Positions 1 to 64,000 of a stretch of 64,000 nucleotides of DNA are shown piece after piece. A model generated the notes under the pieces. The model did not search any database and was not told where the DNA came from. It worked only from the letters and a program-made list of their open reading frames with translations. The stretch's first letter is position 1. The number at the start of each line of letters is the position of its first letter. The position numbers were made by a program, and so were the translations under genes. The DNA is from Periplaneta americana (Eukaryota > Arthropoda > Insecta > Blattodea > Blattidae): positions 2,531,501 through 2,595,500 of the forward strand of contig NW_027185502.1 of NCBI RefSeq assembly GCF_040183065.1, read 5' to 3'.

Positions 1-256
1 AAATGATATAACAGACCTATCGGTAAAGAAGAAAGTAAAATGTATTCCAAATTATCTCAAAGTTCTTCAAAGTATTAAAAATGACCAAAAAATGCCGAAA
101 AAATATAAAAATGACCTGTTAGTTAAAAATGTAAAAAAATGTAATATAAGAAATTACTTTTTTATGTTAATATTAACATAGTAAGGATTTCTATATTAAT
201 AGGCATCGCCCTAATGTGAAAATGAGAAGATGACTTTTCATCAACATCCGCCCTCC

Positions 257-318
<62 letters not shown>

Positions 319-808
319 TAATAATTTTAAACTTACATTAGACATTCACAAATAGAACCACTCCCTGATGAGGATTGAACCCGTGTCTGCTAGACTTTAG
401 TGAACATACTGTCAATTGAATCATGGCAGAAGAATTCTAATGTGATAGAAGTTCACACTTGACTAAAGACTCGCGTTAAGCAAATGACTGACATCGACTT
501 CCCAAGTCGTCGGAAAGATGAGTTCATCATACAGCAATAAACCAAAGACGTTGTAGTTATATATCATAAACTAAGATTCGGCACCTACGACTATTGTATG
601 TGAGCAGATAAGCTATTCTTCTTGCGAGATGGACAGTCATGCTCCACTCCCTGCAGAGATTTTCCACGGAACGTGCCATCCGGAACGACTTAGGAATTCT
701 AACGGATCAAGAGACGTGTTTTTCAAGAATGGCGGCGCATCGTGGCGTGAAATTGATCGTGCTGTCCACTAAACAGCTAGAGGTGGAGGACTCGTCTTCG
801 GTCCGGCA
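1..808. other. Non-coding flank with AAT microsatellite
   Basis: I see no gene here. An (AAT)n microsatellite fills about 256-325. Positions 365-430 read on the minus strand contain a B-box-like GGGTTCAATCC, so this may be an eroded tRNA-SINE head. The flank up to 808 continues after 1981 and was interrupted by the hAT element. Confidence 0.5.
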
Positions 809-975
809 CTAGACTACAGGGGTGGATGCAAGGGGGAGGTTTAAGGGGCTATATCCCCTCCCGAAATTTTGAGAAAAATACGAAACAAGAAACAAAAATA
901 ATATTAATTTTAATTCGTGAATGTACATAGGAATTAGATAGTTTTCCACGTAAATTCTCTTTGCTAAAATGTTAA

Positions 976-1584
976 ATTCCAAAAACTGCAGGAAGACAAA
1001 TACAGCGTTCTTACTTCAAGACAGAGAGTCATGAAGAGTATTTTAAGCTTTTAATTTTCCTTCTCTTCTTAGACTATTTCATTAGTCAGCTCAAGGACAG
1101 GTTTTTAAATCATAAGGGAATCCTAAAGTCCATACAAACATTTCTGCCTAAGAACATAGTGCGAGCATCAGATGAAGATTTAGAAACTACTGTTGAGGCT
1201 ATAGTAAATCAGTGGTCCAATGATGTTGATGCATCACCAGAGTCTTTCTTCAATGAATTGAAGATGTGGAGAACAAATTTCCTTGATCAGAAAAATCTTC
1301 ACCTAATACCTACTGATTTTATATCACCTTTGAACAGGTACAATGAAATTATTTTTCCCTGCACTCACAAGGCGCTGAAACTTTGCTGCACGTTGCCTGC
1401 AACTACAGCAACACCAGAACGGTCGTTCTCAACATTGCGGTATTTGAAGACTTACTTGAGGAGCACGATGGGAGCAGACAGATTAAATGGACTGGCCTTG
1501 ATGTATATACATAAAAATGTAGAAGTAAAAGCTCATGAAGTACTGGATGAAATGTCTAGGAAGCCTCGTCGCCTTCTTCTGTAA
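976..1584 (+). pseudogene. hAT transposase C-terminal remnant (ZMYM1/P52rIPK-like)
   Basis: An open frame runs from about 976 to the TAA at 1582-1584, longer than the stretch starting at 1159; no ATG marks its beginning. It starts with an IPKTAGRQ motif, then an EEYFKLLIFLLFLDYFISQL helix, as in the ZMYM1-like group of insect hAT transposases. It ends in the hAT dimerisation region with LPATTATPERSFSTLR and RLNGLALMYIHKN. The DNA-binding N-terminus and most of the catalytic core are missing, so this cannot be an active transposase. The family assignment rests on motif recognition. Confidence 0.8.
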
Positions 1585-1639
1585 ATGTCATTCTGTCATT
1601 GTTTTTGTATTGCAGTCATTGTAAATGTTAGAATTAAAA

Positions 1640-1860
1640 AAATTATGCTTTATTTAACAACGCTCGCAATTGCCGAGGTTATATCAGCGTCCCGGTGTGC
1701 TGGAATTTTTTCCCTCAGGACTTCTTTTACATGCCAGTAAATCGACTGATATGAGGCCTGTCGCATTTAAACACACTTAAATGCCATCGAGCTGGATTGG
1801 GGTAGAACCCGCAACTTCGAGCACAGAAGGCTATACCGACCGCGCTACTCAGGCTAACTT
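1640..1860 (-). mobile_element. tRNA-derived SINE, family A
   Basis: On the minus strand the copy starts with a tRNA-like head (box A around GTAGCGCGGTCGG, box B-like GGTTCTACCCC). It ends in a conserved tail, seen on the + strand as TTATGCTTTATTTAACAACG. A second copy lies at 15720-15951. The flanks share TTGTAAA-GTT (about 1619 and 1859), a plausible imperfect target duplication. It sits inside the hAT element, so it is younger than that insertion. Confidence 0.75.
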
Positions 1861-1980
1861 GTAAAAGTTTGTTACTCGGAAACAAATTGTGAGTATATAA
1901 ACTTATTTCTCATTACTCCGTTTTTACTATCTCCTCAAATCCCTCCCCGAAAAAATCCTGCGTCCGCCGCTGCTAGACTA

Positions 1981-2209
1981 CATTCTTGCTGCTGAATCGC
2001 AGTTCCAGGTCAGACAGCCGAGTACTGCTATGTAGCCCACCACTCCGTGGACACAAGTTCCCAAGGTCGTTATACTGTAGCCATTGGATCCCAGATTTGC
2101 AGGTTCGAACACGACTGAAGAGGGACAATTTTAAAGGGCGAAAAACATTTTATTGAATACATAAAACTTACTTAGTCATACGTTAGAAAGTGTTAAAATT
2201 GTTAAAAAA
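1981..2209. other. Continuation of hAT target sequence
   Basis: No gene is seen. This is the other side of the sequence split by the hAT insertion, followed by the 3' end of the Penelope-like element. Confidence 0.4.
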
Positions 2210-2219
2210 AGTATATACC

Positions 2220-2280
2220 TTCGACAGACGGCCCGTTTCGACGCTATGTCACGTCATCCTCAGTGTCTCTTGAACCACTG
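2220..2280 (-). other. Hammerhead-like motif at Penelope element 3' end
   Basis: On the minus strand the sequence has CTGAGGA, one extra base, a GACG...CGTC hairpin, then GAAAC. This matches the order of the hammerhead ribozyme core (CTGANGA, stem II, GAAA) except for one unpaired base. Hammerhead motifs are known in terminal repeats of Penelope-like elements. Self-cleavage is not shown, and the copy may be decayed. Confidence 0.4.
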
Positions 2281-2409
2281 GTGATCTTGACTCTGCGATG
2301 TGCATTTGTCGATGGTAGGGGTGGGGGTGTGTTGTTCCTATGGTGGGAGCTGGCTGTTTGTGTGTTATGATGTATTATGACGTCGAATAATGTGTGTATT
2401 GAACTTCAA

Positions 2410-2700
2410 TTATGTGTTAAGTATATATTGTGGGTATGCTATTGTATTCTTATATATTTCGTACTGTTCTAGGATGTTTAACTGTGAACATTTTGGTGTG
2501 ATGTGTAAAATTTCCATATCTGTTTCTATATTATTGTAGTCATGATTATTGTTGATAATGTGGTCTGCATAATTTGATGTGATGTAGGGTTTGGTTATAG
2601 CTTTAATATGTTCATTGTATCTTGTGTAAAAGGATCTTTCTGTCTGTCCTATGTAAAAATGTGGGCAACTATTGCATTTTAATTTGTATACTTCAGTCAT
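2410..2700 (-). pseudogene. Penelope-like element GIY-YIG endonuclease domain
   Basis: The 96-residue frame opens with VYKLKCNSCPHFYIGQTERS, the zinc-associated lead-in and GIY-YIG core typical of the C-terminal endonuclease of Penelope-like retroelements. It continues with TRYNEH and a Leu-Glu-Gln-Tyr-Glu-Ile-like helix (NILEQYEIYKN) where the conserved glutamate of this fold lies. The matching reverse transcriptase is at 7082-8450 on the same strand. The CR1-like LINE at 2701-7081 separates the two halves, so the ORF is disrupted. Confidence 0.85.
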
Positions 2701-2907
2701 TCATTCATTCATTCATTCATTCATTCATTCATTCATTCATTCATTCATTCATTTATTTTATTCATAGATCTTACATGAGCAATGAAGCTTTAAGATGTGG
2801 AACAAGTCAACATTTTACAATATTACAATTACTATTTTTACAAATTTTTATAGTTTTACAATTTAGTAATTTTCTACAATTTTTACAATTTTGTGCAATT
2901 TTTTACT

Positions 2908-3215
2908 TTTTTTTTTTTTTTTTTTTTTTTTGGCGAGATGTAGTGAGATGAGATGAGGTCCGAGGATTCGCCAAAATATTACCTGGCATTTGCCTTTTGA
3001 TGGGGGAAACCTCGGAAAAACCCAACCACGTAATCAAATCAAAGGGGCGTAATCAAATCAAAGGTGTTGATGCCATAGACCATCCGGCTTCAGCCCCACG
3101 GCTGGGGAAAACCTCGGAAGAAACCAAAGACCAAAGGGGGATCCAACCCAAGCCCGAACGCAGCTCTGGATCAGCAGCCCAGCGAGTCTGCCGACTGAGC
3201 TACATCGATGGCTCT
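2908..3215 (-). mobile_element. tRNA-derived SINE, family B, inside LINE 3' region
   Basis: The copy shares the block GAGATGAGGTCCGAGGATTCGCC...CTCGGAAAAACCCAACCACG with the copies at 21470 and 63298. On the minus strand it begins with a tRNA-like head (about 3215-3160) and ends in a long A tract, seen as a run of about 26 T at 2909-2931 on the + strand. An internal part around 3020-3120 looks partly duplicated compared with the other copies. Confidence 0.7.
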
Positions 3216-3269
3216 ACTAAAAGTATACAATACATAGCCAATCAGATTATTAAATTTACAAACGCAAAC

Positions 3270-4000
3270 GATCATTCATAAGTTGAGCTATATGTATAAC
3301 ACAAAACAAATAAGTTAATTAAATTTAAGGCATAAACAATTGAACCAGTTGTGATATACAGAAATTGATAGTACATATTATGCAAACTACTTCAAATTAC
3401 AAACACAGACAATTTATCAGTAGAGCTATATAGATTACTATTCAATTTAAAGCATATACAATTCATCGGCCAAAACTATACAAATATATACAATACAAAG
3501 TAGCATACTTTCATTAAGCTATACAAATTTGTGCAATTAATATGAAGTAGATTAATTCAATTTATAATCATAAACAATTCATCAGTTGAGCTATACATAT
3601 TACCATTCAATTTACAGTAGGCCTATATACAATTCATCAGTAGAGCTAAACAGACTAGTAATCATTTTAAAAGCATATACAATTCATCAGCCAAACTATA
3701 CAAACATATACAATCAAATTAGTTCAATTTACAAACTTATTTTCGTCAAGCTATACAAAATTGTACAATTCATATGAAGTAGATTAATTCAATTTATAAG
3801 CTTAAACAATTCATCAGTTGACCTATACAGTATACTATTCAAATTACGGTACATACAATTCATCAGTTATGCTAAACAAAAAAAATACAATACATAGTAA
3901 ACAGATTAAGTCAATATAAAAACATATTTTAGTTGAGCTATATAAAATTGTACATGTCATTTAAGTAGAATAATTCAATTCACAAGCATAAACAATTCAT
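3270..4000 (-). repeat. Tandem repeats in the LINE 3' UTR
   Basis: The phrase ACAATTCATCAGTTGAGCTA recurs many times. A longer block beginning GAAGTAGATTAATTCAATTT recurs at about 3544, 3776 and 3962, giving periods of about 232 and 186 bp. The array lies between the ORF2 stop and the SINE and belongs to the LINE. No protein frame is evident. Confidence 0.7.
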
Positions 4001-6900
4001 CAATTGTGTAGAAGGTATGAGTATGTAGAAATTTGGTTAATTCTTTTCTGAACATTTTCTCGTGGTTCTTCAAATCTTTAAGATAATTAGGCAGTGCATT
4101 GAAGACTGTTATACATGAATAGCGAACTTCTTTTTTAAAACAGCTTAGACTAACAGAGGGTAGATGAAGATCTGATTTATGTCTTGTATTAAAATGATGA
4201 ATGTCTTGATTAGTACTGAATTTATCTTGGTTCTTAATGAACAGCATCATTAGGGAAAGAATGTATTCACAAGGTAAAGTCAAGATTTCTAAGTTTCGGA
4301 AAATATTTTTACATGAGGTCCTTTTATGCACACCGGCCATTATTCTTATAGCTTTCTTTTGTAAAACAAAAACGTGTTTAGCTTCAGACGAGTTACCCCA
4401 GAATATTAATTCATATTTCATTACAGAATGAAAATATGCAAAGTATGACATTTTAAGTAAGTTTATATCACCAATAGTAGATAAGGATCTTAATGCATAA
4501 CAGGCAGAGCTCAATTTACGAGTAATACATTCTATATGCGTTTTCCAGTTCAAGTGATTATCCAATAATAAAACAAAAAACTTTGTGCTTATAGATTCTT
4601 TGAGATGAGTTCCATTTAATCGAATACTGTAGGAAACCTGAGCACTATTGTGTGTACTAAATTTGACTGCACTGGTTTTATCAACATTAAGTGCTAGTTG
4701 CATGGAACCATTCATTCATTAGATTCAGCACTGTATTAGAAGTGTTTATAAAATGATCGTATTGTTTGCTTGAAATAATTACACTTGTATCATCTTCAAA
4801 TAAAATTACATGGGATGAATTGTTTATAGTCAAGGCTAAATCATTAATATAAACTAGAAACAACAATGGACCTAAAATTGACTCCTTGCGGAACACCATG
4901 TTTAATATTTCTAAGTTCTGAATAAGTAACTTTATGACTATTTGGTACATTTATTTCTACTTTTTGTTTTCTATTTGATAAGTACGATGTAAACCAACCC
5001 AACATCTCATCTTTAATACCATAAAACTTCAATTTTTTTACTAATATACTTTGGTATACACAATCAAATGCTTTAGCCAAGTCACAAAAAATCCCACCTA
5101 CATGTAGTTTCTAATTTAATGAATTAAGTATTTCATCCACCAAACTAAACGCAGCATTCTCTGTCGATTTTTGTTTTCTAAATCCAAACTGTTCTAAAAC
5201 TAATATATTGTTGGACTCCAGGTAATGATATAATCTATTATACATAACTTTCTCAAACACTTTTGAGAATGTTGTTAATAATGATATGGGTCTGTAATTA
5301 GCAATAGTACATTTATCTCCCTTTTTGTATATTGGTTTTACTATTGAATATTTGAGTCTTTCTGGAAAAATACCACATTGCATTGACAAATTGCATAGAT
5401 AGCTTAATGGAGGGGATAATATTTCAGAACAAGCTTTCAGAACTTTACTTGGAATTTCATTATATCCAGAGGAATATTTTGTTTTTAGTTGTTTTATCAC
5501 ATACATGATTTCTGCTGCGGTAGTGAGAATAAATTTGAGACCTAAAAACTCAGTGTTAAATGCATCAGTTAGGTAACCAATTGCAGCATCTTCTGCACAA
5601 TCTTGAATGTTCAAGTTCTGAATAATATTTATATAGAAGTCGTTAAAATGATTTGCAATTGATTTTGGGTTATTTATTTTACTATCATTGATTTTAATGC
5701 AAGTAATATTTTCATTCTTTGAATATCGATTAGTTTCATTTTTAATAATATCCCAAATAGTTTTAATCTTATTATCTGAATTTTGTATTTTTTCATTAAG
5801 ATACATTTTCTTTGCATCTTTTATAACTTTTGTCAATGTTTTACAGTAATTCTTGTAGTAATTAAGAACATGAGGATCATCACTATTCCTACTCATTAAA
5901 TATAGATTCCTTTTTGTAGCACATGATATTTTAATTCCCTGAGTTATCCACATGTTTTTACTTTTACATTTTTTCACCACCTTGACTGGAAAACATTCAT
6001 TGAAATAATTCGTAAATGTAGTGAAAAATGCATTAAATTTAGTATTAATATCAATGGTATCGGTACTATATACATTTTCCCAAGATTCATTTTGTAGACA
6101 TGTATTTAAATGATGAAGAGATTCAGCATTTATAATCCTTTTTTTTATTTTTAGATTAACACTTTGGAATTTTTCACTCATATTGAAAACACTTAGAATT
6201 TGTGCATCGTGATCAGACAGGCCATTGACTAATGGTACTGTTGAATAGGAATTCAATCTACTTTTATCTATAAATATATTATCAATGGCTGTACTACTTC
6301 CAGCTTGTATTCTGGTTGGAAAACTTACTGTGTGACTAGGATTATAAGTTTCAAGAAGTGAGTTTAATTTTCTTTTACGTGAGCTTTCTGATAGGTAATC
6401 TATGTTTATGTCACCGCAGATTACAAATTCGGTATGTGGTTTATAAAGTCTTTTCAATAATGAATCTAAGTTGTAAATTTCTTATAATCTCCCATTGGCG
6501 CCCTATAAACACATAAGATAATTAAATCTGATATCTCATAACGAATTTGTATTCCACAGATTTCAATATCTTGTTCAAGACAAAAATCAGATATATCAAT
6601 TTTACTAAATAATAGATCCTCTCTGATAAAAATACAGGCACCCCCTTTTTGGAAGACATGTCTACAGAAATGAGAACCTAATACATATCCATGTAAAGAC
6701 AGTTGTAGTATTTCCTGTTGCTTCATATGATGTTCAGTTGTACATAATATCTGAGGTTTATGATTTTGAGTTCCTAAAGAAGTGATCAATTCATCAGTTT
6801 TTTGTTTTAATCCCCTAATATTTTGATGAAAAATAGTGAAGTTACTGTGTTCATTACTAGAAACATCAGAGCATTTACAATTTAGTTGAACTTGTTTCAA
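3975..6900 (-). pseudogene. LINE ORF2: endonuclease and reverse transcriptase
   Basis: Reading from 6900 down, an apurinic-type endonuclease comes first (FHQNIRGLKQKTDELI, then GDINIDYL, TAIDNIFID and SDHDAQ). The reverse transcriptase follows, with NYRPISLLTTFSKVFEKV, FGFRKQKSTENA, AKAFDCV and GVPQG. The catalytic box reads FEDD where CR1/Jockey enzymes usually have F/YADD. A C-terminal region with LNVDKTSAVKF, HLNWKTHI and YELIFWGNS ends at 3975. Frame changes near 6460, 5110, 4870 and 4700 break the ORF, so it is not functional. The likely family is CR1/Jockey superclade. Confidence 0.85.
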
Positions 6901-6904
6901 ACAC

Positions 6905-7075
6905 CTTACTGGTGGGAGGTTTAACCTAAAAAAGGAGAAGCCCTAGCATTAACTAACACAGGAACATTACAACTCTGCTTTTTAACATGGCTGTCTCTGA
7001 TGCTATTAGCAATAAGAACCGAAAGGTGCTCCTTGCCTCTACCATTCAGATGCAGGCCATGTGACGTATATTCAT
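6905..7075 (-). pseudogene. LINE ORF1 C-terminal tail (esterase-type)
   Basis: The minus strand reads YTSHGLHLNGRGKEHLSVLI before a stop near 6925. A GLHLN-x-x-GK motif at the end of ORF1 is typical of CR1-group LINEs whose ORF1 ends in an SGNH hydrolase-like domain. Only about 50 residues remain before the 5' truncation. It lies directly upstream of ORF2, as expected. Confidence 0.6.
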
Positions 7076-7081
7076 ACCTTC

Positions 7082-8450
7082 TTATACGGCTTGAATTATA
7101 TTTATTTGAATGTTTAATATGATTATTTAGGTATTTCTGTGTTGTATTATTTGTTTTGTATGCTATCTTGTATTTTAGTTTTCTGAATGAAGTTGCAATT
7201 TTGTGAGTATTGGTATTGTGATATGTTAATGTTATGTATTTATTCTCGCGTGGTGTTTGTGTTGGTTTGTTCTATTTTTGTTTTGTCTTTTTTATTAGTG
7301 TATCTATCATGTTAGAGTTATACCCATTGTCTTGTGCTATATATTTTATTGTGTTTATTTCTTCAGTATTGTTGTCATTGTTCATTGGTATGTTAATTAA
7401 TCTGTGTGTCATTGTACGGAAAGCTGCATGTTTATGTTGTATGGGATGATTTGATGAATTGTGTATATGTGTTGTGGTTGTAGTGGGTTTCCTGTATATT
7501 TTGAATTCGTGTCTTATTTGTTTTGGTTATGGTGATGTCTAAGAAGTTTATAGCTTGGTTATGTTCCGTTTCTATTGTATACTTTAATTTGGGATGTATT
7601 TTGTTGAGTTGTTGATGTAGGTTTTCTATTTGTCTTTTGTTTCCATTATATAGGACTATTATGTCATCTACATATCGATGCCAGTACATTATTCTCTCTG
7701 CGTGTTTGTTCTTGTCAGTGTTTAGTATGTGTGTTTGTTCTATATTATGAATAAAGATTTCAGCTAATATACTTGATATAGGTGAACCCATTGGTAATCC
7801 TTCAGTTTGTGTGTAATATTTATTGTTATATGTGAAATAATTTTGTTTAGTAATAATTTCTGTAATGTGTATAATTTCGTGAATGTGAGTCTGTGGTATG
7901 TTATTTTTGATAAGCATTTTTCGAAGTATTTCAAGTGTTTCTGTTACTGGTATGTTTGTATATAGGTTTTCGATGTCAAATGATGTTAATGTTGTGTTGT
8001 GTGGAATGGGTTTGTGTTTTATTTTGTTAACTAGGTCTGTGGTGTTGATTATTGTTGTTGGGTTTTCAAATTGTATACTATTTCTTATAATGTTGTCTAT
8101 ATATTTCGCTAATTTGTATGCTGGTGCATTCTTGTAGTTAATAAGAGGCCTGATTGGTATATTTTCTTTGTGAATTTTTGGTAATGCATTTAATTTAGGT
8201 GCGTGAGGTTTAATTTGTTTCAATTGTTGTTTTTTGTTGTTAGGTATGATGTGTGTGTTTTGATTTATTGTATTTTCGACTATTATCCTTTGTTACTAGT
8301 TTTTTCCTTTTTATCTTTATATTATTTTCTATCGTGGTATCATAACACTAGTTCATTTTTTCAGTTCTCCACCCCCTCCTTTTGTGTGTCTTTAATTAAT
8401 TTTTTAGCCACCTCACGCCCATTTCTTTATTCCGTTTGGTTTTAGTGCCA
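7082..8450 (-). pseudogene. Penelope-like element reverse transcriptase
   Basis: The main open part (8223-7432) reads APKLNALPKIHKENIPIRPL, SFDIENLYTNIPV, TEGLPMGSPISSILAEIF and then HRYVDDIIVLYNG with the YVDD catalytic box, followed by NFLDITITK. This order is the Penelope RT core. A frameshift near 7450-7500 moves into a second frame with a HAAFRTM motif. Decayed sequence upstream (8230-8450, near LVTKDNSRKYNKS) matches the position of the first RT motif. It belongs with the GIY-YIG domain at 2410-2700. Confidence 0.85.
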
Positions 8451-8459
8451 ACATACTGC

Positions 8460-8690
8460 TAATGACTTCGGGTCTTTCTTAATTATAATCTCCACCGAAG
8501 CCAGGAATCGATGATCAGTCATACAGAATAGCTGTACGTAACGATCCCAACAATAGGTTTTTTTCTCTTCTCTCCTTCTTTCCACCTGAAGACGAAGGGA
8601 GAACCACCCTTCGAAACGTTGTGTCTTAATTTTTTGATTGTGACAACCAGCAACGGAAAAAGTCCAAACATCTCACCTAAACAAAACGAC
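8460..8690 (+). other. Penelope-type terminal sequence with hammerhead-like motif
   Basis: On the + strand at about 8585-8618 there is CTGAAGA, one base, a GAAGGG...CCCTTC hairpin and GAAAC, the same layout as the motif at 2220-2280 but in the opposite orientation. Its place next to a Penelope RT suggests a terminal repeat in inverted orientation, or the end of a second element. Confidence 0.45.
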
Positions 8691-9741
8691 AATATTTAAA
8701 TTCCCTTGTGGCTGGTCGACTACATTTAAAATAAAGTCGAAAGTTCTCAACCTAAGTAGTCTACTATCAATTTTCTTTTCTAAAACTTCTACCACTGTCT
8801 GCTAGATCTCATCGTAAGATGTGCCATAAGATGCATTCCAGCAGGCAGAGCTTCTACTTATTGATGCTAGTTCCATTTTTTCATTCTCTATGGAATTCAT
8901 TGCTCAATGCGTAACAATGCCATCTTCAACAAAGCAAATGACATATTGGACCGCCATTATGATTCTTTATTTCAATTAAAACAAGCAAAGATAGCGTTTC
9001 ATGTACAGTATGTGTATTGAGGAGCTCGGTTCGAGTCCCATGGGATAACCAGGATGAATCTTTCCCACTGAGGTAAGCTTTCTAAGTTTTATTATGATTC
9101 TTGCTTGAAAACTGCAACAATAAGTAGGGCATATAAACATTTACGTTTCATAGCGTCAATAGCGATTCTAAGAATAAATGTGTATATTGTAGGCTGATAA
9201 TTAAGCCTCGACTGGACAGGCACATTTAAAAACACTACCGATCGTGCGACGCAATTTAAAAAATACTGAGGACAAGGAAGTTTTATGGTTTTAATACATT
9301 AGATTACTTTATGACCATCCTTTTTTATCAATAAACATAAACAAAATAAATCGTATAATGCAGCTCTTCTGAAAGTTTGGAATTCTGTAATTGTAGACTA
9401 TTTAAGTAGTATTTCAAATTTGGAGATTACTGCAAAAAGGTAGGTATATGAAGTCACGAAAATACGAATCAATAAAAACATGATGTCAGACAGTGTACTA
9501 GTCTTAATTTAAAAACAAGGTTTAGTGTAAAATAATGATAACAAATTTCTGCGCCCGACCCCAAAATATTAATCATTATTATATTTCATAATTATTACTA
9601 TTGAATATCTAAAAATAAATATAATATTTATCACTTCATATCTGGATTCTCTGTGTATTTATCCATGAAAACAAATCATAGAAATAATCTACAGCTTTCT
9701 GCCCTAAAACCAGATAATTATGCCTTTAAAAAGTAACATAT
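8691..9741. other. AT-rich non-coding DNA
   Basis: I see no gene. GGTTCGAGTCCC at 9033-9044 resembles a pol III B box and may be an old SINE fragment. The LTR retrotransposon begins at 9742. Confidence 0.4.
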
Positions 9742-10611
9742 TGTGAATTTTATTAGTTACAACAATGTAATTTATTCGCCACAACAATAATTCCTTTCTA
9801 CAATTCGCCTTAAACGCTCTCGTCAACAATTGGATTTTCACTCAACACAGTATTCGTTATAGCACTCCACCGACGACAATGACAATTTACTTGGACTAGT
9901 ACGAACAGCAATGAACTGTTAATCTTAACTAATATTTACAAAGCACTATTTACAAATCAGAACTATCAGTTCACAGTTCTTCTATCTCAGTCACTCGAGT
10001 CCACAGTATCTCGAACCACAGACCTTCAGAGACAGTTCACTGTACTCGAACTCGGGTCCCTCCAACCGCGGTCCACTGCACTCGAACTCAGGTCCCTCCA
10101 ACTGCGATCCACTGCACTCGAACCCAGGCCTTCGGATGCTGACTCAGATGCGGACGCACACTCGAGTCGAACTCCGGTTAGCTTGCTCTGGCTTACTCAC
10201 TGACTGAATAACTGAAAACTCTAAAACTGCTGTCGTTCCTTCGCGATCGTAATTTATAACCACAGCGACGTAGCCTCGAAAATTCGCGAGTCTTCCACTT
10301 CGACGGATTTCTGGAATAGTCGGGAAGGTCGTTCCACATTCACTGCGTTAAGTAGCAGCTGCGCGCGCAGCCTCCCCTCGCGTGTAGGCCCCTTTCCCCT
10401 TTCCCCGTGAAGCCCGCGCGATATGCTCTCTCGCGGGACGCTGGTCGTGAGTTCGAATCTCACGTCGCTGTCACAATATTCATCCCACTCAACAGAACAA
10501 TAATTAAGTACTAGATTTTATATAATTACGTGTGTGAATTATTGTTAATTACTATTAAAACATATTAACATTTGTATACTAAAGATTATTTTTTATTAAG
10601 TTATTTTTTTT
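9742..10611 (-). repeat. 3' long terminal repeat
   Basis: This copy starts (in + reading) TGTGAATTTTATTAGTTACA and matches 12617-13507 almost base for base. It contains a roughly 40-bp internal repeat around CTCCAACCGCGGTCCACTGC (10055-10125). At 10448-10472 lies a perfect tRNA T-arm-like hairpin, CGTGAGTTCGAATCTCACG, including a consensus B box. Confidence 0.85.
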
Positions 10612-10962
10612 TACGAACACCCACATCTCCAGTTTCTTCTTCCCCAAGGTCAGGTCCAGGAAGACCTCTCTCTGGATGGGCAAGCTCTCGCCTGAAGTAG
10701 TCCGTAGCTCGTATTGGCGCAGCGGCGTCCTCCCAGGTAGGCCACGCACGACGTCTGGTCTGGCGATAGTGAGCATCGCCCCGGTGTCCACCAGTACTCT
10801 GCATGGACGGCCTCTTATCCGTCCTTCAGCAATCAGCCCATCGTCGCATCTTCTGTCGACCGGTTTCAGGACAAGCCGAGGGGACGGTGATGATGGCGCC
10901 GACGTGCTCCTCCTAGCATCGGCCCCCTCTCTCTCTCCTGACTGTTGCCAGGTCGGTCGCAA
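10579..10962 (-). CDS. Retroviral-type aspartic protease, truncated at its C-terminus
   Basis: The 127-residue frame has RPCRVLVDTGAMLTIARPDV, in which DTG is the catalytic aspartate motif of retroviral-type aspartic proteases, followed by a beta-strand-rich stretch ending near LGKKKLEMWVFV. It overlaps the end of gag in a different frame, so a ribosomal frameshift would be needed. The reading runs into the LTR at about 10611, with only lysine/asparagine-rich readthrough after that. Pol is therefore deleted just after protease. Confidence 0.8.
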   Translation of the reverse strand: MRPTWQQSGEREGADARRSTSAPSSPSPRLVLKPVDRRCDDGLIAEGRIRGRPCRVLVDTGAMLTIARPDVVRGLPGRTPLRQYELRTTSGESLPIQREVFLDLTLGKKKLEMWVFVKKNNLIKNNL

Positions 10963-12587
10963 CTCCTCCGCAGGTGCCCAGGTTCACCGCAGGACCAGCA
11001 GGTGGGCACCCGTCGTCCCCGTTGCTCAGGCGACTGTTGACTCCTCTCGGTGTCAGCCACCTCTCTCTCCGGCCGGTGGCCAGAGCGGTCGCAGTCCCTC
11101 CTTAGGTGTCCCGGTCTCCCGCAGGACCAGCAGGTGGGCGCCCGTCGTCTCCGCCGCTCCGTTGACTGTTGGCGCTCCTCGACGTCGGCCACCTCTCTCT
11201 CCTGCTTGTGGCCAGATCGGTCACAGTCCCTTCTCAGATGTCCCGGTCTGCCGCAGGACCAGCAGGTGGGCGCCCGTCGTCTCCGCCGCTCCGTTGACTG
11301 CTGGCGCTCCTCGGCGTCGGCCACCTCTCTCTCCTGCTTGTGGCCGGATTGGTCACAGTCCCTTCTCAAGTGTCCCGGTTTGCCACAGGACCAGCAGGTG
11401 GGCGCCCGTCGTCTCCGCCGCTCCGTTGACTGCCGCTCGGGTGGCTTCGGTTGGCGCCCCCCAGCATCCGTCGCCGTGACGCTCCTGATCCAGTGCGGTG
11501 CTGAGACTCCCGCCGCCGACTTGGCCGCCTCCATCCTGAGGGCCGCCGCCAGAGCTGCGTTGATGGTACGATGCTCTGCCAGGAGTAGCTGTTGTCTGAT
11601 TTCGGGGTCTCGAACTCCGCTGCCGAAGGTGTAGGCCGCCTCTCCAGCGATGAAGTCATTAGGTAGGCCCCTGAGGGCCTTATGGGCAAGTTGTTCCACC
11701 GCCATCCCGAATTCTTGCAGGGACTCTCCTGACTGTTGGACCCTCGTTTTCAGTTGGGTCCTGAATGCTGCCGCAAGTTGATGGTCACCATAACGTCCCT
11801 CCAAGGCCGCCATTATCTCAGCAGCTGTCCCGTCTTCTGGAACGCTGTGAAGAATCTCCGATGCCTGTCCCTGAAGCGCGGCCAGCAGCTGAGTAGTTTT
11901 CTCTGCTGGCGTCCACCCATTGTGCTCTGCGATGGCCTCGAACTGGCGACGGAATATTGCCCAAGACGTCGTACCGTCGAACTTCGGCGTCTTGACGTTG
12001 TGATGTCTGGCTGAAGCCGATGGTTCCACAGGGGCACTATATGGAGTCCTCAACTCTGTGGCTGCTTCTTGCATGGCACGTCGAACCTCCTCGGCAACTA
12101 TCTGTTTATGTTCTCTAGCCTGGCGATCCACCAACGCGAGAATGTGCTTGTTTTCCTCAGCGTGTTTATCCATCATCTCACTCGTCTTGTCCAGCAACTC
12201 GGTCGTCTGCTCTTGACGACGCTCGAGATCACGGATTTTGCCATCGAAATGGTCTACCTCCTGTCTCAGTTCGGTTACTGTCTCGTTTATAGTTGTAAAA
12301 TTCTTGTTTAGGTTGTCAAGATCGGCTTTGAGTTCGTCTTTCACGATGGCGACAATTCCATCTACGTGGGCTGAAACGCTTTCAATTTGCGAAGTGACGT
12401 CATCTTTCACTCCGCTTATGTCGCCTTTCACTCCGCTTATGTCGCCTTTCACTCCGCTTATGTCGCCTTTCACTTCACTTATGTCACTTTTCATCTCCGT
12501 TTTAACATCACTTATGTCGTTCTTAACCTCACTGATGTGCTTGTTCATTTCTGCGATGGCTTGCAGGATCTGCTGTAGGTTCTCCAT
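10866..12587 (-). CDS. Gag polyprotein with coiled coil and four zinc knuckles
   Basis: I take the ATG at 12587 (MENLQQILQAIAEMNKHISE) as start because the frame upstream is LTR and primer-site sequence. The first 200 residues are a charged coiled coil with a 7-residue repeat, SEVKGDIS/SGVKGDI, three times in tandem. The middle (FDGTTSWAIFRRQFEAIAEH, then LLAALQGQASEIL) is the gag capsid-like region of Gypsy elements. The C-terminus carries four CCHC knuckles of the form CWSCGxPGHLRRDC, each in a repeat of about 43-45 residues joined by RRRRAPT linkers. One or two knuckles are usual. The frame is intact. Confidence 0.85.
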   Translation of the reverse strand: MENLQQILQAIAEMNKHISEVKNDISDVKTEMKSDISEVKGDISGVKGDISGVKGDISGVKDDVTSQIESVSAHVDGIVAIVKDELKADLDNLNKNFTTINETVTELRQEVDHFDGKIRDLERRQEQTTELLDKTSEMMDKHAEENKHILALVDRQAREHKQIVAEEVRRAMQEAATELRTPYSAPVEPSASARHHNVKTPKFDGTTSWAIFRRQFEAIAEHNGWTPAEKTTQLLAALQGQASEILHSVPEDGTAAEIMAALEGRYGDHQLAAAFRTQLKTRVQQSGESLQEFGMAVEQLAHKALRGLPNDFIAGEAAYTFGSGVRDPEIRQQLLLAEHRTINAALAAALRMEAAKSAAGVSAPHWIRSVTATDAGGRQPKPPERQSTERRRRRAPTCWSCGKPGHLRRDCDQSGHKQEREVADAEERQQSTERRRRRAPTCWSCGRPGHLRRDCDRSGHKQEREVADVEERQQSTERRRRRAPTCWSCGRPGHLRRDCDRSGHRPEREVADTERSQQSPEQRGRRVPTCWSCGEPGHLRRSCDRPGNSQERERGPMLGGARRRHHHRPLGLS

Positions 12588-12616
12588 TGTCGATAATATC
12601 CCACTTCTGACACCAG

Positions 12617-13507
12617 TGTGAATTTTATTAGTTACAACAATGTAATTTATTCGCCACAACAATAATTCCTTTCTACAATTCGCCTTAAACGCTCTCGTCA
12701 ACAATTGGATTTTCACTCAACACAGTATTCGTTATAGCACTCCACCGACGACAATGACAATTTACTTGGACTAGTACGAACAACAATGAACTGTTAATCT
12801 TAACTAATATTTACAAAGCACTATTTACAAATCAGAACTATCAGTTCTCAGTTCACAGTTCTTCTATCTCAGTCACTCGAGTCCACAGTATCTCGAACCA
12901 CAGACCTTCAGAGACAGTTCACTGTACTCGAACTCGGGTCCCTCCAACCGCGGTCCACTGCACTCGAACTCAGGTCCCTCCAACTGCGATCCACTGCACT
13001 CGAACCCAGGCCTTCGGATGCTGACTCAGATGCGGACGCACACTCGAGTCGAACTCCGGTTGGCTTGACTGGCTTGCTTGCTCTGGCTTACTCACTGACT
13101 GAATAACTGAAAACTCTAAAACTGCTGTCGTTCCTTCGCGACCGTAATTTATAACCACAGCGACGTAGCCTCGAAAATTCGCGAGTCTTCCACTTCGACG
13201 GATTTCTGGAATAGTCGGGAAGGTCGTTCCACATTCACTGCGTTAAGTAGCAGCTGCGCGCGCAGCCTCCCCTCGCGTGTAGGCCCCTTTCCCCTTTCCC
13301 CGTGAAGCCCGCGCGATATGCTCTCTCGCGGGACGCTGGTCGTGAGTTCGAATCTCACGTCGCTGTCACAATATTCATCCCACTCAACAGAACAATAATT
13401 AAGTACTAGATTTTATATAATTACGTGTGTGAATTATTGTTAATTACTATTAAAACATATTAACATTTGTATACTAAAGATTATTTTTTATTAAGTTATT
13501 ATTTTTT
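12617..13507 (-). repeat. 5' long terminal repeat
   Basis: It matches the 3' LTR with only a handful of differences: a 7-bp duplication around 12848, an extra stretch near 13063-13076, and single substitutions such as that at 13141. LTRs are identical at insertion, so this implies a recent insertion. It carries the same T-arm-like hairpin at about 13343-13367. Confidence 0.85.
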
Positions 13508-13657
13508 TACTCTTTTAAAAATCTTATACAAGTTCATAGTAGGCCTACTGATTATAGCGAATGTGCACTTTAAACCGAATTGAAAATGCAAGTTTTTGAG
13601 AGTGTATGTGCATTATTAACATAGTTTCAATTCTACAGTTACACCCACCTCATTAAA

Positions 13658-13699
<42 letters not shown>

Positions 13700-14006
13700 G
13701 TAATAATAATAATAATAGTAATAAAAATGGACTACAAGAATTCCAAGTTTGTACACTACGTTAAGAGTGATCCGAAATGGAAAAAAGTTTGAGAAAGACT
13801 GGCATAATGTATTACAGTATGTTCATACTCGTAGTTGTTATTAAATCTAATTCAAATTCAAGTAACTGTTACGAAAATCTTCATCTGTCTCTAATTTAAT
13901 AGAAATGCTGTATATTGTATGAATGAACAATTGCTTCGAACTGTCAATAATATTTAACCAACGTTACGAACTCACAATATCAGAGGTCTTACAGGTGGCC
14001 ACGAAC
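13508..14006. other. Non-coding DNA with AAT microsatellite
   Basis: No gene is seen. An imperfect (AAT)n array with AGT interruptions lies at about 13662-13722. Confidence 0.5.
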
Positions 14007-14210
14007 CAGGGGCGTATTTTGCGGGCTACCGGGACTACCGGCGGTAGCCCAAGGAAATTACAAAAGAAAAAGTTTATAATATAACATAATGTAATAATTT
14101 TGTATTATTAGTTTTACCATAGTAATTAAAATTAAAGTAATTGTTAGATATATTTTGTGTAATAATAGGGTCAGCGGTAGCCCAAACCCTTTAACCAGTA
14201 TATGCCCCTG
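14007..14210. mobile_element. hAT-type MITE, about 204 bp
   Basis: The ends are CAGGGGCGTATTTTGCGGGC at 14007 and ...ACCAGTATATGCCCCTG at 14210. The first eight or so bases are inverted copies of each other and the CAGGGGC start is typical of hAT elements. CACGAAC flanks the element at 14000-14006 and, two bases away, at 14213-14219, consistent with an eroded 8-bp duplication. No coding sequence is inside. Confidence 0.7.
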
Positions 14211-14911
14211 CGCACGAACTAATCATAGACCCCTCAATTAATAACGGCTAAATTGACACGAACTCATCTTTCCTTTTTGGTGCTTTTATTATCGAAGCGG
14301 TCTCAACATTGACAGAAATTGAAATATGTTGGATTTCATAACTACTTCCAGCCCACTTGGTCTGATCAATTGTTTGGGTCACATTCGAATGTAGAAAGTT
14401 GCACTGTCTGTACTGCATTTTCGGCACTGCCTCCGAGAGCGTGGAAATAAAATATAGGTTATGCAGACGAGTCTCTTTCCCTAGTCCATCTATGCTGATT
14501 GTCACTAGCTGTATTAAATTAAATTAAAAATTTTAGGCGGCTTTTACAAGTCTTTCATAACTTTCGAAACAATTCCAGGAATTTTCAAGTAATTCACTGA
14601 TTCGATTATTATCGAAGTTACTTGCAGTATTGTAAGTTTACAGAGAGATCTGCTTGCGACTTCTGTTGTTTGTCTATGCTTGCGACAGAGAACATTTTGA
14701 GACAAAGTGAACTCTAAATCTTCCATAGAATCCTCTCATTTAGGTAAGACTAGTCTAATGTAGGCCTAATTGCGTCAATCTAAATCATGGGACACATCAC
14801 TTTACTTTTGTTCTAAAGTGAGACAAATTACGCCGTTTATAGTCTTTAAAACTTCACCATCGTCGATTAAAATTTTAACATTTATTATTCCACATTTCTG
14901 AAATTTTCTAG
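14211..14911. other. Non-coding, probably intronic
   Basis: Two short minus-strand open frames (14248-14505 and 14544-14726) show no motif I recognise. The end of the segment, TTCTGAAATTTTCTAG, works as a splice acceptor for the exon starting at 14912. Confidence 0.4.
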
Positions 14912-15031
14912 GAACAACAGGAGCCCATGCAGTGGGAAGGCATCGACGCCAACAGTGACATGCAGCCCATGGGGTGGGACCCTTTAACTAACATCAGGAT
15001 AACAGACAGTGGAATTAATGATGCCAACAAG
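14912..15031 (+). CDS. Orphan 120-bp internal exon of a host-like gene
   Basis: Preceded by a pyrimidine-containing AG (TTTTCTAG) and followed by a consensus donor (CAAG|GTAAGG). Only the frame starting at the first base is open. It gives 40 residues beginning EQQEPMQWEGIDANSDMQPM and ending SGINDANK, a complex acidic composition unlike the repeats around it. Length is a multiple of three, phase 0-0. It does not join in frame directly to the exons at 24847 or 29262, which need phase 1, so either a linking exon exists or the genes differ. I do not recognise the protein. Confidence 0.6.
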
Positions 15032-15719
15032 GTAAGGCCTTGCGACTTTCATCTTCTTTATTACGTCAAATGATTGAATTAGCATGAACTATTACTCCAG
15101 AAATATTCCTGGTCCGCATTGCAGTAGCAGGAAACTGGGGGTTTAAGATTATTTACCTCTAGGAATGTAAGACTTTTGCTTTGAGAAATATACACGTTAA
15201 ATTATTGCATGTTCATAACATATTGAACGGGCAATTCTTCTTAATTCTTGAAATTAGTTTGTAGACATTTTTTGATAGCTTCTATGTTCAAATGTGTGAA
15301 AACATGTCGATTTCAACGACGATAAAACAGCATGTTCTTCCTTATAGCGGTGTCTCTTGGGGTTTAGGCAACACCAAGACTCAAGGGGCTTTAGTAGCAC
15401 AATCAAAATTATCTCATGCATACCTGTGTCCCCCACTCCACACGAATATAAAAATTAAAATTAAAACTTTTTTTTTCAGAATTATATCAATCCTATAGTT
15501 ATTAATTTAATAAACTGTATTCAGTTCACGATTTGTCCTTTGTATTTGTTACACAACTTCTCTTATCACTGCATAAATGAATAATATTGAAGTGTTAGTT
15601 TGCTTAATCTTGATAGACATTTGATTTCATCTGTTTCTGCTTCGCATCTAGATAATGAGCAAACTAAAAATTAATTAATAGTATTTGTGAACTTAAAAAT
15701 GGTGTCGTTCTAATAACAA
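15032..15719. other. Putative intron sequence
   Basis: It starts with the donor GTAAGG. I see no further exon or repeat structure that I can support. Confidence 0.4.
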
Positions 15720-15951
15720 ATAAATTATGTTTTATTTAACAACGCTCGCACCTGCAGAGGTTATATCACCATCATCGGTGTGCCGGAATTATGCCCCGCA
15801 GGAGTTCTCTTACATGCCAGTAAATTTACTGACATGAGCCTGTAGCATTTAAGCACACTTAAATGCCATCAACCTGGGCCAGGATCGAACCCGCAACCTC
15901 GGGCACAGAAGGCCAGCGCTATACCGCCTGCGCCACGCAGATCGACCATTA
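15720..15951 (-). mobile_element. tRNA-derived SINE, family A, second copy
   Basis: On the minus strand the head reads GTGGCGCAGGCGGTATAGCG (box A) and GGTTCGATCCTGG (box B), better preserved than in the copy at 1640. The tail is the same TTATTTAACAACGCTCG block read in reverse. The conserved body around ACATGCCAGTAAAT...ACTTAAATGCCATC is shared by the two copies. Confidence 0.8.
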
Positions 15952-16535
15952 TAGTAATCTTATTTATTAATGTAGACAGAACTTCACGTTTATTTCTTAG
16001 TATGTATGTATTTAATGTCTACCCACTTCACTTTACGTGATTCGGGTTTCGCATATTGCGGATAGATGGCAGAACTGTGCCCCATTTTCTAGTTGCACAC
16101 CACTTCGGCAGGTCACGCTGTACATGATGTGTATCTGTGGAGAGTTATGTCTTGTACTAGGGTGAGTGTATATGTAAGTATAGTATATGGAATGAGTGAT
16201 GATGATGAAGATGAGAAAGAGAGAAGGAGAACCCCAGTGCCGGCACGTAGCCTACTCCTGTCGAATAGCACTAAGGGGGCCGTCAAGCTTAACGCCCCTA
16301 TCCGACAGACGAGTCCCTAACAACAGTGACATATGCCTTCTCTTCATATGCACTGCGGAGAGATTTGAGATTTAATATTTATTTCTTGTAATAATGTTAA
16401 TTTTACATATCTAGTATTTCAATGACGTAACTTTAATCTTAAATCCTGGAAGACTAACTTTCTTGGTGTTATGTTCGATAAGTATCTTAGTTATTCTTTT
16501 GCATGGATGACCTTTATAACGCTTTAAACTCAATA
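15952..16535. other. Non-coding DNA, possible unclassified repeat
   Basis: No gene is seen. The stretch 16130-16320 (GATGATGATGAAGATGAGAA, then GTGCCGGCACGTAGCC) resembles dispersed repeat sequence I associate with cockroach genomes, but no second copy lies in this window. Confidence 0.3.
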
Positions 16536-17076
16536 TGGGGGGCAAAGGCTAATTGGGATTTCCTGGTCTCTGATCGGGTCAAAAACCCTGATGGAACTGA
16601 TATTTAACCCTTGTGGAGAATTTCGGTGAAGTCCGGAGGGCCTAATTAGTCAAATCCACTCTCCTCACCTTCACGCTGGGGCCCCCTGGGATCTTTTAAG
16701 ATGCGAAAGAGAGAGTGGTGTGCGGATAGCAATGGGAGGCTACCGCATTTATATATATCCCAAGAAGATGATATGATAAAAATGCCATGATGAGTCTTTC
16801 CCTGGTAAAAAATTCCGGACGTAAACTATCCCCCCAATCGGATGTCCGGGTGGGGGATACTGGGGAAGGACATGTCATGACGAAATCCAACGGAGAGAAG
16901 AAAAGAAGATGGACAAGATGGACAAGAAGATTGACAAGATGGACAAGAAGATTGACAAGAAGACCGAAGACTCCGCCTGTACCAGGTAAGTTGGAAAACT
17001 TGAAGGAAACAATGAGAGGAATCAGAATGGATGTGATGGGAATATCAGAAGTGAGGTGGGAAAATCGTTTAACTTA
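16536..17076 (+). pseudogene. LINE 5' region with start of endonuclease
   Basis: The block 16536-16730 (GGGGGGCAAAGGCTAATTGG...CCCTGGGATC) recurs inverted at 26230-26460, so it is a dispersed element end. Further on, an open frame ends GKLENLKETMRGIRMDVMGI SEVRWE, the N-terminal motif of LINE apurinic-type endonucleases, and stops at 17077. Between them at 16905-16965 is a short tandem repeat (GATGGACAAGAAGATTGACA). The element is heavily 3' truncated or decayed. Confidence 0.6.
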
Positions 17077-17753
17077 ATCCAAATTCGGATCATGTTTTAT
17101 ATATGCTTGAAGCTTTAAACTTCAGTTTTCTGAAAACTTTAAATTTTGAGTTGTTTCCCTTTTGAACTGGCCCGTCGATGTTATGCTTGTAGGCTTGAAA
17201 TCGATCTGTTATTACTTAGGCAGTCGTTTACCAATACCCCTTTTCCTTTGAGTGCTAATACCGTACACACAACAATGAACCATAGTTTATTATTAAAAAA
17301 CACAATTTAAATAAATAAATAAATAAATAGATTTCTAACTACAAAATACACTATTACGCACGTTAATAAGATACGGTAAACGCATGTAATATCGTGATAG
17401 GAGTAATATCGGGATAGTTTGTTTGAGAATTTATTACAGTTTTACGTATCGAGACAAAAATCAGTTTTTTTACGACAACGTATTAAGGATAAGTTCGTGG
17501 ACAATTGGTCCTTCTCTCGCTCTGTAAAACCGTGATAAGCTATCAAACACAGTATCACGATATTACTCGTATTACAGGATTACCAACTTTTACCCTACTT
17601 CGTTTTCCTCTTTTAATATTCCTCTTACAATTTTTATTCCATTTGAATGAAATATAGCTATTATTTTTTCTTTGAAAGTATTGACAATAAAATTCGGAAT
17701 GCTTTATGGTTGCTGGGTCGTTAGTAGTCAGTATCATTTAACTGTGCTCATGT
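17077..17753. other. AT-rich non-coding DNA
   Basis: No gene is seen. A short (AAAT)n tract occurs at about 17309-17332. Confidence 0.4.
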
Positions 17754-18053
17754 TTGAATCTAAATCCACACAGCAATCAGTGTAGTGCAATGAAACGTGA
17801 AGGCATTTCATCAAGTCTTCTAAAGCCTTGTTTTTTTAAGATCTTGATTTCAAGTGTTGATGGTTCACCTTGGAAACAAACACCCGCAACAAGAATTTGC
17901 GATATTCATTTTATTGGGAACGAGATCAGGACACCCCCAAAACTAGCATACCATTCCCAGTATTTTTCTAAAAGATTACAAGAAAAAGACTCCCTCATCT
18001 CAACTAGTTCCCCAAAGATACGAAAGAGACGCAAAAAGAAGAAGAAAAAATGA
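17754..18053 (+). pseudogene. THAP-domain fragment
   Basis: The frame contains SSVDGSPWKQTPATRICDIH followed by F and a PPKLAYHSQYFS segment. This is the second half of a THAP zinc-binding domain, where ICxxHF supplies the last Cys and His ligands. The first two cysteines and the usual start are not seen, and the frame ends in a lysine tract. THAP domains occur in many insect transposons as well as host genes. This isolated half-domain is most simply a transposon relic. Confidence 0.5.
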
Positions 18054-18575
18054 AAATTTAAGTTTTATGGGAGGCGAATGCTCAACAAGTGTTATTTATA
18101 AAAATTAAGTAGCCATACAGGCAGAAGTAAATGAAACTATTCTTAGTAATTTTGTTTTTTCTTTCACAACTGAAGCAAAAGTTTTAATATTGTAATTTCA
18201 AGTTATCATAATACATAAGTTACTTATTATTAGGAATTTTATACAACCAAGTCACTATCCAATACAGAAAGAGAGAAAGGCTAACTTTATTTATAAATAG
18301 GCCTATGTAGATAAATTAACGTGGAACAACCTTAAGTGAAATATTCATAATTATCATGAAATAATGTTATTTAATTATTATGTCTATTTACAATCCCCTA
18401 GTTACTTTCTTCTCACTAGGTATGGGAGGTAACTCGGACATGGAGTTCTATCTCCTTGGCCCCCAAACACCTTCATTGCATGTAAAGACGACACCTTGAC
18501 ATTCTTTAGGAAACGTAAATTTGATTACTTTGCTCCAAAATATGACGGCCTTCCCTCACACTCTTCACTACTTAA
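18054..18575. other. Non-coding DNA with SINE family C 3' fragment
   Basis: Positions 18410-18520 (GGTATGGGAGG...GACATGGAGTTCTATCTCC...CCTTCATTGCATG) resemble the 3' half of the SINE at 37832-38124. Nothing else is recognised. Confidence 0.45.
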
Positions 18576-18829
18576 GGATCCTTGCACACGAGCGACTTTT
18601 AGCCGCCAAGGTCGACTGCAAAAAGCAGTTGACCTTAGTGGCTTGTCGCGGGGATGCAGTCGGTAATGTATTTAAATGGAAAACGTAGGTTGCTTTACAC
18701 ACGCGCGCTGACCCCGACGGCAGACTCACAGTCGGTCCCCGCAACCGGCGGCAGTGTTTTCTGCTTACACAAGGACGAATTTTAGCCGCCAAGATCGGCG
18801 ACACACAGTGGTTCAGAATATAAATTTAT

Positions 18830-21290
18830 CTGGATATAATTAATGTCTCTTCTCCTATTTAACAGATATTCATGAAACTTTGTATAGTAGTTACATGTAG
18901 TATATTTGTTTTGTATATAAACTTTGATAACGTTTTTATAAGGGAAACTACCCCTTATAGGGTGCATGTAGGGAAAATTAATAACTTTTCTCCTATGTAA
19001 CAGATTTTCATAAAAACTTTGTGTAATAGTTTCGAGTAGTATATTTGTTTTGTATACAAACTCTGATTATGTTGGTACAAGGGGAAGTACTCCTTACAGA
19101 GGGTGTATTTAGAGAAAAATTAATAACTTTTCTCCTATTTAACAGATTTTCATAAATATTTGTGCAATAGTTTCGGGTAGTATATTTGTTTTATATTTGA
19201 AAAGAAGAAGGAGAAGACTAACTGTAGTAACTTTCGAGGAATATCACTTTTGTTGCCGTTGTACAAAATTTTGTCGAATATTCTTTTGAGAAGATAAACT
19301 CCATATGTAGATGAAATTATTGGGGATCATCAGTGTGGTTTTAGGCGTAATAGATCACCTATTGACCAGATATTTTGTATTCGACAGATAATGGAGAAAA
19401 AATGAGAGTATAAGGGTACAGTGCATCAGTTATTCATAGATTTCAAAAAGGCATATGACTAGGTTAAGAGAGAAGATTTATATAATATTCTTATTGAATT
19501 TAGTATTCCCAAGAAACTTGTTCGATTAATTAAAATGTGTCTCAGTGAAACTTACAGCAGAGTTTGTATAGATCAGTTTCTGTCAGATGCGCTTCCAATT
19601 CACTGTGGGCTAAAGCAAGGAGATGCACTATCACTTTACTTTTTAACTTTGCTCTAGAGTATGCCATTAGGAAAGTCCAGGATAACAGAGAGGGTTTGGA
19701 ATTGAACGGGTTATATCAGCTGCTTGTCTATGTGGATGACGTTAATATGTTAGGAGAAAATCCACAAACGATTAGGGAAAACACGGGAATTTTACTTGAA
19801 GCAAGAAAAGATATAGGTTTGGAAGTAAATTACGAAAAGACAAAGTATATGATTATGTCTCGTGACGAGAACATTGTAGGAAATGGAAATATAAAAATTG
19901 GAAATTTATCTTTTGAAGAGGAGGAGAAGTTCAAATATCTTGGAGCAACAGTAACAAATATAAATTATACTCGGGAGGAAATTAAACACAGAATAAATAT
20001 GGGAAATGGCTGTTATTATTCGGTTGAGAAGCTCTTATCATCCAGTCTGCTGTCAAAAAGTCTGAAAGTTAGAATTTATAAAACAGTTATATTATCGGTT
20101 GTTCTTTATGGTTGTGAAACTTGGACTCTCACTTTGAGAGAGGAACATAGGTTAAGGGTATTTGAGAATAAGGTGCTTAGGAAAATGTTTGGGGCTAAGA
20201 GGGATGAAGTTACAGGAGAATGGAGAAAGTTACACAACACAGAACTGCACGCATTGCATTCTTCACCTGACATAATTAGGAACATTAAATCCAGACGTTT
20301 GAGATGGGCAGGGCATGTAGCACGTATGGGCGAATCCAGAAATGCATTAGAGTGTTAGTAGGAGACCGGAGGGAAAAAGACCTTTAGGGAGACCGAGACG
20401 TAGATGGGAGGATAATATTAAAATGGATTTGAGGGAGGTGGGATATGATGATAGAGAATGGATTAATCTTGCTCAGGATAGGGACCAATGGCGGGCTTAT
20501 GTGAGGGCGGCAATGAACCTCCGGGTTCCTTAAAAGCCAGTAAGTAGTAAGTAAGTAGTATATTTGTTTTATATACAAACTGAATACGTTGGTAGATGGG
20601 AAACTACACCTTAAGGGGGTGTATTTAGAGAAAAATTAATAACTTTTCTTCTATCTAACAGATTTTCATGAAAAGTTGTACAGTAGTTATAGGTTGTATA
20701 TTGGTTTTGTATACAAACTCCGATTATGCTTGTATAAAGGAAACTACCCTTTATAGGGGCTGAATTTATAGAAAAATTAACAACTACTCGTATTATTAAT
20801 TTTTCTCCATTTTAACAGATTTTCATTAAAAACTTTGTACAGTAGTTACAGGTAGTATATTTGTTTTGTACAGCAACTCTTGTTACGTTTGAGGGAAACT
20901 ACCCCTTATAAGGGACGCATTTAGAGGAAATTAATAACGTTTCTTCTATCTAACAGATTTTCGTTAAAATTTACACAGTAGTTATAGGCAGTATATTTGT
21001 TTTATATACAAACTCTAACTATACTTATGTAAAAGAAACTGTCTCATTGCAGGGGTGAATTTATATAAAATTAGTACCTTTTCTCATACGAAACAGATTT
21101 TCATCAAAATTGTACGTTAGTTAAGGGTAACATATTTGTTTTGTATACAAGCTCTAATTATATTTGTGTAAAGCAAACTACCCCATTATAGGGGTGAAAT
21201 TAGATAAATTTAATAAGTTTCCTTCTATCTATCAGATTATGATCAAACTTTGTACAGTAGTTAGAGGTAAAATATTTATTTTGTAACAAG
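18830..21290. repeat. Tandem array, ~138-bp monomer, interrupted by a LINE
   Basis: Each monomer has TTAATAACTTTTCTCCTATT, AACAGATTTTCAT, TAGTATATTTGTTTTGTATA and GGGAAACTACCCCTTATAGG in the same order. The AACAGAT mark recurs near 18862, 19000, 19141, 20659, 20815, 20951 and 21092, with a decayed copy at 21232, about 135-156 bp apart. That is roughly eight copies, three before and five after the LINE. No conserved protein frame is visible. Confidence 0.85.
19197..20558 (+). pseudogene. LINE reverse transcriptase fragment in the tandem array
   Basis: A 5'-truncated LINE encodes NFRGISLL, HQCGFRRNRS, QLFIDFKKAYD and GLKQGDALS, then an intact-looking stretch from 19564 with YVDDVNMLG (catalytic box), [17 protein letters not shown] and [15 protein letters not shown]. 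In-frame stops occur near 19405, 19459 and 20358. The 3' end carries TAAG repeats. The host repeat sequence TATATTTGTTTTATAT lies directly on both sides (19181-19196 and 20559-20574), an exact target duplication of at least 16 bp. Confidence 0.85.
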
Positions 21291-21469
21291 AGGCAAAAGT
21301 TAGTGGAATAGGCTTTATGGCAGCTGACATGTACGCTCTTTTTATTTTGTGGCACGTTTCGGTGTAGTAATTGTAATTTCCTTGACAAAATTAGCAGTAT
21401 CTCTCTTTCCCTGATCTGGCAAGCTTATCTGTGTAAGAAAGAGAAGTTACTCCTTTTTTGTGACTGCAG

Positions 21470-21718
21470 TGTATGTGGTAATTTAACGACGTTGTATCAA
21501 ATACTAAGTAATTTAGCGTCGATGGGATTGGTGGTAGCGAGATGTTATTTGACGAGATGAGGCCGAGGATTCGCCATAGATTACCTGACATTCGCCTTAC
21601 GGTTGAAAAATCTCCGAAAAAATCCAACCAGGTAATCAGTCCAAGCGGAAATCGAACCCACGCCCAAGTGCAACTCCAGATCAACAGGCCAGCACCTCAG
21701 TCGACTGACGCCGGTGGC
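21470..21718 (-). mobile_element. tRNA-derived SINE, family B
   Basis: It shares TAATTTAGCGTCGATGGGAT, GAGATGAGGCCGAGGATTCG and AATCCAACCAGGTAATCAG with the copy at 63298. The tRNA-like head on the minus strand covers 21718-21650, with box B-like GGGTTCGATTTCC. It lies just beyond the tandem array, inside the TAA-flanked unit. Confidence 0.75.
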
Positions 21719-22215
21719 CTGCAATATGTTCCTAGCTTTCCTTCTCTCAGACCTTTCAGAAGCTTCAGAAAAAGGTTTCCTAGGTCTGCACCATCTGTCA
21801 CTTTTTCCAACAGATGATCGAATGATAACCCTGACATTCTGAAATAGTGAAGAAAATTATCTCCATAGGCACGAAGCTCGTGAAAAATACAGTGAAATTG
21901 GCCATACTGCGCTCATTGAATGAGAATCCGATGTATCCTATATTTTCTATGTTTAACACGTATTTTCCTAGGACGGAGAAGAAATAATAAAAGTAGTTCT
22001 TCCTCGACGTGCATTATTATAATGCGAGTGAAAATGACACACCTTTTGCAGTTCGACTGCCGCCAGAACCGACGACACACAACGCCCGTATCGACTGTAG
22101 AGTCGCTCATGTCAACTGCGTCTGCCGTCGAAGAACCGCTCATGTCGGCGGCAAACTGACTGCTTTTTGCAGTCGACCTTGGCGGCTAAAAGTCGCTCGT
22201 GTGTAAGGGCCCTAA

Positions 22216-22628
22216 GGAACGAGCAAGGGATAAACACTTAGCTCAGTTGCCAATTCTTGAAGTTATTGTAATATTTCATTTCTGCCACGTGCCTAAGACT
22301 TGAGGAGAAGATGGGAATTTACCAATTTCTGGAAGAAAGGCCGTCATGTTTTGGAGCAAGATATCCCTCATCATTATTAAAATCTAAAAAGCGTCACATT
22401 CCAGTACAATGCCCCGAAATTTTCACATGTTATGCATCGTGTGAATATTGGATGAAAGAGTTATAAGAGTTATAGTGACAAAATTTTCTCTGAAGAACTT
22501 TTAATTGCACAACTGAACAACACTGCACAACACAGCATGTCTTAGTAGTCTACTGTAGTGTAACGTTTATTGTTATAATTGCAACTAACAAACAATAAAA
22601 TTACAAGAAATGGATAAGAAATAAAGAA
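22216..22628. other. Non-coding DNA
   Basis: I see no gene and no repeat with a second copy in the window. Confidence 0.4.
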
Positions 22629-22800
22629 AACTGAGCGACTTGGCTCAAACGGTAGTGTTTGAAACTAGTATTCGGAAGGCCCCGGGTTCAAATCCCGTGC
22701 TCAGTCAATCGTTTTTCAAGGTTTCCCTCCGTCACGAAGGCACATGCCAGATTGGAAATTTACATAGGCCTGCCATGATTCATGATCTCTTTAATCACTA
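22629..22800 (+). mobile_element. tRNA-derived SINE, family D
   Basis: The head CTGAGCGACTTGGCTCAAAC has an A box, and CCCGGGTTCAAATCCCGTGC holds a consensus B box within a good T-arm hairpin. Unrelated sequence (TTCAAGGTTTCCCTCCGTCA) follows. The anticodon region and acceptor stem do not fold as a tRNA, so I call it SINE-derived rather than a tRNA gene. Confidence 0.6.
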
Positions 22801-22839
22801 ATATTATAAACATTAAAACAAAATGTAACAGTTACATGA

Positions 22840-23810
22840 ACATAAGCCATCTATAACACACGACAATAAAAACAGATACAGAACAAAAATCCACGAGCTA
22901 CTGATATAGCCAAACATCCTACACACACGATATGACGAAATCAACACAGGCGTAAAACAGGATTGCGGCCTTTCCCACCTTCTGTTTATAATACACAAGA
23001 ATGAAATTCTTCAGGAATGGAGACAAATGCGACATGATCAGTTGCAGATAAACAGAAATTTAAAAATAGGGTCATTGATATTTGCAGTATTTGCAGATGA
23101 CCTGGTTTCAATAGCACCTACAGAAAATGATTTACAGTATTCAGTACATAATTTAAATATAATTGCAAAACAATATAACATGGAAATAAATACAGAACAA
23201 AAGCGACAAAGTTATGGCCTTCTGGGAAAAATATTCTCTTCGACGTAAAATACGTTTAGAAGGCAAAATTTTAGAAAGACTTAAGGATTTTACATATCTT
23301 GGCTACAAATTAAAATTTGATATTGATTTGAATATGACCAAAATTGTAAAATACTCCAAAACTATGGGAATAATCAACGGGGTAATGAAACCTTCCATGG
23401 CACAGGAAATCACTAGAATACGTCTTTAATGAACCTTGTGCTCTGATATAGCAGTGAGGCATGGGTATTAAGGCGGGTGGCTGAAAGCAGAATAACAGTA
23501 ACTAAATAAGGCTTTTGCGAAGAACAGCCTGATATACAAAATGGAACCATAAATGCAACCACGAAGTATGGAATAACTCGGTCTGGAATCAGTATTCCAT
23601 TTCATACAGAAATATCAGAACTGGATGAGCCATTTGCGATGAATGAGATCCACAGAATACGAAAAGCTATACTTCACTATCAGTCCCATGGGAAGAGATC
23701 TCTGAGACGTCCCATAGAGTTGAAGAGGAAATTCCTCTTTATTATGAGATCGTAATAGGCCACATGGCCTAATAGGCTAAATGTTTGGATGAATATGATG
23801 ATGATGAAGT
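22840..23810 (+). pseudogene. LINE reverse transcriptase fragment, copy A
   Basis: Reads through IFAVFADDLVSIAPTENDLQ (FADD catalytic box), then a frameshift near 23220 and ILERLKDFTYLGYKL plus MGIINGVMKPSMAQEITRIR. It decays further into sequence matching the end of the same LINE family (RSLRRP). The part from 23249 onward is repeated at 28260-28760, so this fragment predates the duplication. Confidence 0.75.
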
Positions 23811-23916
23811 CAGGTAGGTAGTGGTGTTTGGGAATGTTTCTTGTTGTACAGTAACTAAATGGAACAAAAGCATAGTGTGGTGGTTTTGGTTTTTCCACAC
23901 CCACATTGCGTATGCA

Positions 23917-24453
23917 GAAATAACTAAAATGCTCTCTCAATTAATATCACTCAATAAAAGAATTGTATTCCATTGGATACCATCCCATTGTGGAATCCTG
24001 AGAAACGAGAATGCGGATGCTTTAGCAAAGAAGGGCAGCACTGCTACTTACAGACCTGTTACTAAATCTACGTATTACTCTGTAAAAAGATTTATTAAAT
24101 CTACATACTTAGACTTCAACAAAAAAAATTTGATAACACAATCCCAAGGGAAAAAATGGAACTCTCTGCATCAAAATCCACAGTTAATTCCCGATTTACC
24201 ACGAAAATCGTCTGTAGCTGCATTTAGATTGGCAACAGGCCATGATTGTTTGGCCAAACACCTGCATAGAATTGGAATATATCAGTCCCCTAACTGCCCA
24301 TTGTGCAACTCGACCCAAGAAATGGATTCGGAACACCTCAAAAATCTGTGCTTCAGTGGCTGGTCATGATAATATCTTTGAAAAATATTGGAGTGCAAAA
24401 GGTCAAATGACTTTATTGTCAAACGCCTGGCATTAGAAAACAACAACAACAAC
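23917..24453 (+). mobile_element. 5'-truncated LINE with RNase H domain
   Basis: Encodes EITKMLSQLISLNKRIVFHW and IPSHCGILRNENADALAKKG, the C-terminal end of a LINE RNase H, then VAAFRLATGHDCLAKHLHRI and a CPLC zinc-type motif. It ends in an (AAC)n tail. The 12-mer ATTGCGTATGCA / ATTGCATATGCA flanks it (23905-23916, 24454-24465), and copy B keeps the empty site at 28899-28910. A longer minus-strand relative is at 38941-39900. Confidence 0.85.
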
Positions 24454-24846
24454 ATTGCATATGCAAGGAATTTCCCGCCATCGGGCACAGTTAAGAGAAA
24501 AAATATTATGTGATTACAAATAATTTAGAATATTGTTGTTTTCACAAAATATTGTAATTTGGGGCTTCATGGCACAAAAATCTAAAAATACGTTACATTG
24601 CATGCTCATTAGTGTATTATATACAAGATCGCCTGAAATATGCAAAAATAGTATGTACAATTAATTTGTAATATTCGTCATTACAATCGTTCAAAATGTG
24701 TATAAATTGATTTTGTATTACTTCCAAATGAACAGCAAAAATATGCAGTTTCATACGAATCCTCGTCCTATTAATAAGCCATTCACTAAAAGCCAGTGAA
24801 TACATTGACACATGCTTAACGATCAAGTTTATTTTGCTTCTTGCAG

Positions 24847-25058
24847 AGGTGAAGGAAGCCACGGATGACTATCGAAATATCCCCATCCTGAAGGCCATAC
24901 CATCCATGCCGAATCTCATGGCAGCTCGCATGCCAACACCATCATTGGAACACCTACCAGCAGAAGAAGAAGAAGCTGAGGAAAGAACAACGAAGATTGG
25001 CTGCTGGTCCTTTTTAAGAAATGTATTTCGTAGACGTCGTCTTTTTAGGCGTAAGTAA
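24847..25058 (+). CDS. Short paralogous exon, acidic then arginine-rich end
   Basis: After the acceptor TTTTGCTTCTTGCAG the only open frame uses two bases to finish a codon (phase 1). It reads VKEATDDYRNIPILKAIPSM, a Pro/Met/Ala stretch MPNLMAARMPTPS, an acidic block HLPAEEEEAEER and a cationic segment GCWSFLRNVFRRRRLFRRK before TAA at 25056. The acidic block and the LRNVFR...RLF-RK segment are shared with 29262-33478. Two readings fit. It may be a terminal exon with a +9 amphipathic tail. Or it may be an internal phase 1-1 exon ending at 25050, because GTAAGT (a perfect donor) overlaps the stop in both copies. I do not recognise the family. Confidence 0.65.
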
Positions 25059-25829
25059 ATATAAATTTTATGTCTCAGAGCTATTTTCAGATTGATCGCC
25101 CTCGGCGTCTTTCTTTGTTTCTGTTACAGTAATAGTACTTACATTATGTACAGTTGTCAAAAGAAAAAGTGGCCGCACTCCTGAAACAAAGTTCCCTTCG
25201 GGTATCTTCGCTACAATTCGGAGACAGGCGATGTTGCATGTTGCTGGACCACGTTGCCTGATATCTACAGTTATAATTGAAGTATTCTGTGTGTTATTCG
25301 ATAGCGTAATGGTAGCGTTCAGGCTTCTTATTCGTGAGATCCTGAGTTCAACTACAGCCTCGTGCTTTTTATGTTCTTTGTTGTTCTGTTCTCGAGAGAG
25401 ACAAATTATATATAATGGCTCCTTTCTCTTTTACGATTATTTTAGTAATTAACATCAGGTTCATTAATATATTATGCCATGACTTTATCATTATGATATT
25501 GTGGCTGCAAATGGAAAGAAAAAAGATTTTATTCTCAATAAAGATATCTTTCGTGGCATAAACAAAACAAATTTACTGGCGTCGGCCTTAAAACACTTAA
25601 ACGATTAAGCGTTCAAAAAACAAAACAAAAAGCCACAATTCAGTATTTAGTCTATCTTCCTCTTATCTCGATCATCTTGCAGTCGAGTGGGCATGGAATC
25701 GACTAGTCTTTGCAAATAGCGACTGTTCTTAGATACGATATTCCAGGCATTCTGAACATACATAAGTGTTCTGTCCATGGGCAGGTCTTTCATTGCAAAC
25801 CCAGCAATCTCCAATATTTCCTATTTTCT

Positions 25830-26460
25830 GCCTACCTCTTAGTCTCCGCATATGATCCACATATCCTAATGCCGTCTATTATTCTTTTCAACCAGAGACC
25901 CAACCAATTACTTTTTATCTTTCTAATCAGTTTCAGAATCATTCTTTCTTCACTCACTTTTTCAAACACAATTTTATTTCTTATTCTGTCTGTCCACTTC
26001 ACACGCACCATTCTTCTCCAAATCCGCATTTCAAATGCTTCAATTCGTTTCTCTTCATTTCGTCGTAATGTCCATGTTCCTTCCCCATACAATGCCACAC
26101 TCCACACAAAGCACTTCACTAGTCTCTTCCTTAGTTCTTTTTCCAGAGGTCCGCAGAAGATCCTTCTTCTTCTATTAAAAGCTTCCTTTGTTCATGTTTG
26201 CAGTTTTTCTTGGGAAGGATAGGCCTAAATGCGGTAACATCCCGTTGCTTTCCGCACACCACTATCTCTTTCGCATCTTATTAAATTCCAGGGGGTCCAA
26301 GCGTGGAGATGAGGAGAGTGGATTTGACTAATTGAGCCCTCAGGACTTCACCGAAAGTCACGGCAAGGGTTAAATATTAATTCTATCAGGATGTTTGACC
26401 CGATCAGAGACCGGGAAATCTCAATTAACCTTTGCCCCCCGCATTCTGGACTAGCTTCTA
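25830..26460 (-). pseudogene. LINE fragment: 5' block joined to RT C-terminus
   Basis: Minus-strand 26460-26230 matches the 16536-16730 block. It runs into SVALYGEGTWTLRRNEEKRI EAFEMRIWRRM, the post-RT region of LINEs with a YGxETWTL motif. The endonuclease and most of the RT are missing between them, so this is an internally deleted or rearranged copy. Confidence 0.65.
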
Positions 26461-26524
26461 CGAATCATCAGAAAATCTTAGAGTGTGATTGGGCCAATTT
26501 TTCCCAAAAATGTTTCCACACTTT

Positions 26525-26600
26525 TGCCCACGTAGCTCAGCGGACGCACGTCGAAATTTAGATGTCAATGTCTCAGGTTCAATTCCTCGTTACTCCTTTT
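26525..26600 (+). other. tRNA-like SINE head
   Basis: CCCACGTAGCTCAGCGGACG resembles a box A region, and CAGGTTCAATTCCTCG a box B. There is no matching acceptor stem, so it is not a tRNA gene. Confidence 0.45.
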
Positions 26601-26679
26601 CATTTTATTGTATTTCAAGATAGTATAATGTAATAATACAAAAATAAAAACTAATATCAGTATTATGCAACTGGATTTT

Positions 26680-27750
26680 TCCAAACCTAATATTAAATTT
26701 ATGTTATTTATATCGCTAAAGAATGATTACAATATAAATAACTTGAATATTTTTATATAGTATCACTAAAGAACGATAACAGAATATAAATGATAATTAT
26801 CGGTTTGTTTAATTAATATAAGATATTATATAATACGTATTTAATTATCTAAATAAAATAACCTATTTTACAAAAAAAAGATGGTTATTTGTGTTATAAT
26901 ACTTACTTACATAAAATACAGATTATTTATATTGCGAAAGAACAATAACAATATAAATAACTCGAATATTATTTTATAATGCTAATGAAGGAAAACAGAA
27001 TATAAATGATAACTTGAATATTATTTATATCGCTAAAGAACGATAACAGAATATAAAAAATGTGAATATTATTCATATCGGAATTTCACAGATTTATTAC
27101 AGATGTATTTAAGAAATTGTAGAAGAATAGTAATTGGTAACAGTGTCCTATTTGTTCTTCTTGGAGCCAAATTTGCAACTTTTAAAAGTGTGGTTACTAT
27201 GTCGAAGTGTATGTGTTGCAATGGATGCTTGATGTCGTCGCAATGTCGTAATTATAGTTTGATTGTGTTTGTGTGAGTATTGTGTATTAATTTATAATGT
27301 ATGGTACGGAAAGCTGCATATTTGTGTTATAGAAGTGTTACGTATGTGAGTTGTTAATGTTTTTGTATGTTTCAAATTGATAACTGATATTTGTTTTGCA
27401 ATCGCAATGCCTACCTTACGGATTGTTTATATTTTGTTTACATCGCGTAAGCTAATTTAATTTTCTTTTCATTTCTCTTTATGTTTATCTTTTTGTGTAT
27501 AAAACTATAGCCCTAACATACATATGTAAAATAGGGCTAAACCCCATTGGAGATACAATAATAATAATTATTATTCATATCGTTATAAAAGGATATCAGA
27601 ATACAAATGATGACTTTAATTTTATTCATATCTCTAAAGAACGATAACAAAATATAAATAACGTGATATCCATAAAGAACGATAACTGGATATAAATGAT
27701 AATTTGAATATCATTTACATCGCTAAAGAACGATTAAAAAATAAAATGAA
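26680..27750. repeat. AT-rich minisatellite, ~50-bp unit, interrupted
   Basis: The phrase TCGCTAAAGAACGATAACAG followed by AATATAAATGATAACTTGAA recurs about ten times with much variation. The array is broken at about 27100-27570 by other DNA that includes a Penelope-like remnant. Confidence 0.7.
27160..27430 (-). pseudogene. Decayed Penelope-like RT C-terminus
   Basis: The block TGTACGGAAAGCTGCAT at about 27303 matches the same block at 7409 in the Penelope RT, and the minus strand reads a YAAFRTIHYKLI-like motif. Stops are frequent. The call rests on this short similarity. Confidence 0.4.
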
Positions 27751-28261
27751 AACTTGAAGAAGGCCCGAACCCACAACCTTTGAATCATTAAACAAGCACT
27801 CTACCGCTGGTCTACGAGGCGCAGATATGGAACACTTTCATAGTTCCGGAACTGCTTGTACAAGCACATGCATCGTGTAACATCGCCGCGACCCGAAGTG
27901 GACTTTGAAAATATTCGCTGTTCACGAGTGCGGCCACTTTTTTTTTTGACAGCTGTACACTCCTTAAAGTTACCAACAATTAAAACTTTCATTTTGTTTG
28001 GCACTCTTTTTCTTTATGTGCTAAAAATATATCTGAATCTCACACTCGGTCCCTTCGTTTCACTCAATGTGGCACAATTAAGCACGTGTGGTTGTAATTT
28101 TCATTTAATTCTTTCGTTTCCGAACAAGTACATCATGCTTAGAAATATTTGGAGCTCTATATTGTGAATTAATCATATTTTTATTGCTAAGGAACAGGAA
28201 AGGTATATTCTTTCTTCTGTTCTTTTTTTTTTCACACTTTCGTCGCAACAAATCTCTCGTA

Positions 28262-28760
28262 AAATGTTTAGAAGGCAAATTTTTAGAAAGACTTATTGAT
28301 TTTACATATCTTGGCTAGAAATTAATATTTGATTTGACTATGAGCAAAATTGTAAAATACTCCAAAATTATGGGAATAATCAACAGGATAATGCAACCTT
28401 CCATTTTACGAAAGTCCCTATAACACGCCTTTAATAAACCTTGTACACTGTTATGGTAGTGAAGCATGAACATTAAGGCGGGTGGATGAAAGCAGAATAA
28501 GAATAACGATATTAGATTTATGCGAAGAACAGCTTGCTGTACAAAATGGAACCACAAACACAACGACGAAGTATGAAAGAGCTTGATCTGGAATCAGTAT
28601 TCCATTTCATACAGAAATATCAGAACAGTTGGAAAGGCATTTGCGACGTATGAGATCCCACAGAATCCCGAAAGCTATACTTCACTACAAGTCTATGGGA
28701 AGAGATCTCTGGGACAACCCAAAAAGAGGGGGGAATTCATCTTTATTGTGAGATCGTAAT
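28262..28760 (+). pseudogene. LINE reverse transcriptase fragment, copy B
   Basis: The duplicated counterpart of 23255-23760, with more stops. It ends in AGATCTCTGGGACAACCC, equivalent to 23696 onward. Confidence 0.7.
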
Positions 28761-29261
28761 AGGCCACACGGTCTAATAGGCTATTTGTAAAGCTGCTGAT
28801 GATGATGATTAATTCAGGTAGGTAGAGGTGTTTGGGAATGCTTCTTATTGTGCAGTAACAAAAGCATAGTGTGGTTGTTTGGATTTTTCCACACTCACAT
28901 TGCATATTCAATGAATTTCCCACCACCGAGTACAGTTAAGATAAAAATATTGTGATAAACAATTCAGAATATTAAAAAAAATATGCGAATTTGGGGCTTT
29001 GTGCCACAAAATACTAAAAATATTGCTTGCTCATTAGTCTATTATGTACAAGAACGCCTGAAATATGCAAAAATATGCACAATTAACTTGGAATATTCGT
29101 CATTACAGTAGTTCAAAATGTGTATAAAATGATTTTGTATGGCTTCCAAATGGACAGTAAAACTGCAATTGCATACGAATCGTGGCCCTATTAATGTTAT
29201 CACTGAAAGCCAGTGAATGCAATGACACATGCTTAACGATCAAGTTTTTTTTATGTTGCAG

Positions 29262-32200
29262 GGTTCTCGAAAGCCAGGCCAGCTCCCGTACCAGATCCCA
29301 TATTACCTCCCATGCAAGCTCCCACTGCTAGATCCCATGCTATTACCCATGTCACGGAAGTTAGTTCGCATGACAGCTTTCATGGCAGATCCCTTACAAG
29401 GTCTCAAGCGAGCTCCCATGCGAAATCCCTTGCCAGATGCCATGCTAGTACACCCGTGCCAGCTTCCGTGTCAGATTCCTTGCAATCTACCATACGAAAT
29501 CCTATGCAAGCACTTATTTCCGGCTCTCTTCCCAGTGATCCCAAGGTAGATCCCTTATCAGCTCCCACGTCAGATTCAATACCAGCTCCCATTGCTAGTT
29601 CCCATGCCTTATCCCATGCCAGTGATCCCATGGCAGTTCCCATGCCTGATTCCATGCCACGTCACATTAGCAGCTCCCATGCCACATATATTGCGAGGAC
29701 CCATGCCAGATCCCTTACAAGGTCTCATGCGAGCTCTCATGCCAGCGATTCCATGTCAGCTACCGTACTAGATCTCATGTCAGACCCCCTGCCAGGTCCC
29801 ATGCCAGCCCCCCTGCCAGGTCCCATGCCAACCCGCCTGAGGGTTGACATTGAAATTGCCATGCTTCGTGCCAGTATAAGTGCCTCCATAGGAGCCTTTG
29901 ATGTCAGGCTAGGTCCCATGCCAGCTCGCATTCCTGCTGACATGCTAGCTGACATCCTAGCCCTCATGCCATCTCCCATGCCAGATCCCCTGCCAGGTTC
30001 CGTGCCAGCCCCCCTGCAAGTTGACATTCAAATTGTCACGCTATATGCCATGATAAGTCCCTGTATAGGTGCCTTAGATGTAATGCTAGGTCCCAGGCCA
30101 GCTCCCATTCCAGCTGACATGCCACCTGCCATACTAGTTACCATGCTAGATAATATACCTCCAGACATGCTGAATGCCATGCCAGCTGACATACTAGCTG
30201 CCGTTCTAGTTAACATGCCAGCCTCGATCCTAGCTGCCGTGGCAGCTCCCATGCTAGACCCCATGCCAGCTAACATACCAGATTCTATGCCAGCTCCCGC
30301 GCCAGCCCCTATGCCAGCTCACATGCTAGCCCTCCTGCCAGGTCCCATTCCAGCCCCCATGCCAGCCCTCCTGCCAGGTACCATGCCAGCCCCTATGCCA
30401 GTCCCCATGCCTGCTCCCATGCCAGCTATCATGCCAGATCCTATGCCAGCTCCCGCGCCAGACTCTATGCGAGCTCACATGCTAGCCCTCCTGCCAGGTT
30501 CCATGCCAGCCCCCATGCTAGCTTCCATGCCAGCTCCCATGCCAGCTATCATGCCAGATCCTATGCCAGGTCCCGCGCCAGCCCCTATGCCAGCTCACAT
30601 ACTAGCCCTCCTGCCAGGTCCCATGCCAGCTTCCACGCCAGCTGTCATGCCAACTCCCACACCATTCCCCATGCCAGAACCCATGCCTTCCCCCATGCCA
30701 GGTTGCACGCCAGACCCCATGACAGCTATCATGCCAGATCCCATGCCTGCCCCCATGCCAGCTCCCACGCCAGCCTCTATGCCAGGCCCCATGCCAGCCA
30801 ATCTGTCACTTGATATTCAATTTGCCATGCTTCGTGCCAGGATACGTGCCTGTACAAGTGCCTTAGATGTCTTGCGAGGTCCCAAGCCAGCCCCCCTTCC
30901 AGCTCCCATGCCAGCCCCCCTGCCAGCTCCCATGCCAGCCACCATGGCAGCACCCCTGCCAAGACCCATGCCAGCCTACCTGGTAAGTCCCATGCCAGGC
31001 ACCCTACCAGTTGACATTCAATTTGCCATGCTTCGTGCCAGGATACGTGCCTGTATAGGTGCCTTAGATATCATGCTAGGTCCAATATTAGCTCCCATTC
31101 CAGCAAACATGCCAGCCCCCATTCAAGCTCCTATATCAGGTCCCATGCCAGATAACAAACCACCAGCAATGCTGGATGCCATGCCAGCTCACATACCAGC
31201 TGCCGTTCTAGTTAACATGCCAGCCTCGATCCTAGCTGCCGTGCCAGCTTCCACGCCAGGTCCCATGGCAGATCCCATGCTAGCCGCTATGCCAGCTCTG
31301 CCAGATCCCATGCTAGCCACCATGCCAGCTTTCATGCCATATCGCATGCTACCCACCATGCCAGGTCTCATGCCAGATCCCATGCCTGCCCCCATGCCAG
31401 CTCCCACGCCAGCCTCTATGCCATCCCCCATGTCAGCCCATATGCCAGCCAATCTGCCACTTGACATTCAATTTGCCATCCTTCGTTCCAGGATAAGTGC
31501 CTGTATAAGTGCCTTAGATGTAATGCGAGGTCCCAAGGCAGCCCCCCTTCCAGCTCCCATGCCAGCACCCCTGCCAGCTCCCATGCCAGCCCCCATGGCA
31601 ACACCCCTGCCAAGACCCATGCCAGCCCACCTGGTAAGTCCCATGCCAGGCACCCTGCCAGTTGACATTCAATTTGCCATGCTTCGTGCCAGGATACGTG
31701 CATGTATAGGTGCCTTAGATATCATGCTAGGTCCCATATCAGCTCCCATTCCAGCTAACATGCCAGCCCCCATGGTAGCTTCCTTGCCAGCCCCCGTTCA
31801 AGCTCCTATGTCAGCTCCCATGTCTGATAACATACCACCAGCAATGCTGGATGCTATGCCAGCTCCAGCTCACATACCAGCTGCCGTTCTAGTTAACATG
31901 CCTGCGTCGATCCTAACTGCCGTGCCAGCTTCCACGCCAGCTCCCATGCCAGCTCCCCTGCCAGGTCCCACATCAGCCCCCATGCCAGCTCCCACGCCAG
32001 ACCCCATGCCAGTTCCAATACCTGACCCTATGCCAGCTCCCGCGCCAGACCCCATGCCAGTTCCCATACTAGACCCCATGCCAGGTCGCACGCCAGACCT
32101 CATGCCAGCCCTCATATCAGTTGCCATGTCAGCTCCCATGGCAGGCCCCCTGCCAGGTCTCATGTCAGCCCCCCTGCCAATTGACATTCAAATTGTCATG

Positions 32201-33478
32201 CTTCGTGCGAGGATAAGTGCTTGTATAGCTGCCCTAGATGTCATGCGAGGTCCTATGCTAGCTCCCCTCCCAGCTCCCATGCCAGACCTCCTGCCAGTTG
32301 ACATTCTAATTGCCATGCTTCGTGATAGGGTAACTGCCTGTATAGGTGCCTTAGATGTCATGCGAGGTCCCATGCCAGCTCCCATTCCATCTGACATGCC
32401 AGCCCCCATGGCACCCTCCATGCCGGATCCTATGCCAGCCCCCATGCCAGCTCCCATGCTTGCTCCCATTCCAGCTCCCATGGCATCTCGCATACCAGCC
32501 CCCTTGTCAGCTCCTATGCTAGCTGCCCCGCCAAGTGCCATGCCAGCCTTCAGCTTCCATGCCATCCCCCATGCCAGCTCTAATGCCAGCCCCCATGTCA
32601 GGTTTCATGCCATCCCCCATCTCACCCCCATGCCAACCCCTATTCCAGCTGTTATACCAGCCCCCATGACAGCCCCCACGCCAGCTCTCATGCCAGGCCC
32701 AATCTTAGCTGCCGTGCGAGCTGCCATGCCTGCTCTCATGCCAGATCCCATGCCAGGCCCAATCCTAGCTGCCGTGCGAGCTGCCATGCCTGCTCTCATG
32801 CCAGCCCCCACGCCACCTTCCATGCCAGGCCCAAACCTAGCTGCCGTGCGAGCTGCCATGCCTGCTCTCATGCCAGCCCCCACGCGAGCTTCCATGCCAG
32901 GCCCAATCTTAGCTGCCGTGCGAGCTGCCATGCCTGCTGTCATGCCAGCTCCCATGCCAGGCCCAATCCTAGCTGCCGTGCGAGCTGCCATGCCTGCTCT
33001 CATGCCAGCCCCCACGCCACCTTCCATGCCAGGCCCAAACCTAGCTGCCGTGCGAGCTGCTATGCCTGCTCTCATGCCGGCCCCCACGCGAGCTCCCATG
33101 CCAGGCCCAATCCTAGCTGCCGTGCGAGCTGCCATGCCTGCACTCATGCCACCCCCCACGCCAGCTACCATGCCAGGCCCAATCCTAACTGCCGTGCGAG
33201 CTGCCATGCCTGCTCTCATGCCAGTCCCCACGCCAGCTCCCATGCCAGGCCCAATCCTAGCTGCCGTGCGAGCTGCCATGCCTGGTCTCTTGCCAACTCC
33301 CATATTAGCCCCCACGCCAGCTGCCATGCCAGGCCCAATCCTAGCTGCCGTGCGAGCTGCCATGCCAGGCCATCTACCAGCAGAAGAAGAAGCTGAGGAA
33401 AGAAGAATGATGGGTTGCCGCTGGCCCTCTTTAAGAAATGTATTTCGTGGGATTCGTCGTCTCTTTACCCGTAAGTAG
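29262..33478 (+). CDS. Giant Pro/Met/Ala repeat exon paralogous to 24847-25058
   Basis: After acceptor TTTTTTTTATGTTGCAG the phase-1 frame stays open for 1,404 codons. Most of it is built from variants of the 12-bp unit CCCATGCCAGCT (PMPA). Eight copies of a roughly 30-residue module, DIQFAMLRARIRACIGALDV-like, begin at 29843, 30020, 30809, 31010, 31460, 31661, 32180 and 32297, all in one frame. Ten copies of GPILAAVRAAMPALMPAP follow (about 32690-33370). It closes with HLPAEEEAEERRMMGCRWPS and LRNVFRGIRRLFTRK, matching the end of the short paralog. A GTAAGT donor overlaps the stop at 33471, leaving an exactly in-frame 4,209-bp exon if used. Antisense frames are also long because the unit is a multiple of three. 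Function unknown. Confidence 0.6.
30809..32110 (+). repeat. 651-bp higher-order duplication within the giant exon
   Basis: DIQ modules at 30809/31010 and 31460/31661 form two pairs with identical 201-bp spacing, 651 bp apart. The sequence between them is also shared (for example the MPAHLVSPMPGTLPVDIQF stretch), with scattered substitutions. A segment of about 217 codons was therefore duplicated after the modules had formed. Confidence 0.75.
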
Positions 33479-33712
33479 TTACCAATTTTATGTCTTAAAT
33501 AGCGATTTTCAGATAGATCACCCTCTGCTTGTTCCTACTTGTTTCCCTCACCACTTGTTTATAGTTAAGCAATTCTGTTAGAGTAATTTCACATTATGTG
33601 CAGTCCTTAATGTTACCAACTATTAAAACATGCATTTTGTTTGGCGGTCTTTTTCTTTATGTGCTAAAATATGTCTGAATCTCATGCTCCGTCCCTTGTT
33701 TCCACCCAGTGC

Positions 33713-34199
33713 ACAGTGATATTAATAATATATCAGGTCTACTAGCTTACCTTGGGACAGTGTTTCTCAACTGATGGCTCGCGTCCCCCTGGGTACAGTG
33801 AAGTGGTAGGCCCAGTTTTCTTTGTCCATAATAAAGGCGCTTAATTTAACACTTTATATATTATCGGAAGTTAAGACACTAAAAAATGGTGTTTTAGGTT
33901 CCTGAAAAAGCTCTGAAAAATGGTATTTTAGGTTCCTAAAAAGGCACTAAAAATTGTATTCCAGACACCTAAAAGACACTAAAAATAAAAATTTAGGGAA
34001 AATTAACCACTGAAAATTTATTCCACACACAATAATTAATTTGGGCTATTTCCTTGCTCGATGTTTTAATTAAATGCCAGTATTCGCTTTTGTGTTCTTT
34101 ATGTAGGTATACACAGCAAATTAACATAACACTGCATGACTACTTAAAAGAATTAGATAAGTGGTATTTGTCCTACAGAATGTTTAATTTAGTGTGCAC
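33713..34199. other. hAT terminal and subterminal sequence
   Basis: CAGTGTTTCTCAACTGATGG at 33758 resembles a hAT terminal repeat. Short repeats of TTTTAGGTTCCTAAAAAGGC follow (33890-33980). AATAAA occurs at about 33829. No gene is seen. Confidence 0.45.
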
Positions 34200-34756
34200 T
34201 TATTCGTCTTCATGTTCATAATTTGAATGACAGTACACAACAAACAACTTCTCAAGATTAAAACACTTGCTCTTGTGACGTCTATTGGACAAAATCTGTT
34301 TATATGCCGAAAAGGATCTCTCAACATGCACTGAAGTGACTGGAACGTGCTTATACAGTACCGTCCTGGCTACATTAAACCCCTCAGGAAGCTCACCACT
34401 TAAAACTTTATACACAGAATTAATGGTTTCATATCCAGGATTTCTTGAAAAAAAAAAACTTTTTAGCTTCTCACATATTTGAGCAGCATACTTGCCAGGA
34501 GCTACACATAATCTATCTTTGCATTCAATAACAGAGACGTGGATTCACAAAATGACAGACTGCTGGATTCCATTTGTTGCATGGTATCTGCTACTAAAGT
34601 GAAATGCGCATCGATATATGCTAAGTCTTCTTTAAGTCCTTTTTCTTGAAACACACATTGAGCTTCTTTGATTGACAGAGAATCATTCTCTGAAAATTCC
34701 TTAACAATTAGTGCTATTTGTTCAAAGTTATTCGCATAGTATTTTACTTCTCTCAA
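34200..34756 (-). pseudogene. hAT transposase C-terminal fragment
   Basis: Minus-strand frames read FSENDSLSIKEAQCVFQE and then, after a frame change near 34450-34500, ELPEGFNVARTVLYKHVPVT followed by SVHVERSFSAYKQILSNRRH. The last motif is the hAT-type C-terminal dimerisation signature. About 185 residues are left and the frame is broken. It belongs to a different hAT group from the element at 817. Confidence 0.7.
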
Positions 34757-35559
34757 CCATGTCCCTCACTTCGTAACAATAGGCTCAGGGGGCAGGGGAG
34801 TGTCAGATAACTTCTCTCGGAATACAAAGATAATCCTAGACTGTAAGTAGATACGTCGTGTATGTTATGCAGGAGAAGGGTAGATAATAAAGTAAACCGT
34901 TATCTGAACTCAAGACAGTGACTGTCGGTATGAATGATGGGGCTAGTTAGGTAGAGGGTCTTAAGGATTCCATTACAAATCTTTGTATACTATAAGAACT
35001 ATCAGTTTTTTTTTTTCAGTTTCATGGAAAAAAAAATAATAATGAGTGCTGTTAGCTATATCTCCCTATACAGAAAAAAGAAAAAAGAACAAAAATAAAA
35101 ACAAAAAAGGCACAAACTGTAAAAAAGGCAAATATATGCAATATAAAACTTCACCACAAGATTTAATTTTTCGTGATTCGTATACATAAATTAACAGCCT
35201 TAAAAAAACGTACATTAAGAAAATGGGCATTTTCCTAAACTTCCGATCCCTAATTATTAGGGTTCATTGAGTTAATATGTCCCTTATGTGTTAGAAACAT
35301 TGTACGATTATGTCCATGACTGTTTAATAGTAACGTTTTAGTGGTTGTCAGATATTAAAGTAACTTCACTGTTTATTGTATTTATTATGGGGCACTTAAT
35401 AAATAAGAAATCTAAGTGAGCACGCACACAATGCAGTTTTAGAAACACTTTAATAGGGTAAAGAATGTTCATTGATCACTGTCACTAGTATTGGTATTGT
35501 CCTCCTCTCCGAAAGTTGTTACTGTGCTTGTAGTAGGCCTACTTATGAGGCATCCCTTG
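34757..35559. other. AT-rich non-coding DNA
   Basis: I see no gene. Short A-rich runs at 35060-35130 may be hAT subterminal repeat remains. Confidence 0.35.
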
Positions 35560-35870
35560 TTATTGTGTTTCAGAACTCAATAGCTTTATGACTTCCACAG
35601 GTAGGATCCTTTTTTTGTCTTTTGTTCGGTACTGTTGGCGGAGAGATGTTATAAAAGGATCAGAGATGGCAAGGAGTCGATTGAATACATCACGATTAGT
35701 GGCCTCTCTTGAAATATTTCTGGCATGATGTTCACGAAATTGCTTAAGATGTTTATTCCTTGCTTCTTGGGCTTCTTCCGACATTTGTCCAATTGGAAGT
35801 AATGCCTCGGAAATAATAACAGAACCATGAATGAGTATTTCATGTACAGTGACGGGCTTGGGATACCAAA
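35560..35870 (-). pseudogene. Transposon-type protein fragment, unnamed family
   Basis: Reads VTVHEILIHGSVIISEALLP, IGQMSEEAQEARNKHLKQFR and EHHARNISREATNRDVFNRL. I recall the order LIHG...LLPIG-x-SEEA-x-E-x-RNK from proteins scattered across insect genomes, consistent with a transposon, but cannot name the superfamily. Its partner fragment is at 36927-37355 on the same strand. Confidence 0.45.
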
Positions 35871-35875
35871 AGTAC

Positions 35876-35985
<110 letters not shown>

Positions 35986-36240
35986 CCGTGATGCTACAGC
36001 CCATGAAGGGCCTAGCACGATGGTTAGCATGATGATCCCCCAGCCGTTATAGCTGGCTTTCGCAACTGGATTTCGCTACCTATCGTACATCACAATGCTG
36101 GATGGGCACTGGTCCCATACACTGGCCGAAATTTCATGAGAAAATTTCTTCCCCCATGAGGACTCGAACCAGCGCGAATTCCATAATGTGGGTCCTAGGC
36201 AGGATGCCTTAGACCACGGCGCCATGGCATGGGACATACC
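35986..36240 (-). mobile_element. tRNA-derived SINE, family E
   Basis: On the minus strand from 36240 the copy starts CCATGGCGCCGTGGTCTAAG (box A) and has CTGGTTCGAGTCCTCATGGG (box B). A unique body follows, and it ends at the AAT/ATT microsatellite, which looks like its tail. Confidence 0.65.
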
Positions 36241-36360
36241 AAGAGTACAGTGAGACAAATAATCTGGCAGTCTCCCTTGCATATTTTAAAATTCATTCGT
36301 GTTTATTTCAAATCCACAGGATATAGTTTTAAGTATAATTACACATCTGTGGATGAGATG

Positions 36361-36552
36361 CCTGTCAATGCCAGTTATTTTTGCACTTACTCCTTCATTA
36401 TCGTCTGGCAGTGTTGCCATCGTCAATGTCAATGCCAGTTATTTGTGCACTTACTCCTTCATTATCGTCTGGCAGTGTTGCCATCGTCAATGTCAATGCC
36501 AGTTATTTGTGCACTTACTCCTTCATTATCGTCTGGCAGTGTTGCCATCGTT
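36361..36552. repeat. 64-bp tandem repeat, three copies
   Basis: TCAATGCCAGTTATTTGTGC starts at 36365, 36429 and 36493, exactly 64 bp apart, with very few differences. Because 64 is not a multiple of three, the frame rotates between copies, which argues against coding. Confidence 0.9.
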
Positions 36553-36926
36553 TGTGTTTCAGCTTCCTCCTGTCTTGGGTTGGTCTACCAAGAGCCCTAA
36601 TTCAGAACGGAATTTACTTTGGTTTTCTTTCTTGCAAGTGGCCACACCTTCTTTCAACTTCTTGCCTCTCACTTGCGAAACTTAAATGCTAAACAGTAGG
36701 AAAGATGCCAGCAATGCAAAGTTGACAAGCCGAATTTAAAAGTAGATGTGTCTTCTTGCCTATGCCATTTCATTTCTTTCGGTGTTGCCCTGTAGATGTA
36801 ACACCTTTGGATTGATAAAGTTGACATCACAATGTTATAAATTTTGCCATCTATCATGGTTAGTACACTTTCATGGTTAATTTCTAGCTCTTTTCCAAAT
36901 AAATTAATGTGAGTGGAATTGAGAGC

Positions 36927-37400
36927 TCATATCTGTTCTTCAATGTAAGCTTCTTCTTCCTTAGAAAGTTTGGCAGTCTCTTTTAGAAATTGTACCCATA
37001 TGGGGTGACAGTACAAAGTAGAAGACAGTCGACGATTTTGCCAATCAATAATAATTTTTTCTCCATTTTCGTTTGAAGAATAAAGCTGCGAGGGAACCAT
37101 AGACGTGAAGAAAATATCGGAGTCAGAAAGTCCCTCCGCCTTTTGTTTGTAGAGCAAATGTCCTCTACTGACATCACAGCCCCACTTTGAAAATAATGTC
37201 ATAGATAGTTTTTCGTCTTTCGTATTCTCAATTACTGGTTCTTGTGACCTCAGAATTCGGCTAGCAGTATGATTCAATAGATTTAGAAGTTTTACTTCTG
37301 TAAGGAATTCTGTGACCGTTACAGATTCAGGATAACTTTTCTGTCTTTCTAGCAATTTAATTTGATCGTAGGAGTCTTCTATACCGATTTTTGTAAAAGA
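36927..37400 (-). pseudogene. Transposon-type protein fragment, N-terminal partner
   Basis: Reads TVTEFLTEVKLLNLLNHTAS, LSDSDIFFTSMVPSQLYSSN, SSTLYCHPIWVQFLKETAKL and EEEAYIEEQI. This is the region I associate with the LIHG/LLPIG protein at 35560 in insect genomes. No catalytic motif is recognised and the frame is broken. Confidence 0.45.
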
Positions 37401-37831
37401 AACTGCAATACTACGTCTTTTTGTTTTTCACTACCGCTTTTTTCCTTCTGTAAATCATCTAACAATTCCTTTCTTTTGCAACGGTACTCCATTCTGAAAC
37501 CAAAATAAATGACGAAAAATTTGTTAATTTTAACTTTTCTAACTATTTGATAGCCAAATTGAACATAGTTTTGCTTTAGAGAAGAAATTAACTAATACTG
37601 AGAATATTTCTATTTTAGACGATTAATTTGAAATGCACCAATAAATATATTTATCTAATCTTATCAAAAGGGGCAAGTATGGGTAGTTTTACCTTTCGAG
37701 ATCATTAAGTAAACATGTGACACTACACATTGGTCAAGGAAATAACACGGGGCAACGTGAGGCAATTTTTGTTAGTCTGCATGAAGACCGAACTTAAGGA
37801 CTCACAAAATGAAATTGTACATAATATGGTT

Positions 37832-38124
37832 GGCGGCCAGGTAGCTCAGTTGGTAGAGCAACTGGCTACGGACTGGAAAGTCCGGGGTTCGATCCCAGAT
37901 GGTGACAGGATTTTTTCTCATTGCCAAACTTTCAGAACGGTCCCAAGGTTCACTCAGCCTCCTATAAAATTGAGTACTGGGTCTTTCCCGGGGGTAAAAG
38001 GCGGTCAGAGCGTGGTGCCGACCACACCACCTCATTCTAGTGCCGAGGTCATGGAAAGCATGGGGCTCTACCTCCATGCCCCCGAAGTGCCTTCATGGCA
38101 TGTTACAGGGATACCTTTTTTTTT
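37832..38124 (+). mobile_element. tRNA-derived SINE, family C, with 13-bp target duplication
   Basis: The head reads GGTAGCTCAGTTGGTAGAGC (box A) and CCGGGGTTCGATCCCAGATG (box B). An unrelated body follows, ending ATACC and nine T. ACATAATATGGTT flanks it exactly on both sides (37819-37831, 38125-38137). This intact duplication suggests a recent insertion. A 3' fragment of the same family is at 18410-18520. Confidence 0.9.
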
Positions 38125-38137
38125 ACATAATATGGTT

Positions 38138-38682
38138 ACATGTCCTTAGCCAAGCATAATATACTTATCATTATAATAATAACAACGTACTCTTAATTCA
38201 AAAACATAGCTCTAACAATCTATAATAACACTTACCTGAAAATCAACCATAGAAGCACAAAAAATAATACCGGTAACTGAAGTTCTGATTGAAAAACACA
38301 AAAACGACACTTGATGCACTGGCTTCAAAGGTTCGAATACAACTGCATAGAATTAGACCTGCTACGAGGGTGGCTGTTTTATGACCGCCAGACCTTGGAG
38401 ATAGTTGGGGTATATTGTAAACACCATAAAACTAAAAATGAAAAAATTATTTTTGGCCAGCTTTTGAGTCTCTTGGAAACACTGTGCAATGTGGCGACAA
38501 TTAAGCATTGTGGTCACATTTTCTATTTATTTTATTTCTTTTTAGTAGGTTATTTTGCGATCCTGTTTCAACATCTTAGGTTATTTAGTCTCTAAATGAG
38601 GTGAAGGTGATAACGCCAATGAAATGAGCCTGGCACCGATAGTTATCCAGCAATTGCTCACTTTCCCTCTAATTACTTATCT
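38138..38682. other. Non-coding DNA
   Basis: A short open frame at 38311-38595 shows no motif I recognise. Nothing else is seen. Confidence 0.35.
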
Positions 38683-38845
38683 TTTATTATAAACCATGAA
38701 GTTATTACGACATAAATATGGAATTTATTATTAGTGACGCTACAAGATCTCGTACAATTAGTTAACACAAAATGAACACTTTCAGGAATATCTGGTTTTC
38801 TAAAAAATATTCTTTTAAATATACATATAAGCATGGATCAATAAA
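38683..38845. repeat. Inverted repeat, left arm
   Basis: Reads GTTAACACAAAATGAACACT and TCAGGAATATCTGGTTTTCT, the reverse complement (with some decay) of 42150-42345. It brackets the Penelope-derived region. Confidence 0.75.
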
Positions 38846-38940
38846 ACAACCACAATGAAAATTTAACTATTGGATTGTTAAAATGTGTTACAAATGTAAC
38901 ATCAATAGGTTATAGAGAATAACCAAAGTCCATATTATAA

Positions 38941-39900
38941 AATATGTTGTTGTGTTCTAATGCCAGGCGTTTGACAATAAAGCCATTTGACCTCTTGCAC
39001 TCCAATATTTTTCAAAGATATTATCATGGCCAGCCACTGAAGCACAGATTTTGAGGTGTTTCGAATCCATTTCTTGGTTTGAGTTGCACAATGGGCAGTT
39101 AGGGGACTGATATATTCCAATTCTATGCAGGTGTTTGGCCAAACAATCATGGCCTGTTGCCAATCTAAATGCAGCTACAGACGATTTGCGTGGTAAATCA
39201 AGAATTAACTGTGGATTGTGATGCAGAGAGTTCCATTTTTTCTCTTGAGATTGTGTTATCAAATTTTGTTTGTTGAAGTCTATGTATGTAGATTTAATAA
39301 ATCTTTCCACAGAGTAATACGTAGATTTAGTAACAGGTCTGTAAGTAGCAGTATTACCCTTCTTTGCTAAAGCATCCGCATTCTCGTTTCCCAGGATTCC
39401 ACAATGGGATGGTATCCATTGGAATACAATTCTTTTATTGAGGGATATTAATTGAGAAAACATTTTAGTTATTTCTGCTGTTTGAGATGAAGGTGTGTGT
39501 TTAGAGACTATTGATAGAATAGCTGCTTTGGAGTCTGACAATATAACTGCATTCTTAAATTTATTGATGTGGCACAGAAGATTCCTGAGACTTTCACTTA
39601 TTGCAATGATTTCTCCATCAAAATTTGTTGTTCCATACCCAAGAGATCTATAAAGTGAGAAGAGACAGCACGTAACACCTGCACCGGCACCTTGTTCTCT
39701 GGAGATCAAGGATCCATCAGTGTATAAATGAAGCCAGTTTTGTGGAGGGTACCTAATATTAATTGTCTCTAAAGACAATTGTTTTAGTATTTCAGTGTTT
39801 ACTTCTGATTTTAGTATTTCTTCTGTTAAATTTAGATTATATTCTATATGTAACTTGCAACACAGAGCACACAAAAACCCGACTGCAGTCTCCGAGCTTC
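38941..39900 (-). pseudogene. LINE RNase H and zinc-finger C-terminal region
   Basis: A 305-residue frame covers an RNase HI domain. YTDGS, FDGEIIAI and LSDSKAAI supply the first acidic residues, and WIPSHCGILGNENADALAKK the histidine and last aspartate. ATGHDCLAKHLHRIGIYQSP and a CPLC...C cluster follow, ending in an (AAC)n-type tail near 38943. RNase H downstream of RT is typical of I/R1/Jockey-group LINEs. The frame is intact but the RT is missing. It is about 90% similar by eye to 23917-24453. Confidence 0.8.
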
Positions 39901-39939
39901 TGAACTGAACTTTGATGATTAGATGTTTGATGTATAGTA

Positions 39940-41500
39940 TAATTGATTGATGTAGGTTTCCAGTAAATGAAGGTTATGAAGTACTATTGTATATTATTAA
40001 AGTGTCATCAACATATCGAAAGTATGCTGTAATGCTATGTTTTAGCTGTATATTAGGAATATGTTGATTTTCTAAGTGCTGAAGGAAAATATCGGCTATG
40101 GAGCCTGACACTGAATCTCCCATAGCTAAACCTTTTGTTTGTTTGTATATTTTATTATCGAAAGTAAAATAATTTTGATATAAGAAATGTGTAATATATT
40201 TTCAATTTGTTTTACTGTGCTAGGGTTGATATGTAATCCTTGTAATTTTGTAACTATTATTTGAATGGTTTCATCTATGTGAATGTTCGTGTAAAGATTT
40301 TATATGTCCAAGGAAATCATTTTATCATGTTTATTGACTTTTAACGTACCTAACTGTTGAATAAGTTGTTGAGAATTCAGAAGTGTATATTTATTTTCTA
40401 TTGGAAGTGTGTGTGTTTTTTAGTTGTAAGAGGAATTTATTAATTTTGTGATTTGGAGCCTGCATACTATTAACGACAGGTATCATTTATAAATTTGCTT
40501 TATGAGTTTTGGGCAGTCTTCAAGATAGAGATACTAGGGTTTTTACTTATATATCTGTAGGATTTTGACGTGTTAACACGAGTAAGTCCACTAGTTTATC
40601 AATTAATTATATTCAAGTGTTAAAAGTGGTGTACGCAAGATTCAAAAATGGACTGCTTTATTTGTTTTTGATAGAGTTCAGTAAGATCCACTTTAAGTTC
40701 TGTTATTTGATTTTTAGTGATAAATTCTGATGTTTTGTTAACGTAATCTTCTTTTTTTTCATCAGAACAATAGAATCGGATTTATCAGCTTTAATATGAA
40801 TGATATTATTTCGATTAAATTTTTTTCTCTAGCTTGATGACCTTCTTATGTTCGGATTTAGCTTTTTGTATTTGATGTTTGGTTTTGGGATCTTTAATAT
40901 ACTCTGAAATTATTTTTGAAGTCTGATATCTTAGGTGTTCTTTATTTTCATGTGAGCTACTTTGTATAATATGTTCTGTCTCTATTATTAAATTGTCGAG
41001 AATTTTATTTTCATCACATGGTTCGTAGTTATGTTTGTAGCCTCTGTTAATGATTTCTAATTCTGATGAGGAAAGAGAAGTGTCTGTTAAGTTGGTTAAT
41101 CTAATAGTTGAATTGATGATGTAGTTCGCTGCGATTTTGAAATTAGAAGGGTGTCTAATTTCTTGTTTAAAGTTTCATATTTAGTTTTCATCAATTGATT
41201 AACTTTATCTTGCCCTTTTTTTTAAATGCTATCCCAATATATACCAGTTGATTTTGCTGTGAGTAAATGCAGTGTATATATAATTTATTGCTGAGTGTTT
41301 CTTTTTTCTTATTTTGAAATTTAATTTAATTTTTGAGCCAACAGAATTGAGTTTGTCATTGAATTTCTTCGCAGCTATGGAATTATTATTGATCACTTTA
41401 TGTTGAAGGCATTGTTTGTTGAACCGAAGATTGGCTTTGGTTTTATGTAATTTCACCTTAATGTTCAACTACGTGTATCCAAGTTTCTTTGCCTGACTGG
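39940..41500 (-). pseudogene. Penelope-like reverse transcriptase, decayed copy 1
   Basis: The minus strand reads SSSHENKEHLRYQTSKIISE (N-terminal region) and, lower down, QTKGLAMGDSVSGSIADIFL with YFRYVDDTLIIYN as the catalytic box at about 40005. Many frameshifts lie between. No endonuclease domain is seen. Confidence 0.7.
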
Positions 41501-41879
41501 TTTCGGTAAATTTGAAAGTCATATTGAGGTTAAGATTTCAGACAAGTTGACTCTTTACATATCATTCAATATCATTTATATTTTCAAGAAAGATAATTTT
41601 GTGATTATGACATTCTGGCAACAAGCGAATCCCAAATCTAAAATTTAGTACCGGTATTCTTTTTTTTTTTAATTAATGTACTTCAAAAAACATAACTGCT
41701 TTGTATTCAGGATCCTTGTGGTCACCCTCGCTGGAGGGCTGATGATTTAATTAAATCCTTCTCTAATAATGAATTATTTTACAATTTCATTCAACAACTT
41801 ATCAATTAATACAGAAAACAATTTTCACATCACAAGGTTATATGTTCACAAATATTTTCGACTTTTTAAAAATCATCTT

Positions 41880-42149
41880 CAGGTGGAAATTGTTATTGTA
41901 CAAAATACCGATGTATCATCAACATATTGAGCATAAAATTATATATTGAATTCTGTCTTGAAATTGGGAACGTGTTTGTTTTCCAATTCCTGTAGAAAAG
42001 TCTCTGCTAGAAGGCCTGAGATCGGATCACCCATTGCTAATCCCTTAGTTTGTTGGTATACTTCGTCATTGAAAGAAAAGTAATTGTGTTTTAGTGTAAT
42101 CGAAAGTAAATCAACTATTTATTTTATGACATTCTCATTAGTGTTATTG
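41880..42149 (-). pseudogene. Penelope-like reverse transcriptase, fragment 2
   Basis: The minus strand reads FNDEVYQQTKGLAMGDPISG, LLAETFLQELENKHVPNF and AQYVDDTSVF. This is the same RT region as copy 1 but clearly diverged from it, so a second Penelope element contributed sequence here. Confidence 0.7.
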
Positions 42150-42345
42150 ATCCATGCTTATATTCATATTTAAGAGAGTATTTTTTTAGAAAACCAAATA
42201 TTCCTGAAAGTGTTCATTTTGTGTTAACTAATTGTAGAAGACCTGAAGATGCTATTACATGGCGAAAATGTTCGTCTCTTATAGCTTCACCAATAAATTC
42301 CATATTCATATCACAATTTAATGACTTTATGGTTTATAATACAGG
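42150..42345. repeat. Inverted repeat, right arm, with hammerhead-like motif
   Basis: The reverse complement of 38683-38845. At 42245-42270 on the + strand it contains CTGAAGA, one base, GC...GC and GAAAA, a decayed version of the layout at 2220 and 8585. Penelope-like elements often carry terminal repeats in inverted arrangement. Confidence 0.6.
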
Positions 42346-43132
42346 ATAAGTAACTAGAAGGAAATAAATACATACGTATTTGTCATTAAAATTGTTAAAT
42401 AAAAATAGGCAAGCAATAAGAAAAGAAAACTTTAACATTAAAATTGTTAAATAAAAATAGGCAAGCAATAAGAAAAGAAAACTTTAATACAAAAAGAAAA
42501 TAGGAAAATTCATTGTAAATGCTACAGTGAATGTTAAGGAGAGAGGATGGCTTTAATATGGTGGAAAACCGTTGAATTAAAAAATTATTTTGTTGTAAAA
42601 TACACTTCGATATGTGAGAAATATATCGTCGCTTAAGAACCAATACCGTGTAACTGACAAAATGTAAATTTTACAGGAGAAGGGAAAAACCTAATAAAAA
42701 CCATAAAAATGACTCAATAGCCTTGAAAAGTGTTGTATGGTGATGAAATAGCTTAACTAATTTGTAACTAAGTGAAAATGGATGATCATGGCCGTAGACA
42801 TTTGGCCATGTCACTTACGTGGTATTGGAACTCTGCCGTTGACTACATTTCGTTAGTTACGCGGTATTGTGAGACAACTTTAGCAGCTTCAGGACACATG
42901 TTGACTAGCGTTTTCTTTGTGTTAAAACTGCCTTCTGGAAATATTATTCGTGCTCTTGTATATGTTAATGTGTTATCTGAATTGTTGTCCTACCATCTGA
43001 CTTGAGGTCAAGGTCGGTAGGCTGTAGCTTGAGTCAGCAGTAGATCTACGTTCCAGACAATGATTGCTGCATTCTTACAATCACATTCTGAAACTATGGG
43101 AAAGGAAATCCGAAGACAGTTCAATGTTTATT

Positions 43133-43222
<90 letters not shown>

Positions 43223-43242
43223 ATAATAATAATAATAATAAT

Positions 43243-43300
<58 letters not shown>

Positions 43301-43457
43301 CAATCTGATAACAGGTACTTTATTTTCACACTACGTATTTGAATGGATAAGTATTGTTACTAAAACGTTGCTGACAAATATAATTTTATAATACAATGAT
43401 TGATGATAAGTAATCGTAATAATAATAATAATAATGATAATAATAATAATATATTAC

Positions 43458-43524
<67 letters not shown>

Positions 43525-43525
43525 G
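43133..43525. repeat. Compound AAT/AGT/ATT microsatellites
   Basis: (AAT)n, then (AGT)n, then (AAT)n at 43133-43298; and (AAT)n followed by (ATT)n at 43418-43525, the latter self-complementary. Long Ile, Ser, Val or Asn frames here are artefacts of the repeats. Confidence 0.9.
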
Positions 43526-43737
43526 AAATTGGACTTGACTTGCTAATAATGAATAGAAAATCATATAAAAATGTAATAATGATAATAATTTTTCAGGCAC
43601 AATATTCGTTAAACACAATAAAGAAATAATAATTATTATAGGGCTACACTGGAATCATAAAAAATAATCCTTGACTAACCCTATTGTGGAATGCTACCAT
43701 AAAAACTATGGCAGTCTCTTGGAATAACATTCTTCAA

Positions 43738-44310
43738 TTACTGCAGATGATTCCATTTTGACTCATTAATCTTCAGCCTATCGCTGTACAGTTTTGGAAA
43801 AACGACATTCCTGGAGAACTTCTTAGGGCGCCTAGGCATCTCTTGCAAGTCAATGTTGAAATTGCACTTGAAGATTATTATGCCATCAGGGCAATACTGA
43901 ATGACTCTTAAGTCAGTGACCATAGAGTCATTTTTATTCCTCCCAGGTCGAATAGAGTCGTATAACCACAAATCTTTAGTCGCAAAGTTGGTGAAGAAGT
44001 TATGAGTCAGATAATGGACTTCATAGGGGAATGGTTTCTTCCTAGCCTCTTTAGAAATCAAAGCGTACTGGCTAGGAAGCGTTATTTCTTGCCCTTTCAG
44101 TTTACATTCAATAGAACAATGGACGGAATCGCATTCCATTTGCGTATGTTCTTTATCCAAAAATTTCTGTGTTATTGTAACACCAGTATTAATGACTAAT
44201 CCTAATAAGGCATTTGCCATTACTACGTTTCTATTCTGGTAATTACAACCATCAGAATACAGAATAACTGGGAGTAGACGATCTTTCAGTTGCTTGGTTA
44301 ACGTAGGCTA
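43738..44310 (-). pseudogene. DDE-like transposase fragment, C-terminal
   Basis: From about 44310 the minus strand reads LPVILYSDGCNYQNRNVVMA NALLGLV, then KEHTQMECDSVHCSIECKLK, YEVHYLTHNFF and YDSIRPGRNKNDSMVTDLRV. SDGCNYQNRN followed by HTQMECDSVHxxIE is the pattern of an RNase H-like DDE nuclease, in a protein I recognise as recurrent in arthropod genomes but cannot assign to a named superfamily. The last 160 residues are open. Confidence 0.6.
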
Positions 44311-44384
44311 TCCTACATGCATGATGCAAAAGTTGACGCCACTAGATCAGACTCTGTCTCATCAAATCAGTAGCATACTGCTTC

Positions 44385-44681
44385 CTAAGTGGCTAGGTTG
44401 TACATTGTAAAAATATGTACAGCTAATTTTGTTTTATAATACATGGAACTAGCCTGCACAAATGGTGCCATCTTAACTGCTTGGACGTCCTTTGTATAAA
44501 CTATACACAAATTTTTCTGCCCATTTTCTTTGTCTTTATATTTTTCATTCCTTGCCAATTCTTTCCTTTCATTATGAGTTCTCCATTCTTCTTCTTTGAT
44601 ATTTCCGGCTTTATAGCTGGAGCAAACATTACATTGAACCTTCTTCGGCCTAAAGAGACAGAGGTTAGACTCCTGGAACAA
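44385..44681 (-). pseudogene. DDE-like transposase fragment, N-terminal part
   Basis: Reads LFRPKKVQCNVCSSYKAGNI, EEEWRTHNERKELARNEKYK and AVKMAPFVQASSMYYKTKLA VHIFTMYNLAT. It contains a CxxC motif and, before the VKMAPF strand, a KDVQ where relatives have a catalytic-looking aspartate. About 75 bases with stops separate it from the C-terminal part, so the gene is broken. Confidence 0.6.
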
Positions 44682-45600
44682 ACTGTCGAAAGTATGTCGG
44701 CTTAGGTTACTGTCATCACATTTTTCTTAGTAAAGCTCATACAATTGTGACTGTGACTGCACAATCGGTTCTAGATACAATTTTGTGGACGTTCGTCTAC
44801 AATAATGTGACGGTAATTTAGGTAGGCTAGGTAGAAGTAAGAAATTTTTTCGAATGCTCTTTTTTCTGTGATTTTGCACGAGGACATGACTCATTTTTTA
44901 CAGAAGGGACGCCATCAGTACTATTACCTAACCAATATCGCACAGTCCATTCTTTAATTCCCAATGTACACAGAAACATCTTTTTGCAAACCTGAATTTT
45001 TTTCTCATGTTATGCCATACCTTTGTTAATGTTCACAGAAGTTTCTCCCGTCTTGAATGCAGAACATAGCACAGATAGGATTTTGTTCTTGCTAAACTGA
45101 CCGTCGTCCGATTCATTTCTTTTCTTGTATCTGTAGGTTTATATAATAAAATAATAAATATCCTGTATTTCAGTGAATGAACTTGCAGTAAGATTCTGCG
45201 TGAATTCAGCTCAATTGACAGTAGTGAAATAATTCTATTACATTTACCTTTTAAAATATTTGAAACTGAACACTTCTTTGATCTTTTCAGAATATTACAC
45301 ACTGTTGATACAATTTTACAAGGCAGTAACGAGAACCAGCTTCCGTACGAGGGAGTTGGCGTGCAGGGAGTAGACATAACAGCCTATCTGTTGTCAGATA
45401 CGCGGTATTTCCTACAGACTTCTCGTGACTTCAGACACGCGGTATTGTACCCCCCCTCCTTCGCACGAAGGCCATTCATGCAATCAAATTCCCGCGCTTG
45501 TCAATGCATGCAGATGCCAGTGGAGGTACCAACTGTGCAAAAAAACAGTTTTGACCAAAAATGTCAGTTACGCGGTATTGTTTCTTAAGCGACGATATAT

Positions 45601-46788
45601 ATTACGTAAATTTTAATGTGGATTTATGCCCTTGTCAGCTACTGCAAAGCTATTTTAAAGCTTTGGTGCACATGATTTTCAAGGCGCATGGATAGTTAAA
45701 ATGTGGTGGAAAACCAGTAAATTTTTAAAAAGAAAAGGTTTGCTTTAAAATAATCTTTGAAATTTTAAACTTTCATCACACTAAATTTAATACATTTATG
45801 GTACTTTTAGCTGTCATTTTTAAAGCTCTGATGCACAGGGTTTTTAAATTACACTGAACTTTGATTGAAATTTCTGATAACATTAATTGTTTGTTTTATT
45901 CTCACACAAAAGAGTTAATATCGTTATATCTTCGGAACTATTTGATGCTACATGCATGATATTTGAAACACTCATTCTTAGGGTATTATGAAACTTTTCT
46001 GTGTATCAGAGATTTGTTATTTTGTTGCATTTAAAAAATATCTCTAAAATTTATTCTTAAGATGTAGCCTATGCTTTATTTGAACATTGTGAAAACGAAT
46101 ATCAAAATTAAGCTATAACCATTTTACAGAATGTGCTTTTAAGAGTAAAAAGACAGAGAGGTTTTGAAATCATCTTAAAAATGGCTGAGATATATTCACT
46201 GTTGTGAACTACAGTGCCCTGGTACTTTTTCTCCCCAAGATTTCTGCCCCAATTTTTTTTACTAATCTCAAATTTAAGTTATTGCAGCAATGATATTTCT
46301 ACATAATGAAAAAAAAAAAAGAAAAAATTACGATGAAATAGGAAAAAATTCAAATTATACAACCACCTCCACTTAAAAATAAGATTTACATGTATCGGAA
46401 ATAGTCTATGCAGGTCACTGACAGCTCGTGCATGCCGTGTGTATGAGTGGAGGACTGTGTATCGGTTTATGTAGAGATTGTAAAGAAATTCCGTTCCATA
46501 AGTGAATTAAAGTATTAAATATTTAGGTCAGTTTAACTGATTCTGTGAGAATATCAGTTTAATTCCGGAGGGAGATAGAGATGAGAGTCACTAAAAAAAT
46601 TGGAAATTAAAACAAAAATGTTATTAAATACACAGTTGGTGAATAGCTGCGTAAATTTTCTCTGACGTTGCAGCACACTTAAACTTTAACATGGGTACAG
46701 GAAAATGTATTATTGTAATAAAAATTATTTTATTTTTAATTTTGGAAAATTGAAAAGGGTGAACTATCTGATTGTGGCTCCTAAATGT
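45601..46788. other. AT-rich non-coding DNA before the array
   Basis: I see no gene, no SINE and no continuation of the P-type transposase seen on the far side of the array. Confidence 0.45.
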
Positions 46789-47249
46789 ATAGGAGTAGCA
46801 GGAGCAGCAGCAGCAGCAGGAGCAAGAGCAGCAGGAGCAACAGCAGCTGGAGCAAGAGCAGCAGGAGCAAAAGCAGCAGCAGCAGCAAGAGCAGCAGGAG
46901 CAGCAGCAGCAAGAGCAGCAGGAGCAGCAGCAGCAGGAGCAAGAGCAGCAGGAGCAGCAGCAGCAGCAGCAGGAGCAGCAGCAGCAGGAGCAGCAGCAGC
47001 TGGAGCAAGAGCAGCAGCAGAAGCAAGAGCAGCAGGAGCAACAGAAGTAGGAGCAGCAGCAGCAGGAGCAAGAGCAGCAGGAGCAGCAGCAGCAAGAGCA
47101 GCAGCAGGAGCAGCAGGAGCAAGAGTAACAGCAGCAGCAGCAAGAGCAGCAGCAGCAGCAAGAGCAGCAGCAGCAGGAGCAGCAGCAGCAGCAGCAAGAG
47201 CAGCAGCAGAAGCAAGAGCAGCAGAAGCAGGAGCAGTAGCAGCAGGAGT

Positions 47250-47283
<34 letters not shown>

Positions 47284-50200
47284 GTAGCAGGAGCAGGAGA
47301 AACAGTAACAACAGCAGCAGCAGGAGCAGCAGCAGCAGTAGGAGTAGCAGCAGCAGGAGCAGGAGCAAGAGCAGCAGCAGTAACAGGAGCAGGAGCAGCA
47401 GCAGCAACAGCAGCAGCAGCATTAGCAGGAGCAGGAGAAGCAGCAACAGCAGCAGCAGAAGCAGGAGCAGCAGCAGCAGTAGGAGCAGCAGCAGCAGGAG
47501 CAGGAGCAGGAGCAGCAGCAGTAACAGGGGCAGGAGCAGCAGCAGCAACAGTAGTAGCAGCAGCAGCAAGAGCAGGAGCAGCAGTAGTAGCAGGAGCAGC
47601 AGCAGCAGTAGCAGCAGCAGCAGGAGCAGGAACAGCAGCAGCAGTAGCAGCAGCAGCAGGAGCAGGAGCAGCAGCAGCAGGAGCAGGAGCAGCAGCAGTA
47701 GGAGCAGCAGTAGCAGTAGCAGCAGCAACAGCACGAGCACGAGCAGGAGAAGTAGCAGCAGTAGGAGCAGCAGCAGCAGTAGCAACAGCAGCAGCAGCAG
47801 CAGTAGCAACAGCAGCAGCAGCAGCAGCAGCAGGAGCAGCAGCAGCAGGAGCAGCAGCAGCAGCAGGAGCAGCAGTAGCAGCGGCAGCAAGACCAGGAGT
47901 AGTAGCAGCAGCAGCAGGAGCAGCAGCAGCAGTAGCAACAGCAGCAGCAGGAGCAGCAGGAGCAGGAGTAGTAACAGGAAACAGAGCAGGAGGAGCAGGA
48001 GTAGCAGCAGCATTAGTAGTAGCAGCAGAAGGAGAAGGAGCAACAGCAGCAGCAGTAACAGGAGCAGGAGTAGCACTAGCAGTTGTAGTAACAGTTGCAG
48101 CAGGAGTGGAAGTAGCAGCAGATGTAGTAGAAGGATTAGCAACAGCAATGGCAATAGTAAGAGGAATGGCACGAGGAAAAGCATCAGGATACGCAGCAGC
48201 AGCAGCAATAGTAGTAGGAAGAGTAGCAGCACAATTAGGAGCATTAGTACCAGAAGGAGGAGCACTAGCAGCAGCATTAGTAGCAGCAGCAGGAGCAGTA
48301 GCAGCAGCAACAGCAGGAGCAGCAGTAGCACTAGGAGCAGCATTAGAAGCAGGAGGAGCAGCAGCAGTTGTATGAGCAGGAGCAGCAGCAGGAGTAGCAA
48401 TAGCAGCAGCAGCAAGACAGGAGCAGGAGCAGCAGCAGTAGGAGCAGCAGCAAGAGCAGTAGGAGGAGCAGCAATAGCAGCAGCAGCAAGAGCAGGAGTA
48501 GGAGTAGCAGCAGCAGGAGCAGGAGAAACAGTAGCAGTAAGAGCAGGAGAAGCAGGGGTAGCAGCAGCATTAGAAGCAGCATTAGCAGGAGCAGGAGCAG
48601 CAGCAGTAACAGGAGTAGGAGTAGCAGTAGCAGCAGCAGGAGCAAGAGCAGCAGCAGCAGCAGGAGCAGCAACAAGAGCAGCAGGAACAAGAGTAGCAGG
48701 AGCAGCAGCAGCAGGAACAGTAGCAGCAGGAGCAGCAACAGGAGTAGTAGGAGCAGCAGGAACAGCAGCAGTAGGAGCAGCAGCAGCAAGAGCAGCAGGA
48801 GCAGCAGCAGGAGCAAGAGCAGCAACAGCAGCAAGAGTAGCAGTAGCAGCAGCAGCAAGAGCAGGAGTAGTAGCAGGAGCAGCAGCAGTAACAGGAGTAG
48901 GAGTAGCAGTAGCAGCAGCAGGAGCAAGAGCAGCAGCAGCAGGAGCAAGAGCAGTAGCAGCAGCAGGAGCAGCAACAAGAGCAGCAGGAACAAGAGTAGC
49001 AGGAGCAGCAGCAGCAGGAACAGTGGCAGCAGGAGCAGCAACAGGAGTAGTAGGAGCAGCAGGAACAGCAGCAGTAGGAGCAGCAGCAGCAGGAGCAGCA
49101 GCACCAGGATCAGAAGCAGGAGCAACAGCAGCAGAAGCAGCAGCAGCAGGAGCAAGAGCAGCAAAAGCAGCAAGAGCAGCAGTAGCAGCAGCAGCAAGAG
49201 CAGGAGTAGTAGCAGCAGCAGGAGCAGCAGCAGCAATAGCAACAGCAGCAGCAGCAGGAGCAGGAGAAGTAACAGGAAGCAGAGCAGGAGCAGGAGTAGC
49301 AGCAGCATTAGAAGTAGCAGCAGCAGAAGGAGCAGCAGCAGTAACAGGAGCAGGAGTAGCAGTAGCAGTTGTAGTAGCAGCAGCAGCAGGAGCAGGATTA
49401 GTAGCATATTTAGTAGTAGGATTAGCATTAGCAACAGCAATAGCAAGAGGCATATGACGAGGAGCAGCATCAGCAGTAGCAGCAGCAGTAATAGTAGTAG
49501 CAGGAGCACCACCAGGATTAGGAGCATTAGTAGCAGAAGAAGGAACACTAGCAGCAGCATTAGCAGCAGCAGCAGCAGGAGCAGTAGCAGCAGCAGGAGC
49601 AGAAGTAGCACTAGGAGCAGCAGTAGGAGTATGAACAGGAGCAGCAGCAGGATTAGGAGCATTAGTAGGAAAAGAAGGAGCACTAGCAGCAGCATTTGCA
49701 GCAGGAGCAGTAGCAGCAGCAACAGCAGGAGCAGCAGTAGCACTAGGAGCAGCAGTAGAAGCAGGAGCAGCAGCAGCAGTTGTATGAGCAGCAGCAGTAT
49801 GGGCGGGAGCAGCAGCAGCAAGACAGGAGCAGGAGCAGCAGCAGTAGGAGCAGCAGCAAGAGCAGCAGGAGCAGCAATAGCAGCAGCAGCAAGAGCAGGA
49901 GTAGGAGTAGCAGCAGCAGGAGCAGCAGCAGCAGTAGCAACAGCAGCAGCAGGAGCAGGAGAAACAGTAGCAGTAAGAGCAGGAGAAGCAGGAGTAGCAG
50001 CAGCATTAGAAGCAGCATTAACAGGAGGAGGAGCAGCAGCAGTAACAGGAGTAGGAGTAGCAGTAGCAGCAGCAGGAGCAAGAGCAGCAGCAACAGCAGC
50101 AGCAGCAGCAGCAAGAGCAGCAGCAGCAGGAGGAACAGCAGCAGCAGGAGCAGCAACAGGAGTAGCAGGAGCAGCAGCAGCTGGATCAAGAACAGCAGCA

Positions 50201-53200
50201 GGAGCTAGAGCAGCAGGAGCAGCAGCAGTAGGAGCAGCAGCAGGAGGAGCAAAAGCAGCAGGAGCAGCAGCAAGAGCAGCAGGAGCAACAGCAGCAGGAG
50301 GAGCAGCAGCAGGAGCAAGAGCAGCAGAAGCAGCAGCAGGAGCGAGAACAGTAACAGCAGCAAGAGCAGCAGCAGGAGCAGCAGCAAGAGCTGCAGCAGC
50401 AACAGTAGCAGCAGTAAGAGCAACAGCTGGAGCAGCAGCAGTAGGTGCAGCAGGAGCAAGAGCAGCAGCAGCAGCAATAGCAGCAGGAGCAGCAGCAGCA
50501 GCAGGAGCAAGAGTAGCGGGAGCATAAGCAACAAGAGCAGCAGCAGCAGGAGCAGCATCAGTACCAGCAGCAGGAGCAGCAACACGAGCAACCGCAGCAG
50601 GAGCATAAGCAGCAGGAGCAGCTGCAGCAGGAGCAAGAGCAGCAGGAGCAGCAACAGGAGCAGCAAGAGGAGCAGCAGCAGGAGCAAGAGCAGCAGCAGC
50701 AGGTGCAAGAGCAGCAGGAGCAAGAGCAGCAGCAGTAGGAGCAGCAGTAGCAGTAGCAGCAGCAACAGCACGAGCAGGAGCAGGAGAAGTAGCAGCAGTG
50801 GCGACAGCAGCAGCAGGAGCAGCAAGAGCAGGATTAGTAGCAGCAGCAGCAGGAGCAGCAGCAGCAATAGCAACAGTAGCAGCAGCAGGAGCAAGAGCAG
50901 CAACAGCAGCAAGAGCAGCAGTAGCAGCAAGAGCAGGAGTAGTAGCAGCAGCAGGAGCAGCAGCAGCAGGAGCAGCAGCAGCAATAGCAACAGCAGCAGC
51001 AGGAGCAGCAGGTGCAGGAGAAGTAACAGGAAGCAGAGCAGGAGCAGGAGTAGCAGCAGCAGGAGGAGCAGCAGCAGTAACAGGAGCAGGAGTAGCAGTA
51101 GCAGTTGTAGTAGCTGCAGCAGCAGGAGCAGGATTAGTAGCATATTTAGTAGTAGGATTAGCATTAGCAACGGCAAGAGCAAGAGTAATATGACGAGGAG
51201 CTGCATCAGCAGTAGCAGCAGCAGTAATAGTAGTAGCAGGAGCACCACCAGGATTAGGAGCATTAGTAGCAGAAGAAGGAACACTAGCAGCAGCATTAGC
51301 AGCAGCAGGAGCAGTAGCAGCAGCAGGAACAGAAGTAGCACTAGGAGCAGCAGTAGGAGTATGAACAGGAGCAGCAGCAGGATTAGGAGCATTAGTAGGA
51401 GAAGAAGGAGCACTAGCAGCAGCATTTGCAGCAGGAGCAGCAGTAGCACTAGGAGCAGCAGTAGAAGCAGGAGCAGCAGCAGCAGTTGTATGAGCAGCAG
51501 CAGTATGAGCAGGAGCAGTATGAGCAGGAGCAGCAGCAGCAAGACAGGAGCAGGAGCAGCAGCAGTAGGAGCAGCAGAAAGAGCAGCAGGAGCAGCAATA
51601 GCAGCAGCAGCAAGAGCAGGAGTAGGAGTAGCAGCAGCAGGAGCAGCAGCAGCAGTAGCAACAACAGCAGCAGGAGCAGGAGAAACAGTAGCAGTAAGAG
51701 CAGGAGAAGCAGGAGTAGCAGCAGCATTAGAAGCAGCATTAGCAGGAGGAGGAGCAGCAGCAGTAACAGGAGTAGGAGTAGCAGTAGCAGCAGCAGGAGC
51801 AAGTGCAGCAGCAGCAACAGCAGCAGGAGCAGCAGCAGCAGCAAGAGCAGCAGCAGGAGGAACAGCAGCAGCAGGAGCAGCAACAGGAGTAGCAGGAGCA
51901 GCAGCAGCTGGATCAAGAACAGCAGCAGCAGGAGCAGGAGGAGCAAAAGCAGCAGGAGCAGCAGCAAGAGCAGCAGGAGCAACAGCAGCAGGAGGAGCAG
52001 CAGCAGGAGCAAGAGCAGCAGAAGCAGCAGCAGCAGGAGCTAGAACAGTAACAGCAGCAAGAGCAGCAGAAGGAGCAGCAGCAAGAGCTGCAGCAGCAAC
52101 AGTAGCAGCAGTAAGAGCAGCAGCTGGAGCAGCAGCAGTAGGTGCAGCAGGAGCAAGAGCAGCAGCAGCAATAGCAGCAGGAGCAGCAGCAGCAGGAGCA
52201 AGAGTAGCGGGAGCATAAGCAACAAGAGGAGCAGCAGCATCAGTAGCAGCAGCAGGAGCAGCAGCAGGAGCAACAGCAGCAGGAGCAGCTGCAGCAGGAG
52301 CAGGAGCAGCAGCAAGAGGAGCAAGAGCAGCAGCAGCAGGAGCAGGAGCAGCAGCAGTAGGAGCAGCAGTAGCAGTAGCAGCAGCATCAGCACGAGCAGG
52401 AGCAGGAGAAGTAGCAGCAGTGGCGACAGCAGCAGCAGGAGCAGCAAGAGCAGGATTAGTAGCAGCAGCAGCAGGAGCAGCAGCAGCAATAGCAACAGCA
52501 GCAGCAGGAGCAGGAGAAGTAACAGGAAGCAGAGCAGGAGCTGGAGTAGCAGCAGCATTAGAAGTAGCAGCAGCAGGAGAAGGAGCAGCAGCAGCAGTAA
52601 AAGGAGCAGGAGTAGCAGTAGCAGTTGTAGTAGTAGCAGCAGCAGGAGCAGGATTAGTAGCATATTTAGTAGAAGGATTAGCATTAGCAACGGCAATAGG
52701 AAGAGGTATAAGACGAGGAGCAGCATCAGCAGTAGCAGCAGCAGCTATAGTAGGAGCAGGAGCACCACCAGGATTAGGAGCATTAGTAGCAGAAGAAGGA
52801 ACACTAGCAGCAGCATTAGCAGCAGCAGCAGTAGCAGTAGCTGGAGCAGAAGTAGCACTAGGAACAGGAGTAGGAGTATGAACAGGAGCAGCAGCAGCAG
52901 CAATAGTATTAGCAGGAGCAGCAGGATTAGGAGCATTAGTAGCAGAAGAAGGAGCACTAGCAGCAGCATTTGCAACAGCAACAGGAGCAGTAGCAGCACC
53001 AGGAGCAGCAGTAGCACTAGGAGCAGCAGTAGAAGCAGGTGCAGCAGCAGTTGTATGAGCAGCAGCAGTATGAGCAGGAGCAGCAGCAGCAGAAGTAGCT
53101 ATAGCAGCAGCAGCAAGACAGGAGCAGGAGCAGCAGCAGTAGGAGCAGCAGCAAGAGCAGCAGGAGCAGCAATAGCAGCAGCAAGAGCAGGAGTAGGAGT

Positions 53201-56200
53201 AGCAGCAGCAGTAGCAACAGCAGCAGCAGGAGCAGGAGAAACAGTAGCAGTAAGAGCAGGAGAAGCAGGAGTAGCAGCAGCATTAGCAGGAGCAGCAGCA
53301 GTAACAGGAGTAGGAGTAGCAGTAGCAGCAGCAGGAGCAAGAGCAGCAGCAGCAGGAAGAGCAGCAGGAGCAGCAGCAGCAAGAGCAGCAGGAACAGCAG
53401 CAGGAGCAAGAGCAGCGGGAGCAGCAGCAGCAAGAGCAGCAGGAGCAGCAGCAGCAGGAGTAGTAAGAGCAGCAGCAGCAGCAGCTGGAGCAAGAACAGC
53501 AGCAGGAGCAGCAGCAGTAGGGGGGAAGCAGCAGCAGGAGCAAAAGCAGCAGCAGCAAGAGCAGCAGGATCAGCAGCAGCAGCAGGAGGCGCAGCCGCAG
53601 GAGTAAGAGCTGCAGAAGCAGCAGCAGGAGCAAGAGCAGCAACAGCAGCAAGATCAGCAGCAGCAGGAGCAGCAGCAGCAACAGTAGCAGGAGCAAGATC
53701 AGCAGCTGGAGCAGCAGCAGCAGGAGCAGCAGTAGCAGTAGCAGCAAGAGCAGGAGTAGTAGCAGCAGCAGCAGGAGCAGCAGCAGCAGTAGCAACAGCA
53801 GCAGCAGGAGCAGCAGGTGCAGGAGTAGTAACAGGAAGCACAGCAGGAGGAGCAGGAGTAGCAGCAGCATTAGTAGTAGCAGCAGCAGGAGAAGGAGCAG
53901 CAGCAGCAGGAGAAGGAGCAGCAGCAGCAGTAACAGGAGCAGGAGTAGCACTAGCAGTTGTAGTAACAGGAGCAGCAGGAGCAGGAGTAGCAGCAGGTTT
54001 AGTACAAAGATTATCAACAGCAACGGCAATAGAAAGAGGAATGACACGAAGAAAAGCATCAGGATTATCAGCAGCAGCAGCAATAGTAGTAGGAGGAGTA
54101 GCAGCAGGATTAGGAGCATTAGTACCAGAAGGAGGAGCACTAGCAGCAGCATTAGCAGCAGCAGCAGGAGCAGTAGCAGCAGGAACAGCAGGAGCAGCAG
54201 TAGCACTAGGAGCGCAGTAGAAGCAGGAGGAGCAGCAGCAGTTGTATGAGCAGGAGCAGCAGCAGCAGGAGTAGCAATAGGAGCAGCAGCAACACAGGAG
54301 CAGCAGCAGCAAGAGCAAGAGGAGCAGCAATAGCATCAGCAGCAAGAGCAGGAGTAGGAGTAGCAGCAGCAGTAGCAACAGCAGCAGCAGGATCAGGAGA
54401 AACAGTAGCAGTAAGAGCAGGAGAAGCAGGAGTTGCAGCAGCATTAGAAGCAGCATTAGCAGGAGCAGGAGCAGCAGCAGTAACAGGAGTAGGAGTAGCA
54501 GTAGCAGCAGCAGCAGGAGCAAGAGCAGCAGCAGCAGGAGCAAGAGCAGTAGCAGCAGCAGGAGCAGCAAGAAGAGCAGCAGGAACAAGAGTAGCAGGAG
54601 CAGCAGCAGCAGCAAGAGCAGCAGCAGCAGGAACAGTAGCAGCAGGAGCAGCAACAGGAGTAGTAGGAGCAGCAGGAGCAGCAGCAGCAGGAGCAGCAGC
54701 AGCAAGAGCAGCAGGAGCAGCAGCAGGAGCAAGAGCAGCAGGAGCAGCAGCAGCAGGAGCAAGAGCAGCAACAGCAGCAAGAGTAACAGTAGCAGCAGCA
54801 GCAGCAAGAGCGGGAGTAGTAGCAGCAGCAGGAGCAGCAGCGGCAATAGCAACAGCAGCAGCAGCAGGAGCAGCAAGTGCAGGAGAAGTAACAGGAAGCA
54901 GAGCAGGAGCAGGAATAGCAGCAGCATTAGAAGTAGCAGCAGCAGGAGAAGGAGCAGCAGCAGTAACAGGAGCTGGAGTAGCAGTAGCATTTGTAGTAGC
55001 AGCAGCAGCAAGAGCAGGATTAGTAGCATATTTAGTAGTAGGATTAGCATTAGCAACGGCAATAGCAAGAGGCATAGGACGAGGAGCAGCATCAGCAGTA
55101 GCAGCAGCAGTAATAGTAGTAGCAGGAGCACCACCAGGATTAGGAGCATTAGTAGCAGAAGAAGGAACACTAGCAGCAGCATTAGCAGCAGCAGCAGCAG
55201 GAGCAGTAGCAGCAGCAGGAGCAGAAGTAGCACTAGGAGCAGCAGTAGGAGTATGAACAGGAGCAGCAGCAGGATTAGGAGCATTAGTAGGAAAAGAAGG
55301 AGCACTAGCAGCAGCATTTGCAGCAGCAGCAGGAGCAGTAGCAGCAGCAACAGCAGGAGCAGCAGTAGCACTAGGAGCAGCAGTAGAAGCAGGAGCAGCA
55401 GCAGCAGTTGTATGAGCAGCAGCAGTATGGGCAGGAGCAGCAGCAGCAAGACAGGAGCAGGAGCAGCAGCAGTAGGAGCAGGAGCAAGAGCAGCAGGAGC
55501 AGCAATAGCAGCAGCAGCAAGAGCAGGAGTAGGAGTAGCAGCAGCAGGAGCAGCAGCAGCAGTAGCAACAGCAGCAGCAGGAGCAGGAGAAACAGTAGCA
55601 GTAAGAGCAGGAGAAGCAGGAGTAGCAGCAGCATTAGAAGCAGCATTAGCAGGAGCAGGAGCAGCAGCATTAACAGGAGTAGGAGTAGCAGTAGCAGCAG
55701 CTGGAGCAAGAGCAGCAGCAGCAACAGCAGCAGGAGCAGCAGCAGCAGCAGGAGGAACAGGAGCAGCAACAGGAGTAGCAGGAGCAGCAGCAGCTTGATT
55801 AAGAACAGCAGCAGGAGCAAGAGCAGCAGGAGCAGCAGCAGTAGGAGCAGCAGCAGGAGGAGCAAAAGCAGCAGAAGCAGCAGCAAGAGCAGCAGGATCA
55901 ACAGCAGCAGGAGGAGCAGCAGCAGAAGCAGCAGCAGCAGGAGCTAGAGCAGTAACAGCAGCAAGAGCTGCAGCAGCAACAGTAGCAGCAGTAGGTGCAG
56001 CAGGAGCAAGGGCAGCAGGAACAGGAGCAGCAGCAGCAAGAGCAAGAGCAGCAGCAGCAATAGCATCAGGAGCAAGAGTAGCGGGAGCAGAAGCAACAAG
56101 AGCAGCAGCTGTAGCAGCAGCAGGAGCAGCAGCAGGATTAACCGCAGCAGGAGCAACAGCAGCAGGAGGAGCTGCAGCAGGAGCAGCAAGAGGAGCAGCA

Positions 56201-59200
56201 GCAGGAGCAAGAGCAGCAGCAGCAGCAGGAGCAAGAGCAGCAGGAGCAGCAGCAGGAGCAAAAGCAGCAGCAGTAGGAGCAGCAGTAGCAGTAGCAGCAG
56301 CAACAGCACGAGCAGGAGCAGGAGAAGTAGCAGCAGTGGCGACAGCAGCAGCAGGAGCAGCAGCAGCAAGAGCAGGAGTAGTAGCAGCAGCAGCAGGAGC
56401 AGCAGCAGTAATAGCAACAGCAGCAGCAGCAGGAGCAGCAGGTGCAGGAGAAGTAACAGGAAGCAGAGCAGGAGCAGGAGTAGCAGCAGCATTAGAAGTA
56501 GCAGCAGCAGGAGAAGGAGCAGCAGCAGCAGTAAAAGGAGCAGGAGTAGCAGTAGCAGTTGTAGTAGCAGCAGCAGCATGAGCAGGATTAGTAGCATTTT
56601 TAGTAGAAGGATTAGCATTAGCAACGGCAATAGGAAGAGGAATAAGACGAGGAGCAGCATCAGCAGTAGCAGCAGCAGCTATAGTAGGAGCAGGAGCACC
56701 ACCAGGATTAGGAGCATTAGTAGCAGAAGAAGGAACACTAGCAGCAGCATTAGCAGCAGCAGCAGTAGCAGTAGAAGGAGCAGAAGTAGCACTAGGAACA
56801 GGAGTAGGAGTATGAACAGGAGCAGCAGCAGCAGCAATAGTAGTAGCAGGAGCAGCAGGATTAGGAGCATTAGTAGCAGAAGAAGGAGCACTAGCAGCAG
56901 CAGCAGGAGCAGTAGCAGCATCAGGAGCAGCAGTAGCACTAGGAGCACCAGTAGAAGCAGGAGCAGCAGCAGTTGCATGAGCAGCAGCAGTAGGAGCAGC
57001 AGCAAGAGCAGTAAGAGCAGCAATAGGAGCAGCAGCAAGAGCAGGAGTAGGAGTAGCAGCAGCAGTAGCAACAGCAGCAGCAGGAGCAGGAGAAACAGTA
57101 GCAGTAAGAGCAGGAGAAGGAGTAGCAGCAGCATTAGAAGTAGCATTAGCGGGAGCAGCAGCAGTAACAGGAGTAGGAGTAGCAGTAGCAGCAGCAGGAG
57201 CAAGAGCAGCAGCAGGAGCAAGAGCAGCAGCAGGAAGAGCAGCAGGAGCAGCAGCAGCAAGAGCAGCAGGAACAGCACCAGCAAGAGCAGCAGCAGCAGG
57301 AATAGTAAGAGCAGCAGCAGCAGCTGGAGCAAGAACAGCAGCAGGAGCAGCAGCAGTAGGGGGGAAGCAGCAGCAGGAGCAAAAGCAGCAGCAGCAAGAG
57401 CAGCAGGATCAGCAGCAGGAGCAGCAGCAGCAGGAGGCGCAGCCGCAGCAGCAAGAGCTGCAGAAGCAGCAGCAGGAGCAACAGCAGCAACAGCAGCAAG
57501 ATCAGCAGCAGCAGGAGCAGCAGCAAGAGCAGCAGCAGGAACAGTAGCAGGAGCAAGATCAGCAGCTGGAGCAGCAGCAGCAGGAGCAAGAGCAGGAGCA
57601 AGAGCAGCAGGAGCAGCAGCAACAAGAGCAGGAACAGCAAGAGCAGAAGCAACAAGTGCAGTAGCAGCAGGAGCAGCAGCAAGAGCAACAGCAGCAGGAG
57701 CAGCAACTGCAAAAGCAAGAGCAGCAGCAAGAACAGCAGCAGCAGGAGCAGCAACAGCAGTAGCAGGAGCAGCAGGAGCTGGATCAAGAACAGCAGCAGG
57801 AGCAAGAGCAGCAGGAGCAGCAGCAAAGAGCAGCAGGAGCAATAGGAGCAGCAACACCAGGAGCAGCAGCAGCAGGTGCAAGAGCAGCAGCAGGAGCAAG
57901 AGCAGCAGAAGCAGCAGCAGCAGGAGCTAGAGCAGTAACAGCAGCAAGAGCAGCAGCAGCAACAGTAGCAGCAGCAAGAGCAGCAGCTGGAGCTGCAGCA
58001 GCAGGAGCAAGAGCAGCAGCAGCAGGAGCAAGAGCAGCAGCAGCAATAGCAGCAGGAGCAGAAGCAACAAGAGCAGCAGCAGCAGGAGCAGCAGCAGTAG
58101 CAGCAGCAGGAGCAGCAGGAGCAACCGCAGCAGGAGCAACAGCAGCAGGAGCAGCTGCAGCAGGAGCAAGAGCAGCAGGAGCAGCAGCAGGAGCAAGAGC
58201 AGCAGGAGCAGCAGGGGTAGCAGCAGCAGGAGGAGCAAGAGCAGCAGCAGCAGCAGGAGCAAGAGCAGCAGCAGTAGGAGCAGCAGTAGCATTAGCAGCA
58301 ACAGCACGAGCAGGAGCAGGAGAAGTAGCAGCAGTGGCGACAGCAGCAGCAGGAGCAGCAGCAGCAAGAGCAGGAGTAGTAGCATCAGCAGAAGCAGCAG
58401 CAGCAATAGCAACAGCAGCAGCAGCAGGAGCAGCAGGTGCAGGAGAAGTAATAGGAAGGAGAGCAGGAGCAGGAGTAGCAGCAGCATTAGAAGTAGCAGC
58501 AGCAGAAGGAGCAGCAGCAGTAACAGGAGCAGGAGTAGCAGTAGCAGTTGTAGTAGCAGCAGCAGCAGGAGCAGGATTAGTAGCATATTTAGTAGAAGGA
58601 TTAACATTAGCAACGGCAATAGGAAGAGGAATAAGACGAGGAGCAGCATTAGCAGTAGCAGCAGCAGCAATAGTAGTAGCAGGAGCACCACCAGGATTAG
58701 GAGCATTAGTAGCAGAAGAAGGAACACTAGCAGCAGCATTAGCAGCAGCAGCAGCAGGAGCAGTAGCAGCAGCAGGAGCAGAAGTAGCACTAGGAGCAGC
58801 AGTAGGAGTATGATCAGGAGCAGCAGCAGGAGCAATAGTAGTAGCAGGAGCAGCAGGATTAGGAGCATTAGTAGCAGAAGAAGGAGCACTAGCAGCAGCA
58901 TTCGAAGCAGCAGCAGGAGCAGTAGCAGCACCAGGAGCAGCAGTAGCACTAGGAGCAGCAGCAGTTGTATGAGCAGCAGCAGTATGAGCAGGAGCAGCAG
59001 CAGCAGGAGTAGCTATAGCAGCAGCAGCAAGACAGGAGCAGGAGCAGCAGCAGTAGGAGCAGCAGCAAGAGCAGCAGGAGCAGCAATAGCAGCAGCAGCA
59101 AGAGCAGGAGTAGTAGTAGCAGCAGCAGTAGCAACAGCAGCAGCAGGAGCAGGAGAAACAGTAGCAGTAAGAGCAGGAGAAGCAGGAGTAGCAGTAGCAT

Positions 59201-60268
59201 TGGAAGCAGCATTAGCAGGAGCAGGAGCAGCAGCAGCAGCAATAGCAGCAGAAGCAGCAGCAGCAAGAGCAGCAGCAGGAGTAGTAAGAGCAGCAGCAGC
59301 AGCAGCTGGAGCAAGAACTTCAGGAGCAAGAGCAGCAGAAGCAGCAGGAGTAGTAAGAGCAGCAGGAGCAGCTGGATCAAGAATAGCAGCAGGAGCAAGA
59401 GCAGCAGGAGCAAAAGCAGCAGCAAGAGCAGCAGGATCAGCAGCAGCAGTAGCAGCAGCAGCAGGAGGAGCAGCCGCAGGAGCAAGAGCAGCAGAAGCAG
59501 CAGCAGGAGCATGAGCAGCAACAGCAGCAGCAGCAGGAGCAGCAGCAAGAGCAGCAGCAACAGTAGCAGCAGCAAGATCAGCAGCTGGAGCAGCAGCAGC
59601 AGGAGCAGGAGGAAGAGGAGCAGGAGCAGTAGTAGCAGCAGCAACAAGAGCAGGAGCAATAAGAGCAGAAGCAACAAGAGCAGCAGCAGCAGCAAGAGCA
59701 ACAGCAGCAGGACCAACAACAGCAAAAGCAAGAGCATCAGCAGCAAGAGCAGCAGCAGCAAGAGCAGCAGCTGCAGCAGCAGGAGCAACAGCAGCAAGAG
59801 GAGTAGCAGAAGGAGCAAGAGCAGCAGGAGCAGCAGTAGCAGGGGCAAGGGCAGCAGCAAGAACAGCAGCAGGAGCAGCAGCAGCAAGAGCAGCAGCAGC
59901 AGCAGGGGCAGCAGCAGCAGTAGTAGCAGAAGCAAGAGCAGCAGCAGAAGCAGTAGCAGCAGGAATAGCAGCAGCAGCAACAGCAGCAGCAGTAGCAGGA
60001 GCAGGAGAAGCAGTAACAACAGCAGCAGCAGGAGCAGCAGCAGTAGGAGCAGCAGCAGCAGGAGCAGGAGCAGGAGCAGCAGCTGTAACAGGAGCAGCAG
60101 CAGCAGCATTAGCAGGAGCAGGAGAAGCAATAACAGCAGCAGCAGAAGCAGGAGCAGCAGCATCAGTAGGAGCAGCAGCAGCAGGAGCAGCAGCAGTAAC
60201 AAGGGCAGGAGCAGCAGCAGCAACAGCAATAGCAGCAGCAGCAAGAGCAGGAGCAGCAGTAGTAGCAC
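46789..60268. repeat. 13.5-kb degenerate AGC-type trinucleotide array with higher-order repeats
   Basis: The + strand is a nearly unbroken run of triplets ending in A, mostly GCA with GGA, GTA, ACA, AGA, GAA and rarer TTA or ATA. It is purine-rich and T-poor. Eight islands of more complex sequence recur (near 48140, 49400, 51135, 52655, 54000, 55020, 56590 and 58575), six with GGATTAGCATTAGCAACRGC, marking units of about 1.5-2.4 kb. Frames are Ala/Gly/Val, Ser/Arg or Gln on the + strand and Ala/Pro/Thr, Leu or Cys/Ser on the minus strand. These follow from the triplet pattern and I do not call them genes. Array length in the assembly may be unreliable. Confidence 0.9.
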
Positions 60269-62124
60269 AAAATGGAATCCACTCTTCTGTAGACGACGAT
60301 GTTACGAGGATGGCTTGGTATGTCTCTTTACTAAGAAATTCCTTTCCTTCCTTTTCACTCGCGTCTTTTATTTTGGCAATGTAGCGAGGAAAATCGTGCT
60401 CGAGCCACTGCAACCTCTCATCATTAATGTTAAAGAAATGCATTTTCTCCGGTTTATGCATGTCCATATTACTGCTGCTAACATCATGAATGTTGAACCA
60501 CTTTTTAATGTTCTTCATGAAAGTGATTGTTGCTCCAGCATTACAAAACTCATGTGCGCCTATCTGTTGTGATTGGTCTTTCAGGTATTCCAATGCCGTG
60601 ATAACTTCTAAGGAAAATATATCTTTGGCGCGTTTGACATTCATCTTCTCGAAATTAGTGGGAGCAATGTGTTTGTGGGTGAGAAAAGGAACTGGCTTCG
60701 TAGTTTCTGTTGACTGAAGTTCATACAGTTCCTTTACGTGGCTGCCTCATCACCATCGAACATAACTTTATCTAGGAATGCATTTCTTATATATTTTAGT
60801 ATGTGGCACTGATCGAATGCAAGATAAAGAGGTCGCTCACTGTTGTGGGGATGAGGTATTATTGGTTTCACACTTTTCGAGGATGACAGTTTACACATCA
60901 TGTTTACATTTGTTTTATGATTGTCTGTCACTACACGTAACCCTAAGAACCCACAAGATTCGATTTCTTCTATTACGGACAGAGTGAGTTTATGGAGGTC
61001 CGCACCACAAAGCCTCTTTGAGAAGAAGTATGCTGCAGGAAGTTTGTATTGCGTTGTCAGTCCTGATATCAAAAAAGAAAGAAGTTATTTGCCAGGATGG
61101 TTTGCTTCTCTGTTGTTTTGTTATCACCCTCTCTATTATCATTATCTTCTGCATTGTATAAATTTGCAGAAGTATCTTACTCACCGAAGAAAGAATCTAG
61201 TTTCTTGTCATATATCAACTGTTGCTTGATTGACATTTCGTCCACTATTAATGAACACAATTTTTCTGCCTGGTTTAGTTGATTCGATTCCAGAAGGAGA
61301 CGACTTTTTATGAGAGGTGTTATTCCAGTGCCACATGACAAATCCCCTACATATCTGGAAAGTGTACTCTTGCTAGGGATATCGAAAATGTAATTTCTGG
61401 CATGTTTGTACCCTTTAGGACTAGCATATTGCCAAAGCACACAGTGCTTCACTGTACTTTCCGACCATCGTAGGATATTTTTTCTGAAAATTTGTTATTA
61501 AGTCTAATAACATTGAGGCTTTAAGATACGAGGGATCATTTTCATTGATTTTTAATATAGCAGAAAGAGCCTCGTAATACTTGTTTTTATATTTTTCTAA
61601 TTTCCTATTGACATCTTGTAGGCTGAGCTCTAATTTTCGTATATTTACATTCGCCCGCCACAATTTCAATCGAAGTTTTCTTTTTTCTGCCTCAGCATCT
61701 CTTAATTTATGTTGAATGTTGCTTTCAGTTTGAACTGCAACGGAGTGGAATGACTTATCCGTAACAGTATCCGCGTCATTTGCATTTTCGGTATTGCATT
61801 CAGGACTATTATTACGTTTCCTCTGTGTACCTCTCTGATTAGCACACAAGTTTTCTGCGCGCCTTTCTAGGTGTAATTTTGTAAGAAGGGTATCCACTGA
61901 AAACACTGGAAATAGAATCATATTTTAGTTTCCTTATTTTCAGTCCAGGTTGATAAACTACACACTACAGAACTTCTTGAATTAAAATTCGGTAGGAAGT
62001 TGTCTCTTGAAATTGCTTTCAACCATGCTTCAGCTCGCTCTGCATTAACAGGAAATTCATGAAATGAAATTCCTGCTACTCCACGGCTTTTACTTTTACA
62101 GAAAGGTACACAGCAATACACCAT
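60269..62124 (-). pseudogene. P-element/THAP9-type transposase, broken and interrupted by the array
   Basis: From 62124: a THAP-like domain (MVYCCVPFCKSKSRGVAG, FHEFP, VVCSL), with a frame change where the last His ligand should be. A coiled coil follows (61790-61560), then IPSKSTLSRYVGDLS and LIVDEMSIKQQLIYDKKLDS, containing the first expected catalytic Asp. LPAAYFFSKR and LGLRVVTDNHKTNVNMM hold the second Asp, and LAFDQCHILKYIRN comes after. The last stretch (60644 down) reads FNINDERLQWLEHDFPRY, LSKETYQAILVTSSSTEEW and IPFCATT before entering the repeat. The final catalytic Glu region is not found. Several frameshifts occur (near 61920, 61430, 61080 and 60720). Confidence 0.85.
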
Positions 62125-62399
62125 GATTTTATATTAACACAGCAGACTGATACCTCACTTAAGAACACTTATCACGTCAGGCTGTCAAACTAACTGAAGC
62201 TGTCAGCAGCGTACTGTTGACTCACGGCAATAAGTATTCAGTGGGTCGAGTTGTGCCACGCTATGCGGCAAATTTGTGTACACCTCCTGTTCACAAGATT
62301 TTACGGAGATGGGCAGTAGTGGGAAGGCGTGTAGTATAGCAGCCGGCGATGATTAAGGCAACATGGACCACGAAACTGAACTTTTCAAGAACCAAACTA
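62125..62399. other. 5' flank of the P-type transposase
   Basis: Presumably upstream and terminal sequence of the P-like element. I could not identify a terminal inverted repeat. Confidence 0.35.
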
Positions 62400-62960
62400 C
62401 AGTGAAACCTGTCTAAAGTGACCATCTGAAGTTATCTTGTAAAATGGTCGTTTTATCAGGTGGCCGCTTGATTAAGGTTACGGTTTTTTTATGAATCAGC
62501 ATGAAAATACTGAATTTCATTGACTTTTTAGTACTGTGTGCGTACAACAATTGTGCATATTAATGTCAGCCTCTTCCATTCTTGCAACTAGCCTTTTCAA
62601 AACTCTCTTGCGGTACCTCAGTTTAAATGACTGGATAATAACTTGATCAACAAGGGGCTGGAGGTGTGATGTATTTGGGGGAGGAAACACTGATCACATT
62701 GCGACTTTGTCATTTAATCTTGGAAATTGCGTAGCCAATTCCCAAACAATAATGATGTCATCCAGCTTTATTGTTGCAGTTCACTTAACTCCCAATAAGC
62801 TCATGTCAACATTTTTCAAACATCTCGATTTCAATCATTTCCCTATTATTAAGAGTGGTTCTTTTTCTCCTGCAGCATTACAACAAAAGAGCAGGGTTAT
62901 TTTGACTTTTATCAACTTCCCCCCTTTACACTCTTTTTTTCTTAAAACTTAAAGTTTTGT
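62400..62960 (-). mobile_element. pogo/Tigger-type transposon fragment
   Basis: The minus strand reads KVKITLLFCCNAAGEKEPLL with a PRCxKN-like follow-on, and further down PPNTSHLQPLVDQVIIQSFK LRYRK, both diagnostic of the DDE_1 domain of pogo/Tigger (jerky-like) transposases. The element end CAGTGAAACCTGTCTAAAGT at 62400 is preceded by TA, the expected target. The opposite end is not in view, and stops interrupt the frame. Confidence 0.75.
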
Positions 62961-63286
62961 TAGGGAGGGCCCTGAAAAAAAAACCTATTTCGTTAACATT
63001 GGCCCATGTGAATAAAAACTAGCTTTAGCTTTTTAGTCTTCAGTATTAGCACTAGCTTTAGCTGTCTAGTCTTCAGTATTAGCACTAGCTTTAGCTAGCA
63101 ATTGTGTGAATATAATATTGCCCTTGCTAGGAAGCTAAAGCTGGAAAATTCCAGCTTTCGCTTGAGATTAGTGAACACCTGTATGCCTATTAATATAATA
63201 TTTCATTGTTAGAGCAAGTGTTTTATGAATCTTCTCCATAGTTGACTGAAAATGTTATTCTCAACAACTGAATTGATTTCATACCA
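62961..63286. other. Non-coding DNA with short tandem repeat
   Basis: AGTCTTCAGTATTAGCACTA with flanking AGCTTTAGCT is repeated twice at about 63020-63095. No gene is seen. Confidence 0.5.
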
Positions 63287-63297
63287 GATTTGTTGTT

Positions 63298-63555
63298 TTT
63301 TTTTAGTTGGTTATTTAACGATGCTGTATCAACTACTAGGTAATTTAGCGTCGAAGAGATTGGTGATAGCGAGATGGTATTTGGCGAGATGAGGCCGAGA
63401 ATTCGCCATAGATTACCTTGCATTCACCTTACGGTTAGGGAAAATCTCGGAAAAAACCAGCCAAGTAATCAGCCCAAGCGGGGATCGAACCCGCGCCCGA
63501 GCGGAACTTCAGACCGGCAGGCAAGTGCCTTAACTGACTGAGCCACGCCAGTGGC
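63298..63555 (-). mobile_element. tRNA-derived SINE, family B, with target duplication
   Basis: On the minus strand the head runs CGCCACTGGCGTGGCTCAGT (box A) to CGGGTTCGATCCCCGC (box B). The body shares GAGATGAGGCCGAG with the copies at 21470 and 2908. GATTTGTTGTT flanks it at 63287-63297 and 63556-63566. This is the best preserved of the three family B copies. Confidence 0.9.
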
Positions 63556-63566
63556 GATTTGTTGTT

Positions 63567-64000
63567 AGATGAAAAAGAGCAAGGAAGGAGTTTTAACGTT
63601 TGTGAGTGTACTTAAAAAGAAATAAATGCCTGATTCCGATTTCGAACACGGGTCAGGTCATGAACGCGATGTAGTAAATGATGTGCAATTTAAATTTGTG
63701 TCACTGCTACAAAATTTCAAAATCTTGTTTAATAAATAACAGGTGCCTGACATTAAACATGCAAAAGAAAAATCTCTGTTGGTTTTGAAGAGAAGTATTA
63801 AAGAAATAATTCAAAAACAACTGATGAAAAAATTCAAAATATGAAAAATTATTTGAAAATGAATACAGGTAAAAATGTGACAGGTAACAAAAAAAATTGT
63901 GCTCGAGGAATGGGAAAAACAGTTCATAGAACTTCTATCAGCAGAAGAAAATCCTGTATTCTGTAAAGATTCAGGTAATTCAATCGAGTATACTTAGTTG
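63567..64000 (+). other. Possible coding remnant at the window edge
   Basis: The + strand reads VPDIKHAKEKSLLVLKRSIK and, after stops, KIVLEEWEKQFIELLSAEEN PVFCKDSG. The second phrase looks protein-like but I cannot assign it. Stops lie between the two parts and the window ends at 64000. Confidence 0.3.

Follow-up and report, generated by a model that had tools for sequence, protein, structure and literature searches.

The 64,000-nucleotide stretch of Periplaneta americana DNA analysed here (the window) contains a member of a large, little-studied gene family, so far seen only in this species, in which one exon has grown to hundreds or more than 1,000 codons at several separate places. We consider it probable that this is a modular family whose members start in a LINE, continue through an exon X and through phase 1-1 exons that carry a stop in their splice donor, and have spread both by block duplication and by the copying of messages. 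In the 3.23 Gb genome, the family of the exon pair found in the window occupies at least 54 dispersed places.

Exon A (24847..25050, forward strand) is 204 nt long, follows the acceptor CTTCTTGCAG with AGG at 24847, and encodes a peptide (VKEATDDY...LPAEEEEAEERTTKIGCWSFLRNVFRRRRLFR) with an acidic block and a basic tail. Exon B (29262..33470, forward strand; acceptor TATGTTGCAG followed by GGT at 29262) is 4,209 nt long, and in it a 12-bp-based Pro/Ala/Met array precedes the acidic block and basic tail, the frame being open as far as a stop at 33476-33478. That both exons are in phase 1-1 and that each has an acceptor, an acidic block and a basic tail can be read in the sequence, as originally predicted. 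The tandem duplication predicted to enclose them is likewise present, and includes the regions upstream of A and B (23244..29261, forward strand; repeat families D3, D5, D7, D8 and D9), with a spacing of 5,004-5,012 between copies and of 4,422 adjoining the exons; the conserved upstream stretch attributed to both exons is identical at 312 of 370 aligned sites. Exon A contains three 12-bp repeat units at 24905-24940, and the suggestion that B's repeat grew from this short linker is supported: the three consecutive 12-mers score 28/36 against the exon B unit CATGCCAGCTCC, a score matched by 0 of 2,000 shuffles, and share their codon phase with 207 of the 221 exon B 12-mers. The same exon has been expanded with other repeat units at C4 (a 1,034-codon frame) and C8 (691 codons). 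Peptide families named for the gene are PAPM, AIEAGKQDLMPDPM and LPAEEEAEER. In the 21 best-matching loci, 26 copies of exon A (the window's own copy counted, and the acceptor having been a search criterion) have lengths of 198, 201 or 204, all multiples of 3, and GTAAGT is in place after all 26.

Both exons end in C followed by GTAAGTAA/G, a splice donor containing a stop (the donors being GTAAGTAA and GTAAGTAG). The donor after exon A, GTAAGTAAA, occupies 25051..25059 on the forward strand and reads R-K-stop if unspliced; that after exon B, GTAAGTAGT, occupies 33471..33479 on the same strand. Consequently, of the exon ends first proposed, the cationic tail stands, whereas 25050 and 33470 are the last bases of the exons themselves, with a donor following; a fixed Arg-Lys-stop C-terminus is replaced by a donor with a stop inside, read as such only when the donor is unused, and each exon copy can therefore be internal or last. 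The built-in stop is kept after 25 of the 26 exon A copies, the C8 donor GTAAGAAG is without it, and the exon B donor is left unspliced at the ends of the C14 array units, the C3 array units and the C2 copy. Such an end would act as a switch, splicing continuing the chain and its omission terminating it at Arg-Lys-stop. The LINE-A-B chain of the window is in frame for 1,539 codons, and it is possible that an unused donor after A would yield RRK-stop after 136 codons and a used one the chain to 1,539; products of very different size, which the original prediction considered possible from alternative exons, could thus arise through donor use after A.

The first exon of this chain lies at 16537..16985 (forward strand), with an ATG at 16787 and a phase 1 end at its donor (TACCAG followed by GTAAGT). 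Its homology begins where the LINE piece of the array copies has its 5' start, and P0026, which starts in the same way, carries the endonuclease domain PF03372. Judged by sequence, exon 1 and its start codon are LINE-derived, because intron-less copies have a LINE 5' exon fused at splice-site positions to X, A and B. Exon X has no match in the window: bases 27,487-28,894 of the C15 piece have no counterpart in the window copy, and the site of the missing ~1.4 kb (17064..17068, forward strand) holds the start of X in the C15 copy (acceptor CTTTTAG followed by CTGGACATG). A possible 5' exon, E1 (14912..15031, forward strand; TTTTCTAG followed by GAACAACAGG at one end and AACAAG followed by GTAAGG at the other), is co-duplicated with exon A. 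It has at least 40 matches (40 of 388 candidates scored), 30 of them with a same-strand exon A 7.2-16.3 kb downstream, on many contigs, and forms part of the predicted proteins P0004 and P0017. E1 is absent from the intron-less copies read, and its phase-1 frame, read by eye, meets a stop, and so E1 has no place in the 1-1 chain.

Positions 1..62572 of the window belong to an interspersed duplication colinear with C15:134,706,800-134,766,024, which measures ~76 kb here, with its start ~13.4 kb to the left of the window, against ~59 kb on C15, the ~76-kb colinearity resting on comparison with this one C15 copy; most long non-repeat blocks are 93-97% identical. Together with the E1-A pairs, this colinearity presents the interspersed blocks with a common core gene that characterise core duplicons. 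A transposon with terminal repeats was considered as carrier of the block and set aside, no terminal repeat being recognised by eye at the edges of the one pair inspected. The contig of the window is 4.1 Mb long and presumably among the unplaced contigs, for which the assembly paper notes poor coverage by gut RNA in general. The original prediction did not include the first exon of LINE origin, exon X, the copies throughout the genome, the arrays of intron-less units or the expansions at other loci.

Counted by X, 84 intron-less units make up four tandem arrays, distributed over two chromosomes, and a separate intron-less copy lies on C2 outside the arrays. LINE, X, A and B are joined at splice-site positions in C14 and C3 units, and both sides of every junction (LINE donor, X acceptor, A donor and acceptor, B acceptor) are found in unspliced relatives; the X donor, for example, reads GACGAGACAG followed by GTACAG at C3:51.5 Mb, as against GACGAGACGG joined to AGTTGAAGG in the array. 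As in processed retrocopies, introns are missing exactly at the splice junctions of LINE with X, X with A and A with B; reverse transcription is the presumed route. The C2 copy, which is frameshifted, has LINE-X-A and then several B-type exons in series. At exon A, 73 of the 84 array units have a frame open for 1,000 codons or more, one of the 73 having a TAG inside the matched exon, and at least three matches with stops occur among the exon A matches listed. The 3' side of the C14 unit (one unit read) continues into the downstream genomic sequence of the dispersed block, whereas that of the C3 unit does not, and a simple poly(A)-tailed retrocopy therefore does not explain the C14 units. An unsystematic look noticed no poly(A) tail or target-site duplication at intron-less units. 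Outside the arrays, X stands directly beside A at five further places: C3:80.43-80.46 Mb (three places), C3:82.37 Mb (one) and C2 (one).

The long open frame predicted for exon B is confirmed, with 0 stops in frame versus 71 and 38 in the other forward frames, and five further long frames (all six having been picked as long ones) also contain none, versus 49 and 33 for C15 B, 42 and 53 for the C3 unit, 48 and 49 for the C14 unit, 98 and 18 at C4, and 107 and 5 at C8. Between C3 and C14, 465 substitutions would be expected to produce 10.5 stops if neutral and none is seen (P=2.7e-5); between window B and C15 B only 3.3 are expected (P=0.04), and the stop-producing fraction in B's own frame is low (1.1%). 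Exon X is under purifying selection (pN/pS 0.33, Fisher p=1.5e-5, five disjoint pairs; 0.74 over all pairs), with broken frames in 2 of 14 copies. A and B exhibit no clear amino-acid constraint: pN/pS is near or above 1 in most comparisons (1.37 for exon A, pooled over 43 non-independent pairs), constraint on the A/B terminal module is not significant (0.65, p=0.11), and substitutions fall about equally on the three positions of the codon, the third having the fewest. In pairs with alignable flanks, exon A and its flanks diverge at about equal rates; an earlier impression that the flanks were about four to six times more diverged than the exon is taken as an artefact, since non-homologous flanks had been aligned.

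The family profile has matches in 18 NCBI proteins of P. americana, including 5 with isoform labels, and the family proteins are listed as 'uncharacterized' or 'hypothetical'. P0002, P0004, P0005 and P0013 have the A-type tail, and P0013 also has its own Pro/Ala expansion ahead of it. The family has no Pfam match reaching the cut-off and no PDB match, which, together with pN/pS near or above 1, agrees with the original description of an undescribed, fast-evolving gene. No annotated protein of ~1,500 aa is among the matches listed, and a whole-ORF protein search with the C3 reading returned nothing at E<=0.001 among the matches listed; a phage relative was dismissed, its two matches (E=4) being due to chance. 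The product is likely to be a protein rich in spacer and largely disordered, with an acidic and then a Cys/basic tail at its end, and the long forms are presumably translated. T-Q-T occurs in 14 of the 18 proteins, as D-A-A-T-Q-T in 11 of those 14, and resembles the LC8 dynein-light-chain motif, which PMC3078936 describes as TQT-anchored with Lys at -3 and an acid at +2. Our leading guess, by virtue of this resemblance, is a multivalent LC8-bound scaffold where X is kept, although the -3 Lys and +2 acid are usually absent from the family sites; the window copy is without X.

Under the modular reading, transcription would most likely start at the 5' end of the LINE fragment, presumably from the LINE promoter, and the LINE start codon and first ~66 codons would form exon 1, with a donor just ahead of the LINE endonuclease part. 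Exon 1 would be spliced to X (not in the window copy, which is without X) and then to one or more tandem phase 1-1 exons, each typically ending in C followed by GTAAGTAR, an in-frame continuation if spliced and Arg-Lys-stop if not. Given a stop in each exon's donor, the last copy can serve as the C-terminus, and every additional copy makes the protein longer. The 12-bp unit would be prone to tandem growth, and the exon has been expanded independently at several loci; the locus would have spread through large interspersed duplications and its spliced messages been copied back and then amplified in tandem. A bolder version, which we put forward tentatively, is a self-lengthening gene: the LINE promoter and start codon would make copied-back messages working intron-less genes, giving scores of genes of more than 1,000 codons with the frame selected open and the amino acids almost free. 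With a symmetric exon bearing its own stop in the donor around a growth-prone 12-bp core, exon duplication and repeat expansion would both lengthen the protein and leave the frame intact.

Alternatively, the family may be a passenger of a duplication-prone, core-duplicon-like block, with A and B as neutral repeats of recent origin that stay open largely because the 12-bp unit happens to have no near-stop codons in their frame. The pN/pS values near 1, the similar rates across codon positions, the 1.1% stop-producing fraction and the 93-97% identity of most blocks would all be expected; however, stops are missing from 6 of 6 long frames (albeit picked as long) versus 5-107 in the other forward frames, their absence between C3 and C14 is hard to reconcile with neutrality, X is under purifying selection and splice signals are kept, and we regard this explanation as unlikely. 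The intron-less unit could instead be a composite, non-autonomous SVA-like retroelement amplified by LINE proteins, its frame incidental or selected for mobility. Such an element would suit a unit that begins at the LINE 5' end, exists in at least two different intron-less forms and has X beside A at five more places outside the arrays, yet the 84 units lie in four tandem arrays, the C14 unit read has a downstream genomic flank and the unsystematic look noticed neither target-site duplication nor poly(A) tail, which together make it quite improbable. As tandem duplicates of the same phase with similar acceptors, A and B might also be mutually exclusive exons, as the original prediction proposed. 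However, intron-less copies carry A joined to B, and the C2 copy has A and then B-type exons, so that A and B were used in series rather than as alternatives; we reject mutual exclusion for the loci that gave rise to the intron-less copies, where A and then B stood in one message, and consider it very improbable in general.

In mucin-type genes, a short repeat unit is expanded within one giant exon whose frame stays open. The cockroach exon is similar in this respect, and differs in its 1-1 phase, its stop in the donor, its occurrence as neighbouring short and giant copies and its independent expansions with different units. The primate core duplicon gene NPIP on LCR16a is described in PMC7419210 as lineage-specific, lying in interspersed blocks, and changing its exons and protein rapidly with an open frame, all of which the cockroach family appears to share; it differs in belonging to an insect, in its LINE-derived first exon, in one repeatedly expanded exon and in tandem arrays of intron-less copies. 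As regards the positive selection associated with core duplicons, exon A has a pN/pS of 1.37, a value pooled over 43 non-independent pairs. In SVA_F1 with MAST2 and in STK40-SVA, splicing fuses a host exon and a retroelement and the spliced chimera is amplified, according to PMC6139936. A spliced host-retroelement chimera seems to have been amplified here also, though with the LINE giving the 5' exon and start codon, host-like exons following and amplification mostly tandem.

No product of that size being among the protein matches listed in one search, our results hint that repeat exons of 1,000 codons can be missed by standard annotation. The family offers a natural case of new-gene growth, combining a LINE start, 1-1 modules, repeated expansions and copying at both the DNA and RNA level within a single recent assembly. 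Whether selection keeps a frame open while hardly constraining its residues becomes testable here, and the family could let cells use one set of parts for proteins that differ greatly in length.

In the window, exon A (24847-25050, + strand; 204 nt) and exon B (29262-33470, + strand; 4,209 nt) are both multiples of three in length, start and end in phase 1, and have AG and GTAAGT at their borders, with donor sequences reading C/GTAAGTAA after exon A and C/GTAAGTAG after exon B (slashes mark splice boundaries). The original prediction placed both exons inside a tandem duplication, which is borne out by sequence repeats, and gave them a common cationic end in RK; this end, with the stop after it, is present in the sequence but is read only if the donor remains unspliced. 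It also suggested that B had grown from a short linker still visible in A, and such growth is well supported, since the three 12-bp units of exon A match the unit of B in the same codon phase, at a score reached by none of 2,000 shuffles. Moreover, growth of this exon has occurred more than once and with differing units, because equivalent exons on two other contigs of the assembly (C4 and C8) and the annotated family protein P0013 each have their own expansion. At C4 the open frame spans 1,034 codons and the whole module is repeated about four times, and at C8 it spans 691 codons and a 69-bp unit is repeated 26 times at 98% (in both, a few tens of the codons counted belong to the upstream intron), while P0013 carries a Pro/Ala stretch at the equivalent position. 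Both the C4 and C8 exons terminate in the acidic and basic tail seen in A and B, followed by the donor GTAAGTAG at C4 and GTAAGAAG, without a built-in stop, at C8.

Because every joint is in phase 1, the combinations LINE-A-B (1,539 codons as read in the window), LINE-B (1,471 codons) and LINE-A (136 codons with the donor unspliced, by arithmetic from exon lengths) are all in frame. In two family proteins, P0020 and P0026, an opening like that of exon 1 leads on to a LINE-type endonuclease (PF03372 is present in P0026); exon 1 is thus the beginning of a LINE reading frame, its donor cutting just before the endonuclease part.

Stops are absent from frame 0 in all six long frames, a result that is partly one of choice because these frames were picked as already long; the other two forward frames contain 71 and 38 stops (window B), 49 and 33 (B on C15), 42 and 53 (C3), 48 and 49 (C14), 98 and 18 (C4), and 107 and 5 (C8). 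Between C3 and C14, 465 substitutions give a neutral expectation of 10.5 stops (P(0)=2.7e-5), and between window B and C15 B 3.3 stops are expected under neutrality (P=0.04 for none). Residues in these compared frames look free to change: rates at codon positions 1, 2 and 3 are 0.171, 0.150 and 0.141 for window B-C15 B, and 0.112, 0.119 and 0.094 for C3-C14. Among the 54 of 210 pairs whose flanks could be aligned, divergence is 3.1% in exon A and 2.6% and 2.9% in the flanks, and pN/pS of exon A is 1.37 over the 43 ungapped pairs. Exon X, which lies between the LINE exon and A in relatives, behaves differently in selection. Fourteen copies were read and two with broken frames (C1; C15 X1) dropped; in the remaining 12, pN/pS over all pairs is 0.74 and stops are absent where about 9 would be expected. 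Across five disjoint sister pairs, chosen from the tree after pairwise values had been seen, pN/pS falls to 0.33 (Fisher p=1.5e-5), and it is 0.31 over four disjoint pairs without arrays.

A search with exon X recovers 84 units in four arrays of intron-less copies (21 and 12 on C14, 30 and 21 on C3), and 73 of these units have an open frame 1,000 codons or longer at their exon A match (16/21 and 11/12 on C14, 26/30 and 20/21 on C3, one of the last 20 carrying a TAG within its matched exon). In both units read whole, one from C14 and one from C3, the LINE 5' piece runs straight into X, X into A and A into B, and the joints coincide with splice sites found in unspliced relatives: LINE donor TACCAG/GTAAGT and X acceptor TTTTAG/CTGGACATG; X donor GACGAGACAG/GTACAG (C3:51.5 Mb) and the exon A acceptor; A donor AGGC/GTAAGT and B acceptor TTGCAG/(A/G)GTTCTCG. 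The donor after B is retained in both, and the 3' side of the C14 unit runs into downstream genomic sequence; these units could have formed either by reverse transcription of a long message or through cDNA recombining with a locus. A separate copy on C2 has LINE-X-A followed by several B-type exons, is frameshifted and leaves its last donor unspliced, and match positions put X and A right next to each other at three places within C3:80.43-80.46 Mb and at C3:82.37 Mb. The two arrays on each of these chromosomes are opposite in orientation (C3: 43.2-43.6 Mb, +, and 46.0-46.2 Mb, -; C14: 54.96-55.15 Mb, +, and 66.28-66.43 Mb, -), resembling arms of a large inverted repeat.

The assembly examined comprises 3,231,669,367 bases in 91 contigs, and we take C21 (4.1 Mb), which holds the window at 2,531,501-2,595,500, to be one of its 74 unplaced contigs; these generally have poor gut RNA coverage, according to the available text of the assembly paper (PMC12774602). 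The exon A protein has at least 152 genomic matches (150 of 726 candidates scored), and at least 54 dispersed places are found among the matches listed, counting diverged ones, once the four big arrays are excluded and matches within 1 kb of each other are joined. E1, a possible 5' exon (14912-15031, +) 10 kb upstream of A, has at least 40 matches (40 of 388 candidates scored), and exon A lies downstream on the same strand at 30 of the 40 listed. C15 holds 11 of these 40 and 10 of the 54 listed exon A places, and contigs C18-C29 another 11 of the listed E1 matches. One C15 copy is colinear with that of the window (~76 kb here, ~59 kb on C15), at 93-97% identity in most long non-repeat blocks; its B exon measures 3,337 nt between acceptor and donor, lies within a 1,157-codon open frame and has the repeat arranged differently. 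The named family proteins found are from Periplaneta americana, and neither a first search of the protein collection nor a profile search scoring 8,000 candidates gave a named relative outside this species; ENA contigs of 1.1-1.5 kb provide 6 of 24 profile matches, the two read being LINE. P0006 lies on a 4,145,930-bp contig, equal in size to that of the window, but has no match beyond the LINE exon in the window or the 20 kb to its left.

Other sequence features occur in and near the block. An AGCAGC-type hexanucleotide array (46797-60267) extends over 13.5 kb, with stops in all six frames; its C15 counterpart spans just 741 bp by TRF, so that two blocks alike in other respects differ ~18-fold in the size of this array. 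Beside it lie pieces of a frame beginning MVYCCVPFCKSKSRGVAGISFHEFP (60264-62150, - strand), which resembles a THAP-domain/P-element transposase, and a piece left of the C15 block gives a weak TNP-like RNase H match, under its cut-off. A ~139-bp tandem repeat (D1, D2; 18837-21319), also in the C15 copy, is broken at 19549-20358 by an open frame resembling part of a LINE. Among the literature matches listed for core duplicons, retrogene arrays, MAST2-SVA, orphan proteins of cockroaches, tandem symmetric exons and LINE first-exon fusions, titles and abstract openings do not describe the family, and the words "tandem", "segmental" and "retrogene" were not found in the available main text of PMC12774602.

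Spacers of the tail exons are Pro/Ala/Met-rich or Ser/Pro/Ala/Arg-rich, and we expect them to be disordered; beyond them follow an acidic block and a Cys/basic end. Two annotated isoforms, P0005 and P0010, on a contig equal in size to C14, have the LINE-X part in common and then diverge, one into an A-type tail and the other into an unrelated end, a pattern to be expected of optional tail exons. A T-Q-T site in X occurs in 14 of 18 NCBI family proteins, and four such sites in P0016. The LC8 motif is given as [D/S]-K-x-[T/V/I]-Q-[T/V]-[D/E] in the available text of PMC3078936, and the X site is alike, but without the Lys of the motif and usually without its last acid. Our guess is that the family protein may be an LC8-bridged scaffold, a putative role that the copy in the window, without X, would lack.
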